Positions 1 through 64,000 of a stretch of 64,000 nt of DNA are shown piece by piece (positions within the stretch are counted from its first letter, which is position 1; each line of letters begins with the position of its first letter). The notes under the pieces were generated by a model. It ran no database searches and was not told the origin of the DNA. It was given only the letters and a program-made list of their open reading frames with translations. Made by a program: the position numbers and the translations under genes. Origin of the DNA: Burkholderiales bacterium 67-32 (GTDB lineage: Bacteria > Pseudomonadota > Gammaproteobacteria > Burkholderiales > Burkholderiaceae_B); the NCBI GenBank assembly GCA_001898625.1, contig MKUP01000028.1:124001-188000 (forward strand). The letters are read 5' to 3'.

Positions 1-225
1 GTCCTCCACCAGATCGGTGACGGTCCATCCTTGCGGCCGCCAGCCGCTGTCCCCGTGGCCGGGCCAGTCGAGGCGCACGCAGCGGAAGCGATCTGCCAGC
101 GCCTCCGCCTGCCGGGCGAACATGGCGCGATCGAAATACAGTCCGTGGCCGAAAAGAACCAACGGCCCCGCGCCCGATTCCTCGTAGGCGTAGACGGTGC
201 CGCGGATGTCCAGGCGGCGGATCAT
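1..225 (-). CDS. alpha/beta hydrolase, partial (C-terminus beyond window)
   Basis: Reading the minus strand from the ATG at 225 gives 75 codons that stay open to the window edge, so only the N-terminus is present. The segment has the look of an alpha/beta-hydrolase fold: a beta strand ending in LFGHG (oxyanion-hole region) and then LDWPGHGDSG, the typical DxPGHGxS stretch after strand 4. The nucleophile elbow and catalytic His are outside the window. Its ATG overlaps the stop of the upstream FAD hydroxylase by 4 bp (ATGA), so the two are almost certainly translationally coupled. A hydrolase behind a ring hydroxylase suggests ester or C-C bond hydrolysis in the same pathway, but the substrate cannot be told. 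Confidence 0.8.
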   Translation of the reverse strand, partial: MIRRLDIRGTVYAYEESGAGPLVLFGHGLYFDRAMFARQAEALADRFRCVRLDWPGHGDSGWRPQGWTVTDLVED

Positions 226-1886
226 GGCAGGGGGGCCGCCACGCGGCCCGTCAGCACGTCGAGCAGGGCGGGGGGCAGCGATTCGCCGCGCCAGGCGACA
301 TGCTGATCGGGCCGGATCAGGGCCAGCGGCGCGCCGTAGACCCGGGCCAGTTCCGCATCGGGCATCCGCAGGTGGTGCAGCGGCAGGCCGGCCCCGGTGG
401 CCAGAAGCGCCGCGGCCTGCCCGGCCTGGGGCGCGGGAGCCATGTCCAGCAGTGTGTATTCCGGGCCGAACCGATCGTAGAGCGGCGTGCCGTCCGCCAG
501 GCGCCACATGGGCGCGCGATGGCCCGGAGCGGCATGGGGCGGGTAGCGGGTCGAGTCGTAGGCCGGGCCGGGCGTGGGCTCGGTCCGGACGATGGGCGAG
601 GCGGTGTAGCGCTGGTCCAGCACCGTGCCGTCCGACCACCACTGCGGCTCCAGGTCGCGCGCGACCGGTGCGCTCAGCGCCTCGCGCCGGTTGCGGGCCC
701 CGGGGCCGGTATCCACGGCCTGCATGACCGCCGACAGCCGCTCGAAGGTCGAGCGCAGCCGTTCGTAGTTGGCATGGGCTTCCTGTGAGGTGCGCTGCAC
801 GATGGGCCGGCGTTCGGGGTCGTAGCTGCGCAGGATGGCTTCGTCCGCCCATCCCCGCAGCACGTGCGCCAGTTTCCATCCCAGGTTGACCGCGTCGCCC
901 ACGCCGAGATTGAGGTTGTGTCCGCCCAGGGGCGGGATCAGGTGCGCCGCGTCGCCCGCGAGGAAGACGGGGCCGTCGCGGAAGCGCTGCGCGAGCAGTT
1001 CGAAATAGGAAAAGGGATAGGTCCGTTCCAGCGTGAAGGAGAGGCCGGGGCCGATCAGGCGGCGGATCACCGCGTGGGCGTCGATGTCTTCGCCGGTTCC
1101 GGGGGGAGGGCGATAGGTGAATTCCCAGCGGTCGCCGCAGATCAGCCGCGCGGTGCCGGGCACCTCGGGGCTGGCGCTGAAATACATGACCGAGTCGGCG
1201 ATGCCGCGGTCGCGCATCGCCGCCAGCAGGTCGGGGGCATGGAAAAACATGGAGACCTGGCGCGACAGGGCGCCGGCGCCTTCGTACGGAATCCCGGCGG
1301 CGCCGCGCACCAGGCTGCGGCCGCCGTCGCAGCCGATCAGGTAGCGCGCCTCCAGTACCCGCGTTTGCCGCGTGCGGGTCTCCTCGATCGTGACGGCGAC
1401 GCGGCCGCCGTCACGTACCTCGACCGCCGTGGCCCGCGACGAGAACGCGATGCGGGCGCCCAGTTCGCGCGCCTTGTCCAGCAGCAGCTCCTGCACCTGG
1501 CCCTGCGCGACCCACAGCGCATCCTCGGCCGCGTCGTCCAGCACCCGGTGCCAGCCCAGTCCTTCCGCACGCACGCAGGCGAATTGCGTGCCGCCCAGTC
1601 CGTCGACGAAGGTGACGTGCGAAGGCCAGCCCGCCGGTACGTGGTTGATGGCCTTCAGGCGCCCGGCCAGGCCCCAGCGGCGCATGTGTTCCATGGTGCG
1701 CTTGTTCATGTTCATGGCCCGGGTCCACCAGTGCCCGACGGCATCGATCTCGTCGATGACCTGGCATGGAATGCCCCGCAGGCCCAACTCGACGGCGACG
1801 GCCAGCCCGACGGGGCCGGCCCCGACCACCAGTACATCGGGGCCGGCCGCCATGGCTGGGGAGTGGGGAAAAGGGGGCTGCGTCAT
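222..1886 (-). CDS. FAD-dependent aromatic hydroxylase (MhpA/PheA-type monooxygenase)
   Basis: A 554-residue class A flavoprotein monooxygenase. The ADP-binding GAGPVG lies at residues 22-27, the GCDGGRS (DG motif) at about 185-191 and the second FAD motif GDAAHLIPPLGG at about 311-322, all in the usual order. The length and C-terminal thioredoxin-like extension fit the 3-(3-hydroxyphenyl)propionate/phenol hydroxylase group, which uses NAD(P)H and O2 to hydroxylate aromatic rings. The start at 1886 is chosen because GCAGGAGA sits just upstream; the reading frame stays open to 2015 but that part lacks a good ribosome site. It is divergent from the Bug gene across a region with two operator-like repeats, and coupled to the hydrolase downstream. 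The exact substrate is unknown. Confidence 0.88.
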   Translation of the reverse strand: MTQPPFPHSPAMAAGPDVLVVGAGPVGLAVAVELGLRGIPCQVIDEIDAVGHWWTRAMNMNKRTMEHMRRWGLAGRLKAINHVPAGWPSHVTFVDGLGGTQFACVRAEGLGWHRVLDDAAEDALWVAQGQVQELLLDKARELGARIAFSSRATAVEVRDGGRVAVTIEETRTRQTRVLEARYLIGCDGGRSLVRGAAGIPYEGAGALSRQVSMFFHAPDLLAAMRDRGIADSVMYFSASPEVPGTARLICGDRWEFTYRPPPGTGEDIDAHAVIRRLIGPGLSFTLERTYPFSYFELLAQRFRDGPVFLAGDAAHLIPPLGGHNLNLGVGDAVNLGWKLAHVLRGWADEAILRSYDPERRPIVQRTSQEAHANYERLRSTFERLSAVMQAVDTGPGARNRREALSAPVARDLEPQWWSDGTVLDQRYTASPIVRTEPTPGPAYDSTRYPPHAAPGHRAPMWRLADGTPLYDRFGPEYTLLDMAPAPQAGQAAALLATGAGLPLHHLRMPDAELARVYGAPLALIRPDQHVAWRGESLPPALLDVLTGRVAAPLP

Positions 1887-1928
1887 GGTCGTCTCCTGCT
1901 TGCGGGCGCTGTCATTGTTTTCCTTTAT

Positions 1929-1945
1929 ATTCCTAATTAAGGAAT
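1929..1945. promoter_or_regulatory. operator-like inverted repeat, copy 1
   Basis: ATTCCT-AATTA-AGGAAT, a perfect 6-bp inverted repeat with a 5-nt spacer, 43 bp upstream of the hydroxylase start. It shares the core TTCCT-N5-AGGAA with the second copy at 2060-2082. The TetR-family regulator encoded next door is the most likely binder; this is inference. Confidence 0.6.
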
Positions 1946-2059
1946 TTGTAGCGCAATTCTTGGCATGATCGAAATCATTGTCAATAGTCTTTGTCAGTCG
2001 GATCCATGGAATCAATCCTGTGTTTGCTTCGGGTCTGCGATTCGTGGAAATTCCTGTTG

Positions 2060-2082
2060 TTATTTCCTAAAAAAGGAAATAA
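2060..2082. promoter_or_regulatory. operator-like inverted repeat, copy 2
   Basis: TTATTTCCT and AGGAAATAA form perfect 9-bp arms around five A residues. The core TTCCT-N5-AGGAA is identical to copy 1, and the centres are 134 bp apart. It lies 29 bp upstream of the Bug gene start, in an AT-rich stretch suited to a promoter, so a repressor bound here would block that direction. Confidence 0.62.
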
Positions 2083-2111
2083 ATTATGCGAACAACGACA
2101 GGGAGACATCC

Positions 2112-3140
2112 ATGCATGCAACGAACGCCGCCGTGGCGGACCTGGGCCGGCGCCGCTGGTGGAAGGTGTCGGGGCGCCTGGCGCGCCGGTTCCTGCCCGG
2201 CGCCCTGCTGGCCCTGGCGGGCGCGCACGCCGCGCTTGCCGCGGAGTTCCCGGACCGGCCCATCACCATCATTTCTCCCTTCGCGCCGGGCGGCGCCGAT
2301 CTGTTCCTGCGCATCGTGGCGCCGAAACTGGGCGAGCAACTGGGCCAGCCGGTCGTCATCGAGAACGTCCCCGGCGCCGGTGGCATCCTGGGGGCGGAGC
2401 GGGTGATGCACGCGCAGCCGGATGGCTACACGCTGCTGTTCGCGCCGTCCAGCGTGACGGTCACTGCGAAGTTCCTGTCGGCCAACGTGCGCTTCGACAT
2501 CCTGAAGGACTTCACGCCGATCAGCCTGATGCACGAGACGCCCCAGGTGTTGTTCGTGCCGGGCGACCTGCCGGTCAATTCGGTGGCCGAGCTGATCGCC
2601 TACGCCAAGCAGCGGCCGGGCAAGCTGGCTTATGGCAGCGCGGGCATCGGCTCGGTCATGCAGTTCAACGCCGAGCTGTTCAAGATGGAGTCCGGCGCGG
2701 ACATCCTGCATGTGCCCTTCAAGGGCATCAGTCCCATGAATACCGAGATCCTGGGCGGCCGCGTGGCCATGGGCTTCTCCACCCTGGCCTCGGTGGCGCC
2801 TTTCATGAAGACGGGCAAGCTCAAGGTGCTGGCCGCGCTCGATGCCAAGCGCCTGCCGTTCCTGCCCGATACGCCGGCCATCACCGAGACGCTGCCGGGC
2901 TTTCGCACGGTGGGTACCTGGTCCTCGCTGCTGGGCCCCGCGGGCATGCCCAAGGCCATCCAGGAGCGCCTGACGCGGGCGATGAGCGCCGTGCTGGCGC
3001 AGCCCGACGTCAAGCGGTCGTACGACCTGAACTACGGCCTGATCATTGCCGGCTCGCCGGCCGACCTGACGCGGCGCCTGCAGAGCGAAATCGCGCAGAC
3101 CACGCGCATCGCCGACGCGGCGGGCATCCGTGCGGAATAG
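2112..3140 (+). CDS. Bug-family (TctC-like) periplasmic solute-binding protein
   Basis: A 342-residue extracytoplasmic receptor of the tripartite tricarboxylate transporter family. A long basic N-terminus and hydrophobic signal peptide (about residues 1-43, ending AALAA) precede the mature start EFPDRPITIISPFAPGG, the typical Bug N-terminal strand and ligand loop. Conserved Bug landmarks follow: VVIENVPGAGG, QPDGYTLLF, GSAGIGS and HVPFKG. The start at 2112 has GGGAG nine bases upstream and gives a proper signal peptide; the frame is open further upstream without one. No TctA or TctB membrane gene is nearby. It is divergent from the hydroxylase and probably brings in the substrate of this cluster. 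Confidence 0.9.
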   Translation: MHATNAAVADLGRRRWWKVSGRLARRFLPGALLALAGAHAALAAEFPDRPITIISPFAPGGADLFLRIVAPKLGEQLGQPVVIENVPGAGGILGAERVMHAQPDGYTLLFAPSSVTVTAKFLSANVRFDILKDFTPISLMHETPQVLFVPGDLPVNSVAELIAYAKQRPGKLAYGSAGIGSVMQFNAELFKMESGADILHVPFKGISPMNTEILGGRVAMGFSTLASVAPFMKTGKLKVLAALDAKRLPFLPDTPAITETLPGFRTVGTWSSLLGPAGMPKAIQERLTRAMSAVLAQPDVKRSYDLNYGLIIAGSPADLTRRLQSEIAQTTRIADAAGIRAE

Positions 3141-3232
3141 CGGCCGCGGCGGGGGGAGGCACGGGCCGCGCGAGGGCGGAACGGGTGGGGGGGCGTGCGA
3201 TAATCCGTCCCGGATCGAACCGGGTGGCGGGC

Positions 3233-3910
3233 ATGGCGCGCATGGCAAAGGAAAATTCGGAGTCCGGCGGGGAGCGCAAGCGCGGCAAGGGGCGGCCCTC
3301 GGGCGCGGAGGCCGCCGTCGGCCGCAACCGCATCCTCGAACTGACCGCGGAATTCCTGAAGACCCATCCGGTTTCCGAACTGAGCACGGTCAACATCGCC
3401 AAGGTCGCCGGCGTCGATCCGGCGCTGGTGCGCTACTACTTCGGATCCAAGAACGGCCTGCTGGCCGAGCTCATCTCCAAGTCCACCGGCGAGCGTACCG
3501 CGCTGAGCCTGCGCTACTTGTCCGATGCCGGGACGGCGGACAAGAAGCTCAAGCAGCGCGTGCGGTCGGTCCTGCAGGCCAACGTCGACAGCCCCTATTA
3601 CCACGAGGTGATGGTGGCCCGCATCTTCAATGCCGACGACGACGCGGCCCGGGCGATCCTGAACGATCTGGCCCAGCGCGGCCTCTACCTGGCCGAGAAG
3701 TTCATGGCGGACGGCGAGCGCAGCGGCGAGTTGCGGGCGGTCGACCCCGCCTTCTTCCACATGCTGGTGGTAGGGGCCTGCTCCTTCTTCGTGACGGGCC
3801 GGCCGCTGCAGGAAGCCATGCGCGGGCGCAAGGTCAACGACCGGACCCTGGATGCCTTCGCCGAGTTCTTCGTCGACGTCGTGCTGAACGGACTCAAGCC
3901 CCGGCCCTGA
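3233..3910 (+). CDS. TetR/AcrR-family transcriptional regulator
   Basis: A 225-residue regulator with a TetR N-terminal helix-turn-helix at about residues 32-75: NIAKVAGVDPALVRYYFGSK contains the classic recognition segment ending in YYFGSK. The C-terminal ligand-binding half is helical and not specific enough to name an effector. The start is uncertain: ATG at 3233 or the in-frame ATG at 3242; neither has a strong Shine-Dalgarno. It sits between the Bug gene and the amidohydrolase on the same strand, and is the natural candidate to bind the paired TTCCT-N5-AGGAA repeats in the divergent promoter. Confidence 0.88.
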   Translation: MARMAKENSESGGERKRGKGRPSGAEAAVGRNRILELTAEFLKTHPVSELSTVNIAKVAGVDPALVRYYFGSKNGLLAELISKSTGERTALSLRYLSDAGTADKKLKQRVRSVLQANVDSPYYHEVMVARIFNADDDAARAILNDLAQRGLYLAEKFMADGERSGELRAVDPAFFHMLVVGACSFFVTGRPLQEAMRGRKVNDRTLDAFAEFFVDVVLNGLKPRP

Positions 3911-3935
3911 CGGGCACGTCACTGGAGGGCAATCC

Positions 3936-4928
3936 ATGCTGAACGAGGGAATACCGGGCTGGCGCGCGCTGTGCCCGTGCTGCGTCGATTTCCATGCGCA
4001 CTTCATCCAGCGCGAGGTCTTCGAGCTGGCGCAGCCGCACAGCGTGTCCAGTTGCTTTGGGCAGCGGCCGCTGTCGGCCGACAATCCGCGCTTCCTGGGC
4101 ATGCTGGACCCGCAGCGGCAGGTCGACGACATGGCGGCGCGCGGCATCGATCGCCACGTGATTTCGTCGGCCGACGTCGTGGCGTCCCGGGCCTGGGCCG
4201 AGCCCGCCGAGGAGGCGCGGCAGGCCCGGCTGGTCAACGACATGGCGGCCGATTGGGTGCGCCGGTTCCCGGACCGGTTCGTGGGAACGTTCGTGCTGCC
4301 CCTGGGCGACATGGCGCTCGCCCTGCGCGAGATGGAGCGCGCGGTGGCGATGGGGCTGCGTGTGGCCAATCTGCCCAGCAACCATCGCGGCGGCTACCTG
4401 GGCGAGGCCCGCTACGAGGAAATGTGGAGTGCGATCGAAGAAAAGGCGCTGGTCGCCTTCATCCACCCCGACGGGGTCCGCGACCCGTGGTTCCAGGGCT
4501 ACGCGCTCTGGAACTCGATCGGCCAGTCCATCGAGGAGGTGAAGGTCATGTCCTCGCTGATCTACGAAGGCGTCATGGAGCGGCATCCGGCGCTGCGCAT
4601 CGTCATGGCCCACGGGGGCGGGTACATGCCCTATTACACGGGGCGGCTGGACCGCAATGCGACATACCGGCCGGACACCATGCGTAACCTGAGCAAGCCG
4701 CCCAGCCACTACCTGCAGCACTTCCACTACGATAGCTGCGTGTACGACCCGCACACGCTGGCGCTGCTGGTGCGCTGCGTGGGGGCGGACCGCATCGTCC
4801 TGGGCGGGGACTACCCCTTCGGCGACGCCGACCCGGTGGGTGGGCTGTCGGCGCTGGAGCCGGGGCAGCGGGCGGCGATCGCCGGGGGCAATGCCGTCCG
4901 GCTGCTGGATGGTGGGCGCGAGGCCTGA
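3936..4928 (+). CDS. amidohydrolase-family (ACMSD-like) metal-dependent enzyme
   Basis: A 330-residue TIM-barrel amidohydrolase. The N-terminal metal motif VDFHAHF puts two His at residues 20 and 22; a later FIHPDG, the MAHGGGYMPYY stretch and LGGDYPFGD supply the other expected His and Asp ligands. This arrangement is that of amidohydrolase family 2, including aminocarboxymuconate-semialdehyde decarboxylase and gamma-resorcylate decarboxylase, which carry out nonoxidative decarboxylations or hydrolyses of aromatic-pathway intermediates. GGAGGG lies eight bases before the ATG. It follows the TetR gene by 25 bp. The cluster as a whole fits breakdown of a hydroxylated aromatic acid, but the true reaction is not fixed by sequence. 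Confidence 0.85.
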   Translation: MLNEGIPGWRALCPCCVDFHAHFIQREVFELAQPHSVSSCFGQRPLSADNPRFLGMLDPQRQVDDMAARGIDRHVISSADVVASRAWAEPAEEARQARLVNDMAADWVRRFPDRFVGTFVLPLGDMALALREMERAVAMGLRVANLPSNHRGGYLGEARYEEMWSAIEEKALVAFIHPDGVRDPWFQGYALWNSIGQSIEEVKVMSSLIYEGVMERHPALRIVMAHGGGYMPYYTGRLDRNATYRPDTMRNLSKPPSHYLQHFHYDSCVYDPHTLALLVRCVGADRIVLGGDYPFGDADPVGGLSALEPGQRAAIAGGNAVRLLDGGREA

Positions 4929-4977
4929 GGAAAAGGCAGGGCGGTGCGGGTGGGGCGTTGTTTATTGCACGTGGAGC

Positions 4978-5009
4978 TTGCGGTCCCATACTGTTTTTTT
5001 ATACAGTAT
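4978..5009 (+). promoter_or_regulatory. recA promoter with LexA (SOS) box
   Basis: CTG-N10-CAG at 4991-5006, extended to ATACTG-N10-CAGTAT at 4988-5009, matches the proteobacterial LexA operator. It overlaps a plausible promoter, TTGCGG (4978-4983) and TATACA (5000-5005) with a 16-bp spacer, so LexA would cover the -10 element. recA starts 42 bp further on. Confidence 0.88.
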
Positions 5010-5051
5010 CGGGCAGTGCCATAATTCGCGCATCAACCCAAGGATCCCAGA

Positions 5052-6134
5052 ATGGACGACACCAAAGCTTCCAAGGCCGCAGCCGCTGCCCAGAACGAAA
5101 AGACCAAGGCCCTGGCCGCCGCGCTGTCCCAGATCGAAAAGCAGTTCGGCAAGGGCTCGGTCATGCGTTATGGCGACAACGAGGTCGAGCACGACATCCA
5201 GGTCGTCTCCACCGGTTCGCTCGGCCTGGACATCGCCCTGGGCGTCGGCGGCCTGCCGCGCGGCCGGGTCGTCGAGATCTACGGCCCGGAATCGTCGGGC
5301 AAGACCACGCTCACGCTGCAAGTCGTCGCCGAAATGCAGAAGCTGGGCGGCGCCTGCGCCTTCATCGACGCCGAGCACGCGCTCGACGTCCAGTACGCCT
5401 CCAAGCTGGGCGTGAACCTGACCGACCTGCTGATCTCGCAGCCCGACACCGGCGAACAGGCCCTGGAAATCACCGATGCGCTGGTGCGCTCGGGCGCGGT
5501 CGACCTGATCGTCATCGACTCGGTCGCGGCGCTGGTTCCCAAGGCCGAAATCGAAGGCGAAATGGGCGATTCCCTGCCCGGCCTGCAGGCCCGCCTGATG
5601 AGCCAGGCGCTGCGCAAGCTGACCGCCTCGATCAAGCGCACCAACTGCATGGTCATCTTCATCAACCAGATCCGGATGAAGATCGGTGTCATGTTCGGCA
5701 ACCCGGAAACCACCACCGGCGGCAACGCGCTGAAGTTCTACGCCTCGGTCCGCCTCGACATCCGCCGCACCGGCTCCATCAAGAAGGGCGACGAGGTCAT
5801 CGGCAACGAGACCCGCGTCAAGGTCGTCAAGAACAAGGTATCGCCGCCGTTCAAGAGCGCGGAATTCGACATCATGTACGGCGCCGGCATCTCGCGCGAA
5901 GGCGAAATCCTGGACCTGGGCGTGCAGGCAGGCATCGTCGAGAAGTCCGGTTCGTGGTTCAGCTATAACGGCGAGCGCATTGGCCAGGGTAAGGACAACG
6001 CCCGCGAGTTCCTGAAGGAACGCGTGGAAATGGCCATCGAGATCGAGAACCGCGTGCGCGACAACCTGGGCGTGGTCGCCCGGGTCGCCGGCGCCGGCAA
6101 AGTGACCGAAGCCGAACAGCTTGGAGACGAGTGA
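5052..6134 (+). CDS. recA: recombinase RecA
   Basis: A 360-residue RecA. Walker A GPESSGKT is at residues 78-85, followed by the conserved MAW region, the loop-2 stretch around [17 protein letters not shown], and the acidic/variable C-terminus. RecA coats single-stranded DNA, drives strand exchange and stimulates LexA self-cleavage. AAGGA lies upstream of the ATG. The LexA box in the promoter makes it part of the SOS response, and recX overlaps its 3' end, the usual arrangement in betaproteobacteria. Confidence 0.98.
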
Positions 6135-6603
6135 CGACGGCAAGCCCGCTTCCGGCCCTTCGTTGAAGGCCCGGGCGGTGGGCTATCTGTCCCGGCGCGA
6201 ACACAGCCGCCTGGAACTGGGCCGCAAGCTTGCCCGTTTCGGGGAAGAGGACGAGGTTCGCGCCGTGCTCGACAGCCTGGAAAAGGAAGGCTGGCTGTCC
6301 ACCGAGCGTTATGCGCAGAGCGTGGTGCACCGGCTGGCCGCCAAGCAGGGCACCCTGCGCATCATGCATGAGCTGCGCCAACATGGTGTGGCGGACACGC
6401 AGATCGCCGAGTTGCGGGGCACGCTCGAAACCACCGAGCTGGCCCGGGCGCGCGAGGTGTGGCGCAAGCGTTTCGGCACGCTGCCCGCCGATGCCGGCCA
6501 GCGTGCCAAGCAGGTACGCTTCCTGATGTCCCGGGGCTTCGGCCAGGGCACCATCAGGCAGGTGTTGCGGGGCGTCGATCTTGACGACCTGGATCAAGAC
6601 TAG
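6121..6603 (+). CDS. recX: regulatory protein RecX
   Basis: A 160-residue RecX, which binds RecA filaments and limits their growth. The conserved N-terminal pattern [16 protein letters not shown] and the helical repeats ending [14 protein letters not shown] fit the family. The conserved block begins near residue 15, so the start must lie upstream of the in-frame GTG at 6178. The only reasonable choice seen is TTG at 6121, overlapping the recA stop by 14 bp. No clear Shine-Dalgarno precedes it, which suggests translational coupling and low expression relative to recA. Confidence 0.93.
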
Positions 6604-6659
6604 GCCGCTTTCCCGAACCCCCGTACACTTTCCGCATCCGTTTTCGCCGCGAGGCCGTC

Positions 6660-6962
6660 ATGCGCGCATTGTTGCTGGCCCTGTGCCTGAGTGTGTCCAG
6701 CCTGTGGGCCTGCGCCCAGCCCGCTCCGCAGGCGGGCGACGTGATCACGCTGGAGGGACGCATCGTGCTCAAGGGCAACGAGCCTTTCGTCGTGGCCGTG
6801 CTCGAGTCGGGCGACCGGCAATGGGACCTGCGCGGCCTGACCCGGCAGCAGATGCAGGACCTGCAATCGCGCACCGTCACGGTCACCGGCACGGTGGCCC
6901 GTTCCGCCGGCGAGGCCGGCGGCGGGATGCCGGCGCAGTTGCAGGTGCAGTCCATCCGCTAG
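6660..6962 (+). CDS. small exported protein, possible lipoprotein, OB-fold-like
   Basis: A 100-residue protein with a hydrophobic signal segment (residues 1-19) ending LWAC, a borderline lipobox with Cys19. The remainder, GDVITLEGRIVLKGNEPFVVAV and later VTVTGTVARS, alternates strands in a way reminiscent of periplasmic OB-fold proteins. No defined function is recognised. CGAGG precedes the ATG. It lies between recX and the metallopeptidase gene on the same strand, 56 bp after recX. Confidence 0.72.
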   Translation: MRALLLALCLSVSSLWACAQPAPQAGDVITLEGRIVLKGNEPFVVAVLESGDRQWDLRGLTRQQMQDLQSRTVTVTGTVARSAGEAGGGMPAQLQVQSIR

Positions 6963-7010
6963 CCTGCGTGCCATGGTATGTTGCGCAAAAGCTTCTTCTG
7001 CGGGGGCAAG

Positions 7011-8636
7011 ATGAATCGCGATACCGTGGGTACCATCCGGACACTGGCCGGGATCTCGTTGGCGGCACTGCTGGCCTCCTGTGGAGGCGGTGGGGGCGGC
7101 GAGGTTTCCGGATCGGGTGTGTTGTCGGTGGCGTGCAGCGGCGCGCAATGCGGCGCTTCAGACGCCCAGACCTATCGCGGCAGCGGCGTCGGCGTCTGGC
7201 GCTACGACAATAGCGGTTCGAGTTCGGGCACGTCCGTGCCGATCACCCTCAACGGCGTCAGCGGCCGCACCGTCACCCTGGTCTTCACCAACGTGTCCGA
7301 CCGCGATGCCGGTATGGCCTCGGTCAGCACATCCGTCGCGGACCGGCCCGCCACCGCGTCGAAAGTGGAAGCCCCGTCCGATCCGGATCACCTGCCGGGC
7401 GTCAACCAGATCCCCGCGCACATCCGCGACTACCAGCCGCCGGTCGATCGCGCGTCCCAGCCGCAAGCCTCGGCGAGGCAAGGGCCTGCCGCCGCGGTGC
7501 GCGCCGCCGTCGAAGGCGATACGCGGGAATGGCAGGACAGCGGCGGTACGCGGTTCCAGGCCACGCTGGCCCGCCGCTGGGCGGCCACCGACGGGCGCTG
7601 GCTGAACATCTGGGTGCAGGACGGCGAGCGGTCCGCCGCGAAGGTGAGCGAGGCCCTGCTGGACAGCCTCAAGAGCCGGTTCTCGTCGAACCAGGATTCC
7701 GTCTATCCCATCGTGACCGATCTCGCGGGCGCGCCCTGGGGCGCCACCGTCGGCAGCGGCTATATCGGCGCTGACCAGGACCTGCACATCGTGCTGTCCA
7801 ACATCACGCCCGACGGCAAGGCCTGGGGCGTGATCGGCTATTTCTTCAGCGCCAATGCCTTCCTGAAGAGCTACGAGGGGCTCAGCAACGAGGCGGTGGT
7901 GCTGTTCCTGGACACCGAGACCATGTACCTGGGCGGCCAGGCGGGCCGGAACACCGGCTATACGACGCTGGCGCACGAGATGACCCACATGGTCAATTTC
8001 TACCAGCGCGCCGCGCGCACGGGCGTGAGTCCGGACAACCGGTTCGCGGTCTGGCTGGAAGAGACCACGGCATTGATGATGGAAGACCTGGCTTCGGGCC
8101 GGGTGGTGCCGGGCTTCAACCCGTTGCGGGATGGGGACTACGGCAACTGGCTCCACCAGAGCCAGAACTGCGATTACATCCGGGGCTGGGACGCCAGCGT
8201 GTCCTCCAGCTGTTTCTCGTATCCCATCGCGGCCAACTACGGCGGCTACCTGTTGCGGCAATACGGCACGGATTTCTACCGCAGCCTGCTGCGCGGCACC
8301 TCATCCACCGATTCGTTCACGCTGCTCGACCAGGCAGTCAGGCAGGCGGGCGGCGCGGGCGCGCGCCCGGCCTTGCGCGACTGGGGCGCGGCGCTGGCCC
8401 TGTTGCCCGCGTCGCCGCCGGCCGGGTTCGGTTATCCGCGCCGCACGCAGGGCGGCTACGACCTGCCCGCCATCAACGGTCCCGATTACGCCTCGCTGCG
8501 CACGCTGCCGTCCAGTTCGCCGTCCACGCTCAAGGCCTCGGGCCATTTCCCGGTGGTGCGCCGGCCGTCGGGCGCGTCGTACTCGGAAACCGTGGCGGTG
8601 CCGGCGGGTTCGGCCCTGACCGTCGTCGTCCAGTAG
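7011..8636 (+). CDS. lipoprotein metallopeptidase, M30 (hyicolysin)-like
   Basis: A 541-residue exported protein. The N-terminus has a lipoprotein signal with lipobox LASC at residues 21-24, followed by a run of six Gly. A zinc-protease motif HEMTH lies at residues 322-326 inside TTLAHEMTHMVNFYQ, with an acidic WLEETTALMMEDL about 23 residues later that could supply the third zinc ligand; this is the layout of peptidase family M30. The start at 7011 gives the correct signal peptide; an in-frame ATG at 6978 would put a charged extension ahead of it. It would act as a surface or periplasmic protease. Its stop is 1 bp from the metR stop, tail to tail, with no terminator between. Confidence 0.82.
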   Translation: MNRDTVGTIRTLAGISLAALLASCGGGGGGEVSGSGVLSVACSGAQCGASDAQTYRGSGVGVWRYDNSGSSSGTSVPITLNGVSGRTVTLVFTNVSDRDAGMASVSTSVADRPATASKVEAPSDPDHLPGVNQIPAHIRDYQPPVDRASQPQASARQGPAAAVRAAVEGDTREWQDSGGTRFQATLARRWAATDGRWLNIWVQDGERSAAKVSEALLDSLKSRFSSNQDSVYPIVTDLAGAPWGATVGSGYIGADQDLHIVLSNITPDGKAWGVIGYFFSANAFLKSYEGLSNEAVVLFLDTETMYLGGQAGRNTGYTTLAHEMTHMVNFYQRAARTGVSPDNRFAVWLEETTALMMEDLASGRVVPGFNPLRDGDYGNWLHQSQNCDYIRGWDASVSSSCFSYPIAANYGGYLLRQYGTDFYRSLLRGTSSTDSFTLLDQAVRQAGGAGARPALRDWGAALALLPASPPAGFGYPRRTQGGYDLPAINGPDYASLRTLPSSSPSTLKASGHFPVVRRPSGASYSETVAVPAGSALTVVVQ

Positions 8637-8637
8637 A

Positions 8638-9582
8638 TCAGGACCCGGGGGCTGCCTGGCGCTCGGCGCGGGGCGCCCGGATGCCGGTCAGGTTCCGGAA
8701 GGTCAGTTCGCGCGCGATGTCCAGGAAGTTCAGGATGTAGGGCGCGTCCTGGTCCTCGACCCGCACGCCCGCGTACAGCGTGCGCCAGACGCCTTCCGCG
8801 CCCAGGCGGCAGGCATGCAGCAGACCCTGGTCCAGGTATTCGGTCAGCGCCCAGTTGGGGATGGCCGTCACGCCGCGGCCGCTCGCCACGAGCTGGATGA
8901 TCATGGGCGTGAGCTCGGTGGTGCGGATTTCCGCGGGCTCGACGTCGGCAGGGTCCAGGAAGGCGGTGAAGATGTCCAGCCGGTCCCGCTCGACGGGGTA
9001 GGTGATCAGCGTCTGTTCCGCCAGTTGCGCCGGCTCCAGGGTCTTGAACGCCGCCAGCGGACTGTTGCGCGCCACGGCCAGCACCAGTTCGTAGCGGAAC
9101 AATGGCACGTAGCGCACCGCGTCCAGGCGGATGGGGTCGGACGTGATCACCAGGTCCAGGTCGCCGCGCACCAGCGCCGGCAGCGGCGCGAAGGAAAAGG
9201 CCGCGGACAGGTCCAGGACGACCTCGGGCCATTGCTCGCGGAACACGTCCAGCGCCGGCATCAGCCACTGGAAGCAGGAATGGCATTCGATGGCCAGGTG
9301 CAGGCGGCCGGTGCGTCCCGCCGCCAGGCGTGCCAGTTCCCGTTCGGCGGCGCGCATGCGGGGCAGGACGTCGTCGGCCAGGGCCAGCACGCGCAGGCCG
9401 GCCGTGGTGAAGCGCAGCGGGCGCGTGCGCCGGTTGAGCAACTGCGTGCCCAGGCGTTCTTCCAGTTCGCGCAACTGGTGCGACAGCGCGGACTGCGTGA
9501 CGTGCAGGCGCTCGGACGCTTCGACCAGGCTGCCGCCCTCGCGTATGGCGACCAGGGTTTCGAGGTGGCGGATGTCTATCAT
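8638..9582 (-). CDS. metR: LysR-type methionine biosynthesis regulator MetR
   Basis: A 314-residue LysR-type regulator. The N-terminal helix-turn-helix (about residues 18-45, EASERLHVTQSALSHQLREL) is typical, and the effector-domain opening LAIECHSCFQWLMPALD is the hallmark of MetR, which senses homocysteine. It is divergent from metE with 116 bp between starts, the classic metR-metE arrangement, and two TGA-N7-TCA elements lie in that interval. It therefore probably controls metE and its own synthesis. Confidence 0.93.
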   Translation of the reverse strand: MIDIRHLETLVAIREGGSLVEASERLHVTQSALSHQLRELEERLGTQLLNRRTRPLRFTTAGLRVLALADDVLPRMRAAERELARLAAGRTGRLHLAIECHSCFQWLMPALDVFREQWPEVVLDLSAAFSFAPLPALVRGDLDLVITSDPIRLDAVRYVPLFRYELVLAVARNSPLAAFKTLEPAQLAEQTLITYPVERDRLDIFTAFLDPADVEPAEIRTTELTPMIIQLVASGRGVTAIPNWALTEYLDQGLLHACRLGAEGVWRTLYAGVRVEDQDAPYILNFLDIARELTFRNLTGIRAPRAERQAAPGS

Positions 9583-9597
9583 GGTGCCATCATAACT

Positions 9598-9643
9598 TGA
9601 GAAAAACTCATACTAGTTATGTGGAACTTGATTTTGATTCAAG
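9598..9643. promoter_or_regulatory. pair of MetR-type binding sites
   Basis: Two inverted repeats lie between metR and metE: TGAG-AAAAA-CTCA at 9598-9610 and CTTGA-N7-TCAAG at 9627-9643, which contains TGAT-N5-TTCA. The MetR consensus is TGAA-N5-TTCA. Their centres are 31 bp apart, close to three helical turns, so two dimers could bind one face of the DNA. Site 1 is near the metR start; site 2 is about 64 bp before metE. Confidence 0.7.
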
Positions 9644-9698
9644 CGGCCCGCCTTGCACAATGCCGTGTTTCATAGATTGAGTCGGACGCGACACGGAC

Positions 9699-12017
9699 AT
9701 GGCTACTCTGCACAACCTGGGCTTTCCCCGCATCGGCGTGCGCCGCGAACTCAAGCGCGCCCTGGAAAGCCATTGGGCCGGGCTGTCCACGCAAGAGGAG
9801 CTGGAGCAGGCGGGACGCGCGCTGCGCGCCCGCCATTGGGCGGTCCAGGCCGCGGCCGGAGTGGATCTGGTGCCGGTGGGCGACTTCGCCTGGTACGACC
9901 ACATGCTGGAGTGGTCGGCCACGCTGGGCGCGGTGCCCGCGCGTTTCGGCCAGGCCGGCGACGCGCCCGTGGCGCTGGACACCGTGTTCCGGATGGCCCG
10001 GGGCAGCGCGCCGGGCGGCGCCCCGGCGGCGGCGTGCGAGATGACCAAGTGGTTCGACACGAACTATCACTACCTGGTGCCGGAACTGCACCCGGGGCAG
10101 CGTTTCCGCATCGCCCGCGACACCTTGTTCGACCAGGTGCGCGAGGCGCAGGCGCTGGGCCATGCGGCCAAGCCCGTCATTCCCGGTCCGCTGACCTGGC
10201 TGTGGCTGGGCAAGGGCGAGGCCTATCGCGGCGCGGGCGACCCGGGCAAGCTGGCGCTGCTGGCGGCCCTGTTGCCGGTCTATGAAGAAGTGCTGGCGCG
10301 GCTGGCCGGCCTGGGCGTGCGCTGGGTGCAGATCGACGAGCCCGTCCTGGTGCTGGACCTGCCCGCTGCCTGGCGCGAGGCCTTTGCCGCGGTGTACGAG
10401 CGGCTGGCCGGCGCGCCGGTGTCCATCCTGCTGGCCACGTATTTCGGAGCGCTGGACGACAATCTGCCGGTGGTCCAGGCGTTGCCCGTGGCCGGGCTGC
10501 ACGTCGATCTGGCGCGCGCACCGGAGCAACTGGCGGCCGTGGCCGACGGGCTGCGGGCCGGCCAGGTGCTGTCGGCCGGCGTGATCGACGGCCGCAACGT
10601 CTGGCGCGCCGACCTGGACGCCTGGCGCGCGCGGCTGGCGCCGTACGCCGCATCCCTGGGCGAACGCTTGTGGCTGGCGCCGTCGTGCTCGCTGCTGCAT
10701 GTGCCGATGGACCTGTCGGCCGAGGACCAACTGGACGACGAACTCAAGAGCTGGCTCAGCTTCGCCCACCAGAAGCTGGACGAGTTGTCGCTGCTGGGCC
10801 GGGCCCTCGCGCTGGGCGAGGCCGCGGACGGCGTGGCCGGGGTGGCCGATGCGCTGGCCGTGCAGCGCCGCGCCCTGCGCACGCGCGCCGAATCGCGGCG
10901 CATCCACCTGCCGGCGGTCCAGGCCGCCCTGCGCGACGCCGCCGGGCTGGCGCGTGGCCGCTCGCCCTTTGCGCAACGGATCGCCGCCCAGCAGACGCGG
11001 CTGCGGCTGCCGGCGTTTCCCACCACCACCATCGGTTCGTTCCCCCAGACCCCGGAGATCCGGACGCTGCGCCGCGACTGGCGCGCCGGGGCGCTGGGCG
11101 ACGCGGCGTACGAAAAGGCCATCCGCCAGGAGATCGCCGACAGCATCGCCTTCCAGGAACGGGTGGGGCTGGACGTGCTGGTGCACGGCGAAGCCGAGCG
11201 CAACGACATGGTCGAGTACTTCGGCGAGCTCCTGGCGGGCTTCGCCTTCACGCAGAACGGCTGGGTACAGAGCTACGGTTCGCGCTGCGTGAAGCCGCCC
11301 GTCCTGTTCGGCGACATCGCGCGCCCGGCGCCCATGACGGTCGGCTGGACGGCGTACGCCCAGTCGCTGACGGAGCGGCCGGTGAAGGGTATGCTGACAG
11401 GGCCGGTGACCCTGCTCCAGTGGTCCTTCGTGCGCGACGACCAGCCGCGCAGCATGACCTGCCGGCAATTGGCGCTGGCGCTGCGCGGCGAGGCGCTGGA
11501 CCTGGAGGCGGCCGGCATAGGCGTGATCCAGATCGACGAGCCGGCCTTCCGCGAAGGCCTGCCGCTGCGGCGGGCGCAGTGGGCCGGCTACCTTGAGTGG
11601 GCGGTCGACAGCTTCCGGCTCTGCACGGCCGGTGTGCGCGACGACACCCAGATCCATACCCACATGTGCTATTCCGAGTTCAACGACATCATCGAATCCA
11701 TCGCGGCGCTGGACGCGGACGTCATCACCATCGAGACCTCGCGCTCGAACATGGAGCTGCTCGGGGCCTTCGAGGATTTCCGCTATCCCAATGACATCGG
11801 GCCCGGCGTCTACGACATCCATTCGCCCAACGTGCCCGAGGTCGAGGGGATGGTCGGGCTGATCCGCCGGGCGGCCGAGCGCCTGCCCGGTGAGCGCCTG
11901 TGGGTCAATCCCGACTGTGGGCTCAAGACCCGGGCCTGGCCCGAGGCCGAGGCGGCGCTGCTGAAAATGGTGGCGGCGGCGCGCGCGCTGCGGCAGGACC
12001 GCCCTGCCGCGGCATAG
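9699..12017 (+). CDS. metE: cobalamin-independent methionine synthase MetE
   Basis: A 772-residue 5-methyltetrahydropteroyltriglutamate-homocysteine methyltransferase, which makes methionine without B12. It has the family's two-barrel layout: an N-terminal half starting [13 protein letters not shown] and a catalytic C-terminal half starting near [14 protein letters not shown]. Zinc and homocysteine ligands are visible: His655 and Cys657 in HTHMCYSEF and Cys740 in NPDCGLKTR, with Glu679 expected between them. Length matches the usual 750-770. It is under likely MetR control from the divergent neighbour. No strong Shine-Dalgarno precedes the ATG. Confidence 0.97.
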
Positions 12018-12325
12018 AAGGGCCGGCAGGCGGGGGTGCTATACTCTCTGGGTTTTATCGCCCGCCCATTGCCTCCCGGCCACGCCCGGAATCTGCCGGC
12101 GCCCCCGATGCAATCGGCACCTTAGCGCATGCCCGTAACCGCCAATCGCCTCGCTATGCGACAGCCCGCGACTTTGCTCGTCCAGAGTACAGGTCCGTGG
12201 GCTTTTGTTTGCCCGGCCGCGGCTACGCCTGGGCTATCCCCATCCGTATCCAGGCGCATGACCCGTCATGGCGCTGGTCTTTTCCAACCGATCATTCAAC
12301 GTCTACCCGACAGCGAAGGCTCCGC
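12018..12325 (+). other. 308-bp noncoding stretch: sucCD promoter and structured leader
   Basis: No credible gene lies here. An extended -10 element TGC-TATACT sits at 12037-12045 with no good -35, which would give a leader of about 270 nt before sucC. Several short perfect hairpins follow: CCGAT-GCA-ATCGG (12105-12117), GGGC-N8-GCCC (12199-12214) and CGCCTGG-N17-CCAGGCG (12226-12256). None matches a riboswitch I know. A 66-codon open frame (12129-12329) lacks a ribosome site and coding features. Confidence 0.45.
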
Positions 12326-13486
<1,161 letters not shown>

Positions 13487-13524
13487 GCGCACGAGCGCAC
13501 AGCACAGGATATTAAGGACTCGAA

Positions 13525-14406
13525 ATGTCGATTCTGATCAACAAAGATACCAAGGTCGTCACGCAAGGGATCACCGGCAAGACCGGCCAGTTCCACACCC
13601 GCATGTGCCGCGAATACGCCAACGGCAAGAACTGCTTCGTGGCCGGCGTGAACCCCAAGAAGGCCGGTGAGGACTTCGAAGGCGTGCCCATCTACGCCAA
13701 CGTTTCCGAAGCCAAGGCCGCCACCGGCGCCAACGTGTCGGTCATCTACGTGCCGCCCGCGGGCGCCGCCGCCGCCATCTGGGAAGCCGTCGAGGCCGAC
13801 CTGGACCTGGCCATCTGCATCACCGAGGGCATCCCCGTCCGCGACATGCTGGAAGTCCGCAACCGCATGCGCGCCGAAAACAAGCGCACGCTGCTGCTCG
13901 GACCCAACTGCCCCGGCCTGATCACCCCCGACGAAATCAAGATCGGCATCATGCCCGGCCACATCCACCGCAAGGGCCGCATCGGCATCGTCAGCCGCTC
14001 GGGCACGCTGACGTACGAAGCCGTGGGCCAGGTCACGGAACTGGGCCTGGGCCAGTCGAGCGCCGTCGGCATTGGTGGCGATCCCATCAACGGCCTCAAG
14101 CACATCGACGTGCTGAAGATGTTCAATGACGATCCCGACACCGACGCCGTCATCATGATCGGCGAGATCGGCGGCCCGGACGAAGTGAACGCCGCGCAGT
14201 GGGCCAAGGACAACATGAAGAAGCCGGTGGTCGGCTTCATCGCGGGTGTCACGGCTCCTGCCGGCAAGCGCATGGGCCACGCCGGCGCGCTCATCTCGGG
14301 CGGCGCCGACACGGCCGAGGCCAAGCTGGAGATCATGGAAGCTTGCGGCATCAAGACGACCAAGAACCCGTCCGAGATGGGTAAACTGCTCAAGTCCGTG
14401 CTGTAA
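13525..14406 (+). CDS. sucD: succinyl-CoA synthetase alpha subunit SucD
   Basis: A 293-residue alpha subunit with an N-terminal CoA-binding Rossmann domain (TQGITGKTGQFHT, residues 13-25) and the phosphorylated active-site His252 in GHAGALISGG. With SucC it interconverts succinyl-CoA plus ADP and phosphate with succinate, CoA and ATP. It is co-transcribed with sucC (38-bp gap). A GC-rich hairpin lies 14 bp after the stop, before the TerC gene. Confidence 0.98.
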   Translation: MSILINKDTKVVTQGITGKTGQFHTRMCREYANGKNCFVAGVNPKKAGEDFEGVPIYANVSEAKAATGANVSVIYVPPAGAAAAIWEAVEADLDLAICITEGIPVRDMLEVRNRMRAENKRTLLLGPNCPGLITPDEIKIGIMPGHIHRKGRIGIVSRSGTLTYEAVGQVTELGLGQSSAVGIGGDPINGLKHIDVLKMFNDDPDTDAVIMIGEIGGPDEVNAAQWAKDNMKKPVVGFIAGVTAPAGKRMGHAGALISGGADTAEAKLEIMEACGIKTTKNPSEMGKLLKSVL

Positions 14407-14419
14407 TAAAAAGAGCTTG

Positions 14420-14448
14420 ACGGGCGCGGCCAGACTGACCGCGCCCGT
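14420..14448 (+). terminator. hairpin after sucD, weak terminator
   Basis: ACGGGCGCGG and CCGCGCCCGT form a perfect 10-bp stem with a 9-nt loop. It is followed by TTGGCATTT rather than a solid U run, so termination would be partial and some read-through into the TerC gene (start 14469) is likely. Confidence 0.5.
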
Positions 14449-14468
14449 TGGCATTTCAGGAGATAGGT

Positions 14469-15173
14469 GTGGAATTCGGATCAGCGGCCTTCATACTGGC
14501 CCTCATACAAATCATCTGGGTGAACATCCTGTTGTCGGGGGACAACGCGGTGGTCATCGCGCTGGCGGCTCGTTCGCTGCCGGCCCATCAACAAAAGAAA
14601 GCAATCGTGATCGGCTCTGCGGCCGCCATCGTGATGCGGATCGTCCTGACGCTGGTTGCGGCCCAATTGCTGCAACTGCCCTGGCTGAAGCTCATCGGCT
14701 CGCTGCTGCTGCTGTACATCGGTATTTCGCTGTTGTTGCCGGAAGGTGAAGAGGGCGAGGGCAAGCTGGCCAAGGACGGCCTGATGGCCGCCATCCGCAC
14801 CATCCTGATCGCCGACCTGGTCATGAGCCTGGACAACGTGATTGCCGTGGCGGCCGCCGCCATGGGCAATACCGTGCTCCTGGTTCTGGGCCTGGCCATC
14901 AGCATCCCGCTGGTGATCTTCGGCAGCACGCTGCTGCTGAAGGTCATCGAGCGCTTCCCGCTGATCGTCTGGCTGGGCGCCGCCCTGCTGGGCTTCATCG
15001 CGGGCGAGCTGTTCGTCAATGATCCGGCGCTGCACACCGAGGCCATCGAAGCCTCGATGGGCCTGACGCACCATGCCGCGGAAATCGGCGCGGGCATCCT
15101 GGGCGCCGTTATCGTGCTGGTGGTGGGCAAGGTGATGATGTCGCGGCGCCGGTCGAGCGATCAGCCTGCCTGA
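14469..15173 (+). CDS. TerC-family integral membrane protein (first copy)
   Basis: A 234-residue polytopic membrane protein of the TerC family, whose characterised members export Mn2+ or handle metals in the membrane. The two family signatures are present: SGDNAVVIALA near the N-terminus and VMSLDNVIAVA in the middle, each placing an Asp-Asn pair in a membrane helix. About seven hydrophobic segments are visible. The start is taken as GTG at 14469 because AGGAG lies six bases upstream; the frame is open to TTG at 14448, but that codon lies within the hairpin. A second family member follows 200 bp downstream. Confidence 0.88.
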   Translation: MEFGSAAFILALIQIIWVNILLSGDNAVVIALAARSLPAHQQKKAIVIGSAAAIVMRIVLTLVAAQLLQLPWLKLIGSLLLLYIGISLLLPEGEEGEGKLAKDGLMAAIRTILIADLVMSLDNVIAVAAAAMGNTVLLVLGLAISIPLVIFGSTLLLKVIERFPLIVWLGAALLGFIAGELFVNDPALHTEAIEASMGLTHHAAEIGAGILGAVIVLVVGKVMMSRRRSSDQPA

Positions 15174-15202
15174 CGGGCCGTCGCGCTTGCAGTCGTAGTG
15201 CG

Positions 15203-15230
15203 CCGGCCTGGCATCGGGATGCCAGGCCGG
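15203..15230 (+). terminator. intrinsic terminator after first TerC gene
   Basis: CCGGCCTGGCAT and its exact complement form a 12-bp stem with a CGGG loop, followed by TTTCGTCTTC. It begins 30 bp after the stop codon and separates the two TerC genes into different units. Confidence 0.78.
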
Positions 15231-15285
15231 TTTCGTCTTCGAGGGGGGAAGCCTCCGGGCATGCGGGTGCCTGGGTGCGTCTCCC

Positions 15286-15340
15286 GGAAGATGCTGTGAA
15301 TTCAAAAAACAGGGAAGAGTGCATCTTCCAGACAGGAAGA
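15286..15340 (+). promoter_or_regulatory. leader of second TerC gene with competing hairpins
   Basis: GGAAGATGC (15286-15294) and GCATCTTCC (15321-15329) can form a perfect 9-bp stem. The same TCTTCC (15324-15329) can instead pair with GGAAGA at 15335-15340 across a 5-nt loop. The two structures exclude each other, as in attenuators and riboswitches. No yybP-ykoY manganese riboswitch core was recognised. The gene's AGGGAG ribosome site is at 15363-15368. Confidence 0.45.
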
Positions 15341-15374
15341 TTCGCTCGTCCGGATCTGGCTTAGGGAGCTACAC

Positions 15375-16106
15375 GTGCTTGAATTTCTCCAGACGCTCAG
15401 CTGGGCGGCCGTATTTCAAATCATTCTGATCGACATCCTGCTGGGCGGGGACAACGCGGTGGTCATCGCGCTGGCCTGCCGCAACCTGCCTGCCAAGCGG
15501 CGGATGCAGGGGATCCTGTGGGGGACGGCGGGCGCCATCGTGCTGCGCGTCGTGCTCATCGCCTTCGCGGTCACGATGCTGCAGATTCCATTCCTGAAGA
15601 TCGTAGGCGGCGTACTGCTGTTCTGGATCGGCATCAAGCTGCTGGTGCCCGAGGATGAGTCGCACGAGGGCATCGAGGGCGGCGCCACGCTGCTGGGTGC
15701 GATCAAGACCATCATCGTCGCCGACTTCGTCATGAGCCTGGACAACGTCATCGCCATCGCGGGCGCGGCCCAGCAGGCGGAGGAATCCCACCAGATCGGC
15801 CTGGTCATCTTCGGCCTGCTGGTCAGCGTGCCCATCATCATCTGGGGCAGCACCCTGGTCCTGAAGCTGATCGACCGCTTCCCGGTCGTGGTGACGCTGG
15901 GCGGCGCGCTGCTGGGTTGGATTGCCGGCGGCATGCTGGCGACCGACGTCGCGGTCCAGTCCCATGTGATCCAGCCCAGTTCGCTGGCGGCCTACAACAC
16001 GCAGATCACCTATGCCGCGGAAATCCTGGGCGCGCTGATCGTCGTCGGGGTGGGCATGTGGTTGGCCCGCCGCAAGAAGGCGCAGCAGCCGGCCAGTCAC
16101 GCCTGA
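15375..16106 (+). CDS. TerC-family integral membrane protein (second copy)
   Basis: A 243-residue paralogue of the upstream TerC gene. It carries GGDNAVVIALACR and VMSLDNVIAIAGAAQQ, the same two Asp-Asn membrane motifs, and about seven membrane segments; a charged loop (PEDESHEG, about residues 94-101) splits the halves. GTG start at 15375 with AGGGAG seven bases upstream. The pair probably arose by duplication and then diverged, mainly in loops and C-terminus. It has its own terminated leader with competing hairpins, so it may respond to a metal or stress signal unlike the first copy. Metal export is inferred from the family. Confidence 0.88.
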   Translation: MLEFLQTLSWAAVFQIILIDILLGGDNAVVIALACRNLPAKRRMQGILWGTAGAIVLRVVLIAFAVTMLQIPFLKIVGGVLLFWIGIKLLVPEDESHEGIEGGATLLGAIKTIIVADFVMSLDNVIAIAGAAQQAEESHQIGLVIFGLLVSVPIIIWGSTLVLKLIDRFPVVVTLGGALLGWIAGGMLATDVAVQSHVIQPSSLAAYNTQITYAAEILGALIVVGVGMWLARRKKAQQPASHA

Positions 16107-16138
16107 TCGGAGCGCGGGGCCGCGAGGCCCGGCCTCGC

Positions 16139-16160
16139 ACGCCCTGCTTCGGCAGGGCGT
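16139..16160 (+). terminator. terminator between converging TerC and LysR genes
   Basis: ACGCCCTGC-TTCG-GCAGGGCGT, a perfect 9-bp stem capped by a stable TTCG tetraloop, followed by TGTCGTTTGT. It sits between the plus-strand TerC stop and the minus-strand LysR stop. Confidence 0.75.
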
Positions 16161-16175
16161 TGTCGTTTGTGGACG

Positions 16176-17078
16176 TCATTCGTCGAAGGGCCGCTTGCCC
16201 AGCGCATCGACGACATGGTCCACGAAGGCCGTGATGCGCGAGGCGAGGGCGGTGTTACGGTAGTAGACCGCGTTGATTGCTTGGCGCACGTCCAGCGTCT
16301 GCCGGGGAAACAGGGGCACCAGCCGCCCCTGGCGGCGGTCGTCGCCCGTCATGAAATCCGACAGGCAGACGATGCCCAGGCCCGCCAGAGCCATGTGCCG
16401 CAGCGTTTCCCCGCTGGACGAGGCGATCGTCGGCCGGATGCGCAGGGTATTGCCGTCCGTGTCACGCAGCGGCCAGTCGTTCAGGGTCTCGGGCTGGGTG
16501 AAGCCCAGCAGCGTGTGCTGTCCGAACTGGCCCGGATCGGCCGGCGCACCGTGGCGTTCCAGGTAGGCGGGACTGGCGAGCACGCGTATGCGGCTGGTGC
16601 CCACGGGGCGGGCGTGCAGGGTGGAGTCCTTCAGGGTGCCGATGCGGAAGGCCACGTCGGTGCGCTTTTCGATCAGGTCGACGATGCCTTCGTTCGAGTT
16701 CAGCTCCAGCTCCACCTTGGGGTAGCGGGCGCGAAAGCCGTCCAGCAGCGGCACGAGGACATGCAGCGTGAACGGCGTGGAGGCATCCACCCGTAGCCGC
16801 CCGGCCGGGTGCAGGCGCCGGGCCGCCATCTGCTCCTCAGCTTCATCGACCGAGGCCAGGATGGCGCGCGCATGGTGCAGGAAGGTCGAGCCTTCCTCGG
16901 TCAGCTCCAGCCGCCGGGTCGTGCGGCGTAGCAAGGTGGTCTGGAGTTTTTCCTCCAGCCGGCCGAGCGTGCGGCTGGTGGCGGAGATGGTCAGTCCGAG
17001 CACTTCCGAGGCCGCCGTGATCGAGCCCGCATCCACGACGGCCACGAAGGCCTGCAACTCGTCCAGGGTGGTTTTCAT
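16176..17078 (-). CDS. LysR-family transcriptional regulator
   Basis: A 300-residue LysR-type regulator with the N-terminal winged helix-turn-helix (FVAVVDAGSITAASEVLGLT, residues 11-30) and a periplasmic-binding-like effector domain. ATG at 17078 is preferred; the frame extends to a TTG at 17090. It is divergent from the MFS transporter with 96 bp between starts, so it very likely controls that gene. The interval holds two small perfect palindromes. The effector is not predictable. Confidence 0.9.
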   Translation of the reverse strand: MKTTLDELQAFVAVVDAGSITAASEVLGLTISATSRTLGRLEEKLQTTLLRRTTRRLELTEEGSTFLHHARAILASVDEAEEQMAARRLHPAGRLRVDASTPFTLHVLVPLLDGFRARYPKVELELNSNEGIVDLIEKRTDVAFRIGTLKDSTLHARPVGTSRIRVLASPAYLERHGAPADPGQFGQHTLLGFTQPETLNDWPLRDTDGNTLRIRPTIASSSGETLRHMALAGLGIVCLSDFMTGDDRRQGRLVPLFPRQTLDVRQAINAVYYRNTALASRITAFVDHVVDALGKRPFDE

Positions 17079-17080
17079 TG

Positions 17081-17130
17081 TTGAATTCAAATCAAATGAT
17101 ATTGGTCGATATGGGGCTTAATTTGCAAAT
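17081..17130. promoter_or_regulatory. palindromes in LysR/MFS divergent promoter
   Basis: TTGAATTCAA (17081-17090) lies directly upstream of the LysR start and ATTTGCAAAT (17121-17130) is 45 bp before the MFS gene. Both are perfect 10-bp palindromes in an AT-rich interval 40 bp apart centre to centre. Binding by the LysR protein is inference. Confidence 0.4.
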
Positions 17131-17174
17131 ATAAACCCGGCACACTGACCGCATCCATAGAAAACCGCCCCAGG

Positions 17175-18377
17175 ATGGCTGCCATGTCTCCCGCTTTCAA
17201 CGATCCCAAGCCAGCCGCGGTGAAATCCACCGCGGCCCTGTTCGCCCTGGCCATCGGCGCCTTCGCCATCGGCACGACCGAGTTCACTCCCATGGGCCTG
17301 TTGCCCGTGATCGCCGACGGGGTGCAGGTCGATATTCCCACCGCCGGCATGCTGGTGTCGGCCTACGCCGTCGGCGTGATGGTCGGCGCGCCGGTGATGA
17401 CGCTGCTGTTCAGCCGCTTCGGCAAGCGCGCCGCGCTGATGCTGCTGATGCTGATCTTCACCGTCGGCAACCTGCTGTCGGCGTTTGCGCCGGGTTATGC
17501 GACCCTGCTCCTGTCGCGCCTCGTCACCAGCCTCAATCACGGCGCCTTCTTCGGCATCGGGGCGGTGGTGGCCGCCAGCGTCGTGTCCAAGGAGAAGCAG
17601 GCCAGCGCGATCGCGGCGATGTTCATGGGCCTGACCGTGGCCAACATCGGCGGCGTGCCGGCGGCGACCTGGATCGGGCAACAGGTGGGATGGCGCGTCG
17701 CTTTCGGCGGGACCGCCGTGCTGGGCCTGATCACCATCGCCGCGCTGTGGCTGGCCCTGCCCAAGGGCGAGCCGGGCACGCGTCCGGACGTGCGCCGCGA
17801 ACTGGCCGTGCTGACGCGTCCCGAAGTCCTGCTGGCCATGGGCACCACCGTGCTGGGCGCGGGCGCGATGTTCGCGCTCTACACCTACGTGGCGCCCGTG
17901 CTGGCCGATCTCACCCATGCCAGCCCGGGCTTCGTGGCGTTCGCGCTGGTGTTGATCGGCATCGGCTTCACGCTGGGCAATACCCTGGGCGGCCGCCTGG
18001 CGGATTGGTCGCTGGATGGCGCGACCAAGCTCATCCTGGCCGCGCTCGCCATCATCATGGCCGTGCTGCCGCTGGTCCTGACCACCCACGTCGGCGCGGC
18101 CATCGGGCTGGTGGTCTGGGGCGCCGCCGCCTTCGGCATCGTGCCGCCGGTGCAGATGCGCGTCATGCAGGCGGCGGCCCAGGCGCCGGGCCTGGCCTCG
18201 TCCGTCAATGTCGGCGCGTTCAACCTCGGCAACGCGCTGGGCGCGGCCCTGGGCAGCGTGGTCATCGGCCAGGGGCTGGGCTATGCCGCCGTGCCCCTGG
18301 CGGGCGCGGCGCTTGCCGCCGGCGGCCTGGGGCTGGTCTGGCTGGGCAATGCCGGCCGGCGCCGCGTGCCGGCGTGA
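17175..18377 (+). CDS. MFS transporter, DHA1 family (AraJ/YdhP-like)
   Basis: A 400-residue major facilitator with twelve predicted helices. The first helix AIGAFAIGTTEFTPMGLLPV is the signature of the AraJ/YdhP/sugar-efflux branch, and the loop 2-3 motif appears as FSRFGKRAALM. Members export small molecules such as arabinose, drugs or nucleosides. Start is ATG 17175 or the in-frame ATG 17184, the latter with AGGA eight bases upstream. It is under likely control of the divergent LysR gene. Substrate unknown. Confidence 0.88.
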   Translation: MAAMSPAFNDPKPAAVKSTAALFALAIGAFAIGTTEFTPMGLLPVIADGVQVDIPTAGMLVSAYAVGVMVGAPVMTLLFSRFGKRAALMLLMLIFTVGNLLSAFAPGYATLLLSRLVTSLNHGAFFGIGAVVAASVVSKEKQASAIAAMFMGLTVANIGGVPAATWIGQQVGWRVAFGGTAVLGLITIAALWLALPKGEPGTRPDVRRELAVLTRPEVLLAMGTTVLGAGAMFALYTYVAPVLADLTHASPGFVAFALVLIGIGFTLGNTLGGRLADWSLDGATKLILAALAIIMAVLPLVLTTHVGAAIGLVVWGAAAFGIVPPVQMRVMQAAAQAPGLASSVNVGAFNLGNALGAALGSVVIGQGLGYAAVPLAGAALAAGGLGLVWLGNAGRRRVPA

Positions 18378-18457
18378 AACACGCTAACCTAGTGCCCCGT
18401 CGGATTTCGACGTATGTTTTTTATTGCCGCCCCTGCGGGGTGGCGCCAGAGGATGGA

Positions 18458-18556
18458 ATGAAGAGCTTGCAGAAAGGATTGACGCTGATGAAGATGCTGG
18501 TGCTGATCGGCGCCGTCGGCGTGGCGATCGCGATCGCGGCGTCCTACCTGCGCTAG
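18458..18556 (+). CDS. 32-residue single-span membrane peptide
   Basis: A short frame starting ATG at 18458 with AGAGGA at 18448-18453 as ribosome site. The product has a basic N-terminus (MKSLQKGLTLMK) followed by one hydrophobic span of about 18 residues (MLVLIGAVGVAIAIAASYL) and a terminal Arg. A perfect 8-bp hairpin with one G-T pair (18426-18444) sits just upstream and might affect its translation. It follows the MFS gene by 80 bp. No family is recognised. The good ribosome site and clean topology argue that it is real, but its length leaves doubt. Confidence 0.5.
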   Translation: MKSLQKGLTLMKMLVLIGAVGVAIAIAASYLR

Positions 18557-18565
18557 GGGGAGCAG

Positions 18566-18583
18566 GCCCCGGCCGCCCGGGGC
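18566..18583. terminator. possible bidirectional hairpin
   Basis: GCCCCGG-CCGC-CCGGGGC is a perfect 7-bp stem between the small peptide gene and the converging IclR gene, overlapping the IclR stop by one base. Neither side has a U run, so terminator function is uncertain. Confidence 0.3.
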
Positions 18584-19422
18584 TACCGCCCGCGGTGGCC
18601 CAGCGCCAGCGACAACTCCCGCGCCGCGCGCACCACGGCGGGGATCACGGTCCCGGCCACGACCTCGTCGGTGAAGGTGTAGATCATCGAGGTCGCGTTC
18701 AGTCCCGCCACCACGTCTCCCTGGGCGTTCAGGACCGGCGCGGCGATCGAACGCACGCCGCGGTGGAATTCCTCGTCGTTGTAGACGTAGCCGCGTTCGT
18801 GCGCGGTATCCAGCAGCGCGCGGAAGGCGGCGGGGTCCACTGTGGATTTTTCGGTCAGGGCGGGTATGGGCGCGCTGTCCAGGATGCGGGCGATGTCCGC
18901 CTGGGGCTTGTAGGCGAGCAGGATCCGTCCGATCGAGGACGAGTGCGGGGGCATGCGCGACCCGACGTGGATGTCGATCGAGGTCGGCAGCGGAATGCGG
19001 GCCTGCGCCACGTAGACCAGCTCGTCGCGGTCCAGGATGGCCATGTGCACGGAAGCGCCGACCTCGGTGCGCAGCCGGTTCATGATCGGCTGCGCCAATT
19101 CGACCAGGGGCAGGCGGTTCAGATAGGCGAAGCCGAGCTTCATCGCATGCGCGGTCAGGCGATAGCGCCGGCCGACTTCCTCGCGTTCCAGGAAGCCCAG
19201 TTTCTCCAGCGTGTGCACGAAACGGTAAGGCTTGCTGCGGCTCCAGCCCAGGCGCTGCGCGAGTTCGGTCAGGGTCAGCGAGGGCTGCTCGCAATCGAAG
19301 GCCTCGAGCACGGACAGGCCCTGGGCGAGCGCGTCGACCCAGTAGGGATCCTTGCGGGGAGCGGAAGCGTTGTCGGGCGTGTCGTCGCCGTCGTCGGTGG
19401 CCGGCAGCTGGGATTCGGTCAT
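18583..19422 (-). CDS. IclR-family transcriptional regulator
   Basis: A 279-residue IclR regulator. The N-terminal winged helix (LTELAQRLGWSRSKPYRFVH) and the C-terminal GAF-like effector domain with HSSSIGRILLA and RGVRSIAAPVLN are clear. The start ATG at 19422 follows the family pattern; the frame runs on to 19446. It is the last gene of a minus-strand group after the NicC-like hydroxylase and Bug gene (50-bp gap to the latter), so it probably regulates that operon in response to an aromatic acid. Confidence 0.9.
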   Translation of the reverse strand: MTESQLPATDDGDDTPDNASAPRKDPYWVDALAQGLSVLEAFDCEQPSLTLTELAQRLGWSRSKPYRFVHTLEKLGFLEREEVGRRYRLTAHAMKLGFAYLNRLPLVELAQPIMNRLRTEVGASVHMAILDRDELVYVAQARIPLPTSIDIHVGSRMPPHSSSIGRILLAYKPQADIARILDSAPIPALTEKSTVDPAAFRALLDTAHERGYVYNDEEFHRGVRSIAAPVLNAQGDVVAGLNATSMIYTFTDEVVAGTVIPAVVRAARELSLALGHRGR

Positions 19423-19472
19423 AGGGGCAGATAGGGCGGGGCGCAAGGCGAAGCGTCTTGCGCCCCGTCATT

Positions 19473-20438
19473 TTATAGTCTGCGCAGCCCTATCCGGTCG
19501 ATCAGCAGCTTTTCCTTCTGCATGGTGTCCGCGGCGAAGCGGGTGAACTGTTCGCTGCTCAGGTAGGCGGGCTCGAGGTCGTACTGCTTGAGCGCGGCGC
19601 GATAGTTGTCCATCTCCATGGACTGCTTGAAGGCGTCGTGCAGGATGCGGACCACGCCCGGATCGGTGTCACGCGGGGCCGCCAGCCCGAAGGGGGCGTT
19701 CTGCACGATGTCGTAGCCGAGTTCCTTGAGCGTGGGCGCCGCCGAAAAGCGCGCGCTGCGCGCTTCGCCGCCGGTGGCGAGCAGGCGCAATTGCCCCGAC
19801 TCGACGTACTGCGCCCAGCTGGGGCCGTCGGCGAGCGACATGATGTGGCCCCCCAGCAGCGCAGCCAGCGCCTCGGCGCCGCCCTTATAGGGCACGTGGT
19901 TGAACTTCACGCCGGCCTGGAAGGCCAGGTCTTCCATGGTCAGGTGGGGCGAGGACAGCGTGCCCGGCGTGCCGTAGGTCATGGTGCCGGGATTGGCCTT
20001 GGCGTAGGCGATGTAGTCCGCCACGGTCCTGATGGGCGAGGAAGCCGGCACCACGAGACCGAAGGGGTAGGCCGCCAGGCCGATGATGTATTTCAGGTCC
20101 TTGAGCGGGTCCCAGGCGGTCTTGACCAGATAGGGCGAGCGGAACACCGATACCGCGATCTGCGCGATGGTGTAGCCGTCGGGCGTGGTGGTCTGCATCA
20201 TCTGGGCGGGAATCACCATTCCGGCGCCCGGCTTGTTCTCGACCACGACCGGCTGCTTCAGGATGGCGGCCGCGTTCTGCGCCAGGACGCGGAACGCGAC
20301 GTCGGTGGCGCCGCCGGGCGCGAAGCCGACCAGCATGCGGATGGGGCGCGAGGGGAAGCCGGGCTGGGCGCGCGTGGCCGGGGCCGCGCCGGCGCCCGCC
20401 GCCGCGATCATGGTGCCGAGGAAATGTCGTCTTTGCAT
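19473..20438 (-). CDS. Bug-family (TctC-like) periplasmic solute-binding protein
   Basis: A 321-residue Bug receptor. The signal starts MQRRHFLGTMIAAAGAGAA, a pattern close to Tat signals (RRHFLG), and the mature protein begins near QPGFPSRPIRMLVGFAPGGATD. Conserved VVVENKPGAG, TPDGYTI, YGTPGT and HVPYKG are present. It lies between the hydroxylase (28-bp gap) and the IclR gene, so it likely delivers the hydroxylase substrate or a precursor. No TctAB genes are nearby. Confidence 0.9.
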   Translation of the reverse strand: MQRRHFLGTMIAAAGAGAAPATRAQPGFPSRPIRMLVGFAPGGATDVAFRVLAQNAAAILKQPVVVENKPGAGMVIPAQMMQTTTPDGYTIAQIAVSVFRSPYLVKTAWDPLKDLKYIIGLAAYPFGLVVPASSPIRTVADYIAYAKANPGTMTYGTPGTLSSPHLTMEDLAFQAGVKFNHVPYKGGAEALAALLGGHIMSLADGPSWAQYVESGQLRLLATGGEARSARFSAAPTLKELGYDIVQNAPFGLAAPRDTDPGVVRILHDAFKQSMEMDNYRAALKQYDLEPAYLSSEQFTRFAADTMQKEKLLIDRIGLRRL

Positions 20439-20466
20439 GGAAGGACTCCGCTGGAAAGTGAAGGGT

Positions 20467-21606
20467 TCAGTGCGCCCGCTCGGGCAGGGGTTCGGTCCAG
20501 GCGTCGTAGCCGTAGACCCAGTCGGCGTTCGTGTCCGAGCGAAGCCAGTCGTTCTGCAGCGAGCCGCGCTGGATGCGGCTGGCGCGTTCCAGCCGAGCCT
20601 GTTCGTAGCGCAGCAGGGCGGCGGGCACGTCGTCTCGGGCCTCGCCCAGGCAGCGGCTCAGCACCGCGGCGTCTTCCAGGCCCATGGCGGCGCCCTGCGC
20701 CATGAAGGGCAGCATGGCGTGGCAGGCGTCGCCCAGCAGGGTGACGCGGCCATGGGTCCAGCGGGCCATGGGATCGCGCGCGTAAAGCGCGGTCTTGAGG
20801 ACGACGTCGCAGCCTTCCAGAATGGCCAGCGCTTCCTCGTGGAAGCCGGCGTACGCGCGCAGCAGTTCGTCCTTGTGCCCCTGGATGGACCAGGACTCGT
20901 GCGTCCATTCGGTCTCGGGCACGGTGGCGAACACGAACAGTTCGCGCTGGCCGCGGTCGATCAGGAAGGTGAAGATCTGGCTGGACGCATCCGGCCCCCA
21001 CCACTTGGTCGTGGGGGTCAGGTCGTAGCGGCCGAGCGGCGCGGTGGGCACGATGGCGCGGAACGCCACCTTGCCGGTGAAGCGGGGGGCCTCGGGGCCG
21101 GCGATGGCTTCGCGCACCACCGAATGGATGCCGTCGCAGCCGACCACGGCGCGCGCGGCCACGCGCGACCCATCGGCCAGTTCCAGCCAGGCATGATGCT
21201 CGTCCTGGCCGACGCTGGCCACCTTGGCGCCCAGGTGGACCGAGTTGGCGGGCAGGGACGTTTCCAGCGCCGACAGCAGGTCGGCGCGGTGGATGGTCAG
21301 TTGGGGCGCGCCGTAGCGCCGTTCGCCCTGGGCGTGCAATTCCAGCCGCGAGGTTTCCTGGCCGCTGTCCCACAGCCGGCTGACCCGGCAGGTGGGTTCG
21401 TAGGCGGTGGCGCGCAGCACCGCGCCCACGTCCAGCCCGTCCAGTACCTTGACCGCATTGGGCGTCAGGTTGATACCCGCGCCCACGCGCCCGAACCTGG
21501 GGGCCTGTTCGTAGACGCCCACTTTGTATCCCGCGCGATGCAGGGCGATGGCGGCGGCCATGCCGCCTATGCCCGCCCCGATGATCGCGATGTCGACTTC
21601 CGTCAT
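20467..21606 (-). CDS. FAD-dependent hydroxylase, 6-hydroxynicotinate 3-monooxygenase (NicC)-like
   Basis: A 379-residue class A flavin hydroxylase. GAGIGG at residues 10-15, GCDGIHS at about 156-162 and GDACHAMLPFMAQGAAMGLEDA from residue 292 are the FAD and substrate signatures. GDACH-MxPxMAQGAxMxxEDA and the C-terminal WVYGYD closely recall NicC, which converts 6-hydroxynicotinate to 2,5-dihydroxypyridine by decarboxylating hydroxylation; salicylate and 3-hydroxybenzoate hydroxylases are the alternatives. ATG at 21606 with AGGATGGA upstream. First gene of the unit with Bug and IclR; no other nic gene is in the window, so the substrate stays open. Confidence 0.82.
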   Translation of the reverse strand: MTEVDIAIIGAGIGGMAAAIALHRAGYKVGVYEQAPRFGRVGAGINLTPNAVKVLDGLDVGAVLRATAYEPTCRVSRLWDSGQETSRLELHAQGERRYGAPQLTIHRADLLSALETSLPANSVHLGAKVASVGQDEHHAWLELADGSRVAARAVVGCDGIHSVVREAIAGPEAPRFTGKVAFRAIVPTAPLGRYDLTPTTKWWGPDASSQIFTFLIDRGQRELFVFATVPETEWTHESWSIQGHKDELLRAYAGFHEEALAILEGCDVVLKTALYARDPMARWTHGRVTLLGDACHAMLPFMAQGAAMGLEDAAVLSRCLGEARDDVPAALLRYEQARLERASRIQRGSLQNDWLRSDTNADWVYGYDAWTEPLPERAH

Positions 21607-21757
21607 GCTTCCATCCTGATTGTTTTGTATAAGAAAACTTTTTTTGAATATAAAACTTAGAGGCGGGTGGAAGCAATAGGGGGAAGCCACGAAGGCGCAG
21701 GCAGGCGCATGCGCCGGGACGCGGCGCATGTCGGGAAAGAGAGGGGGAGGGAAAAGA

Positions 21758-21780
21758 GGCGGACCGGAGGGCGGTCCGCC
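21758..21780 (-). terminator. intrinsic terminator of ppc
   Basis: On the minus strand GGCGGACC and GGTCCGCC form a perfect 8-bp stem with a 7-nt loop, followed by TCTTTTCCC. It lies 13 bp after the ppc stop and ends that transcript before the NicC-like gene. Confidence 0.75.
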
Positions 21781-21793
21781 TGGCCGCCAGGGG

Positions 21794-24637
21794 TCAGCCG
21801 GTGTTGCGCAGGCCCGCGGCGATGCCGTTGATGGTCAGGTGGATGCCGTTCTGGGTCCGGCCGGCCGGATCCGCCTTGGCGCGTCCCGCCTTGCCGAGAG
21901 TGGCGCGATAGCGGCGGATCAGCTCGATCTGCACGTGGTTGAGCGGATCGATGTAGGCGATGCGGTCGCGGATCGAGCGCGCCAGCGAAGGATTGTCGGC
22001 CAGCAGCTGGCGCTGGCCGGTTATCAGCTTCAGCGCGCTCATGGTGCGCTTCCATTCGTCGCTGATCGCGCCGAAGATGCGCTTGCGTAGCGCGGTGTCA
22101 GGCACCAGTTGGGCATAGCGCGAGGCGATGACCAGGTCGGTCTTGGCCAGCACCATTTCCATGTTGGACAGCAGCGTGCGGAAGAACGGCCAGTCGCGCG
22201 CCATGGCCTGCAGGTGCTCGGTGCGCTCGCGCTTGGTGCCTTCGCCGTGGCGCAGGTAGTCGTCGATGGCCGCGCCCATGCCGTACCAGCCCGGCAGCAG
22301 CAGCCGGCACTGGCCCCACGAGAAGCCCCAGGGAATGGCGCGCAGGTCCTCGATGCGTCCGGTGGATTTGCGCGCCGCCGGGCGCGAGCCGATGTTCAGG
22401 CCGGCGATCTCGGAGATTGGCGTCGAGGCGAAGAAGTAGTCGGCGAACCCCGGCGTCTCGTAGACCAGGGCCCGATAGCTGCGCATGGCGGTGGCCGACA
22501 GGCGGTCCATGGTCTGCCCGTAGCTGGCGAACAGCGCGTCTTCGGCCGAGGCGCTTTCGGTGTGGTCGGCCAGGCTGGCTTCCAGCGTGGCGGCGGTCAG
22601 CAGTTCGAGATGCCAGCGGCCGATGTCGGCGTCCTTGTACTTGCTCTGGATGACCTCGCCCTGTTCGGTCAGCCGGATCTGGCCGGCCACGGTGCCGGGC
22701 GGCTGGGCCAGGATGGCGTCGAAGCTCGAACCGCCGCCCCGGCCCACGGTGCCGCCGCGGCCGTGGAACAGGCGCAGCCTGACCTTGCGGGTCTGGAAGA
22801 CTTCGACCAGCGCGCGTTCGGCCTGGTACAGGGACCAGTTCGACGTCAGGAAGCCACCGTCCTTGTTGCTGTCGGAATAGCCCAGCATGACTTCCTGCAC
22901 GCCGCGCTGGGCATGGCGCACGCGCGCCTTGACCTCGGGCAGGTCGAGGAACTGCGCCATGATGGCGGGGCCGTTGGCCAGATCGGGAATGGTCTCGAAC
23001 AGCGGCACCACCATCAACCCTTCGCCGTCGGCGGGAACGTGGCCGTTCGTAGCGCCGCCTCCCGGCGCGATCAGGCCGGTTTCCTGCTGCAGCACCAGCA
23101 CTTCCAGCAGGTCGCTGACCGTTTCCGTGTGCGACACGATGGCGTGGTGCACGGCCTGCGCGCCCAGGCGCTGGCGGGCGCTGGCGGCGGCCCGGAATAT
23201 CTCCAGTTCTCGGGTCGTTTCCTCGCTGTAGCGCAGCCAGGGCGAGACCAGCGGGCGGACCTCCTTCAACTCGCGCCGCAGCAGTTCGATGCGGGCGGCT
23301 TCGTCCAGGCTGGCGTAGTCGGCCTCGACGCCGGCGCGCGCGAACAGCTCGGCCACCGTGCGTTCATGCACGTCGGAACTCTGGCGCAGGTCGATCGTGG
23401 CCAGGTGGAAGCCGAACACGTCCACCGCCTGGCGCAGCGCCGACAGGCGCAGCCGGGCGATGGGCGAGGCGTGGTGGCCGTTGAGCGAATCGGCGATCAC
23501 CGCCAGGTCGGCGGCGAACTCGGCGGGTTCGGCATAGGGTAGGGCAGGCGGGGCTTCGCGGCGGGCCAGGTCGCGGCCGGTCAGCACGCGCGCCGATGCC
23601 GCCAGGCGGGCGTAGATGCCGACCAAGGCGCGCCGGTAGGGCTCGTCGCGGCGGTGTTCGGAAAGGTCGCCGCCTTGTTCGGCCAGCGCGGCCAGCGCGT
23701 GCGAGGCGGGCGTCAGCAGCGCGCTCAGGGACAGTTCGGCGCCCAGCGCGTGGGTCTCGTCCAGGTAGTACTCGAAGGCCGTGGTGCTCTGGCGCAGCAG
23801 CGCCAGGTTCAGCGTCTCGGCATCGACGTTGGGATTGCCGTCGCGGTCGCCGCCTATCCAGCTGCCCATGCGCAGGAAGGATTTGAGCGGCGTGGGGTGC
23901 GGGCCGAACGGATCGGCCGGCTCGCGGCCGAGCAGGCGCGAAAGATGGCCGTACAGCTGCGGGATGACGGACAGGAAGGTGCTGCGGTAGTAGGACAGCG
24001 CGTTCTCGATCTCGTCGGCCACGGTCAGCCGGGAGTTGCGCAGCATGCGCGTCTGCCACAGCGTGGTGATGCGGCCCAGCAGGGCCAGGGTCTGTTCGAA
24101 GGATTCGTCCGTGGTGCGCGGGTCGTCGCGCTCCTGCAGCAGATGGGCGATTTCCTTGTGCACGTCCAGCGTGCTCTTGCGCTGCACCTCGGTGGGGTGG
24201 GCCGTCAGGACCGGCGAGATCAGCGTTTCGTCCAGCAACTGGCGCATGCGCGCGTTGCCGATGCCGGCCGCCCGCAGCCGGATCACGGCGTCCTGCAGGC
24301 TGCCGCGCGCGGGGGCGTCCTGCTGCAGCAGGGTGGCGCGGCGGCGCCGATTCTGGTCGCGGTCTTCGGCGATGTTGGCCAGGTGCAGGTAGTAGGTGAA
24401 GGCGCGGACCACGGAATTGGTCTCGTCGGCCGCCAACAGCTTGAGGCGCTTCTCCAGCGCGCGGCCGTCGGTGGCATTGCCGTCGCGGCGAAAGCGCACC
24501 GCGGTGCGGCGCACGGTCTCGATGGTGTCGAAGACGCCCGCGCCTTCGCTGGCGCGGATTACGTCGCCCAGGAGGCGGCCCAGCAGTCGGATGTCGTTGC
24601 GAAGAGGTAGGTCGGGATCTTGAAGCGATGAGGTCAT
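21794..24637 (-). CDS. ppc: phosphoenolpyruvate carboxylase
   Basis: A 947-residue PEP carboxylase, which makes oxaloacetate from PEP and bicarbonate to refill the TCA cycle. Catalytic His147 is in [23 protein letters not shown] and [13 protein letters not shown] carry the other active-site residues, and the protein ends in the invariant RNTG (here GLRNTG). ATG at 24637 gives a normal N-terminus; the frame runs on upstream to 25129 but overlaps hemC. It is divergent from hemC. Slightly longer than the E. coli enzyme (883). Confidence 0.97.
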
Positions 24638-24766
24638 GGAGCGTCGCGCGTGTTGTCGTTGGAGTCGGCTGCTGCAAATGCTTGGAGACGGGCCCGAAAG
24701 GCAAAAGAACGCGGTACGGGCGCCTCGAAAGCATGCCATGAAAAACGGGCCCATATCGAATACTTC

Positions 24767-24772
24767 TATAAT
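24767..24772 (+). promoter_or_regulatory. -10 element for hemC
   Basis: A perfect TATAAT lies 62 bp before the hemC TTG start; no good -35 is seen at the proper distance. Transcription would begin near 24779, downstream of an in-frame ATG at 24738, which argues against that ATG as the start. Confidence 0.55.
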
Positions 24773-24833
24773 CCCGAAGGGGGGCGCCGCGAGAGCGGAA
24801 GCCTGTCCGCACCGCAATCGAGATCCCCGCATT

Positions 24834-25757
24834 TTGAAAAACGATCGTTTGATCATCGCCACGCGCGAAAGCCAGCTGGCGCTTTGGCAGGCCGAACATG
24901 TACAGGCGCGGCTGCGCGCGCTGTATCCGCAGTGCTCCGTCGAACTGCTGGGCATGACCACCCGCGGCGACCGCATCCTGGACCGCACGCTGTCCAAGGT
25001 CGGCGGCAAGGGCCTGTTCGTCAAGGAACTGGAAACCGCCCTGCAGGACGGCCGGGCCGACCTGGCCGTGCATTCGCTCAAGGACGTGCCGGTGGACCTG
25101 GCGCCGGAGTTCGCGCTGTCCACCATCATGGAACGCGAGGATCCGCGCGACGCCCTGGTGTCGGCGCGCTACGCGGAGCTGGCCGACATGCCCGCCGGCG
25201 CGGTCATCGGCACCTCCAGCCTGCGCCGCGAGTCGCAGATCCGGGCCCGCCATCCGCACCTGCAGGTGCGGCCGCTGCGCGGCAACCTGCAGACCCGCCT
25301 GGCCAAGCTCGATCGCGGCGAATACGACGCCATCGTGCTGGCGGCCGCGGGCCTGCGCAGGCTGGGCCTGGGCGACCGCATCCGGACTCTGCTGGCGCCC
25401 GAGGACAGCCTGCCGGCCGCCGGGCAGGGCGCCCTGGGCATCGAGATCCGCGCCGACCGCCAGGACCTGCGCGCCGTGCTCGCGCCGTTGTCCCATGCCG
25501 CCACGACCGCCGAGGCCCTTGCCGAGCGCGCCGTGTCGCGGCGCCTGGGCGGCTCCTGTCAGGTGCCGCTGGCCGCCTACGCGCAGGCGCAAGGCGAGTT
25601 GCTGCGCCTGCGGGCCCTGGTCGCGACGCCCGACGGCGCGCGCATCGTCCGCGCCGAGCGCACCGGTACCGCGCGGGACGCCGAGGCCCTGGGCCTGGCC
25701 GTGGCCGAAGAACTCCTCGCGGCCGGCGCGGCCGATATCCTCGCTACGCTGGGCTGA
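24834..25757 (+). CDS. hemC: hydroxymethylbilane synthase (porphobilinogen deaminase)
   Basis: A 307-residue HemC, which joins four porphobilinogens into hydroxymethylbilane in heme synthesis. [15 protein letters not shown] at the N-terminus, [20 protein letters not shown] and GTSSLRR are all diagnostic. The dipyrromethane cofactor Cys in [11 protein letters not shown] is residue 242 if translation starts at the TTG at 24834, the same number as in E. coli. An upstream in-frame ATG (24738) would add 32 unconserved residues and precede the TATAAT. First gene of the hemC-hemD-hemX-hemY run. Confidence 0.95.
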
Positions 25758-25763
25758 GCCGCG

Positions 25764-26603
25764 ATGCCGGCCCAGCCATCCGCGCCGGTACCCGGGCGCA
25801 CCGTCATCCTGACCCGCCCCGCCGGCCAGAACGACGGCCTGGCGCGGGCGCTCGCGGCGCGCGGATGGCGGCCGCTGGACCTGCCGGCGCTGCGGCTGAC
25901 TCCCGAGGCCGGTCCGGTGCCCGATCCCGCGGCCTTCGACCTCGTCGTCTTCGTCAGCGGTAATGCGGTGCGGATGTTCCTGGACGCGTGGCGCGAGGCC
26001 GCCGGCCCGGACCGGGCCTGGCCCGCCGCCGTGGCCGCCGCGGTCGTCGGACCCGCCAGTGCGCGGGCGCTGCGCGAGCATCCGGCCTTCGGCCAGGAGC
26101 CGCGGCTGGTGCAGCCCGCCCCCGACAGTCCGCATTTCGATTCCGAGGCGCTGTGGGCCATCCTGTCCGCCGCGCCGCTGCCGTCCCGGGTGCTGATCGT
26201 GCGCGGCGGCCGGGGCGAACAGGGCAGCGGCCGCGACTGGCTGGCCGGCCGCCTGCGCGAGGCCGGCGCCGGCGTCACCCTGCACCGCGCCTACCGGCGG
26301 ATACCCGAGGCCTGGACGCCGGCCCAGGCGGGCGCCCTACGCGAACTGGCGCGCGCGGGCGCGCCCGCCGCCTGGCTGCTGACCAGCACCGAGGGCGTGG
26401 ACGCGGTGCGCGGGCAACTCTCCCCCCTGGGATTGCTGGGCTGGTGGGCCGATTGTCGTCTCGTTGCAACCCATCCACGGATCGCCCGGCATCTAATAAC
26501 GGTGATCGCCGAAGCACTGCCCGCTCGCGACCATCCTCCAATGTTACAAACTTGCGCGCCCCGGGATGAGGACATCCTGGCCGCGATAGAATCGGTGTCA
26601 TGA
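25764..26603 (+). CDS. hemD: uroporphyrinogen-III synthase
   Basis: A 279-residue HemD, which closes and inverts ring D of hydroxymethylbilane. The family is poorly conserved; recognisable parts are VILTRPAGQNDGLARAL at the N-terminus, DLVVFVSGNAVRMF, VLIVRGGRGEQGSGRDWLA and the late LLTSTEGVDAV. It follows hemC after 6 bp and overlaps hemX by 4 bp (ATGA), so the order hemC-hemD-hemX confirms the call. Confidence 0.93.
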   Translation: MPAQPSAPVPGRTVILTRPAGQNDGLARALAARGWRPLDLPALRLTPEAGPVPDPAAFDLVVFVSGNAVRMFLDAWREAAGPDRAWPAAVAAAVVGPASARALREHPAFGQEPRLVQPAPDSPHFDSEALWAILSAAPLPSRVLIVRGGRGEQGSGRDWLAGRLREAGAGVTLHRAYRRIPEAWTPAQAGALRELARAGAPAAWLLTSTEGVDAVRGQLSPLGLLGWWADCRLVATHPRIARHLITVIAEALPARDHPPMLQTCAPRDEDILAAIESVS

Positions 26604-27760
26604 CTGCATCCGAGAACGCATCTCCCGCATCCGCGCAGGGTCCTGCGCCCAACGATACCCGTTCCGCCCCCGAACGCGCCGGCCGTGCCCCCAAGGGCAG
26701 GACGTCCAGCCGGTCCTTCCCCTGGCTGGGTACGGTGCTCGCCTTCGCGTTGATCGTGATCGTGGTGCTGGCGGCCGCGCTGTGGCGCCAGCAGCAACTG
26801 GTCGATGCCATCGGCCGCGAATCGGCGCGCCGCTTCAACGAGATCGATTCCTTCTCCCGCGATGCCCAGGCGCGCGCCCGCCAGGCCCTGTCCATTGCCC
26901 AGGGCAATACCGACAAGCTGGCCGTGCTCGAATCCAAGGTGCTCGAGTCGCAAAGCCAGCAGGCCGCGCTGGAACAGCTCTACCAGGAGCTGTCGCGCGG
27001 CGAGGACGAATGGACGCTGATCGAGGTCGAGCAGGCCTTGTCCATCGCCGCCCAGCAACTGCAACTGGCCGGCAACGTGCAGAACTCCATCGCCGCACTG
27101 CAGGTGGCCGACGCCCGGCTCGCGCGCGCCGATCGGCCCCAGTTCACCGCGGTGCGCCGCGCCATCGCGCAGGACCTCGAGCGGCTGCGCGGGCTGCCGT
27201 CGGTGGACGTGTCCGGCCTGGTGGTCAAGATCGACCAGTTGATCGGGCTGCTGGACCGCCTGCCGCTGCTGGCCAGCGTGCAGCCGGCCCATGAAGCCGA
27301 CGGCCAGGCCGCGCCGGCCGCTGCCGACGCCGGGCAGGCGCCGGCCGCCGACGCGCCCTGGTGGAAGCGGGCCATCGCGTGGTGGGGACCGCTGCGGGAC
27401 GGCTTCCTGGGCGACATGCGCGACCTGATCAGCATCCGCCGCATCGACAAGCCCGATGCCCTACTGGTGTCCCCGGAGCAGGGCGCCATGGTGCGCGAGA
27501 ACCTCAAGCTCCGGCTGCTCAATGCCCGCCTGGCCCTGCTGTCCCGGCAGGAGCATGCCTGGCGCGCCGACCTGGACGCGGTCGGCCAGGCCCTGCCCGC
27601 CTATTTCGATGCGAACGCGCCGGCCACGCGCAACGCCCAGACGCTGCTGCGGCAGATCCGCGAGACCGACATCTCGATCGAGCTGCCGAACCTCAATGAC
27701 AGCCTGGCCGCGGTGCGCTCGGTGCTGCCGCGCAATGCCGTCCCCGGCGCGCAGAGGTAA
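26600..27760 (+). CDS. hemX: HemX-like membrane protein (uroporphyrinogen-III C-methyltransferase-like)
   Basis: A 386-residue protein with one membrane anchor (about residues 42-62) after a Pro/Ala-rich cytoplasmic tail, then a long periplasmic helical domain: a coiled-coil-like stretch rich in Gln, Ala and Glu (about 65-135), an Ala/Pro-rich linker (about 220-250) and a helical C-terminus. This is HemX of gammaproteobacterial and betaproteobacterial hem operons; despite its common name, no methyltransferase motif is visible and its role is not settled. Start overlaps the hemD stop; hemY follows after 3 bp. Confidence 0.88.
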   Translation: MTASENASPASAQGPAPNDTRSAPERAGRAPKGRTSSRSFPWLGTVLAFALIVIVVLAAALWRQQQLVDAIGRESARRFNEIDSFSRDAQARARQALSIAQGNTDKLAVLESKVLESQSQQAALEQLYQELSRGEDEWTLIEVEQALSIAAQQLQLAGNVQNSIAALQVADARLARADRPQFTAVRRAIAQDLERLRGLPSVDVSGLVVKIDQLIGLLDRLPLLASVQPAHEADGQAAPAAADAGQAPAADAPWWKRAIAWWGPLRDGFLGDMRDLISIRRIDKPDALLVSPEQGAMVRENLKLRLLNARLALLSRQEHAWRADLDAVGQALPAYFDANAPATRNAQTLLRQIRETDISIELPNLNDSLAAVRSVLPRNAVPGAQR

Positions 27761-27763
27761 GGC

Positions 27764-29059
27764 ATGCGCACCTGGTTCTGGACCCTGTTGCTGCTGGTGG
27801 CCGCCGTCGGGCTGGCGGTCGGACTGCGTTATCACTCCGGCAACGTCGCGTTGCTGCTGCCGCCCTACCGGGTCGAGCTGTCCGCCAGCCTGGCCGCGCT
27901 GATCCTGGTCGCGCTGTTCGCGGTGCTGTACGCCGCGCTGCGCGCCATCTCCTGGACCCTGGACCTGCCCGTGCGGGTGCGCCGCTGGCGCGCGCGCCGC
28001 GCGCTGACGCAGCAGCAGGAACTGCTCGAGCGCGGCTGGATCAACCTCCTGGAAGGCCGCTATGCCAAGGCCGAGGCCGACATGAGCAATGTGGCCGGAC
28101 AGACCGACGTGCCGTCGCGCCGCGTCCTGGCCAACCTGTCGGCCGCCCGCGCGGCGCATGCCATGCAGGAATTCGCCCGCCGCGACCTGCTGCTGGCGCA
28201 GGCCCGCGAGGCTGCCGAAGCCGATGCCGGACTCAAGCCCGCCGTCGTCCTGGTCGAGGCCGACATGCTGCTCGACCAGCAGCGGCCGGAGGAAGCGCTG
28301 GCGCTGCTGTCGCAGCTGCACGAGGGCGGTCCCAAGCACATGCATTCGCTGCGGCTGACCCTGCGCGCCCATCGCGACCTGGGGCACTGGGCCGAGGTCC
28401 TGAAGCTGGCGCGCACGCTGTCCAAGCGCAATGCCCTGCATCCGGCCGCCGCCACGCGCATGATCGCCACCGCCGCGGCCGAACTGCTGCGGTCGGCCAG
28501 CGATGCCGCCACGCGGCGCGCAATCTGGAAAGACCTGAAGGACGACGAGCGTATCCTGCCCGAGGTGGCGCAGGCCGGCGCCGCGGTGTTCGAGGCCGAC
28601 GGCGACGAGGTGCGCACCCGCCGCATCCTCGAGACCGCGCTCGACGCCCAGCTCAGCCCGGTCCTGCTGCAGGCGTATGCCCGCTGCAGTCCCGAACACA
28701 TACCCCCGCGGCTGGAGAAGGCCGAAAGCTGGCTGCGCCAGCATCCCAATGATCCCGACCTGCTGCAGGCGCTGGGCACGCTGTGCCTGTGCGGCCGCCT
28801 GTGGGGCCCGGCGCAGCGCTATCTCGAACGCAGCCTGAGCGAGCGCGACGACCCGCGCACGCATGCGCTGCTGGCCAGCCTGTACGATCGCACCGACCGT
28901 GCGGTCGAAGCCGTACGGCACTGGCGCCTGGCTACCGAAGCGGTGATCGGCCTGCCGGTCCTGAAAGCCGACGAAGCCGTCCTGTTCGGCCCCGCCGCCG
29001 CGCGTCCCCAGTTCGAGAGCGAAGAGGACGTGGCGCCCGATCGCGCGGCCGGCCTCTAG
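27764..29059 (+). CDS. hemY: heme biosynthesis-associated TPR protein HemY
   Basis: A 431-residue membrane protein. Two N-terminal membrane helices (about residues 3-20 and 42-64) flank a short loop with YHSGNVALLLPPYRVE, the conserved HemY signature, and TPR-like helical repeats fill the rest. HemY of proteobacteria is tied to protoporphyrin handling and is unrelated to Bacillus HemY oxidase. It is last in the hem run, 3 bp after hemX. Confidence 0.92.
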   Translation: MRTWFWTLLLLVAAVGLAVGLRYHSGNVALLLPPYRVELSASLAALILVALFAVLYAALRAISWTLDLPVRVRRWRARRALTQQQELLERGWINLLEGRYAKAEADMSNVAGQTDVPSRRVLANLSAARAAHAMQEFARRDLLLAQAREAAEADAGLKPAVVLVEADMLLDQQRPEEALALLSQLHEGGPKHMHSLRLTLRAHRDLGHWAEVLKLARTLSKRNALHPAAATRMIATAAAELLRSASDAATRRAIWKDLKDDERILPEVAQAGAAVFEADGDEVRTRRILETALDAQLSPVLLQAYARCSPEHIPPRLEKAESWLRQHPNDPDLLQALGTLCLCGRLWGPAQRYLERSLSERDDPRTHALLASLYDRTDRAVEAVRHWRLATEAVIGLPVLKADEAVLFGPAAARPQFESEEDVAPDRAAGL

Positions 29060-29084
29060 CGGCGGTCTTTTTTTCGATGTCGTG

Positions 29085-29099
29085 CCGGCCCCGGGCCGG
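29085..29099 (+). terminator. possible weak terminator after hemY
   Basis: CCGGCC-CCG-GGCCGG forms a 6-bp GC stem in the 72 bp between hemY and ppa, followed by TCCACCTGTTTTT with the U run displaced by about eight bases. It may attenuate read-through into ppa. Confidence 0.35.
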
Positions 29100-29131
29100 T
29101 CCACCTGTTTTTACCAACCTTCCAGGCAGTT

Positions 29132-29668
29132 ATGAATCTCGATCGAGTCGGTCCCGGCAAAAAGGCGCCGGAAGAATTCAACGTCATCATTGAGATCCCG
29201 ATGAACGCGGATCCGATCAAGTACGAAGTCGACAAGGAAACCGGAGCCCTGTTCGTCGATCGCTTCATGATGACCGCCATGCACTACCCGTGCAATTACG
29301 GCTACGTGCCGCAGACCCTGTCCGACGACGGCGACCCCGTCGACGTGCTGGTCATCACTCCCCATCCGGTCACCGTCGGCGCCGTCGTGCGCTGCCGCCC
29401 CATCGGCATCCTGAACATGGACGACGAAGCGGGTGGCGACGCCAAGCTGCTGGCCGTGCCCGTGGACAAGGTCCTGCCCATCTACCGCCACTGGCAGAAG
29501 CCGGAAGACCTGCAGCCCGAGTACCTGCTGCGCATCCAGCATTTCTTCGAGCACTACAAGGATCTGGAAAAGGGCAAGTGGGTCAAGATCAAGGGCTGGG
29601 ACGGCCCCGAGGCCGCCCGCCAGGAGATCGTCGGCAGCATCGAGCGCTACCAGCAGGCCGGCAAGTAA
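29132..29668 (+). CDS. ppa: inorganic pyrophosphatase (family I)
   Basis: A 178-residue soluble pyrophosphatase that hydrolyses PPi to phosphate. The signature DGDPVDV lies at residues 66-72, with the upstream [13 protein letters not shown] and the later Lys/Asp-rich catalytic stretch [10 protein letters not shown]. Length is right for a bacterial hexameric enzyme (about 175). A classic terminator follows at 29690-29717. Confidence 0.97.
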
Positions 29669-29689
29669 GACGACGCTTGCGTCCAAGCG

Positions 29690-29717
29690 AAAAGACCTCC
29701 CCGCGGGAGGTCTTTTT
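29690..29717 (+). terminator. intrinsic terminator of ppa
   Basis: GACCTCCC and GGGAGGTC form a perfect stem with a CGC loop, flanked by A and T tracts that extend it, and followed by TTTTT. It lies 21 bp after the ppa stop; the flanking A run could also serve the converging kinase gene. Confidence 0.92.
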
Positions 29718-29721
29718 CGTT

Positions 29722-31071
29722 TCACCGTTCGGTCATGGCAACAGGCACGATGACTTCCACGTGCAATCCGGATTGTCCTGAGACGTCGGCGTACCCAAGT
29801 CGAATTTCCGCGCCGATGCGGTCGGCGATCGCCCGGACGATTGCCAGGCCCAGGCCCGAGCCGATCTGCTCGTTGCCCAGCATGCGGTAGAACGGATCGA
29901 ACACGCGTGTCCGTTCGTCTGGCGGAATGCCGGGTCCGGTGTCCCGGATGCGCAGCACGATATGTGCTTGCGCCAGGCATACGGAAAGATCGACCCGGCC
30001 GCCGGCGGGTGTGTAGCGGATGGCGTTGTCGACCAGGTTCTTGACCAGGGCCACCAGATCCCGTTCATTCATCCATAGCTGGGCGTCCTGTCGGCCCTCG
30101 ACCCCGATGTCGATGCGTTTGGCTTGCGCCAGGGGTATCAGGTCTTCCAGGACATGGCGGTAGACGGCCTGGATGGATACCGGCGCCGTTGGCCGTTCGG
30201 CGGACGACTGCGTCCTGGCCAGGCCCAGCAGTTGATCAAGCAGCTTTCTGCCGCGCTCGATGCCTTGGCGCAGCACGGCCAGCCGCTCGTGTGCCGCGGC
30301 GGACATCTCCGTCTCCGACAGCCGCTCCGCCTGGAGCGACAGCGCGGTCAGCGGCGAACGCAGTTCGTGGGCCGCATCCGCGACGAAGCGGCGTTGAGCG
30401 TCCATGGACTGGGCCACACGGCCAAGAAGGCGGTTGATGGCAACGACGAACGGGCGTATTTCGGCGGGAACGCCGCGATCGTCGATGGCGTGCAGCGCTT
30501 GTTCGGAGCGTTGGTCGATATCCCGGGACAGGGCGGCGATGGGACGGAACATCTTGCGTATCAGGTCGGCCACGATCAGCAGCAGTACCGGGATCAGAAT
30601 GAGCAGCGGCATCACGGTGCGCCAGGCGCTGTCGCGGGCGATCTCGTTGCGGAACCCGGCCTCCTGGGCGACCGCGATCCGCTCGCCGCCGGACGTGGTC
30701 TTGACCAGGACGCGGAATGTCTCGCCACCGATCTTCAGCATTTGCAGGCCGTCCGGCAGTGTGGCGGGCAGGGAAAGGAAGGTGCCCGCGGCCGTGTCGA
30801 CGGACGACGCGGGCGATTCGGCCAGGCGCTGGACGAATACCTGCGATTCTTCGTCGCCGCCTCCGGGGCGCAAGGTCGGAGGCAGGTGCCGCGAATCGGT
30901 GAGCTGGGCCACCTGGCGCAGTACGTCGTCCTGTAGTTCATGAGCCTCTGCGAAAGCGGAGACGAACGAGAAGATGCCCGCCACGGCGGCCGCCGCGAGA
31001 ATCGCCAGCGACAACGTGAACGACAGTTTGCGCTGGACCGATGCGTTCAGGCGTTTTTGGAAACCATCCAT
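29722..31071 (-). CDS. sensor histidine kinase, QseC/PmrB-like
   Basis: A 449-residue two-component kinase. Two membrane helices (about residues 17-40 and 154-172) bracket a periplasmic sensor of about 110 residues; a HAMP-like linker follows, then the phosphoacceptor His235 in ADAAHELRSPLTAL and the ATPase boxes NLVDNAIRYTP, DTGPGIP and GSGLGLAI. It overlaps the response regulator gene by 25 bp, so the two are coupled. The sensor has an acidic patch (PGGGDEES) and no known ligand motif. Metal or cationic-peptide sensing is possible by analogy with PmrB/QseC. Confidence 0.93.
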   Translation of the reverse strand: MDGFQKRLNASVQRKLSFTLSLAILAAAAVAGIFSFVSAFAEAHELQDDVLRQVAQLTDSRHLPPTLRPGGGDEESQVFVQRLAESPASSVDTAAGTFLSLPATLPDGLQMLKIGGETFRVLVKTTSGGERIAVAQEAGFRNEIARDSAWRTVMPLLILIPVLLLIVADLIRKMFRPIAALSRDIDQRSEQALHAIDDRGVPAEIRPFVVAINRLLGRVAQSMDAQRRFVADAAHELRSPLTALSLQAERLSETEMSAAAHERLAVLRQGIERGRKLLDQLLGLARTQSSAERPTAPVSIQAVYRHVLEDLIPLAQAKRIDIGVEGRQDAQLWMNERDLVALVKNLVDNAIRYTPAGGRVDLSVCLAQAHIVLRIRDTGPGIPPDERTRVFDPFYRMLGNEQIGSGLGLAIVRAIADRIGAEIRLGYADVSGQSGLHVEVIVPVAMTER

Positions 31072-31712
31072 CCCACACCTCGGACGTTCTTGATAACCTC
31101 GTTGCCCAGTTTGCGCCGCAGCGCGTGGATCAGGTACTCGACGGCATTGCTTTCGACTTCTTCGCCCCAGCCGTAGATGCGGTCCTCCAGCTCGGTGCGC
31201 GACAGGATGGCGCCGGGCCGTTGCAGGAGGGCCTGGAGCAGCGAGAACTCGCGGTTGGACAGGCGGGCCGGCGGACCCCCGTGGACGCTGGCTTCCTTCG
31301 TCGCAGGATCGAGCACCACCTCGCCATTGCCGAGCACCGGCGCGGCGCTGCCGCTCTTGCGGCGCAGCACGGCCCGCATGCGGGCCAGCAGCTCCGCCAT
31401 CTCGAAGGGTTTGAGCACATAGTCGTCGGCGCCGCCGTCCAGGCCGCGCAATCGATCATCGAGCCCGTCGCGCGCGGTAATGACGAGCAAGGGAACCGGG
31501 TTGCCCCGGGAGCGTATGCTGGCCAGCACTTCCTGCCCGTCCCGGCCGGGCAGGCCCAGATCGAGGAGGACCAGATCGTAGTGTTGGCTGCCCAGCGCCA
31601 CGAGAGCGGCTTGTCCGTCTTTCACCCAGTCCGCGGCATGGGATGCATCCCTCAATGCGTCCTGGATCGCTGCTCCGATCATTGGATCATCTTCGGCAAG
31701 CAATATCCGCAT
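31047..31712 (-). CDS. response regulator, OmpR family (QseB/PmrA-like)
   Basis: A 221-residue regulator. The receiver has Asp8/Asp9, phosphorylation site Asp51 (LLDLGLPGRDG) and Lys101 (VLKPFE); the C-terminal winged helix (about residues 130-220) has EVESNAVEYLIHALRRKLG, typical of OmpR/PhoB DNA-binding domains of the QseB/PmrA branch. GGAGAG sits before the ATG. It follows the two COG4705 genes after 84 bp and precedes its kinase. An 11-bp-period direct repeat upstream of the COG4705 pair fits the binding style of this family. Confidence 0.94.
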   Translation of the reverse strand: MRILLAEDDPMIGAAIQDALRDASHAADWVKDGQAALVALGSQHYDLVLLDLGLPGRDGQEVLASIRSRGNPVPLLVITARDGLDDRLRGLDGGADDYVLKPFEMAELLARMRAVLRRKSGSAAPVLGNGEVVLDPATKEASVHGGPPARLSNREFSLLQALLQRPGAILSRTELEDRIYGWGEEVESNAVEYLIHALRRKLGNEVIKNVRGVGWMVSKNA

Positions 31713-31796
31713 CGTTTCTCTCCAACCCGTGTCTATTCGTCCCGGGCCGCCGTGGACCGTCGCATGAAGGCGTCTTCCGCCAATTTACGCCAGTTG

Positions 31797-32579
31797 TCAG
31801 TGGGCCATCCTGGCCGCCCGCTGTTTGAACAGCACGATGGCGACCAGCATGAAGGCCATCAGCGCGGCCGACGCGGAATACCGGCTCAGGGCCAGGCCTC
31901 CCGCATTCAGCGGTTTGTCCAGGAAGTCCCCCACCACGGCGCCCAGCGGGCGGGTCAGGATGAAGGCGGCCCAGAACAGCGCCGTGCGCGAGATGCGGGT
32001 CCATTGGCAGGCGGCCACCACCAAGGCCAGCAGCCCGCCGAACAACAGGGCCGCGCCGGTGTAGCCCAAGCCTGCCGTGTCGGCGGTCCAGTCGCCCAGT
32101 GCCGTGCCCAGGGTCTGGGAGAACATGATGGTCACCCAGTAGAAGGCCTCGGCCCGGGGCGAACTGACGGTGTCCACTGATACCGAACCCAGGGTACGGT
32201 GCCAGATCCAGAGGGAGCCCAGCAGCAGGGCCAGAAGCAGGCTGGAGCCGCCGGCGTAGCCGATGCCGAGCGAGCGGTCGGTGAAGTCGGCCAGCGTCGT
32301 GCCGACCGTGGTGGTGGCGATGATGGTGGTCCAGTACAGGAAGGGGTGAAACGCCCTGGCCCTGATCTGTGCGGCAACGGCGGCCAGGAAGACGGCCGCG
32401 AATATGGCCGTGCCGGCCAGGTAGCCCAGGTTCATGGACATGGAAACGGCGTCGCCGCCGGTCTCTCCCAGCGTGGTGGCCGCGATCTTGATGAGCCAGA
32501 AGCCCAGGGTGACTTCGGGGACCTTGGCCAGTGTTCGTTCTGCGGAGTGTGTCATCGAGGATCGATCCGACTGAGTCAT
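31797..32579 (-). CDS. COG4705-type integral membrane protein (second of tandem pair)
   Basis: A 260-residue multi-span membrane protein, paralogous to the gene just upstream. The pattern [FY]-W-x9-G-x4-D occurs four times, at FW27-28/G38/D43, YW82-83/G93/D98, YW147-148/G158/D163 and FW202-203/G213/D218, showing a fourfold internal repeat. Around eight hydrophobic spans are visible. Its ATG overlaps the upstream stop by 4 bp (ATGA), and the response regulator follows. The family's function is unknown to me; the repeated membrane Gly/Asp positions suggest an ion- or metal-binding channel or carrier, which is inference. Confidence 0.85.
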   Translation of the reverse strand: MTQSDRSSMTHSAERTLAKVPEVTLGFWLIKIAATTLGETGGDAVSMSMNLGYLAGTAIFAAVFLAAVAAQIRARAFHPFLYWTTIIATTTVGTTLADFTDRSLGIGYAGGSSLLLALLLGSLWIWHRTLGSVSVDTVSSPRAEAFYWVTIMFSQTLGTALGDWTADTAGLGYTGAALLFGGLLALVVAACQWTRISRTALFWAAFILTRPLGAVVGDFLDKPLNAGGLALSRYSASAALMAFMLVAIVLFKQRAARMAH

Positions 32580-33358
32580 TCAAGGGGTTGAGCGCGACGG
32601 CTGGCGTTCATGCCGATCTGTGCCGTGGCCACCAGCAGCACGATCACTGAAAGAAACAGCGAGCTCGTCCACAGGGTTCCCAGGCCCAGGCCGCCATCGG
32701 CGCGGGTCTGCGTAAGCAGGTCGCCAAGGGAGGCGCCGAAGGGGCGTGTCAGGATGTAGCCGATCCAAAAGGTCGATACCGCGCTGCCGCCCAGCCGCCA
32801 GACGCCGTAGGTCAGGGCAATCAGCGCGCCGAATACCGCGGCGCCCCCGGCGAAACCAAGACCCAGCGCTTCGGCCGCCAGGTCGCCGGCAGCCGTCCCC
32901 AGGGCGAAGGTGCACAGGATCGCGGCCCAATAGAACGACTCGCGGCGCCGCGTCGCGATGTCATGGATGGACAAGGTGTGCTCGGTCCGATGCCAAGCCT
33001 GGAAAATCGCCGCGAGCATGACCGCGAACACCGAGGTGCTGAGATACAGGCTGACACCCAGGCCATCGGTCAGCAGGTCGGTGATCTGGGTACCGACCAC
33101 ACTGACCAACACCACGCTCAGCCAGTAGATCCACGGGGTGTAGCGGCGGGTGCGCAACTGCAGGAACAAGGCAATGGCGAGCAGTATCACCGTGAACACG
33201 GTGGTCGCGCCCAGGCCCCAACCCGCGTCGAATGCCAGGAAGTCCGCGCCGGTTTCGCCCACCGTGGTGGACATGATCTTGATGATCCAGAAGGTCAGGG
33301 TAACTGCCGGGACCTTGTTGAGCCAGCCGGTGTCCTGGGTCGTGGGCAATGTGCGCAT
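32576..33358 (-). CDS. COG4705-type integral membrane protein (first of tandem pair)
   Basis: A 260-residue membrane protein with the same fourfold motif as its neighbour: FW23-24/G34/D39, YW78-79/G89/D94, YW143-144/G154/D159 and FW197-198/G208/D213, each [FY]-W-x9-G-x4-D. Spacing between units is about 55, 65 and 54 residues, like the paralogue's 55, 65 and 55, so the two proteins are full-length duplicates of a four-unit ancestor. GGAGAG lies four bases before the ATG but is part of a 10-bp inverted repeat. First gene of the unit that continues into the two-component system. Function unknown. Confidence 0.85.
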   Translation of the reverse strand: MRTLPTTQDTGWLNKVPAVTLTFWIIKIMSTTVGETGADFLAFDAGWGLGATTVFTVILLAIALFLQLRTRRYTPWIYWLSVVLVSVVGTQITDLLTDGLGVSLYLSTSVFAVMLAAIFQAWHRTEHTLSIHDIATRRRESFYWAAILCTFALGTAAGDLAAEALGLGFAGGAAVFGALIALTYGVWRLGGSAVSTFWIGYILTRPFGASLGDLLTQTRADGGLGLGTLWTSSLFLSVIVLLVATAQIGMNASRRAQPLE

Positions 33359-33362
33359 GCGG

Positions 33363-33408
33363 CTCTCCAGCCGAGTTCAGAGGGGGTGCGTGAAGTCTGG
33401 CTGGAGAG
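33363..33408 (-). promoter_or_regulatory. inverted repeat covering the Shine-Dalgarno of the COG4705 pair
   Basis: CTCTCCAGCC and GGCTGGAGAG are perfect 10-bp complements separated by 26 nt. On the minus strand the second arm contains GGAGAG, the ribosome site, four bases from the ATG at 33358. If transcribed, the arms would pair and hide the ribosome site, so translation could depend on a signal that opens the hairpin. Confidence 0.5.
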
Positions 33409-33409
33409 A

Positions 33410-33425
33410 CTTAGCCCAGGCTTAG
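33410..33425. promoter_or_regulatory. direct repeat resembling a PmrA/QseB-type box
   Basis: CTTAG-N6-CTTAG, two direct copies with an 11-bp period, lies 52-67 bp upstream of the first COG4705 gene. OmpR-family regulators of the PmrA/QseB type bind such repeats (PmrA: CTTAA(G/T)-N5-CTTAA(G/T)). The adjacent response regulator is the obvious candidate, giving an autoregulated four-gene operon. Confidence 0.5.
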
Positions 33426-33437
33426 GGCTTGCTGTGT

Positions 33438-34694
33438 TCAGCGGGCGCGACGCACGATCCCTTGTGCCGCCAGTTCCTCGATGCGCTGGGGCGACAGCCC
33501 GGCCAGCGTTTCCAGGATTTCCTGCGTGTGGGCGCCGGGGAGCGGCGCCGGCGTGTCGTAGCCGGCCTGGCCGGCGCTGAACTTGATGGGGAAGCCGGGC
33601 GCGCTGGCGGCCATGTCGGTACCGGTCATGGGGTTGTGCACCGGGACCACCATGCCGCGCTCGCGCAGTTGCCGCCATTGCATGACCTCGTCGATGCTGC
33701 GGACCGGGCTGCACGGCACCTTGGCCATGTGCAGGGTCTGGACGATGTCCTGGGTGGCGCGCGCCTCGGTCCAGGCGGACACGATGGCGTCGACCTGCGC
33801 GTTGTGGGCGATGCGCCAGCCCAGGTCGTTCATCCGCGCATCGCCCGTCAGGTCGTGCCGGTCCATCGCGCCCAGCAGGGCGGTCCAGTCGGTGGCGGTG
33901 GCCGCGCCCAGCACCACCCAGCCATCGCGCGAGCGGTAGACGTTGAAGGGCGAGAACCGCATGATGCGGCTGCCCTGGCGGTGGGGCAGGCCCAGCCGCT
34001 CGTAGCAGTCGAAGGGTTCGTCGAACATCAGCGAGAACAGGCAGTCGGCCATCGAGACGTCCACCGCCTGGCCGCGTCCCGTGCGCTGGCGGTGCAGCAG
34101 GGCGGCCAGGATGCCGGACGCGGCGAACACGCCGGCGATGGCGTCGGACAGCGGCGAGCCGGTCTTGACCGGGGGGCCGCCGGCTTCGCCGGTCACGCTC
34201 ATCAGACCCACCGCCGCCTGCACCATCAGGTCGTAGGCCTTGAGATGGCGGTCGGAACCGGTCGAGCCATATCCCGTCAGGGAGCAATAGACGATGCCGG
34301 GATTGACCGCCGCCAGCGCGTCATAGCCCACCCCCAGCCGGTCCGCCACGCCCGCGCTGAAGTTGTCGATCACGACGTCGGCGCCGGCCACCAGGCGTAG
34401 GAACACTTCGCGGCCCGCTTCCGACTTCAGGTCCAGCATGACCGATTGCTTGCCGCGCGCGCGTTTCAGGTAGGCCAGGCCCATGTCGGCGTCCGATGTC
34501 CGCTGGAAGGACACGCCGCCGGGGCCGGCGTAGGGGGGAGAAAACGCGGTGGGGTCGCCCGTGGCGGGATCGTCGATCTTCACGACCTGCGCGCCCATGC
34601 CCGCGAGGAACAGGGTGGCCTGCGGACCCGAGAAAAAGCGGGTCAGGTCCAATACGAGGGTCCCGGACAATATCTTCTGCATGGTCTGGTTCAT
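33438..34694 (-). CDS. CaiB/BaiF-family (class III) CoA transferase
   Basis: A 418-residue family III CoA transferase, which moves CoA between carboxylic acids through aspartyl-CoA intermediates. The opening VLDLTRFFSGPQATLFLAGM, VVKIDDPATGD, SVMLDLKS and DVVIDNFSAG are family blocks; the catalytic Asp is probably Asp155 in KAYDLMVQA. It is transcribed alone on the minus strand toward the COG4705 operon, with the next LysR gene (same strand) 80 bp upstream, so it may be co-transcribed with that regulator. Substrate unknown. Confidence 0.9.
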   Translation of the reverse strand: MNQTMQKILSGTLVLDLTRFFSGPQATLFLAGMGAQVVKIDDPATGDPTAFSPPYAGPGGVSFQRTSDADMGLAYLKRARGKQSVMLDLKSEAGREVFLRLVAGADVVIDNFSAGVADRLGVGYDALAAVNPGIVYCSLTGYGSTGSDRHLKAYDLMVQAAVGLMSVTGEAGGPPVKTGSPLSDAIAGVFAASGILAALLHRQRTGRGQAVDVSMADCLFSLMFDEPFDCYERLGLPHRQGSRIMRFSPFNVYRSRDGWVVLGAATATDWTALLGAMDRHDLTGDARMNDLGWRIAHNAQVDAIVSAWTEARATQDIVQTLHMAKVPCSPVRSIDEVMQWRQLRERGMVVPVHNPMTGTDMAASAPGFPIKFSAGQAGYDTPAPLPGAHTQEILETLAGLSPQRIEELAAQGIVRRAR

Positions 34695-34774
34695 TCCGTG
34701 GCTTGGCGGGCAAGTCTAAGCAGAACCGGCGACGCGGGCGTCATAGGACTTTGCGCGGGGGACATATCCCGCCG

Positions 34775-35752
34775 CTATGGGACCTCCGTGGCCGCCAGCA
34801 TCGTCGCGCCGGGCCAGCCGCCCGCCGCGACGATGTCCCGCACCAGCTCGGGGATCAGCGCGGCCACGCTTTCCGCGGCGGAGCCCATGGCGACGATGTC
34901 CGGGCTGCACAGCGAGAGCCGCCGCAGGATGGGCGGGGCGCCCACCGACAGCGCCGACAGCCGGTCGCGCGCGCCTGCGCCGACCAGCGAGGACAGCGAC
35001 AGGATGGTGGCGGCCTGGCCGCGTTCGACGATGGCCTGGATGGTGGACAGCGAATCGAGTTCGGCCATGACCTGGGTGGCCAGCCCGCGCGCGGCGAACA
35101 CCTGGTCGATCAACTGGCGGGTGATGTTGGCGCGGCCGGGCAGCACCAGCCGCATCGCCGCTGCATCCTCCAGGCTGACGCGGCCGCCGCGGGCGCCGGG
35201 CGCGGGCGTGGCCGACAGCAGGAACAGTTCTTCCTCGACCAGCGGGACCCGGTGGATGTGGGGAAGGTCGCCGCCCTCGCGCGCGGCCGCGCCTGGCGGC
35301 GGAGCCGGTTCGAACAGCAGCGACATCTCCAGGCGGCCGTTGCCCACCAGTTCGCGCAGGTGGCCGCTCAGGCTCTCGACCAGGCTGAGCTGGATGTCGG
35401 GATAGCGCTGCTGCACGGCGGCGATGAGCGGGCCGGCCAGCACGTTGGCGGCGCTGGTGGGCATGCCCACCGACACCGGGCCGCCCGGCAGGGCGCCGGC
35501 ATGGGCGACGTCGCGGCGCAGGCGATCGACCTGCCGCAGCACCGCCTGGGCATGCAGGTACAGCGTCTGGCCGCCGGCGGTGGGTGTGACGCCGCGCACG
35601 CTGCGCGCCAGCAGCCGCACGCCCAGCTCGGATTCCAGGTTCGCCAGTTGCGCGCTCAGGGCCGGCTGCGCGATGTGCAGATCCTTGGCCGCGCGGGACA
35701 CGCTGCCCAGTTCGACGATGCGGACGAAGTACCGTAACTGCCTCAGCTCCAT
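34775..35752 (-). CDS. LysR-family transcriptional regulator (NAC/Cbl-like branch)
   Basis: A 325-residue LysR regulator starting MELRQLRYFVRIVELGSVSR, with a normal helix-turn-helix (AAKDLHIAQPALSAQLANLE). The ATG at 35752 is preceded by AGAAGAA; the frame runs further to 35791 without a ribosome site. It is divergent from the GST/CaiB/Bug/isomerase cluster, with a 7-bp-arm inverted repeat in the shared promoter, and probably controls that cluster and perhaps the CaiB gene on its own strand. Confidence 0.9.
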   Translation of the reverse strand: MELRQLRYFVRIVELGSVSRAAKDLHIAQPALSAQLANLESELGVRLLARSVRGVTPTAGGQTLYLHAQAVLRQVDRLRRDVAHAGALPGGPVSVGMPTSAANVLAGPLIAAVQQRYPDIQLSLVESLSGHLRELVGNGRLEMSLLFEPAPPPGAAAREGGDLPHIHRVPLVEEELFLLSATPAPGARGGRVSLEDAAAMRLVLPGRANITRQLIDQVFAARGLATQVMAELDSLSTIQAIVERGQAATILSLSSLVGAGARDRLSALSVGAPPILRRLSLCSPDIVAMGSAAESVAALIPELVRDIVAAGGWPGATMLAATEVP

Positions 35753-35772
35753 GTTCTTCTCTCGTGCTCGCG

Positions 35773-35800
35773 GCGGAACACTGTAGACCATAGGTTCCGC
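35773..35800. promoter_or_regulatory. inverted repeat in LysR/GST divergent promoter
   Basis: GCGGAAC-N14-GTTCCGC has perfect 7-bp arms. It starts 21 bp upstream of the LysR gene and ends 97 bp before the GST gene. The location suits the autoregulatory site of a LysR regulator, though the arm spacing is wider than the T-N11-A rule. Confidence 0.45.
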
Positions 35801-35896
35801 GTATACCGGGATCGCAATGTCCTATTATTCCCGACGCATCGATGTCCCTACCATGGCTTCCCATTCCCGGCGAAGCCGCGCAAGGGCACGGACATC

Positions 35897-36607
35897 ATGA
35901 TCGACCTCTACTTCTGGACCACTCCCAACGCCTACAAGGTCTCGATCCTGCTGGAGGAACTGGCGCAGCCCTATCGCGTCGTGCCGGTGCACATCGGCAA
36001 GGGCGAACAGTTCGACCCCGCCTTCCTGGCCATCAGCCCCAACAACAAGGTGCCCGCCATCGTCGACCAGGACGGCCCGGGCGGGCGGCCGCTGGCGATG
36101 TTCGAATCGGGCGCGATCATGATGTATCTGGCCGAGAAGTTCGCCAGCCCCCTGCTGCCCGCGGATCCGGTCGGACGCTACGCCACCGTGCAGTGGCTGA
36201 TGTTCCAGATGGGCGGCGTCGGCCCCATGCTGGGCCAGGCGCATCACTTCCGCAAGTACGCGCCCGAGACCATTCCCTACGCGGTGGAGCGCTACACCAG
36301 CGAGGCGCATCGCCTCTACGGCGTGATCGACCGCCGCCTGGGCGAGGCCGAGTACCTGGCCGGCGATGCCTACACGCTGGCCGACATCGCCACCTATCCT
36401 TGGCTGCGGCCCTACAAGTGGCAAGGTCAGGACATCGACGCCTGGCCCAATCTGAAACGCTGGTACGCGGCGGTTCGCGCCCGCCCGGCCGTGCAGCGCG
36501 GACTCGCGGTGCTGGCAGGAAAGGTGGACCGCAGCGGCACCCCGCCCGAGGGCGAGCGTTGGAACAACCTGTTCGGCGGCGCCCAGTTCGGCGCGCGCCG
36601 GGCCTGA
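35897..36607 (+). CDS. glutathione S-transferase family protein (YghU/YfcG-like)
   Basis: A 236-residue protein with a thioredoxin-like N-terminal domain (IDLYFWTTPNAYKVSILLEE, the Nu-class opening with TPN) and an all-helical C-terminal domain ending in a conserved tail. SPNNKVPAIVD and FESGAIMMYLAEK carry the glutathione-binding Pro and Glu-Ser. Nu-class members act as disulfide-bond reductases using glutathione. It is the first gene of a LysR-controlled run whose last gene also belongs to a glutathione-using family. Confidence 0.9.
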   Translation: MIDLYFWTTPNAYKVSILLEELAQPYRVVPVHIGKGEQFDPAFLAISPNNKVPAIVDQDGPGGRPLAMFESGAIMMYLAEKFASPLLPADPVGRYATVQWLMFQMGGVGPMLGQAHHFRKYAPETIPYAVERYTSEAHRLYGVIDRRLGEAEYLAGDAYTLADIATYPWLRPYKWQGQDIDAWPNLKRWYAAVRARPAVQRGLAVLAGKVDRSGTPPEGERWNNLFGGAQFGARRA

Positions 36608-36631
36608 GAACCGTCACAACGAAGGAGTCCC

Positions 36632-37897
36632 ATGTCCGCCGCTTTGCCCATGCTCAAGGGATACCGCGTCCTGGATATGACGCAGATCGTGGCCGGGCCG
36701 ACCTGCTCGCGCATCATGGCCGAGCTCGGCGCCGACGTCATCAAGCTCGAACTCGCGCCCTTCGGCGACCGCACCCGCGTAGGCGGACTGCGTTCGCGCG
36801 ATCCGCTGCACAAGAATTCCAGCCGCAGCACCTACTATTTCCAGCACAACCATTCCAAGCGCAGCCTGGCGGTGGACATGAAGCATCCGCGCGGCGTGGT
36901 GCTGATCAAGGCGCTGGCCGCGCGCTGCGACGTGCTGGTCGAGAACTTCAGCCCGGGCGTCATGGAGCGCGCGGGGCTGTCCTACGAGGTGCTGCGCGAA
37001 GCGAACCCGGGCCTGGTCATGTGCTCGATCTCGCTGGCGGGCCAGCGTGGACCGCTGAGCCGCAAGCCCGGCTACGACTACGTCGCTCAGGCCTATGCCG
37101 GGGTCACCGACCTGATCGGCGACCCGGAGGGCGATCCCGCGATGATCACGATGGCCGTGGGCGATACGGCCACGGGGCTGACGGCGGCGATGGCCGTGGG
37201 CTATGCGCTGCTGCATCGCGAACGCACCGGGGAAGGCCAGCACGTCGAGGCCTCGCTGCTGGACACCTATTTCCAGATGCACGAGGTGGCGCTGCCCCGC
37301 GTGTCGCTGCGTCCCGGCTACACGCCGCGCCGCACCGGCTCGCAGCATCCCGACGGCGGCCCGACCGGCCTGTTCCGCTGCGGCGACGGCCGCTACATCG
37401 CCCTGGCCACGCTGCCCCACCAGTGGGAGGCGCTGGCCCGCGCGCTGGACATGCCCGGACTGCTGGCCGATCCGCGCTTCGCCACGGCGGCCCTGCGGCG
37501 CGACAACAACGCGGCGCTCAAGACCTTGCTGGAAGAGTGGCTGGCGCGCTTCGATTCCAGCGAGGCGGCCATCGCCGCGCTGGAGGCGCATCGCATTCCC
37601 TGCGCGCCCGTGCTGACGCTGAACGAGGCGATGGCGCACCCGCATCTGCGCGAGCGCGGCACCGTGCGGCGCGTGCATGACGAGGTGCTGGGCGATTTCG
37701 ACATCCCCGGGCTGCCGGTCCGGTTTTCCGCCTGGGAGCCGGCGCGCGAATTGCGGGCCGATGCCCTGGGCGAGCACAACGAAGACGTGTTGAGCGAAGT
37801 GCTCGGGTTCGGGCCCGAGGACATCGAGGCGCTCTACGCGGAAGAGGTCCTGGTACAGGACAGGCTGATCGCGCGCGGCAGACGCGGGACGGCCTGA
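36632..37897 (+). CDS. CaiB/BaiF-family (class III) CoA transferase
   Basis: A 421-residue family III CoA transferase. VLDMTQIVAGPTCSRIMAEL, VIKLELAPFGDRTR, VLVENFSPGVMERAGL and CSISLAGQRGP are conserved blocks; catalytic Asp149 is in PGYDYVAQA. GAAGGAG lies seven bases before the ATG. It sits between the GST and Bug genes, so it probably activates the imported acid as a CoA thioester. It is only distantly like the 33438-34694 and 62702-63949 transferases. Confidence 0.92.
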   Translation: MSAALPMLKGYRVLDMTQIVAGPTCSRIMAELGADVIKLELAPFGDRTRVGGLRSRDPLHKNSSRSTYYFQHNHSKRSLAVDMKHPRGVVLIKALAARCDVLVENFSPGVMERAGLSYEVLREANPGLVMCSISLAGQRGPLSRKPGYDYVAQAYAGVTDLIGDPEGDPAMITMAVGDTATGLTAAMAVGYALLHRERTGEGQHVEASLLDTYFQMHEVALPRVSLRPGYTPRRTGSQHPDGGPTGLFRCGDGRYIALATLPHQWEALARALDMPGLLADPRFATAALRRDNNAALKTLLEEWLARFDSSEAAIAALEAHRIPCAPVLTLNEAMAHPHLRERGTVRRVHDEVLGDFDIPGLPVRFSAWEPARELRADALGEHNEDVLSEVLGFGPEDIEALYAEEVLVQDRLIARGRRGTA

Positions 37898-37925
37898 CGA
37901 GTCATCCATCCAAGGAGGAGGCATC

Positions 37926-38891
37926 ATGCGGACATTCATGCTTGCGGCGGCAGTGGCCGTGGCGGCCGGGCCGGTATCGGCGCAGACCTTTCCGGTACGG
38001 CCCATCACGGTGATCGTGCCGTTCTCGGCCGGCGGCCCGACGGACGTGGTCGCGCGGCACCTGGCGCTGGCCATGGGCGCCAACCTGGGGCAGACGGTGG
38101 TGGTGGACAACCGGCCCAGCTCGGGCGGCATCGTCGGCGCGGAAGCGCTGCTGCGTGCCGCGCCCGACGGCTACACGCTGATGATCCACAACATCGGCAT
38201 GTCCACCGTGAAGGCCCTGTCCCCGGAGATCAAGTTCGATCCGTCGCGGGACTTCGGCTACGTGGGCGAAGTGGTCGACGTGCCCATGACCCTGGTCGGC
38301 AAGAAGGACCTGCCGGCCAGGAATTTCCAGGAACTCTCGGCCTACCTGAAGAGCCAGGGTTCGCGCATCAATCTCAGCAACGCCGGTATCGGCACCGCGT
38401 CGCATCTATGCGGGCTGATGCTGATGACACGCCTGAACGTGGCCCTGACGACCGTTCCGTACAAGGGCGCCGCGCCGGCCATGACCGATCTGCAGGGCGG
38501 CCAGGTCGACCTGCTGTGCGACCAGATCACGACCACCCAGCAACCCATTCTGACGAACCGCGTGCAGGCCTACGGCAGCACCACGGCGGTCCGCCTGCCT
38601 TCGCTGCCGGAACTGCCGACGCTGAGCGAGCAGGGCCTGTCCGGCTTCGAGGTCACCGTCTGGCACGGCCTCTACGCGCCGCGCGCGACGCCGCCAGCCG
38701 TGATCGGCCGGCTGCAGCAGGCCTTGCAGGCGGCCCAGTCTGATCCAACCTTCGTCGACAGCATGAAGAAACTGGGGGCCATGCCCGTGGGGGCTGGGCG
38801 GGCGACGCCCGCCGCGCTCGAGCAGAAGCTCAAGAGCCAGGTGGCCACGTGGACACCGCTCATCCAGCAGTCGCAGGGATTGGTGCAATAG
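37926..38891 (+). CDS. Bug-family (TctC-like) periplasmic solute-binding protein
   Basis: A 321-residue Bug receptor. The short signal peptide (about residues 1-20, ending VSAQT) precedes FPVRPITVIVPFSAGGPTD. VVVDNRPSSGG, APDGYTLM, TVPYKGAAPA and GGQVDLLCDQ are typical. AAGGAGGAGG gives a strong ribosome site. It follows the CoA transferase by 28 bp in the LysR-controlled cluster and probably binds the acid that enters the pathway. Confidence 0.92.
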   Translation: MRTFMLAAAVAVAAGPVSAQTFPVRPITVIVPFSAGGPTDVVARHLALAMGANLGQTVVVDNRPSSGGIVGAEALLRAAPDGYTLMIHNIGMSTVKALSPEIKFDPSRDFGYVGEVVDVPMTLVGKKDLPARNFQELSAYLKSQGSRINLSNAGIGTASHLCGLMLMTRLNVALTTVPYKGAAPAMTDLQGGQVDLLCDQITTTQQPILTNRVQAYGSTTAVRLPSLPELPTLSEQGLSGFEVTVWHGLYAPRATPPAVIGRLQQALQAAQSDPTFVDSMKKLGAMPVGAGRATPAALEQKLKSQVATWTPLIQQSQGLVQ

Positions 38892-38924
38892 CACGGACGC
38901 GGGTTTTTTCTGGAGCAAGACGCA

Positions 38925-39527
38925 ATGAAGATAGAGATGTACTGGGACGTGGGCAGCACCAATACCTATTTCGCCATCAAGCTGATCAAGCCATTGCTGG
39001 CGCGCTACGGCGCCGAACTGGTACTGCACCCGTTCAACCTGGGTTACGTGTTCCGCAGCAACAGCTATGAGCTGATGAAGGAACCCAAGGCGAAGCTGCG
39101 CAACCGCAAGCGCGACTTGATGCGCTGGGCCGAGAAGTACGGCCTGCCGTTCCAGATGCCGCGCGAGTTCCCGATCAAGTCCAGCCGCGTCCTGCGTGGA
39201 TCGCTGGCCATGCGTCGCCACGGCAAGGAGCTGGAGTTCGTCGAGCGGGTCATGGAGCGTTACTGGGAGCAGGGCGATGCCAGCATCGCCGAGTATGCCG
39301 GCCTGCGCCCCATCGCCCAGGCGCTGGGGGTGGATCCGGACGAGTTCGAGCGCCTGAGCGCCTCGGACGAGATCGCCGGGGAACTGGCCCGCAGCACCAA
39401 CGAAGGCATCGCGCGCGAGGTGTTCGGCGTGCCGATGATCATCGTGGGCGACGAGCTGTTCTGGGGCAAGGACCGGATGGAATTCGTCGAGGACGAACTG
39501 CGGCGCCGGCAGGTCCGCGCGGCCTGA
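38925..39527 (+). CDS. 2-hydroxychromene-2-carboxylate isomerase (DsbA-like) family protein
   Basis: A 200-residue protein of the kappa-GST/HCCA-isomerase branch of the DsbA fold. The opening IEMYWDVGSTNTYFAIKLIK, the helical insert, and the diagnostic C-terminal FGVPMIIVGDELFWGKDR (cis-Pro loop then GxDRxxF-like ending) fit. NahD-type members isomerise 2-hydroxychromene-2-carboxylate in naphthalene breakdown using glutathione. The usual active-site Ser is represented in the VGSTN loop. Together with the GST gene this suggests a glutathione-dependent step in breakdown of an aromatic or cyclic acid. Confidence 0.85.
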   Translation: MKIEMYWDVGSTNTYFAIKLIKPLLARYGAELVLHPFNLGYVFRSNSYELMKEPKAKLRNRKRDLMRWAEKYGLPFQMPREFPIKSSRVLRGSLAMRRHGKELEFVERVMERYWEQGDASIAEYAGLRPIAQALGVDPDEFERLSASDEIAGELARSTNEGIAREVFGVPMIIVGDELFWGKDRMEFVEDELRRRQVRAA

Positions 39528-39536
39528 AAGATCGAG

Positions 39537-39734
39537 CTAGGCGCGTTTCTGTTCAGCCAGGCAATGCGGGCAGTAGCGGGCGTGCGGCTTCAGGTAGCGG
39601 TCGCATTCCAGGCACAGCGATCCCCCTCGCAGTTGGATCTCCCGCAGGCGCCGCCGCTTGCGCAAGGACGATCGGAACTTGAGCAAGCCCAGCAGGAAGG
39701 CGACCGCGAGCGAGCTGTAGGCGAGGGTGGTCAT
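39537..39734 (-). CDS. small membrane protein with zinc-ribbon
   Basis: A 65-residue protein. One N-terminal membrane span (about residues 3-19) is followed by a strongly basic stretch (KFRSSLRKRRRLR) and a C-terminal zinc ribbon with CLEC and CPHC (four Cys, 11 residues between the pairs). It converges on the isomerase gene with 9 bp between stops. No function is recognised; a membrane-attached zinc-ribbon could bind nucleic acid or a protein partner. Confidence 0.7.
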   Translation of the reverse strand: MTTLAYSSLAVAFLLGLLKFRSSLRKRRRLREIQLRGGSLCLECDRYLKPHARYCPHCLAEQKRA

Positions 39735-39869
39735 GGCACCTCGAAAGCGAGGAATAGGGACCGTTTATTCTATGTTTTCCATGTTGCATTCTGTAAACAT
39801 TTCCGCAATGTAATGTTGCGGTGGTGTTTTACATACAGATACAGGTTGGCCGGGCCCCGCGCCGCGGGT

Positions 39870-41777
39870 TTACGCGGAATGCGATTCGTGGGGAAGGGTA
39901 AAGCGTAGGGTGGCGCCTTTGCCGGGCTCGCCGTGGGCGACGATGCGTCCCCCATGGCGTTCGACGATGCGGCGGCAATGCGCCAGCCCCACGCCGGTGC
40001 CGTCGAAATCCCGGTTGGAGTGCAGCCGGCTGAACATGGTGAAGAGCTTGCCCGCCTGCCGCATGTCGAAGCCGGCGCCGTTGTCGCGCACGTTGATGGC
40101 GACGGTCTGCTCGTATTCGTCGGCCCAGACCTCGATCCGCGCGTTCGGGGTGTAGCGGGTGAACTTGACCGCGTTGTCCAGCAGATTGACCATGACCAGC
40201 CGGATCAGGTGAGGATCGGCGAACACGCGCGGCAGCGTGTCGATGCGCCACGAGACCGGCCGCTCGCCCACGCTGGCGGCCAGTTCCGACTGGATTTCCT
40301 GCACCATGGTGCCCAGCGGCCATAGCGAGGGCACGATGCCGGCGCGCCCCAGCCGCGACAGTTCCAGCAGGGCGTCGATGGTGCGGTTCATGCGTTCCGC
40401 GGTGGTCAGGAGCGCCGACAGCATGGGCTTGATGTCGCTGCCCGGTAGGCCGGTCTTGCGCAGCATGATGTCGGCGGCCGACATGATCTGGCGGGCCGGC
40501 GCGCGCAGGTCGTGGCTGACCGAACTGGTGAAGGCTTCCAGCTCGGCCGTGCGCTCGGCCACGCGCAGCTCCAGGGTTTCGTTCAGCTGCCGGATCTTGT
40601 CCTCGGCCAGCCGGTGTTCCGTGACGTCGACGCAGAACAATTCGACCCGCTGCTTGCCGTCCCGGGTGACGCTGATCGCGGCCAGCTCGACGTCGCGCTT
40701 CTGGCCGTCCAGCGCCACCAGCCGGTAGGGCCGGAACTCGGCGAAACCCGGCGCCTGGGCGAGTTCCTCGATGCGGCGGCGGACCTTCTCGCGGTCCTTG
40801 TCGACGATGAAATCCGAGAACGGCCGTCCGATGGCGCGGCCCGACCAGTCCGCCGACAGCATGAGCAGCGCCGCGGGATTGGCATAGATCAGCAGGCCGT
40901 CGACCTGGGTCAGGATGCCGATGGGGGCATGCTCGATGACGGCCTTATACATCGATTCGCGTTCGATCAGACCGTGCTTGGCGCGCACCGCGTCGGTCAC
41001 GTCGACCAGCATCATCAGCGTGGCCTGGGTGCCCGCATCCGTGTCGGCGTGGGGTGAGAGGAAGACGTCGAATTCGCGCTTGACGTTATCGGGCGTGGTG
41101 AACGGCAGCCGGAAGCTCGCGGCCTTGCCCTGCGCGGCCTGTTCCAGGTGGGGTGCGTACAGCGAGGCCGCGCGGCGCGGCCACAGCTCGCGCAGGGTGC
41201 GCCCCAGCGCGACGGCGGCAGGCTTGTCGATCAGGGCCAGATAGGGACCGTTGGCATAGGCCAGCGAGCCGTCGGCGCCGGTGATCGCCATGGCGTGGGG
41301 CAGCAGGTCCAGCAGCGGCTCCAGGTGCGTGGCCGGCTGCGCGGGACGGTCGAGGGCGGCTTGCGCCGCCAGCCGCTGGGCCGCCGCCTGCGATGCCGAC
41401 AGGCAGAGATGGACCACGGCGACGGACAGCAGCGTGGTCACGGCGAACAGCGGTGCTACCGGGACATCGGGCAGGCGCCAGACCAGCGGCAGCGGTCCGA
41501 TCATCCAGCTCCAGAAATCCAGCAGCGACGTGAAGACCACCGAGGCGGCCGAGAGCAGCGTCGATTCTCGCAGGGGCAGCACGATGACGCCCGCGACCAG
41601 CGCGGAGATCAACGGAAGGGCGATGGGCCATTGCAGGCCGCCGGTGACCGCACAGGCAAGCAGCGCCAGCGCGGAACATCCGTATATCAGGCCTCGTCCA
41701 CGGACGGGAAGGCGGACCTGGGCGGGGGCAACGGCTCCGGCGTCGCCTGCCAGGGCGCTTGCTCGGTCAGCCGACAT
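39870..41777 (-). CDS. orphan sensor histidine kinase with two PAS domains
   Basis: A 635-residue kinase. The N-terminus has three to four membrane helices (about residues 28-125) resembling a small integral-membrane sensor, followed by PAS 1 (about 155-262, LLDLLPHAMAITGADGSLAYAN) and PAS 2 (about 275-390, VIEHAPIGILTQVDGLLIYAN), a coiled linker, phosphoacceptor His422 in SVSHDLRAPARQI and the ATPase boxes NLLDNAVKFTR, DNGAGFDMRQAGKLFTMFSR and GTGVGLAHCRRI. No response regulator is adjacent. This output-domain type is common in bacteriophytochrome-like kinases, but no chromophore domain is present. Confidence 0.9.
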   Translation of the reverse strand: MSADRASALAGDAGAVAPAQVRLPVRGRGLIYGCSALALLACAVTGGLQWPIALPLISALVAGVIVLPLRESTLLSAASVVFTSLLDFWSWMIGPLPLVWRLPDVPVAPLFAVTTLLSVAVVHLCLSASQAAAQRLAAQAALDRPAQPATHLEPLLDLLPHAMAITGADGSLAYANGPYLALIDKPAAVALGRTLRELWPRRAASLYAPHLEQAAQGKAASFRLPFTTPDNVKREFDVFLSPHADTDAGTQATLMMLVDVTDAVRAKHGLIERESMYKAVIEHAPIGILTQVDGLLIYANPAALLMLSADWSGRAIGRPFSDFIVDKDREKVRRRIEELAQAPGFAEFRPYRLVALDGQKRDVELAAISVTRDGKQRVELFCVDVTEHRLAEDKIRQLNETLELRVAERTAELEAFTSSVSHDLRAPARQIMSAADIMLRKTGLPGSDIKPMLSALLTTAERMNRTIDALLELSRLGRAGIVPSLWPLGTMVQEIQSELAASVGERPVSWRIDTLPRVFADPHLIRLVMVNLLDNAVKFTRYTPNARIEVWADEYEQTVAINVRDNGAGFDMRQAGKLFTMFSRLHSNRDFDGTGVGLAHCRRIVERHGGRIVAHGEPGKGATLRFTLPHESHSA

Positions 41778-41886
41778 TGGAGCTTGGTATCAATTGAAAT
41801 AAAGGGTTACTTGTGGCAGCCGCGCCGGATTGTACCGGCTTCCCCCCGGACTGGGAATCATCGGCTCCAAGCCAGAACCAATTGGA

Positions 41887-44061
<2,175 letters not shown>

Positions 44062-44155
44062 GCTGCTGCTTCCGCTACGAGACGGGCCATAGCATGCAAC
44101 AGGCGGGCGCCCAAGTGTCCTACGCGAGGTAAAAGAAGTAAGCGGACCGGAGGCC

Positions 44156-45415
44156 CTAGGCGTGGAAACGTTCCGCCGTCAGCCCGTCCAGGTCGATGGC
44201 GGGTTGCCGGCCCGCCACGATGTCCGCCACGATGCGCGAGGTGCCGCAGGATTGCGTCCAGCCGTTCGAGCCGTGGCCGCTGTTCAGGAACAGGTTGTTC
44301 CAGCGCGTGCGGCCCAGGATGGGCGGGCCGTCCGGCGTCATGGGCCGCAGGCCGGCCCAGAACTCCACCTGGTCCCAATCCAGTCCGCGCGGAAACAGTT
44401 CGCCCACGACGTCGATCAGCAGCTTCCTGCGCGCCGGATTCAGGCCCAGCCCGTATCCGGTCAGCTCGGCCATGCCGGCGGCCCGTATGCGGTTGCCCAG
44501 GCGCGAGATCATGATCTTGTTGTGCTCATCCATGACCGCCATGCGCGGGACCGCGTCGGGGTCGGACACGGGCACGGTGATGGAATAGCCCTTGAGCGGA
44601 TAGACCGGCAGGTTCAGGCCCAGCGGCCGCACCAGGAACGGCGCGTGGCTGCCCAGTGCGACGACATAGGCGTCGGCGCGCAGCAGGCCCTGCGACGTGC
44701 GGACGGCGCCGATGGTGTCGCCTTCGCGCTCCAGCGCGTCGATGCGCACGCCGTAGCGGAAATCGACGCCGCGCTGCTGCAGGAATGCGGCCAGCCCTTG
44801 CGAGAACTTGTAGCTGTCGCCCGAGGCATCCGCGGGCATGTGCAGGGCGCCCGCCACCGTGGCGCGGCTGTGCGCCATGGCCGGTTCGAGCGCGCTGATG
44901 TCGGCGGCGTCCAGGATGCGCCAGGGTACGCCGTATTCCTCGAGAGCCTTGGCCGACAGGCGGCCCAGGTCGAGTTCGGCGGGCGTGCGGAAGATCTGCA
45001 GCGTGCCGCCTTCATGGAAGTCGAACGACGGCAGGTCCTCGCCGCTGGCGATCTCGCGCAGGCATTGCAGGCTGTAGTGCGCCACGCGCTGCATGCGCAG
45101 CTTGTTGACGCGGAAGCGCTCGGCATTGCAGTTGCGCATCCATTGCAGCACCCAGGCCACCTTGCGGGGCTCGGGCAGCGGCGAGAACCGGATGGGGGAA
45201 TCGCGCTGGACCGACAGCTTCAGCACCTTGGAGATCATGCCCGGCGCGGCCCAGGGGCCGGCGAAGCTGGGACACAATCCGCCCGCGTTGCCGTAGCTGG
45301 TTTCCCGGCCGGGGCCGGGCTGGCGCTCGACCACGGTGACTTCGTGACCGTCCTTCCACAGGTAGTAGGCGGTCGCGACGCCGACCACGCCGGCGCCCAG
45401 CACGAGTACTTTCAT
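44156..45415 (-). CDS. D-amino acid dehydrogenase family flavoprotein (DadA-like)
   Basis: A 419-residue FAD oxidoreductase of the DAO/DadA family. GAGVVGVATAYYLWKDG (about residues 7-23) binds FAD, and SYGNAGGLCPSFAGPWAAPGM, YGVRIDALEREG and the C-terminal GRTRWNNLFLNSGHGSNGW are family stretches. DadA oxidises D-amino acids to 2-oxo acids, passing electrons to the membrane chain. It follows the Bug gene by 12 bp, so import and oxidation are linked. With the DHDPS-family and SDR genes upstream, D-hydroxyproline-type substrates are one possibility; a simple D-amino acid is another. Confidence 0.88.
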   Translation of the reverse strand: MKVLVLGAGVVGVATAYYLWKDGHEVTVVERQPGPGRETSYGNAGGLCPSFAGPWAAPGMISKVLKLSVQRDSPIRFSPLPEPRKVAWVLQWMRNCNAERFRVNKLRMQRVAHYSLQCLREIASGEDLPSFDFHEGGTLQIFRTPAELDLGRLSAKALEEYGVPWRILDAADISALEPAMAHSRATVAGALHMPADASGDSYKFSQGLAAFLQQRGVDFRYGVRIDALEREGDTIGAVRTSQGLLRADAYVVALGSHAPFLVRPLGLNLPVYPLKGYSITVPVSDPDAVPRMAVMDEHNKIMISRLGNRIRAAGMAELTGYGLGLNPARRKLLIDVVGELFPRGLDWDQVEFWAGLRPMTPDGPPILGRTRWNNLFLNSGHGSNGWTQSCGTSRIVADIVAGRQPAIDLDGLTAERFHA

Positions 45416-45427
45416 GAACCTTGCCGC

Positions 45428-46432
45428 TTATTCGACCGTGATCTTGGCCGCGTCGATGATCTTCTGGTAGCGCGCCATTTCCGAGTCGATGTACTTGGCG
45501 AAGTCGGCCGAGTTCTTGTAGGCCGATTCGAAGCCCAGTGACGCCAGGCGTGCCTTCATCTCGGTCGAGGCCATGATCTTGGCCGAGGCGGCGTCCAGCT
45601 TCTTCAGGATGGGGGCCGGCACCTTGGAGGGCGCCCACAGGCCATACCACGAATAGAACTCGAAGTCCTTGAAGCCGGCTTCGCGCATGGTGGGCACGTC
45701 GGGCAGCAGCGGGCTGCGCTCGCGGCCGGTCACGGCCAGGGCGCGCAGCTTGCCGGCCTTCACGTGCGGCAGCGACGACAGCATGGGATCCATCATGGCC
45801 GACACCTGGCCGCCCACGAGATCCTGCAGCGCCGGCGCGGCACCCTTGTACAGCACGATGGGGATGTCGCCGGTCAGGTGGGTGTCATGCAGGAACAGCG
45901 CTGAACTCAGGTGGCCGGCCGAGCCGAAGCCGCTGGTCGCGAAGGTGTACTTGGTGGGATTGGCCTTCAGGACGGAGACGAATTCCTGGACGCTGTGGGC
46001 CGGGACCTGGGGATGCACGCTGAAGATCAGCGCACCCTGGGCCAGCATGCTGACGGGGGCGAAGTCCTTGACCGCGTCGAACTTGATGTCCTTCTTGTAC
46101 AGCAGCGGATTGATGGAGTGGATGGAGGCGTTGAAGTACAGCGTGTAGCCGTCCGGCTCGGCGCGCGCGACATAGGCGGCGCCGATCATGCCCGAGGCGC
46201 CGGCGCGGTTCTCGACCACGATGGATTGCTTGAGTTCGTCCTTGAGCTTCTCGGCGAACAGGCGGGCGGTGTTGTCGACCGCGCCGCCCGGCGCGTGCGG
46301 GACGACGATGGTGATCGGGCGGGTCGGATAGTCGCTCTGCGCGTAGGCAGGGCTGGTCAGGGCTGCGGCACCGGCCAGGCCGGCAACGGCCAGGGAAGTG
46401 TGCAGGAAAGTGCGGCGGGTCGTACGGTTCAT
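45428..46432 (-). CDS. Bug-family (TctC-like) periplasmic solute-binding protein
   Basis: A 334-residue Bug receptor. A Tat-like signal (MNRTTRRTFLHTSLAVAGLA, residues 1-20) and cleavage after AYAQS precede YPTRPITIVVPHAPGG. Conserved IVVENRAGASG, EPDGYTLYF, FATSGFGSAG and PIVLYKG are present. It is 12 bp upstream of the DadA-like gene. A 196-bp gap with two hairpins separates it from the SDR gene on the same strand, so it may have its own promoter. Confidence 0.92.
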   Translation of the reverse strand: MNRTTRRTFLHTSLAVAGLAGAAALTSPAYAQSDYPTRPITIVVPHAPGGAVDNTARLFAEKLKDELKQSIVVENRAGASGMIGAAYVARAEPDGYTLYFNASIHSINPLLYKKDIKFDAVKDFAPVSMLAQGALIFSVHPQVPAHSVQEFVSVLKANPTKYTFATSGFGSAGHLSSALFLHDTHLTGDIPIVLYKGAAPALQDLVGGQVSAMMDPMLSSLPHVKAGKLRALAVTGRERSPLLPDVPTMREAGFKDFEFYSWYGLWAPSKVPAPILKKLDAASAKIMASTEMKARLASLGFESAYKNSADFAKYIDSEMARYQKIIDAAKITVE

Positions 46433-46520
46433 GATTTCCCCATATTCGAAAAACAGAATTGTCTCCGTTTTCTATATATTTTGCGGTTATTAGAAAATGC
46501 TCCGGCCTTCCCCTGTCGGG

Positions 46521-46567
46521 GCGGGTCGGAACCCGCGCGTCCTGGGCCGTTCCGCGTGCGGAACGGC
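46521..46567. repeat. two tandem perfect hairpins between SDR and Bug genes
   Basis: GCGGGT-CGGA-ACCCGC (46521-46536, 6-bp stem) and GCCGTTCCG-CGTG-CGGAACGGC (46546-46567, 9-bp stem), 9 bp apart, both with 4-nt loops. No U run follows in either direction. They could stop or slow transcription between the SDR and Bug genes, or stabilise a processed mRNA end. Confidence 0.45.
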
Positions 46568-46628
46568 ACGGACGCCTTGTTGTTCTCCTGTTTTCCTTCT
46601 TACTCCCGGATCGTCGTCCGGGTGTCCA

Positions 46629-47408
46629 TCAGAACGTGCCGGGGTAGCCGCCGCCGTCGATCAGGAGGCTCTGGCCCGTGATGTAGCCCGTGTGCGCCGA
46701 GCACACGAAGGCGCACAGCGCGCCCAGTTCCTCGGCCCGCCCGTAGCGGCCGGCGGGGTTGTTGCTGCCGCGTTCTTCCCAGAGCTGGTCGAAGGTCTTG
46801 CCGGTGTCCTCCAGCATGCCCTCGATGTGGCGGCGCTGGGCGTCGGTGGCGAACACGCCCGGCAGCAGGTTGTTGATCGTGACGTTGTGGCGCACCGTCT
46901 GGCGCGCCAGTCCCGCCACGAAACCCACCAGGCCCGAGCGCGCGCCGTTGGACAGGCCCAGTTCGATCTGCGGCGTCTTCACGCTGCGCGACACGATGTT
47001 GACGATGCGGCCGAACTTGCGTTCGACCATGCCGTCCACCGTGCGGCGGATCATCTCGATCGGGCCCAGCATCATCGAGTCCAGCGCCTGGTGCCAGTCG
47101 TCCAGCGTCCAGGTGCGGAAGTCGCCGGGCTCGGGGCCGTCGGCATTGTTGACCAGGATGTCCGGAGCGGGGCAGGCGGCCAGCGCCGCGTCGCGTCCCG
47201 CTTCGGTCGTGATGTTGGCGACCACGTAGCGCACCGGCGTGCCGGTCTGCGCCGTGATCTCCGCCGCCGCCTTCTCCAGCGTGGCCTGGGTGCGCGCCGC
47301 GATGGTCACGAGCACGCCTTCCTGCGACAGTTGGAGCGCGCAGGCGCGCCCCATGCCGCGGCTGCCGCCGAATACCAGCGCGCTTCTGCCTTGGATGCCG
47401 AGGTCCAT
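46629..47408 (-). CDS. SDR-family protein with degenerate catalytic site
   Basis: A 259-residue short-chain dehydrogenase/reductase fold. The cofactor loop is GGSRGMG (about residues 14-20) and NNADGPEPGDF replaces the usual NNAG. At the catalytic position the usual Tyr-x-x-x-Lys is replaced by SNGAR (within LGLSNGARSGLVGFV), so both Tyr and Lys are missing. Proteins of the 3-oxoacyl-ACP-reductase-like SDR subgroup with imperfect tetrads look like this. It is 16 bp after the DHDPS-family gene, so the two form one unit. Whether it is an active reductase is unclear. Confidence 0.85.
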   Translation of the reverse strand: MDLGIQGRSALVFGGSRGMGRACALQLSQEGVLVTIAARTQATLEKAAAEITAQTGTPVRYVVANITTEAGRDAALAACPAPDILVNNADGPEPGDFRTWTLDDWHQALDSMMLGPIEMIRRTVDGMVERKFGRIVNIVSRSVKTPQIELGLSNGARSGLVGFVAGLARQTVRHNVTINNLLPGVFATDAQRRHIEGMLEDTGKTFDQLWEERGSNNPAGRYGRAEELGALCAFVCSAHTGYITGQSLLIDGGGYPGTF

Positions 47409-47424
47409 GAGTCGCGTCCGTCCG

Positions 47425-48360
47425 TCAGGCCGACTTCAGCTCGGGCGAGCTCCAGCCGTATTTCTTGTCCAGTTCGAGCTCGCGCACCACGCGCAAGCCC
47501 TTCTGCAGCGCCTCGGGGGCGAGGCTCTTGAGCGGCTTGCGCAGCTCGCCGGCGGGCAGGCCCACGGCCTTCATCAGCGACTTGATCGCCACCGGGTTGA
47601 TGGCCGAGTACGAGAAGTGCAGCATGGGCAGCATGTGCAGGTACATGTCGCGGAAGCTTTCGGATACTTCCGGCGTCTTCCAGGGCTTGGAGATCGTGGC
47701 GATCTCGGCCGGGGCGATGTTACCCGTCATGTTGGCGGTGCCGTGGCCGCCCAGGCTCATGGTGGGGACGACCAGGCCCAGGTTGGGCGAGTCGCAGCAC
47801 ATCACGGCCACGTCGGGACGGGCGCGCAGCACCTGCGCGACCTGGCCCACGCGGGTGGTCGATTCCTTGTGCACGACGTAGTTGGGGTGCTTGAAGATGC
47901 GCAGCAGGTTGTCCCAGTGCAGATCGGTCTTCACGCGCGGCGGGTTGTTGTAGATGCCCAGCGGCAGGTCGGTGGCGTCGGCCACTTCCAGGAAGTAGTC
48001 CTCGATGTCCGACTCGGGACCGCAGATGTAGGCCGGCGCGGCCAGGATGGCGCCGTCCGCGCCGTTGGCGTGGGCGAAGCGCAGGTAGTCGATGGTGGTG
48101 TCGGTGTTGTTGCCGGTGCAGCCGTAGAAGAACTTCATCTTGCCGTTCTTCATCTTGGCCGTTTCGGCGATGATCTGCTGGCGCTCCTGCTGCGACAGCA
48201 TCGAGACTTCGCCCGTCGAGCCCATGATCAGCACGGCGGAGGTGCCGTTGTCCTCATGGAACTTGAGCAGGGTGCGGAAGCCTTCGAAATCGACGCTGCC
48301 GTCTTGATTGAAAGGAGTGATCAGGGCAACGAACGACCCTTCGATTTTCATCTTAGCCAT
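47425..48360 (-). CDS. dihydrodipicolinate synthase/N-acetylneuraminate lyase family protein
   Basis: A 311-residue TIM-barrel class I aldolase. GSTGEVSMLS (residues 48-57) is the carboxylate loop, Tyr137 lies in YNNPPR and the Schiff-base Lys165 in VVHKESTTR. The family includes DapA, sialic acid lyase and several sugar-acid or hydroxyproline-pathway enzymes; the SNP-like departures from DapA (GSTGE for GTTGE) and the catabolic neighbours argue against lysine synthesis. It leads a unit with the SDR gene. The hairpin at 48399-48423 separates it from the C-S lyase gene upstream. Confidence 0.88.
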   Translation of the reverse strand: MAKMKIEGSFVALITPFNQDGSVDFEGFRTLLKFHEDNGTSAVLIMGSTGEVSMLSQQERQQIIAETAKMKNGKMKFFYGCTGNNTDTTIDYLRFAHANGADGAILAAPAYICGPESDIEDYFLEVADATDLPLGIYNNPPRVKTDLHWDNLLRIFKHPNYVVHKESTTRVGQVAQVLRARPDVAVMCCDSPNLGLVVPTMSLGGHGTANMTGNIAPAEIATISKPWKTPEVSESFRDMYLHMLPMLHFSYSAINPVAIKSLMKAVGLPAGELRKPLKSLAPEALQKGLRVVRELELDKKYGWSSPELKSA

Positions 48361-48398
48361 GGCGATTCCACCGATTGATTAACTGTTACATGATACTC

Positions 48399-48423
48399 CG
48401 CGGGGAAACCCTCGTTCCCCGCG
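48399..48423. terminator. hairpin between C-S lyase and DHDPS-family genes
   Basis: CGCGGGGAA and TTCCCCGCG form a perfect 9-bp stem with a 7-nt loop, starting 20 bp after the lyase stop on the minus strand. No U run follows on either strand, so it may be a weak terminator or a pause site. Confidence 0.4.
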
Positions 48424-48442
48424 CGATACCTGGGTTTCCCGG

Positions 48443-49645
48443 TCAGGCCCGGCGCGCGACGGGGGCTGAATCGATTTCGGCCAACGCCGCGAAGCCACCC
48501 TCCAGGTCGGCGATCAGGTCGGCCGGATCCTCCAGGCCGACGTGCAGCCGCAGCGCCTGGCCGGTGTACGGCCACTTGGCGGTGGTGCGGTCGCCCGACG
48601 GGTTGAAGGGAATGACCAGGCTTTCGTAGCCGCCCCACGACACGCCGATGCCGAACAGTTGCAGGCTGTCGATGAAGGCTTCCACCGCGGCCGGCGAGGC
48701 GGGCTTGAGCACCACCGCGAACAGTCCGGCCGCGCCCAGGAAATCGCGTTTCCACAGCGCGTGGCCGGGATGGCTGGGCAGCGCGGGGTGCAGCACCTTC
48801 TCCACCTCGGGCCGGGTCTCGAGCCACGAGGCCACCTCGACGCCCGACTTCCAGTGCTGCTGCAAGCGCACGTTCATGGTACGCAGGCCGCGCAAGGCGA
48901 GATAGACGTCGTCGGGGCCGGCGGTCTGGCCCAGGTCCTGGGTGGTGCGCTTGATCAGCGGCCAGGTTTCCTCGGTGCAGGTGACGATGCCCAGCATGGC
49001 GTCGGAATGGCCGACGATGTACTTGGTCGCGGCCTGGATGGAGACGTCCACGCCATGCTCGAAGGGCTTGAAGAACAGCGGCGTGCCCCAGGTGTTGTCC
49101 ATGACCACCTTGGCGCCGTGGCGATGGGCCACGGCCGCGATGGCGGGAATGTCCTGCATCTCGAAGGTCTCGGACCCGGGCGACTCGACGTAGACCACGC
49201 GGGTGTTGGGCCGCATGCTGGCTTCGATGCCGCCGCCCGAGGTCGGGTCGTAGATGGTGACTTCCACGCCGAAGCGGCCGAGCACGCGGGTCAGGAAGGT
49301 CCGGGTGGGAGAATAGGCGCTGTCGGTCAGCAGCACGTGGTCGCCGGCGGCCAGCAGGGCGGTCAGCGCGGTGGCGCAGGCGGCCAGCCCCGACGGGAAC
49401 ACCTGCGAGCGGTAGCCGCCTTCCAGTTCGGCGATGGCTTCTTCCAGCGCGTGATGGGTGGGCGTGCCGAAGCGGCCGTAGGTGGTGGCGCCCGGCTCGT
49501 CGGCGGCGCGCCGCTTCTTCTTTTCTTCCCATTCGGCCATCGACCCGTGAAGGATGGTCGACCCGCGGAAGATCGGAGTGTTCACGAGTCCGGCGAAACG
49601 CTCGGGGTGCCTGCCGGCGGTAACCAGCCTGGTCTTCTCTTTCAT
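48443..49645 (-). CDS. Cys/Met-metabolism PLP enzyme (cystathionine beta-lyase-like)
   Basis: A 400-residue fold-type I PLP enzyme. PLP-binding Lys208 lies in AATKYIVGHSD; YGRFGTPT (residues 56-63), SGLAACATAL and VVMDNTWGTP are family motifs typical of MetC/cystathionine beta-lyase rather than gamma-synthase. It would cleave C-S bonds of cystathionine or cysteine. ATG at 49645 has CGAGGA upstream; the frame extends to a GTG at 49669. It is divergent from an Lrp-type regulator, with a 6-bp-arm inverted repeat between, and probably controlled by it. Confidence 0.87.
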   Translation of the reverse strand: MKEKTRLVTAGRHPERFAGLVNTPIFRGSTILHGSMAEWEEKKKRRAADEPGATTYGRFGTPTHHALEEAIAELEGGYRSQVFPSGLAACATALTALLAAGDHVLLTDSAYSPTRTFLTRVLGRFGVEVTIYDPTSGGGIEASMRPNTRVVYVESPGSETFEMQDIPAIAAVAHRHGAKVVMDNTWGTPLFFKPFEHGVDVSIQAATKYIVGHSDAMLGIVTCTEETWPLIKRTTQDLGQTAGPDDVYLALRGLRTMNVRLQQHWKSGVEVASWLETRPEVEKVLHPALPSHPGHALWKRDFLGAAGLFAVVLKPASPAAVEAFIDSLQLFGIGVSWGGYESLVIPFNPSGDRTTAKWPYTGQALRLHVGLEDPADLIADLEGGFAALAEIDSAPVARRA

Positions 49646-49758
49646 TGCTGCTGTTGTCCTCGAATACACAGACGGCGCCGGTGGCGCCGGATCCCGTCCG
49701 CGATACGGTCGGGCATGGAGAAAGTGTAGGGGGGATGGTGATTAAATTTTTTTCCTTA

Positions 49759-49776
49759 TTGACACCGGTTTGTCAA
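49759..49776. promoter_or_regulatory. inverted repeat in lyase/Lrp divergent promoter
   Basis: TTGACA-CCGGTT-TGTCAA has perfect 6-bp arms, 53 bp upstream of the Lrp start and about 114 bp from the lyase start, followed by an AT-rich run. It is a candidate Lrp-family operator; TTGACA or TTGTCA could also serve as a -35 element. Confidence 0.45.
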
Positions 49777-49828
49777 AAAATGGGAAAATTATTTATCCTT
49801 TAGTCTCTAGAATAGTGATTGATTCCCC

Positions 49829-50287
49829 ATGGATAAAAAAGACAGCAATATTCTTTCTATCCTCCAGGAAGACGCCACGCTCTCGGTCAACGAGATCGCC
49901 GAGCGGGTCAGCCTGTCTCCCACCGCGTGCTGGAAACGGATCCAGCGCCTGACGCAGGAAGGCGTGATCCGCAAGCAGGTGTGCCTGCTCGACAACCGCA
50001 AGCTGGGCGTGGGAGTGACCGTGTTCGTGGCCGTCAAGACCAACCACCACGACCTGCAATGGCTGCAGAAATTCGCCGCCGGGGTGCGCGACATGCCCGA
50101 GGTGGTCGAGTTCTACCGCATGAGCGGCGAGATCGATTACCTGCTCAAGGTTGTGGTTCCTGACATCCAGGGCTTCGACATGGTGTACAAGAAACTCATA
50201 CAGGTCGTGGAACTCTTCGACGTCAGCTCGAGTTTCGCGATGGAAGAACTGAAATACACGACGGCGCTGCCGTTGGACTACGCTTGA
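49829..50287 (+). CDS. Lrp/AsnC-family transcriptional regulator
   Basis: A 152-residue Lrp-type regulator. The N-terminal helix-turn-helix (SVNEIAERVSLSPTACWKRIQRL, residues 19-41) precedes the RAM ligand domain with VVEFYRMSGEIDYLLKVVVPDI, the amino-acid-sensing region. The sequence is close to DecR/BkdR-like regulators, some of which sense cysteine. It is divergent from the C-S lyase and 17 bp upstream of the molybdoenzyme gene, so it likely controls both in response to a sulfur amino acid. Confidence 0.92.
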   Translation: MDKKDSNILSILQEDATLSVNEIAERVSLSPTACWKRIQRLTQEGVIRKQVCLLDNRKLGVGVTVFVAVKTNHHDLQWLQKFAAGVRDMPEVVEFYRMSGEIDYLLKVVVPDIQGFDMVYKKLIQVVELFDVSSSFAMEELKYTTALPLDYA

Positions 50288-50304
50288 TCCCTGCCGAGAC
50301 CGCC

Positions 50305-52617
50305 ATGGCCGTAGATGTCAAACGCTTTCCGTCCCTGTCCCACTGGGGCGCCTTTACCGCGGTCGTCGCCGACGGCCGCCTGCAGGCCTGCGAGCCGTTC
50401 GCGCTCGATCCTGCGCCGTCGCCCATCCTGCAATCCATGCCTGGCATGGTCCACTCGCCCCTGCGCATCGCCCGTCCCGCCGTGCGCGAAGGCTGGCTGC
50501 GCGACCGCGAGCGGGCCGACCGCGCCGCGCGCGGCAGCGACCGTTTCGTGGAAGTGGAATGGGACGTGGCCCTGAAACTGGTGGCCGACGAGCTGGCGCG
50601 GGTGCGCGCCACGCATGGCGATGCCTCGATCTTCGGCGGCTCCTACGGCTGGTCCTCGGCCGGCCGCCTGCACCATGCGCGCACGCAGACCCACCGTTTC
50701 CTGAACGCGGGCGGCGGCTGCGTCAACCAGGCCGGCAACTACAGCTGGGGCGCGGCGCAGTTCCTGCTGCCGCACGTCATCGGCACCTATTCGCCCGTAA
50801 CCGGGCGCGTCACCGACTGGAACAGCGTGGCCGCGCACACCCGGCTGTTCGTGGCCTTTGGCGGGATACCACTGCGCAATACCCAGATCACCTCGGGCGG
50901 CGCCGGCGAGCATTCCGCGCCGCGCTGGCTGGCCCGCGCGCGCGAGGCGGGTGTCGAGTTCGTGGTCGTCAGCCCCACGCGGGGCGACGTGCCGGAAGGC
51001 ATCGACGCGCGCTGGATTCCCATCCGCCCGAACACGGACGCGGCCCTGATGCTGGCCATGGTCCACGTGCTGCTGACCGAGGACCGGCACGCCGCCGACT
51101 TCGTGCAGACCCACTGCGCCGGCTTCGACCGCTTCGCCGACTACGTCCTGGGCAAGACCGACGGCCAGGCCAAGAGCCCTGAATGGGCGCAAGAGCTGTG
51201 CGGCGTGCCGGCGGCCGACATACGCGCCCTGGCGCGGCGCGCCGCCGACACGCGCACCATGCTGACCTGCACCTGGTCCCTGCAACGCGCGCACCGCGGC
51301 GAGCAACCCTATTGGGCGGCCATCGCGCTGGCCTCTGCGCTGGGCCAGATCGGCCTGCCCGGCGGCGGCTTCGCCTTCGGCCATGGCTCCATGAACGGCG
51401 TCGGCAATCCGCGGCCGGCCGCCGCTTCGCCCGAGATGTCCTCGGGCGCGAATCCCATCGGGCGCTCGATACCCGTGGCGCGCATCGCCGACATGCTGCT
51501 GCAGCCGGGCGAGCCCTTCGAGTTCAACGGCCGCAGCGACGTCTATCCCGACATCCAGATGATCTACTGGGCGGGCGGCAATCCCTTCCATCACCACCAG
51601 GACCTGAACCGCCTGGTGCGCGCCTGGAACAAGCCGCAGACCATCGTCGTGCACGACAGTTGGTGGACGCCCACCGCGCGCCGCGCCGACATCGTGCTGC
51701 CGGCGACCACCACGCTCGAACGCAACGATATCGGCGGTTCCTCGCGCGACCGCTTCGTGCTGGCCATGCACCAGGCGCTGGCGCCGCATGAGCAAAGCCG
51801 CAACGACTTCGACATCTACCGCGAACTGGCGGCCATGGGCGGCTACGAGCAGGCCTTCACCGGCGGCCGCGACGAGTTCCAGTGGATACGCCACATCTAT
51901 GACGGCATGGCCGCGGGATGGCGCGAATCGGGGTTCGACGCACCCGGCTTCGACGACTTCTGGCGCGCCGGCCACCTGGAACTGCCCGAGCCGACGCGCG
52001 AGTTCGTGCTGTTCGAGGACTTCCGCCGCGACCCCGCCGCCCACCCGCTCAAGACGCCGTCGGGCCGCATAGAAATCTATTCCGAACGCATCGCCGGCTT
52101 CGGCTACGACGACTGCCCGCCCCATCCGGCCTGGGTGCCGCCGGCCGAATGGCTGGGCGCCGACCTGGCCGCGCGCTTCCCGCTGCACCTGGTCACTTCG
52201 CAGCCGGGCGACAAGCTGCACTCGCAGCTGGACGCCGGCATCGTGTCCACCGCCAACAAGCTGCACGGGCGCGAACGCGTCCGGATGGCGGCCGAGGACG
52301 CGGCGATGCGCGGGATCCAGGACGGCGACCTCGTCAAGGTCTACAACGATCGCGGCGCCTGCATCGCGGCGGTGTCGGTGCAGGACGGCGTGATGCCCGC
52401 CGTGGCCATCATGTCCACCGGTGCATGGTTCGACCCGTTGGACGCGGCGCTGGAGCGCCACGGCAATCCCAACGTACTGACGCTGGACGCGGGCACGTCG
52501 CGCCTGGCCCAGGCGCCCAGCGCGCTGTCGGCGCTGGTGGAGATTCGCAAGTGGGAAGGCGAGGCGCCGCGGGTTGAGGCGTTCGAGGTACCGGCGATCA
52601 GCGCCCGGGCTGCGTGA
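50305..52617 (+). CDS. molybdopterin oxidoreductase, biotin/methionine sulfoxide reductase (BisC)-like
   Basis: A 770-residue DMSO-reductase-family molybdoenzyme. There is no Tat signal and no N-terminal [4Fe-4S] Cys cluster, the pattern of cytoplasmic BisC. The Mo ligand is Ser147 in GNYSWGAAQ; WSLQRAHRGEQPYW, GGGFAFGHGS and the C-terminal LHLVTSQPGDKLHSQLD bind the two pterin cofactors. BisC-type enzymes reduce biotin sulfoxide and free methionine sulfoxide. It lies just behind an Lrp regulator and opposite a C-S lyase, which suggests sulfoxide salvage of sulfur amino acids. ATG at 50305 preferred over a TTG overlapping the Lrp stop. Ends overlap the permease gene by 20 bp, tail to tail. 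Confidence 0.88.
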   Translation: MAVDVKRFPSLSHWGAFTAVVADGRLQACEPFALDPAPSPILQSMPGMVHSPLRIARPAVREGWLRDRERADRAARGSDRFVEVEWDVALKLVADELARVRATHGDASIFGGSYGWSSAGRLHHARTQTHRFLNAGGGCVNQAGNYSWGAAQFLLPHVIGTYSPVTGRVTDWNSVAAHTRLFVAFGGIPLRNTQITSGGAGEHSAPRWLARAREAGVEFVVVSPTRGDVPEGIDARWIPIRPNTDAALMLAMVHVLLTEDRHAADFVQTHCAGFDRFADYVLGKTDGQAKSPEWAQELCGVPAADIRALARRAADTRTMLTCTWSLQRAHRGEQPYWAAIALASALGQIGLPGGGFAFGHGSMNGVGNPRPAAASPEMSSGANPIGRSIPVARIADMLLQPGEPFEFNGRSDVYPDIQMIYWAGGNPFHHHQDLNRLVRAWNKPQTIVVHDSWWTPTARRADIVLPATTTLERNDIGGSSRDRFVLAMHQALAPHEQSRNDFDIYRELAAMGGYEQAFTGGRDEFQWIRHIYDGMAAGWRESGFDAPGFDDFWRAGHLELPEPTREFVLFEDFRRDPAAHPLKTPSGRIEIYSERIAGFGYDDCPPHPAWVPPAEWLGADLAARFPLHLVTSQPGDKLHSQLDAGIVSTANKLHGRERVRMAAEDAAMRGIQDGDLVKVYNDRGACIAAVSVQDGVMPAVAIMSTGAWFDPLDAALERHGNPNVLTLDAGTSRLAQAPSALSALVEIRKWEGEAPRVEAFEVPAISARAA

Positions 52618-54013
52618 CCGGTCCGGCGGCCAGCACGGCCTTGCGGCGCGAATACAGGAAATACACCGCGAGGCCCGCCAGCACCCAGACGCAGAAGGCC
52701 AGCCAGGTGACCCGGTCCAGGTGCGCGATCAGGAAGACGCAGCATGCCACCGCCGCGAGCGGGACGTAGGGGACGCCGGGGCAGCGGAAGCCGCGCTGCA
52801 GGTCCGGATGGGTCCGGCGCAGCACGATGACCGCCAGCGAGATCAGCGCGAAGGCGGTCAGCGTGCCGATGTTGATCAGCTCGGCCAGCACGGCCAGGGG
52901 GACGAGCCCGGCGATCAGCGCGAAGGCCAGTCCGACGGACCATGTCAGCGTGAAGGGCGTCGCGTGGCGCGGATGCAGGCTGGCCAGCCGTTGCGGCAAC
53001 AGGCCGTCGCGGGCCATGGCGTAGAGGATGCGCGTCAGGCCGTAGCTCATGACGAGGATGACCGTCGTCATGCCCAGGATGGCGCCCAGGTCCACCACGC
53101 CGGCCAGGCCCGTCTGCCCCGTGCGCTGCAAGGCCAGCGACACCGGGTGGTCGGAGTTGGCGGCGAAGTCCTGGTAGGGCACGATGCCGGTCATAACCAG
53201 GGTCACGAGCACGTACAGCACGGTGCAGATCAGGAGCGAGCCCAGGATGCCGAGCGGCAGCGAACGCTGCGGATTCCTGACTTCCTCGGCCGAGGACGCG
53301 ACCGCGTCGAAGCCGATGAACGCATAGAACATCAGGGCCGCGCCAGCATAGACGCCGCTCATGCCGTAGGGCATGAAGGGCGTCCAGTTCTCGGTCCGCA
53401 CGTGGGTGGCGCCGGCGGCGATGAATAGCACGACCACCAGGATCTTGATCACCACCATCGCGTTGTTGACGCGCTTGGACTGGCGGATGCCGAGCGAGAG
53501 CAGGGCGGTGATGGCGGCCAGGACCAGGAAGGCGGGCAGGTTGAACAGCGAGGCGCTGCCGGCCACCGCGCCCGGCGCGGCGCGCAGCGCCTCGGGCAGG
53601 TGCAGGCCGAAGCCGGCGATCAGCGATTGCAGGTAGCCGGACCAGCCGGCCGCGACGGCCGAGGCCGCCAGGCCGAACTCCAGTATCAGTATCCAGCCGA
53701 TCAGCCAGGCCGGCAGCTCGCCCAGCGTGGCGTAGACATAGGTGTAGACCGAGCCGGATACCGGCAGCGAGGACGAGAACTCGGCATAGGACAGCGCCGA
53801 GAAAAAGCAGGCGATGGCCGCCAGGACGAAGGATAGCGACAGGGCGGGGCCGGCGATCAGGCTGCCGGTGCCGGTCAGGATGAAGATGCCCGAGCCGACG
53901 ACCGCGCCCACGCCCAGCATGACGAGATCGAAGGTGGACAAGCTCTTGCGCAGGCCGGCCGTCTGGCGCTGCGCCATCATGCTGTCTATGCTCTTGACGC
54001 GGAACAGGTCCAT
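52598..54013 (-). CDS. APC-family amino acid permease
   Basis: A 471-residue amino acid/polyamine/organocation permease with twelve predicted membrane helices. VMLGVGAVVGSGIFILTG near residue 32 is the unwound helix-1 motif of the family; FSALSYAEFSSSLPVSGSVY and FIGFDAVASSAEEVRNPQRSLP are the conserved helix 2 and 6 regions. It resembles the YfnA/cationic-amino-acid transporter branch. ATG at 54013 with GCGGGG upstream; the frame extends to a GTG at 54019. Convergent with the molybdoenzyme gene (20-bp overlap of 3' ends). Substrate unknown. Confidence 0.92.
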   Translation of the reverse strand: MDLFRVKSIDSMMAQRQTAGLRKSLSTFDLVMLGVGAVVGSGIFILTGTGSLIAGPALSLSFVLAAIACFFSALSYAEFSSSLPVSGSVYTYVYATLGELPAWLIGWILILEFGLAASAVAAGWSGYLQSLIAGFGLHLPEALRAAPGAVAGSASLFNLPAFLVLAAITALLSLGIRQSKRVNNAMVVIKILVVVLFIAAGATHVRTENWTPFMPYGMSGVYAGAALMFYAFIGFDAVASSAEEVRNPQRSLPLGILGSLLICTVLYVLVTLVMTGIVPYQDFAANSDHPVSLALQRTGQTGLAGVVDLGAILGMTTVILVMSYGLTRILYAMARDGLLPQRLASLHPRHATPFTLTWSVGLAFALIAGLVPLAVLAELINIGTLTAFALISLAVIVLRRTHPDLQRGFRCPGVPYVPLAAVACCVFLIAHLDRVTWLAFCVWVLAGLAVYFLYSRRKAVLAAGPVTQPGR

Positions 54014-54098
54014 GGGCACCCCGCTGGATGTGGTGTCGGCGCGTTCTCGCTCGGTCCGTTGCCCGCATTCTCACACAGGTGTCCTGGCGAGGCGATTC

Positions 54099-54128
54099 TT
54101 GTCCCGGGGGCCTTTCTGCTGGTACAGT
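54099..54128 (+). promoter_or_regulatory. putative promoter of tRNA-Arg
   Basis: TTGTCC (54099-54104) and TACAGT (54123-54128) with an 18-bp spacer; transcription would start about 5 nt before the mature tRNA. Confidence 0.5.
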
Positions 54129-54139
54129 AGCGGGCTTGC

Positions 54140-54214
54140 GTCCCTGTAGTTCAATGGATAGAACAGGTTCCTCCTAAGAATCAGATCCAGGTTCGATTCC
54201 TGGTGGGGACGCCA
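54140..54214 (+). tRNA. tRNA-Arg (anticodon CCT)
   Basis: A 75-nt cloverleaf with an encoded CCA (54212-54214). The acceptor stem is GTCCCTG with TGGGGAC (two G-T pairs), the D arm holds TTCAATGGATAGAA, the anticodon loop CTCCTAA places CCT at 54173-54175, and the T arm is CCAGG-TTCGATT-CCTGG. CCT reads AGG codons, which are rare in GC-rich betaproteobacteria. No integrase or repeat suggesting an attachment site was seen nearby. Confidence 0.97.
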
Positions 54215-54250
54215 CCCGCCGCCTTCCCCCTCCGTAGTTCCTTCCCGCTG

Positions 54251-55204
54251 TCATTCCCTTGCCTGCACGGCATCCGGCTTGCCCGCCGATGGCGCGCCCA
54301 GGTTCGATATGCCAAAGACATTCGCGCGATTGAGCCGGGCGAATTCGGCATGCAGCAGGTCCTGCACCGCGTCGTAGGCCGCCGGGCTGTCCCGCTCGAT
54401 GCGGCGTGCCAATACCAGCATGCGGTTCAACTGCACGCCGGTGATTTCCGAGCCGGTCACCCGGCCCGCGGCGACCAGGTCCTTGAAGACCGAGATCGGC
54501 ATGATGGTGGCCCAGCGGCCCCGGCAGACCAGTTCCCGGATGGCATCGACCGAGTCGATCTCGGCTTCCAATCGCAGGTCCACGCCCAGCGGCATCAATT
54601 GCCTGTCCACGATGTCGCGGTGCAGGGAGGTCATCAGGAGCGGCATGCGATGCAGCTGCGTGGCCGGTATGACGGGCCCCAGGCCCAGCGCGACGTTGGC
54701 GATCAGCGCGAAGGGTTCGCCCAGCAGCGGCTGCAGGGCCAGCGAGCCGCCCGGGCTGGGGTTGGTGACCACGGCCATGTCGACCACCCCGCGTTCCACC
54801 CATTCCAGCAGCGAGGGCGTGAAGGCCTCGCGCACCTTGATGCGGATGCCGTCCAGGCCCCGCCGCGACTGTTCGAACAGGCCCGGCACCAGCACCGCGG
54901 CCAGGGTGGGCGAGATGCCGATGGTGACCGTGGTGGCGGCGCTGGCCGGGCGCTGCGTCATTTGCCGGCGCAGCCGGGCCGCCTCGGCCAGCATGCGCTG
55001 CGAGGATTCGTACAGCGTCAGCCCGGCGGCCGTCAGCCGCACGCCGCGCGTGCCCCGTATCAGCAGGGGCTGGCCCATTTCCCGTTCCAGCTCGCGGAGT
55101 TGGCGGCTGAGCGCGGGCTGGGCGATGGAGATGGCCTGGGCGGCCGCGCTCAGGCTGCCGGCATCGACGATGGCGACGAAGTACCGCAACGTGCGCAAAT
55201 TCAT
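54251..55204 (-). CDS. LysR-family transcriptional regulator
   Basis: A 317-residue LysR regulator, MNLRTLRYFVAIVDAGSLS, with the helix-turn-helix AAAQAISIAQPALSRQLREL. Close in kind to the 34775-35752 regulator. It is divergent from the Ldh2/Bug/cupin cluster; a perfect 8-bp-arm palindrome lies 17 bp upstream of its start and 80 bp before the Ldh2 gene and is its likely binding site. Confidence 0.93.
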   Translation of the reverse strand: MNLRTLRYFVAIVDAGSLSAAAQAISIAQPALSRQLRELEREMGQPLLIRGTRGVRLTAAGLTLYESSQRMLAEAARLRRQMTQRPASAATTVTIGISPTLAAVLVPGLFEQSRRGLDGIRIKVREAFTPSLLEWVERGVVDMAVVTNPSPGGSLALQPLLGEPFALIANVALGLGPVIPATQLHRMPLLMTSLHRDIVDRQLMPLGVDLRLEAEIDSVDAIRELVCRGRWATIMPISVFKDLVAAGRVTGSEITGVQLNRMLVLARRIERDSPAAYDAVQDLLHAEFARLNRANVFGISNLGAPSAGKPDAVQARE

Positions 55205-55220
55205 GGCTAACCCGAAGAAT

Positions 55221-55239
55221 CCATATCAAGATGATATGG
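55221..55239. promoter_or_regulatory. perfect palindrome, candidate LysR operator
   Basis: CCATATCA-AGA-TGATATGG, 8-bp perfect arms with a 3-nt centre, in the 114-bp divergent region. It contains ATATCA-N3-TGATAT, a T-N11-A type LysR box, at the position expected for an autoregulatory recognition site. Confidence 0.68.
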
Positions 55240-55318
55240 CCTGGAGCGAATTCTGTATTGGATTTCCACCCTGGCGCTCTCTAGCATTGGCCGTCAACGC
55301 GCTGTGGCATGGACGGAC

Positions 55319-56383
55319 ATGGGTGTAGATAACAATTCGATATCGGTTTCGCTGGAACAACTGGAGCGATTCATCGCCGCGGCGCTGCGGCGGGCGGGGC
55401 TGCCCGAGGGCGATGCCGCCACCGTGGCGGGCCTGATGGCACAGGCCGACCTGCAAGGTTCGGACGGCCACGGTGTCATCCGCCTGCCTCAATACATACG
55501 ACGGATCCGGTCGGGCGGCATCAACGTGCGGCCCGACATCCAGGTGGTGGCCGACATGCCGGGCATGGCCATCGTGGACGGCGACAATGGCATGGGCCAC
55601 CTGGTGGTGTCGCGCGCGACCGGAATCGCCATCGACAAAGCCAGGACCCAGGGCGCGGCCTGGGTCGGCACGCGCCGCAGCAACCATGCCGGCCCCGCTT
55701 CGCTGTACTCGGCCATGCCGCTGAGGCACGACATGATCGGCATCTATTTCGCCGTGGGCAACGCCAATCACCTGCCGCCCTGGGGCGGCACCGACATGCT
55801 GCTGTCGACCAATCCCATCTCGGTCGGCGTGCCGGCGGGCGACGAGCCGCCGGTGGTGCTGGACATGGCGACCACGGTCGCGGCCTATGGCAAGGTCAAG
55901 GCCAAGGCCAAGCGCGGCGAGATGATGCCCGAGGGATGGATGATCGACCGCGAGGGCCGGCCGCTGCTCGATCCCACGCGTTCGGACGACGGTTTCCTGA
56001 TGCCCATAGGCGGCCACAAGGGCTACGGCCTGGCCCTGATCGTGGGCCTGCTGGCCGGCACGCTGAACGGCGCCGCGATGGGGCGGGACGTCATCGACTT
56101 CAACAAGGACCACGTCACGCCGACCAATACCGGACAGGCCATACTGGTCCTGAACCTGGCCGCCTTCGGGCCGGTCGGAGGCTTCAAGGAGGCGGTCGAC
56201 CGGCTGGTGGGAGACCTGCGCGGCAGTGCCCGCATGCCCGGTACCGATCGCATCTGGATGCCCGGAGAACAAAGCCACGCGCGCCGCCAGCACTACCGCG
56301 AAACGGGCATTCCCGTTTCCCGCGGTGTGGCGGCCGAACTGGACCAACTGGCCAGGGAACTGGAGATCCCGCCCCTGGCCTAG
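55319..56383 (+). CDS. malate/L-lactate dehydrogenase (Ldh2) family oxidoreductase
   Basis: A 354-residue NAD(P)-dependent 2-hydroxyacid/imino-acid dehydrogenase of the Ldh2 fold, unrelated to ordinary MDH or LDH. DGHGVIRLPQY (residues 49-59), RRSNHAGPA with the catalytic His, MATTVAAYGKV and GGHKGYGL are the family motifs. Members oxidise malate, ureidoglycolate or sulfolactate, or reduce cyclic imines. ATG at 55319 preferred over a GTG at 55304. It leads a three-gene run (Ldh2, Bug, cupin) under likely LysR control. Confidence 0.9.
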   Translation: MGVDNNSISVSLEQLERFIAAALRRAGLPEGDAATVAGLMAQADLQGSDGHGVIRLPQYIRRIRSGGINVRPDIQVVADMPGMAIVDGDNGMGHLVVSRATGIAIDKARTQGAAWVGTRRSNHAGPASLYSAMPLRHDMIGIYFAVGNANHLPPWGGTDMLLSTNPISVGVPAGDEPPVVLDMATTVAAYGKVKAKAKRGEMMPEGWMIDREGRPLLDPTRSDDGFLMPIGGHKGYGLALIVGLLAGTLNGAAMGRDVIDFNKDHVTPTNTGQAILVLNLAAFGPVGGFKEAVDRLVGDLRGSARMPGTDRIWMPGEQSHARRQHYRETGIPVSRGVAAELDQLARELEIPPLA

Positions 56384-56438
56384 CCGACCGCAGATTCGTT
56401 CCCAGACATCACCCGCACAGACGGGGGAGGAGACAGAC

Positions 56439-57410
56439 ATGAAGTCCATCATCGCAAGCATGGGCATGGCGTTGCTGGTCTGCGCGGGCACCCCCGCGCG
56501 GGCCGCCGACACCTATCCCGCCAAGCCCGTCCGCATGGTGATCCCGCTGGCCGCGGGGTCCGCGGTGGACAAGGCGGTCCGGATCGTGGTCCAGAAGATG
56601 TCCGAGGACCTGGGCCAGCCCTTCGTGGTCGAGAACATTCCCGGCTCGTCGGGACTGATCGGCGCGGACAGGGTCGCCAAGGCCGCGCCGGACGGCTACA
56701 CGCTGGGGGGCTTCAACGACAGCATCCTCACCATGATTCCGCACATCTATCCCAACATGCCGTGGCATCCCCTGAAGGACTTCGATCCGGTCTCGCTGGT
56801 GGCGACGGTCGAGTGGGGGTTGGTGGTGCCGGCCGATTCCCCCTACAAGACGGCGGCCGATTTCATCGCCGATGCGCGCGCGAATCCCGGCCGCATCAAC
56901 TACAGCTCGGGCGGCAACGGGAGTCCGCAGCACATCGCGATGGCGCTGTTCGCCCGCAAGGCCGGCCTGGACATCGTGCACGTGCCCTACAAGGGCGCGA
57001 CGCCCGGCGCCGTCGCGGTGGCGGGCAAGGAAGTGCAGGCGGGATTCCAGGGGTTGGGGACGGTGGCGGGGCTGATCCAGGGCGGGAAGGTGAAGCTGCT
57101 CGCGGTGTCCACGAAGGAACCGCTGGCGCAATTCCCCGGGGTGCCGACGGTGGACACCTCCGGCCTGCCCGGATTCTTCTTCGATTCGTGGGCCACGATC
57201 GTCGCGCCGCACGGGACACCCCGGCCCATCGTCGATCGCCTGCACCAGAGCGTGGTGAAGGCCCTCGCAGCGGCCGACGTGAAGGCGCAACTGGCGCCGC
57301 TGGGCATGACGCTGCGCGGCATCGGTCCCGATGAATTCGGGGCCGCCACCCGAAGCAATTTCGACCTGTACCAGCAACTGATCCGCGACGGCAACATCCA
57401 GTCCAACTGA
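56439..57410 (+). CDS. Bug-family (TctC-like) periplasmic solute-binding protein
   Basis: A 323-residue Bug receptor with a clean signal peptide (residues 1-23, ending ARAAD) and mature start TYPAKPVRMVIPLAAGS. VVENIPGSSG, APDGYTLGG, YSSGGNGSPQ and HVPYKGATPG are conserved. GGGGGAGGAG gives a strong ribosome site at 56439; the frame is open 213 bp further upstream, overlapping the Ldh2 gene. It lies 55 bp after Ldh2 and 16 bp before the cupin gene, so it likely imports the hydroxy acid used by the dehydrogenase. Confidence 0.92.
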   Translation: MKSIIASMGMALLVCAGTPARAADTYPAKPVRMVIPLAAGSAVDKAVRIVVQKMSEDLGQPFVVENIPGSSGLIGADRVAKAAPDGYTLGGFNDSILTMIPHIYPNMPWHPLKDFDPVSLVATVEWGLVVPADSPYKTAADFIADARANPGRINYSSGGNGSPQHIAMALFARKAGLDIVHVPYKGATPGAVAVAGKEVQAGFQGLGTVAGLIQGGKVKLLAVSTKEPLAQFPGVPTVDTSGLPGFFFDSWATIVAPHGTPRPIVDRLHQSVVKALAAADVKAQLAPLGMTLRGIGPDEFGAATRSNFDLYQQLIRDGNIQSN

Positions 57411-57426
57411 GGCCAAGGAACCCACG

Positions 57427-57840
57427 ATGAACGTCACGCCATCCCGGGCCGTCCTGCTCAAGGCCGATGAATTGCCCGTCCACGACCGGGGTGGCGGCGC
57501 GCGCACCACGCCGCTGGTCGGCCGCCAGGTCGGCGCCCAGGGCTTCCTGACCGGCTACACCGAATTCGCGGCCGGTGCGCAGATTCCCTTCCACTTCCAC
57601 AACTGCGAAGAAAGCGTCGTGCTGATCGAGGGCGAGGCCATGCTCGACATCGACGGCGAATCCCATCCGCTCAAGGCGCACGACGCCACCTACATTCCGC
57701 CGGGCGTGCCGTACCGTTTCCGCAACCTGTCGGCGACGCGGCCGATGAAGATCCTGTGGATCTACGGCTCGCCGGACGCCACCCGCAGCCTGGTGGAAAC
57801 CGGCGAGACCCGGCCGATCGCGGCCGAGCACGGCAAGTAG
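57427..57840 (+). CDS. cupin-domain protein
   Basis: A 137-residue single-domain cupin. Motif 1 is seen as PFHFHNCEESVVLIEGEAML, with the His-x-His and Glu metal ligands, and motif 2 as PPGVPYRFRNLS, where the usual motif-2 His is replaced by Tyr/Arg. It closes the Ldh2 cluster 16 bp after the Bug gene and converges on the TauD gene with 12 bp between stops. Small cupins of such clusters act as isomerases, dioxygenases or sensors; which applies here is open. Confidence 0.82.
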   Translation: MNVTPSRAVLLKADELPVHDRGGGARTTPLVGRQVGAQGFLTGYTEFAAGAQIPFHFHNCEESVVLIEGEAMLDIDGESHPLKAHDATYIPPGVPYRFRNLSATRPMKILWIYGSPDATRSLVETGETRPIAAEHGK

Positions 57841-57852
57841 CGGCCGGCGGGA

Positions 57853-58737
57853 TCAGGCCGCCGCGCGTGCCTCGGCCGACAGCCGCACCTCCTCGGTGGT
57901 CGCCCGCCGCAGTTCGCGCCGCTGCGCCAGGTCGAAGCGCCGGCCGCGATGCAGGGTGGCGGTGTTGTCCCACATGACCAGGTCGCCCACGCGCCAATGA
58001 TGGCGGTAGACGAACTCGCGCTGGGTCGCGTGTTCGAGCAGGTCGAGCAGCAGCATGCGGCCCTCGGCCACGGTCATGCCCACGACTTCGCAGGCATGGA
58101 TGCCGACGAACAGGATCTTGCGGCCGGAGCGTGGATCGGTCTGCACCAGCGGCCAGCGCACGGCGGGCAGGGCGTCGCGCTGGGCCTGGGTGTACTCGGT
58201 GTCGCCCAGCAGGAAGCGTGAGTGCAGCGCGTAGTGCACGGCCTGGAGATCGCCGATGGCGGCTTTCATGCCGTCAGGCAAATGATCGTAGGCGGCGCGC
58301 AGGTCGGCGAACTCCGTCTGGCCGCCGTCCTGCGGCACCACCACCGCCGACAGCATCGAATACTTGGCCCGCGGGCGCTGGAACGAACTGTCGCTGTGCC
58401 AGAGCTGGTTGGCGATGTTGCCGACGATCTTGGCATGGTCGCGGCCGGCGACCGAACCGTCGACGGTAACGTTCGAGATGTCGGCCAGCTCCGCATGGTC
58501 GAAGCGGTGCGCGCCGCCCTTGACCTTGCGCAGTCCCAGGTCCAGCGGGCCGAAGCCCTGGGCGAAACGGATCTGTTGGTCCTGGTCCAGCGGCTGGTTG
58601 CGGAACACCAGCACGGCGTAGTCGTCCATCGCCTGCTCGATGGTGCGGACGGCGGCCGCATCCAGCGGCCGGGTCAGGTCCAGTCCCGAGGCTTCGGCGA
58701 CGAAGCCGGGGGTCAGGGGCGTGAGTGAAAGTGCCAT
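57853..58737 (-). CDS. TauD/TfdA-family 2-oxoglutarate-dependent dioxygenase
   Basis: A 294-residue Fe(II)/2-oxoglutarate dioxygenase. His114 and Asp116 in LWHSDSSF and distal His263 in TLHRGRRF form the iron triad, with a basic RRELRRATTEE tail for 2-oxoglutarate. This fits the TfdA branch, which oxidatively removes side chains from aryloxyacetates or sulfonates. It is last of an IclR-Bug-TauD minus-strand run, 25 bp after the Bug gene, so an imported acid is probably the substrate. Confidence 0.92.
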   Translation of the reverse strand: MALSLTPLTPGFVAEASGLDLTRPLDAAAVRTIEQAMDDYAVLVFRNQPLDQDQQIRFAQGFGPLDLGLRKVKGGAHRFDHAELADISNVTVDGSVAGRDHAKIVGNIANQLWHSDSSFQRPRAKYSMLSAVVVPQDGGQTEFADLRAAYDHLPDGMKAAIGDLQAVHYALHSRFLLGDTEYTQAQRDALPAVRWPLVQTDPRSGRKILFVGIHACEVVGMTVAEGRMLLLDLLEHATQREFVYRHHWRVGDLVMWDNTATLHRGRRFDLAQRRELRRATTEEVRLSAEARAAA

Positions 58738-58762
58738 GGTGCGAGTCTCTCCTTGTCGGGGT

Positions 58763-59752
58763 TCATTCGATCTTGATGCCGGCGGTCTTGACCACCTTGG
58801 CCCACTTGTCGATCTCCGTATCGATCAGCGCGGCGTATTGCTCGGGTGTCGAACCCACGGGTTCCATGCCCAACTGCTGCATCCGCGCGGCCAGGTCCGG
58901 CGCCTTCACGATGCGGCCGATGTCCGCGCCCACGCGCCGCCGCAGGTCGGCGGGCACCCCCGCGGGTTCGACGATGCCTATGGTGCTCATGGCCGCGAAT
59001 CCCGGCACGGTCTCGGCGATCAGGGGGATGTCGGGGTGGCTGGCGGCCCGCTTGGGGCTGGCGAGCGCGATCAGCTTGAGCCGCTTGTCCTCGACGTAGG
59101 GCATGGCCGAGAACATCACGTCGAACAGCAGCGGCACGCGGCCGCCCACCACGTCCTGCTGCGCCGGGCTGCTGCCCTTGTACGGCACGTGCACCAGTTC
59201 GATGCCCGCCATGTGGGCCAGCAATTCGCCGGCCAGGTGCGTGCCCGTGCCCACGCCGGGCGTGGCGTAGCTCAGCTTGCCCGGGTTCTTCCGCGCATAG
59301 GCGATCAGCTCGGGCACGGTGTCGACCGGCAGCGAGGGATGCGCGAACAGGCCGAAGTGCGTCAGCGCGACCTGCGAGACGGCGGCCAGGTCCTTGCGCG
59401 TGTCGTAGGGCAGCGAGGGCTGCACGCTGGGGTTGATCATCAGCGCGCTGATGGCCATGCCCAGCGTGTAACCGTCGGCGGGCGCCTTGGCGACCGTGTT
59501 GGTGCCGGTGATGGTGCCGCCACCCGGTTTGTAGTCGACCACGACCGGCTGCTGCCAGGCGGCCTGCATCTTCTCGGCCAGCATGCGGGCGATCGTGTCG
59601 GTGGGGCCACCCGGCGCGAACGGCACGATGAGCTTGACGGGGCGGTTGGGCCAGGCCTCGCCCTGCGCGGCCGAGAGGCGGGGCGCGGCCGCGGCGGCGA
59701 GCAGGGCGGCCAGCGCGGTGCGCCGCCCCGGGTGGGAAGGAAAGTCGGACAT
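58763..59752 (-). CDS. Bug-family (TctC-like) periplasmic solute-binding protein
   Basis: A 329-residue Bug receptor. Its N-terminus (MSDFPSHPGRRTALAALLAA) resembles a Tat signal, and the mature part starts near EAWPNRPVKLIVPFAPGGPTD. VVVDYKPGGG, APADGYTLGM, YATPGVGTG and HVPYKGSSPA are conserved. AAGGAGA lies seven bases before the ATG. It sits between the IclR gene (42-bp gap) and the TauD gene. Confidence 0.92.
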   Translation of the reverse strand: MSDFPSHPGRRTALAALLAAAAAPRLSAAQGEAWPNRPVKLIVPFAPGGPTDTIARMLAEKMQAAWQQPVVVDYKPGGGTITGTNTVAKAPADGYTLGMAISALMINPSVQPSLPYDTRKDLAAVSQVALTHFGLFAHPSLPVDTVPELIAYARKNPGKLSYATPGVGTGTHLAGELLAHMAGIELVHVPYKGSSPAQQDVVGGRVPLLFDVMFSAMPYVEDKRLKLIALASPKRAASHPDIPLIAETVPGFAAMSTIGIVEPAGVPADLRRRVGADIGRIVKAPDLAARMQQLGMEPVGSTPEQYAALIDTEIDKWAKVVKTAGIKIE

Positions 59753-59794
59753 GCGTGTCTCCTTGTGTTTTCTGGTTGTGGATGGGCGATGGCC

Positions 59795-60628
59795 TTACGC
59801 GGACGAGGCGGCCATTCGTTTGCGTGGAACGGGTGGCGCGGCGGCCGTCAGCGCGGGGCCGCAGATGCCGCCGATCTCGTCGGCGAAGTCGGCCGCCGCG
59901 CGCAGCAGCCGCGGAATGACGAGGTCGTGCAGTTTGTCGGGCGTGATCAGGAACGAGGGGCCGCCGCAGTTGATCGCGAAGACTTCGCCGCTGGGCGCCC
60001 GCACCGGCGTGGCGACGGCATTGATCTGCGCATGCCATTCGCCCTGCGAGGCCGCGTAGCCCAGCCGGCGCGCCTTGCGCAGCGCGGCGTCCAGGCGCGA
60101 GGCGGTCACCGTGCTGCCGGCGGCCAGTGTGTCGGCGCCGACGGTGGCGCAGGTCAGCGGATCCACGCCCGCCAGCCAGGCCCGCCCCAGCGCCGAACTC
60201 GCCAGCGACATGCGGGTGCCGACGTCGGCACCCAGGAAGGCGACGGCCGACCGGGCGCGCGCCGCCTCGACCACCAGGATGTCGGTGCCGTCGCGCAGGC
60301 CCAGGAAGGCCGAGGCGCCGCAGGTCTCGGCCAGCGCCACGAGGTGCGGCCGCGCCAGGCGGCGGGCGTCGATCGCGCCCAGGAAGGATTGAGCCAGGCG
60401 CACCACGCCGGCGGCGAGTTCGTATTTGTCGGAGTCCGGACAGGGGCGCAACTGGCCCAGCGCGACCAGTGTGGAGATCAGTCGGTAGGCGGTGGGGCGG
60501 GGAATGCCGGTGGCCTCGGCGATGTCGCCGTTGCCCAGTGGTCCCGGGGCGCGGGCGAAGCAGTCGAGCACGGCGAATCCGCGTTCCAGGGCGGTGACAT
60601 TGGCGGGCGGCTTGGTGCGGCGGCGCAT
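59795..60628 (-). CDS. IclR-family transcriptional regulator
   Basis: A 277-residue IclR regulator: helix-turn-helix GDIAEATGIPRPTAYRLISTL near residues 34-54 and a GAF-like effector domain with SALGRAWLAG and NAVATPVRAPSG. First gene of the minus-strand run with the Bug and TauD genes, so it probably represses or activates them in response to the imported acid. Its upstream region has a direct repeat (ACCATTTYCA) and a 7-bp inverted repeat. Confidence 0.92.
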   Translation of the reverse strand: MRRRTKPPANVTALERGFAVLDCFARAPGPLGNGDIAEATGIPRPTAYRLISTLVALGQLRPCPDSDKYELAAGVVRLAQSFLGAIDARRLARPHLVALAETCGASAFLGLRDGTDILVVEAARARSAVAFLGADVGTRMSLASSALGRAWLAGVDPLTCATVGADTLAAGSTVTASRLDAALRKARRLGYAASQGEWHAQINAVATPVRAPSGEVFAINCGGPSFLITPDKLHDLVIPRLLRAAADFADEIGGICGPALTAAAPPVPRKRMAASSA

Positions 60629-60707
60629 GGCGTGAGCGATATCCGGGTGGGCGGCCCGGGATGGCCGCCGTCGGAAATCACTCTAGGATCGCCGCCAGTC
60701 GAAAACA

Positions 60708-60746
60708 ACCATTTCCAAAAACCATTTTCATTTTTCCGCTTTTGGA
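60708..60746. promoter_or_regulatory. repeat cluster upstream of IclR gene
   Basis: ACCATTTCCA (60708-60717) and ACCATTTTCA (60721-60730) are direct repeats 13 bp apart; TCCAAAA (60714-60720) and TTTTGGA (60740-60746) form a perfect 7-bp inverted repeat. They lie 80-118 bp upstream of the IclR start in an otherwise empty 133-bp gap and may be its operator. Confidence 0.4.
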
Positions 60747-60761
60747 TGCGGAGCGGGCCCC

Positions 60762-61697
60762 TCAGGCCGGCGGCTCGGTGCTCAGCAGCGCCTCCTCGAT
60801 CGCGGCGGGCGTGAGGTCCGGCGCCAGCTTGCCGACGAACTCGTACAGGTGGCGCGGCCAGTACGCGCCGCGCCGGGCCAGCGCGTAGACGATGCTGGTC
60901 GGGAACAGGTGGTCCACCGGGCGGGCGTCGAGCTTGCGGTCGCGCGTGCGGGAGTAGGCGATCAGCGGGATCACGGCCAGGCCCACGCCGGTGGCGGCAT
61001 AGCTCTTCATGATTTCCACGTCGGTGCCGCGCATGGCGATCTTGGGCGACAGGCCGGCGGCGGCGAAGGCTTCATTCACCCGCCGGCCGATGGCGTGCTG
61101 TTCGCTGTAGGTGATGAGCGGGTGGCGGGCGATGGCTTCCAGTGTCAAGGGCGAGGCCTCGAATACCGGGTGGCCACGTTCGCCGATCAGCACGTGCTTG
61201 AGCTTGTAGCAGGGAATGGTGGCCAGCGAGGGCGGCAGGATCTGCGGCGTGGTGGACAGGCCCAGATCGACCTCGCCGGTGGCGACCAGGTCGGCGATTT
61301 CGGACGGCGTGGCCTGGACCAGGTGCAGGCCTACGCCCGGATGGCGCCGGGTGAATCCCGGCACGATGTCCTGCAGCGCATAGCGCGCGTGCGTATGCGT
61401 GGTGGCGATGGCCAGCCGGCCGCCGGCCTCGCGCCGGTGGTCGGCCACGATCAGCGAGATGTCGTCGGTCGCTGCCAGGATGCCGCGCATGCATTGCAGC
61501 ACCTGCCGGCCGACGTCGGTCAGCCCCAGGATGCGGCTCTTGGCGCGTATCAACAGTGCGACGCCCAGGCTGTCCTCCAGTTGGCCGACCTGTTTGCTGA
61601 CGGCCGACTGGGTGGTGTGCAGGGCTCGCGCCGCCCGCGACACGCTCATGTCATGGTCGACGACGGCGCAGAAGGCCCGGATCTGCTGGAGTTTCAT
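60762..61697 (-). CDS. LysR-family regulator, CysB/Cbl-like
   Basis: A 311-residue LysR regulator opening MKLQQIRAFCAVVDHDMSVSR. TTHTHARYALQDIVPGF and GDLGLSTTPQI-type strands are the markers of the CysB/Cbl group, which sense sulfur metabolites such as O-acetylserine, sulfate or thiosulfate. ATG at 61697; the frame extends to 61724 without ribosome site. It is divergent from a MaoC/CaiB operon rather than sulfur genes, so the effector may differ here. Two palindromes lie in the shared promoter. Confidence 0.9.
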   Translation of the reverse strand: MKLQQIRAFCAVVDHDMSVSRAARALHTTQSAVSKQVGQLEDSLGVALLIRAKSRILGLTDVGRQVLQCMRGILAATDDISLIVADHRREAGGRLAIATTHTHARYALQDIVPGFTRRHPGVGLHLVQATPSEIADLVATGEVDLGLSTTPQILPPSLATIPCYKLKHVLIGERGHPVFEASPLTLEAIARHPLITYSEQHAIGRRVNEAFAAAGLSPKIAMRGTDVEIMKSYAATGVGLAVIPLIAYSRTRDRKLDARPVDHLFPTSIVYALARRGAYWPRHLYEFVGKLAPDLTPAAIEEALLSTEPPA

Positions 61698-61702
61698 CGG
61701 GG

Positions 61703-61731
61703 TATTCCAGGAATACGTTTCCAAAATGGAA
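61703..61731. promoter_or_regulatory. two palindromes in LysR/MaoC divergent promoter
   Basis: TATTCC-A-GGAATA (61703-61715) and TTCCA-AAA-TGGAA (61719-61731) both carry the TTCC/GGAA half-site and lie 16 bp apart centre to centre, just upstream of the LysR start. They are candidate sites for that regulator. Confidence 0.5.
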
Positions 61732-61817
61732 TAGACATCCGCAATTTATCATTTCTCGGAAACAAGGGGCGGGTCTACGATGGGCCCCGTACAAGAGAAC
61801 TCCAGCGAGACACCATC

Positions 61818-62705
61818 GTGACCTCCGACACCACGCCCGCGGCACTCGACGCGTTGCAAGCCTGGGTGGGCCGCAGCGAGACGAACGCCGACGTCGTCAC
61901 CTCCCAACTGGCCGAACGCCTGTCGGCCACCATTGAATCCACGCGCGGCGCCGCCTTCGCCCGCGGCGCCGAATTCCCGCAGATGTGGTACAGCGTGCTT
62001 TTCCCGCGCGTCGTGCCGCGCTCCCAGCTCGGCCGCGACGGCCACCCGGCGCTGGGCGATTTCCTGCCGCCCGTGCCGCTGCCCAAGCGCATGTTCGCCG
62101 GCAAGCGCATCGAGTTCGTCGCCCCCATCCGCATCGGCGACGAGCTGGAGCGGGTATCCACCATCGCCTCGATCACGCCCAAGCAGGGCAGTTCGGGGCC
62201 GCTGGTGTTCGTGACCGTGCGCCACGTCGTCAGCAACGCCGCCGGCACCGTGGTGATCGAGGAGCAGGACGTCGTCTATCGCGACAGCACCCTGGCCAAG
62301 GACGGCGGCGCGGCCAAGGCTGTCGCCGCGCCCGCCTTCGAGGCCCTGCACCGGTCCGGCACCATCGTGGCCGATGCCGTGATGATCTTCCGCTACAGCG
62401 CCCTGTGCTTCAACGGCCACCGCATCCACTACGACCAGCCCTACGCCACGCAGGTGGAAGGCTATCCCGGCCTGGTGGTCAACGGCGGCCTGGGGGCGCT
62501 GTGCGCCGCCGAGCATCTGCACGAGGCCTGGGGCGGCGCGCGCCTGTCGCGACTGACCACCCGCAATACCTCGCCGCTGTTCGAGGGCGTGCCCTTCCGC
62601 ATCGAGAGCCGCGTGGGCGCGGAGCCCGGCGCGATCGAGTTCCGCGTCGTGACCGAGGCGGGCAAGACCACGCTGCAAGGCTCGGCCACGAAGGAGGCGG
62701 CATGA
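61818..62705 (+). CDS. MaoC-like/FAS1-type dehydratase (mesaconyl- or itaconyl-CoA hydratase-like)
   Basis: A 295-residue double hot-dog-fold hydratase. The N-terminal hot dog ends around PVPLPKRMFAGKRIEF, and the C-terminal one carries RYSALCFNGHRIHYDQPYA, the hydratase-2 motif with Asp/His replaced as in HTD2/mesaconyl-CoA hydratase proteins. GTG at 61818 is chosen as the only start near the promoter. It overlaps the CoA transferase by 4 bp (ATGA). Such pairs activate a branched dicarboxylic acid and hydrate it to a citramalyl-type CoA ester. Confidence 0.85.
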   Translation: MTSDTTPAALDALQAWVGRSETNADVVTSQLAERLSATIESTRGAAFARGAEFPQMWYSVLFPRVVPRSQLGRDGHPALGDFLPPVPLPKRMFAGKRIEFVAPIRIGDELERVSTIASITPKQGSSGPLVFVTVRHVVSNAAGTVVIEEQDVVYRDSTLAKDGGAAKAVAAPAFEALHRSGTIVADAVMIFRYSALCFNGHRIHYDQPYATQVEGYPGLVVNGGLGALCAAEHLHEAWGGARLSRLTTRNTSPLFEGVPFRIESRVGAEPGAIEFRVVTEAGKTTLQGSATKEAA

Positions 62706-63949
62706 TGGCCTCCGTTTCCCCGCAAGCGGGGCATGCGCCGCTGGAAGGCCTGCGCATCGTCGACCTGACGCAGGTGGTGGTGGGGCCCTATGCGACGCAG
62801 TTCCTCGCGGACTTCGGCGCCGAGGTCATCAAGATCGAGCATCCCTCGGGCGATCTGGCGCGCTGGATAGGCGGGCGTTCTCCCACGCCCGGCATGGCGG
62901 CGAAATACCTGCACCTGAACCGCAACAAGAAGAGCCTGGCGCTGGACCTGAAGAAGCCCGGCGCGCTCGATGCCCTGAAGAAGCTGATCGCGTCGGCCGA
63001 CGTGGTGGTGCACAACATGCGGCCGCCGGCGGCGGCGCGCCTGGGGCTGTCGGCCGAGGACCTGATCCGGATCAAGCCCGACCTGATCTATTGCAGCGTG
63101 GTGGGTTTCGGCCAGGAAGGGCGTTATCGCGACAAGCCGGCCTACGATTCCATCATCCAGGGCGCCTCGGGCCTGGCGGCGATCAACAACGGCGGCGACG
63201 GCCAGCCGCGCTTCGTGCCCATGGTCATCGCCGACCGCACCGTTGGCGTGATGGTGGCCAACAGCATCCTGATGGCGGTGGTGCAGCGGCTGCGGCACGG
63301 CGGCCCCCAGGTGGTGGAGGTGCCCATGTTCGAGAGCATGACCGCCTTCGTGCTGGCCGAGCACATGTTCCTGAAGACCTTCGATCCGCCGCTGGGCGCC
63401 ACCGGCGACTCGCGCCTGCTGGACCCCAACTCGCGGCCCGTGCGCACCGCCGACGGCTATCTGTGCGTGACCGCCAACACCGACGCGCAGGTGTTCGCGA
63501 TGTTCGACGCGATGGGCCGGCCCGAGTTGCGGACCGATCCGCGCTTCGCCGAGAAGCGCGCCCGCTTCGAGAACATCGGCGAGATGTTCCGCATCCGCAA
63601 CGAGGTGTTCGCGACGCGGACCACGGCCGAGTGGCTGGAGATCCTGGAAGCCGCCGACATCCCCGCGATGCCGCTGCACACGCTGGATTCGGTGCTGGAC
63701 GATCCGCACCTGGCCGACACCGGGCTGTTCCAGAAGATCGAGCACCCCACCGAAGGCACGATCACCAATCTGCGCAATCCGGTCCGCTTCTCGACCTACG
63801 AACCGGCGCTCAAGTGGCCCGCGCCGCATATCGGCGAGCACAGCATCGAACTGCTGCGCGACGCCGGACTGGGCGACGAGGACATCCAGGCCATGGTGGC
63901 GAGCGGCGCGACGGTCGACCATGCCGCCGCCCAGGAGGCAGCACGATGA
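62702..63949 (+). CDS. CaiB/BaiF-family (class III) CoA transferase
   Basis: A 415-residue family III CoA transferase: VDLTQVVVGPYATQFLADF, VIKIEHPSGDLARW, SLALDLKKPG and catalytic Asp149 in KPAYDSIIQGASG. It starts with tandem ATG codons, the first overlapping the hydratase stop, and its own stop overlaps the next start by 4 bp. The unbroken overlaps show a tightly coupled operon. Succinyl-CoA:itaconate/mesaconate-type CoA transfer is the most likely role given the hydratase partner. Confidence 0.92.
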   Translation: MMASVSPQAGHAPLEGLRIVDLTQVVVGPYATQFLADFGAEVIKIEHPSGDLARWIGGRSPTPGMAAKYLHLNRNKKSLALDLKKPGALDALKKLIASADVVVHNMRPPAAARLGLSAEDLIRIKPDLIYCSVVGFGQEGRYRDKPAYDSIIQGASGLAAINNGGDGQPRFVPMVIADRTVGVMVANSILMAVVQRLRHGGPQVVEVPMFESMTAFVLAEHMFLKTFDPPLGATGDSRLLDPNSRPVRTADGYLCVTANTDAQVFAMFDAMGRPELRTDPRFAEKRARFENIGEMFRIRNEVFATRTTAEWLEILEAADIPAMPLHTLDSVLDDPHLADTGLFQKIEHPTEGTITNLRNPVRFSTYEPALKWPAPHIGEHSIELLRDAGLGDEDIQAMVASGATVDHAAAQEAAR

Positions 63950-64000
63950 CGAGCATGGCCGAACAAGCCAGGCAGCGCGAGCTGCCAGTCTGGCGATCGC
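63946..64000 (+). CDS. third gene of the MaoC-CaiB operon, partial (N-terminus only)
   Basis: ATG at 63946 overlaps the CoA transferase stop by 4 bp and stays open for the last 55 bases (18 codons). The peptide ends ...RELPVWRS at the window edge. Citramalyl/citryl-CoA lyases (CitE/HpcH) commonly begin with a WRS or RRS followed by LLFVP, so a lyase is plausible, but 18 residues cannot establish it. Confidence 0.5.
   Translation, partial: MTSMAEQARQRELPVWRS

What the first reader, a model, noticed from the sequence alone, without database searches (positions are those of the whole stretch)
31797..33358. Tandem COG4705 proteins carry [FY]-W-x9-G-x4-D exactly four times each
All eight units have identical spacing: FW/YW, nine residues, Gly, four residues, Asp. 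Both proteins are thus internal fourfold repeats and duplicates of one another. Four membrane Gly/Asp sites per chain would suit a pseudo-tetrameric ion or metal site, or a heterodimer of eight units. I know of no described function.
Basis: partly seen in the sequence, partly recalled or inferred. Interest (0 to 1): 0.7.

Follow-up and report, generated by a model that had tools for sequence, protein, structure and literature searches.

The report
Metal-responsive DUF347 membrane protein pair
Two related membrane proteins, each built from four repeats of one small unit, sit in a compact gene cassette that matches a known but poorly understood bacterial response to toxic metals; the repeat is ordinary for its family, while the DNA switch that seems to control the cassette looks new.

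Summary
In detail: both ORFs (31797-32579 and 32576-33358, minus strand) carry [FY]W-x9-G-x4-D exactly four times. It is not special to this locus but the signature of Pfam DUF347 (PF03988), four repeats per protein. The two proteins are old paralogues, and each occurs without the other elsewhere. With the adjacent response regulator and kinase they match mmfC1, mmfC2, mmfR and mmfS of transposon Tn6048, reported as strongly induced by zinc and lead. Apparently new: (1) the four genes and their promoter form a ~3.7-kb insert behind ppa, with an empty site in 2 of 5 congeners examined; (2) a direct repeat CTAAG-N6-CTAAG, present once in the 6.66-Mb genome, starts 67 bp before the operon, and close matches lie upstream of 19 of 30 regulator-linked DUF347 operons; (3) on one plasmid the pair known as qseBC beside mcr-9 is MmfRS-like and sits with a DUF347 gene and this box. 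Best mechanism: MmfRS senses metal stress and activates eight-helix inner-membrane proteins that probably export a divalent metal; the transport step is inferred. Structure prediction was off, so the pseudo-tetramer idea is untested. An obligatory heterodimer is unlikely.

The parts
31797..32579 (-). A: DUF347 protein, MmfC2 type, 260 aa
   Evidence: 88% identical to the pAKD16 mmfC2 product
32576..33358 (-). B: DUF347 protein, MmfC1 type, 260 aa
   Evidence: in the C1 clade of the tree
31047..31712 (-). Response regulator, MmfR-like (OmpR class)
   Evidence: 85% identical to the pAKD16 copy; below the QseB and PmrA cut-offs
29722..31071 (-). Sensor histidine kinase, MmfS-like
   Evidence: 70% identical to the pAKD16 copy; below the QseC cut-off
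33410..33425 (-). Candidate MmfR operator CTAAG-N6-CTAAG, starting 67 bp before the ATG of B
33394..33399 (-). Candidate -10 hexamer CAGACT, ten bases after the operator
   Evidence: read from the alignment of eight upstream regions; inference
29718..33444 (.). Inserted unit: kinase, regulator, A, B and promoter, behind the ppa terminator (limits good to about 20 bases)
   Evidence: flanks meet in relatives L194 and L196
32451..32501 (-). A, motif copy 1 (residues 27-43)
32286..32336 (-). A, motif copy 2 (residues 82-98)
32091..32141 (-). A, motif copy 3 (residues 147-163)
31926..31976 (-). A, motif copy 4 (residues 202-218)
33242..33292 (-). B, motif copy 1 (residues 23-39)
33077..33127 (-). 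B, motif copy 2 (residues 78-94)
32882..32932 (-). B, motif copy 3 (residues 143-159)
32720..32770 (-). B, motif copy 4 (residues 197-213)

Best explanation
The two ORFs are MmfC1- and MmfC2-type DUF347 proteins in a reduced mmf cassette (C1-C2-R-S), acquired as one insert behind ppa. SHOWN by sequence: family, gene order, insert limits, four repeats in one register, a shared upstream box. INFERRED with fair confidence: MmfS responds to metal stress at the outer face of the inner membrane, and MmfR binds CTAWG-N6-CTAAG over the -35 region and switches the operon on. INFERRED with moderate confidence: each DUF347 protein is an eight-helix inner-membrane transporter with both ends inside; each hairpin has W near the cytoplasmic face, G mid-helix and D toward the periplasm; invariant K31 and E39 (repeat 1) and R210 (repeat 4) break the symmetry; it moves a divalent metal of the Zn/Pb class outwards. 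In larger versions it works with a PAP2 phosphatase and a PepSY protein, which may trap the exported metal. A and B are parallel members of the family, not obligatory halves of one pore. My odds are about 0.95 for the mmf identity, 0.85 for the regulation and 0.45 for metal export; the figure given is for the statement as a whole.
For: Gene order and identity to Tn6048 mmf. Papers: Tn6048 genes highly induced by Zn and Pb (PMC2864759; PMC12029693); DUF347-UppP operons up-regulated by lead in Frankia, with an export-precipitation proposal (PMC4531530). Box: once in the genome, at this operon; 9/10 or better in 19 of 30 regulator-linked regions and 8 of 50 others, other periods at most 1 of 30; in 11 of 11 further loci. 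PepSY and PAP2 genes cluster near DUF347 (18 vs 1 and 12 vs 0 loci, near vs far, of 80). DUF347 and the close MmfR occur in the same 2 of 11 genomes of the genus. Loop charges give both ends inside and all Asp outside in 150 of 151 rows.
Against: No transport has been measured for any DUF347 protein in what I saw. One study read its plasmid data as Fe/V import, not export (PMC4914505). A review gives DUF347 a part in precipitation, with export by CopA (PMC11534348). P1B-ATPase and RND genes are not enriched near DUF347 (3 vs 4 and 0 vs 7), whereas envelope-type genes are. No profile likeness to TerC, GDT1, MntP or DUF368. The Frankia paper gives six, not eight, membrane segments.
Confidence: 0.5

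Rival explanations
1. DUF347 proteins act on lipid-linked carriers (undecaprenyl phosphate or lipid A), for example as flippases or partners of PAP2 phosphatases, and repair the envelope when metals or cationic peptides harm it. The metal link would be through damage, not cargo.
For: PAP2 (12 near, 0 far) and EamA (6 near, 0 far) genes cluster with DUF347; the EamA product has weak likeness to ArnE/ArnF; DedA or VTT genes lie beside or near DUF347 in three plasmid loci; pHB44 gave bacitracin resistance (PMC4914505); the regulator is of the QseB/PmrA kind; DUF347 lies near mcr-9 and mcr-10.
Against: Zn/Pb induction in papers; the window cassette has no PAP2 or EamA gene; no profile likeness to DUF368; bacitracin resistance was also given by a plasmid with only mmfA and mmfB, so it need not involve DUF347.
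Confidence: 0.25
2. DUF347 proteins import or capture metal, as proposed for the mmf insert of pHB44 (Fe, V).
For: pHB44 carriage helped growth without added Fe or V and slowed it with added metal (PMC4914505, passages).
Against: A whole plasmid was compared, not the genes; induction by excess Zn and Pb suits export or defence better.
Confidence: 0.1
3. DUF347 is a membrane co-sensor of the kinase and sets the response of MmfS rather than transporting anything.
For: An RR gene lies within 3 kb in 35 and an HK gene in 30 of 80 loci. In this genus DUF347 and the close MmfR occur in the same 2 of 11 genomes.
Against: 50 of 80 examined regions have no MmfR-like regulator beside DUF347.
Confidence: 0.1

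Closest known systems
Pfam DUF347 (PF03988), Repeat of Unknown Function
   Same: Both proteins score far over the cut-off with four repeats each; this is the family itself.
   Different: Nothing in the repeat pattern differs; what is special is the pair in one small cassette with its own regulator.
mmf cluster of Tn6048 (Cupriavidus metallidurans, pAKD16, pBS64, pBVIE02)
   Same: Order C1, C2, R, S and high identity.
   Different: mmfA (PepSY), mmfB (PAP2), mmfD and eamA are missing and the insert has no room for transposition genes.
QseBC and PmrAB two-component systems
   Same: Best NCBIfam matches of the regulator; an 11-bp direct-repeat operator of similar make-up to the PmrA box (the PmrA box is recalled, not read).
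   Different: Scores are well below the curated cut-offs, and the linked genes differ.
PbrA-PbrB lead export and phosphate trapping (C. metallidurans)
   Same: A metal-induced membrane protein beside a PAP2 phosphatase in full mmf clusters, as proposed for Frankia (PMC4531530).
   Different: PbrA is an ATPase; DUF347 matches no ATPase family. The PAP2 partner is absent from this cassette.

Membership tests
DUF347 (PF03988) | Score over the Pfam cut-off of 28.2 bits | tested here: met
   201 and 179.1 bits
DUF347 (PF03988) | Four repeats per chain | tested here: met
   Four stretches each; four motif copies each
mmf cluster of Tn6048 | mmfC1, mmfC2, mmfR, mmfS in this order | tested here: met
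mmf cluster of Tn6048 | mmfA, mmfB, mmfD and eamA present | tested here: not met
   No match beside the operon
mmf cluster of Tn6048 | Carried by transposition genes tniABQR | tested here: not met
   The insert seen against L194 and L196 is filled by the four genes and promoter
mmf cluster of Tn6048 | Induced by zinc and lead | not testable with these tools
   Known from papers for Tn6048 only
QseBC | NCBIfam equivalog cut-offs for QseB and QseC | tested here: not met
   202 of 345 and 216.8 of 475 bits
PmrAB | NCBIfam equivalog cut-offs for PmrA and PmrB | tested here: not met
   199.9 of 330 and 139.7 of 314 bits
MFS permease (label used for MmfC in papers) | Match to an MFS family of Pfam | tested here: not met
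   DUF347 is the only family listed at E up to 10
TerC, GDT1, MntP or DUF368 transporters | Profile-profile likeness | tested here: not met
   hhalign probability 0.0 to 0.6%, against 100% for A vs B as control; small, mechanically chosen alignments of 13, 6, 1 and 6 rows
Pseudo-tetrameric metal channel or transporter | Four Asp around one axis in a structure or model | not testable with these tools
   Structure prediction off; coevolution underpowered; no solved relative by sequence

The most novel reading that the evidence does not exclude
DUF347 is a separate class of metal transporter: one chain with four parallel two-helix units around a pseudo-fourfold axis, four invariant Asp at the outer mouth, and a Lys/Glu/Arg set from repeats 1 and 4 as gate. 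It would be the output of a widespread MmfRS / CTAAG-N6-CTAAG metal regulon, to which the regulator pair beside mcr-9 also belongs.
Probability: 0.25. Interest if true: 0.75.

Novelty: new member of a known kind. Interest (0 to 1): 0.42.

Why it matters
DUF347 was found in 25 of 200 sampled genomes of the phylum, own genome included, 23 of them over the cut-off. It keeps K31, E39 and R210 unchanged in all 151 rows compared, and I found no solved relative and, in the papers seen, no proven function. A small cassette with a candidate operator makes the function testable with a deletion and a reporter. The same kind of regulator and box beside mcr-9 suggest that a pair named qseBC in many papers may be a metal-response system, which could bear on the conflicting reports about mcr-9 induction.

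Tried and rejected
Fold by AlphaFold: not available. Solved relatives by sequence: none for A alone or for the A2 profile. NCBIfam: no family for A or B. Coevolution: 151 rows, 85 effective; contacts within a hairpin, the positive control, were barely above expectation (4 seen, 2.9 expected for repeat 1), so the excess between helix 1a and 4b (7 against 2.9) is not used as evidence of ring closure.

RNA hairpin over the ribosome site of B (window 33340-33409, z -3.31): eight aligned upstream regions do not support a shared structure (-0.46 kcal/mol), so no function is claimed. P1B-ATPase and RND neighbours were tempting as metal evidence (7 and 4 loci) but are not enriched near DUF347, so they are not used for it. 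TerC, GDT1, MntP and DUF368 as relatives: no profile likeness.

Limits of counts: the 80 genome loci are the best 80 of 594 confirmed matches to an A-first alignment and so lean to A-type; L042 and L043 gave the same gene layout and boxes. In one search one of 81 loci (L108) had too short a region and was dropped; the window, where the box was first seen, is one of the 30. Rows were chosen for four motif copies, and one search used 99 proteins of which all had four, so W, G and D conservation is by construction; that of K31, E39, R210 and E144 is not. The outer-loop Asp/Glu count includes the motif Asp. In one search, 14 of 17 loci gave a start codon by my rule; the box is at -66 to -70 in 9 of them (L119 repeats L033), at -126, -97, -89 and -61 in four, and L162 showed none under that pattern (a 9/10 box at -64). 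The exact box has no hit on 7 of 9 plasmid or chromid records, Tn6048 carriers included; L033 has the CTATG form. Of 12 plasmid loci 7 have no 9/10 box at all, and the single hits in L165 and L167 are on the other strand and not upstream of DUF347. mcr-10.1 has no box of 8/10 or better in the 200 bp before it. The Tn6048 copy on pAKD16 is held to be a laboratory capture from C. metallidurans (PMC11952213), so it is not a separate natural case.

Full report
OBSERVATION. The finding is real at the stated coordinates. Two 260-aa ORFs on the minus strand, A (31797-32579) and B (32576-33358), overlap by four bases. Each has [FY]W-x9-G-x4-D exactly four times; none of 20,000 shuffles of either had more than one. 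Pfam reports four DUF347 stretches in each, and the repeat profiles align to one another in one register. A and B are 37% identical and are the only DUF347 genes found in this genome.

NOT SPECIAL TO THIS LOCUS. The motif is the family signature. Of 101 DUF347 ORFs found by score in 80 other loci, 100 have four copies and one is a fragment; the spacing is 55/65/55 in 79 of the 100 and 55/65/54 in 17. Twelve of 12 plasmid members from four phyla have four. Besides W, G and D, the residues K31, E39 and R210 are the same in all 151 rows compared, and E144 in 150.

TOPOLOGY (inferred). Segments set by me from the motif positions give a mean of 7.05 Lys/Arg in inner loops and 1.93 in outer ones; the inner count is larger in 150 of 151 rows and tied in one. 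This suits eight helices, both ends inside and all four Asp toward the outside. A Bacillota member has, after helix eight, a basic stretch, one more hydrophobic segment and a long tail (read by eye), which fits a C-terminus inside. Solved structures gave no relative, and structure prediction was off.

A AND B. In a FastTree of 151 proteins they fall in two clades of 109 and 42 rows, split by a long branch with support 100. B-type is the only DUF347 match in genomes G287 and G328, and five rows of an unnamed family (f39), whose genomes have one four-repeat gene each, lie in the B clade. A-type stands without B in 59 of 80 fetched stretches. The two are old paralogues that can occur apart.

THE CASSETTE. 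Next to A lie a response regulator (31047-31712) and a kinase (29722-31071). The order B, A, RR, HK is that of mmfC1, (mmfD), mmfC2, mmfR, mmfS in Tn6048 and relatives, with RR 85% and HK 70% identical to the pAKD16 copy. [quoted passage not shown] mmf is upregulated by Pb and Zn, and MmfC is labelled a putative MFS permease (PMC12029693), a label for which I find no Pfam support. A Frankia study proposed DUF347 with UppP as an export-precipitation system for lead and cites a metal-induced diatom DUF347 (PMC4531530; the diatom paper was not read). A review instead gives DUF347 a part in precipitation after export by CopA (PMC11534348). A Variovorax plasmid study proposed Fe/V import, and bacitracin resistance by mmfB (PMC4914505).

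INSERT. Of the 11 genomes held for the genus, own included, 2 have DUF347, and the same 2 have the close MmfR; the others have only 50-56% regulators, of which this genome also has one. I looked at the ppa junction in 5 of the 10 congeners. In L194 and L196 the flanks, 94-96% identical, meet within about 20 bases behind what looks like the ppa terminator. In L195 another 2.3-kb insert sits there. In L158 HK, RR and an A-type gene sit there, with a different right flank. In L197 the right flank differs too. The four genes with their promoter are thus one acquired unit, at a site that takes other inserts.

OPERATOR. The bases before B hold CTAAGCCTGGGCTAAG (33410-33425, minus strand). The exact pattern occurs once in the genome, here; the same pattern read backwards, as control, occurs 7 times. 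At 9/10 or better it lies upstream of 19 of 30 DUF347 operons with an MmfR-like regulator and 8 of 50 without one; periods of 9, 10, 12 or 13 give at most 1 of 30 and 0 of 50. The window is one of the 30 and is where the box was found. In 11 further loci, fetched after a search with B, all have a box at or just upstream of the first gene, and in L150 a separate PAP2 gene has its own. These loci are related to one another, but in eight aligned upstream regions the half-sites are nearly invariant (the first reads CTAAG or CTATG) while most N6 positions vary, and a CAGACT-like hexamer follows ten bases on in seven of the eight, as expected for an activator over the -35 region (inference). On a Klebsiella plasmid with four exact boxes and no control hit, three start 64, 85 and 76 bp before a DUF347 gene, a small secreted protein followed by a second DUF347 gene, and a PepSY gene. 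The exact box is missing from the other 7 of 9 records apart from two hits on the mcr-9 plasmid.

NEIGHBOURS. Within 3 kb against farther off, loci of 80: RR 35 vs 6, HK 30 vs 11, PepSY 18 vs 1, PAP2 12 vs 0, EamA 6 vs 0, P1B-ATPase 3 vs 4, RND 0 vs 7 (449 kb near, 381 kb far). The steady partners act at the envelope, and this keeps the lipid rival alive.

MECHANISM. Most likely MmfS reads metal stress, MmfR activates the operon through the box, and DUF347 proteins move metal outwards, in larger clusters with a phosphatase and a PepSY protein that may trap it. Sensing, binding and transport are inferred; family, gene order, box and insert are shown. The kinase has a conserved EAxELQDD-like stretch after its first helix (35 kinases), which could bind metal but also resembles QseC-type kinases in general (recalled).

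MCR-9. On NZ_CP072971.1 a DUF347 gene, an RR and an HK lie near mcr-9.1. The RR is 64% and the HK 45% identical to those of the window, and they score below the QseB, PmrA and QseC cut-offs. An exact box starts 89 bp before DUF347 and a 9/10 box 129 bp before mcr-9.1; on an mcr-10.1 plasmid the DUF347 gene has a 9/10 box but mcr-10.1 has none of 8/10 or better. Papers call the pair qseBC and report conflicting roles (PMC7229202, PMC10714742, passages). The ranking shows no paper of the library with mcr-9, qseB, qseC and DUF347 together, and none with mcr-9 and the three binding terms tried.

VERDICT. The repeat is an ordinary, known family trait, and the locus is a reduced member of a known cluster. 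The candidate operator, the exact unit and the mcr-9 link look new within the searches named.

Noticed in passing
L170 (NZ_CP072971.1) 172-8932; L162 (NZ_CP094842.1) 2526-5765: DUF347 genes lie beside mcr-9.1 and mcr-10.1. The regulator pair near mcr-9.1, of the kind that papers name qseBC, is MmfRS-like (64% and 45% identity), with an exact box before DUF347 and a 9/10 box before mcr-9.1, none before mcr-10.1.
   Followed up: partly
window 29690-29720; L195 5866-8187: The site behind the ppa terminator takes different inserts: the mmf unit here and in L158, another 2.3-kb insert in L195, nothing in L194 and L196.
   Followed up: partly
window 14508-15020 and 15414-15944, + strand: Two TerC-family genes stand close together in the same window.
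   Followed up: no
window 33340-33409, minus strand: A strong hairpin (z -3.31) covers the ribosome site of B; a shared structure is not supported in eight relatives.
   Followed up: yes
L165 4968-6482; L164 4968-6233: DUF347 proteins of a Bacillota and an Actinomycetota plasmid carry an extra hydrophobic segment and a long polar tail, doubled in L165, with no convincing Pfam match.
   Followed up: no
L240 8252-8620 and L170 8564-8932: The same small secreted protein with repeated YCNPxSxxCxAPF units lies 85 bp behind an exact box on both plasmids.
   Followed up: no
L150 9284-9969: A PAP2 phosphatase gene apart from the DUF347 operon and on the other strand has its own 9/10 box.
   Followed up: no
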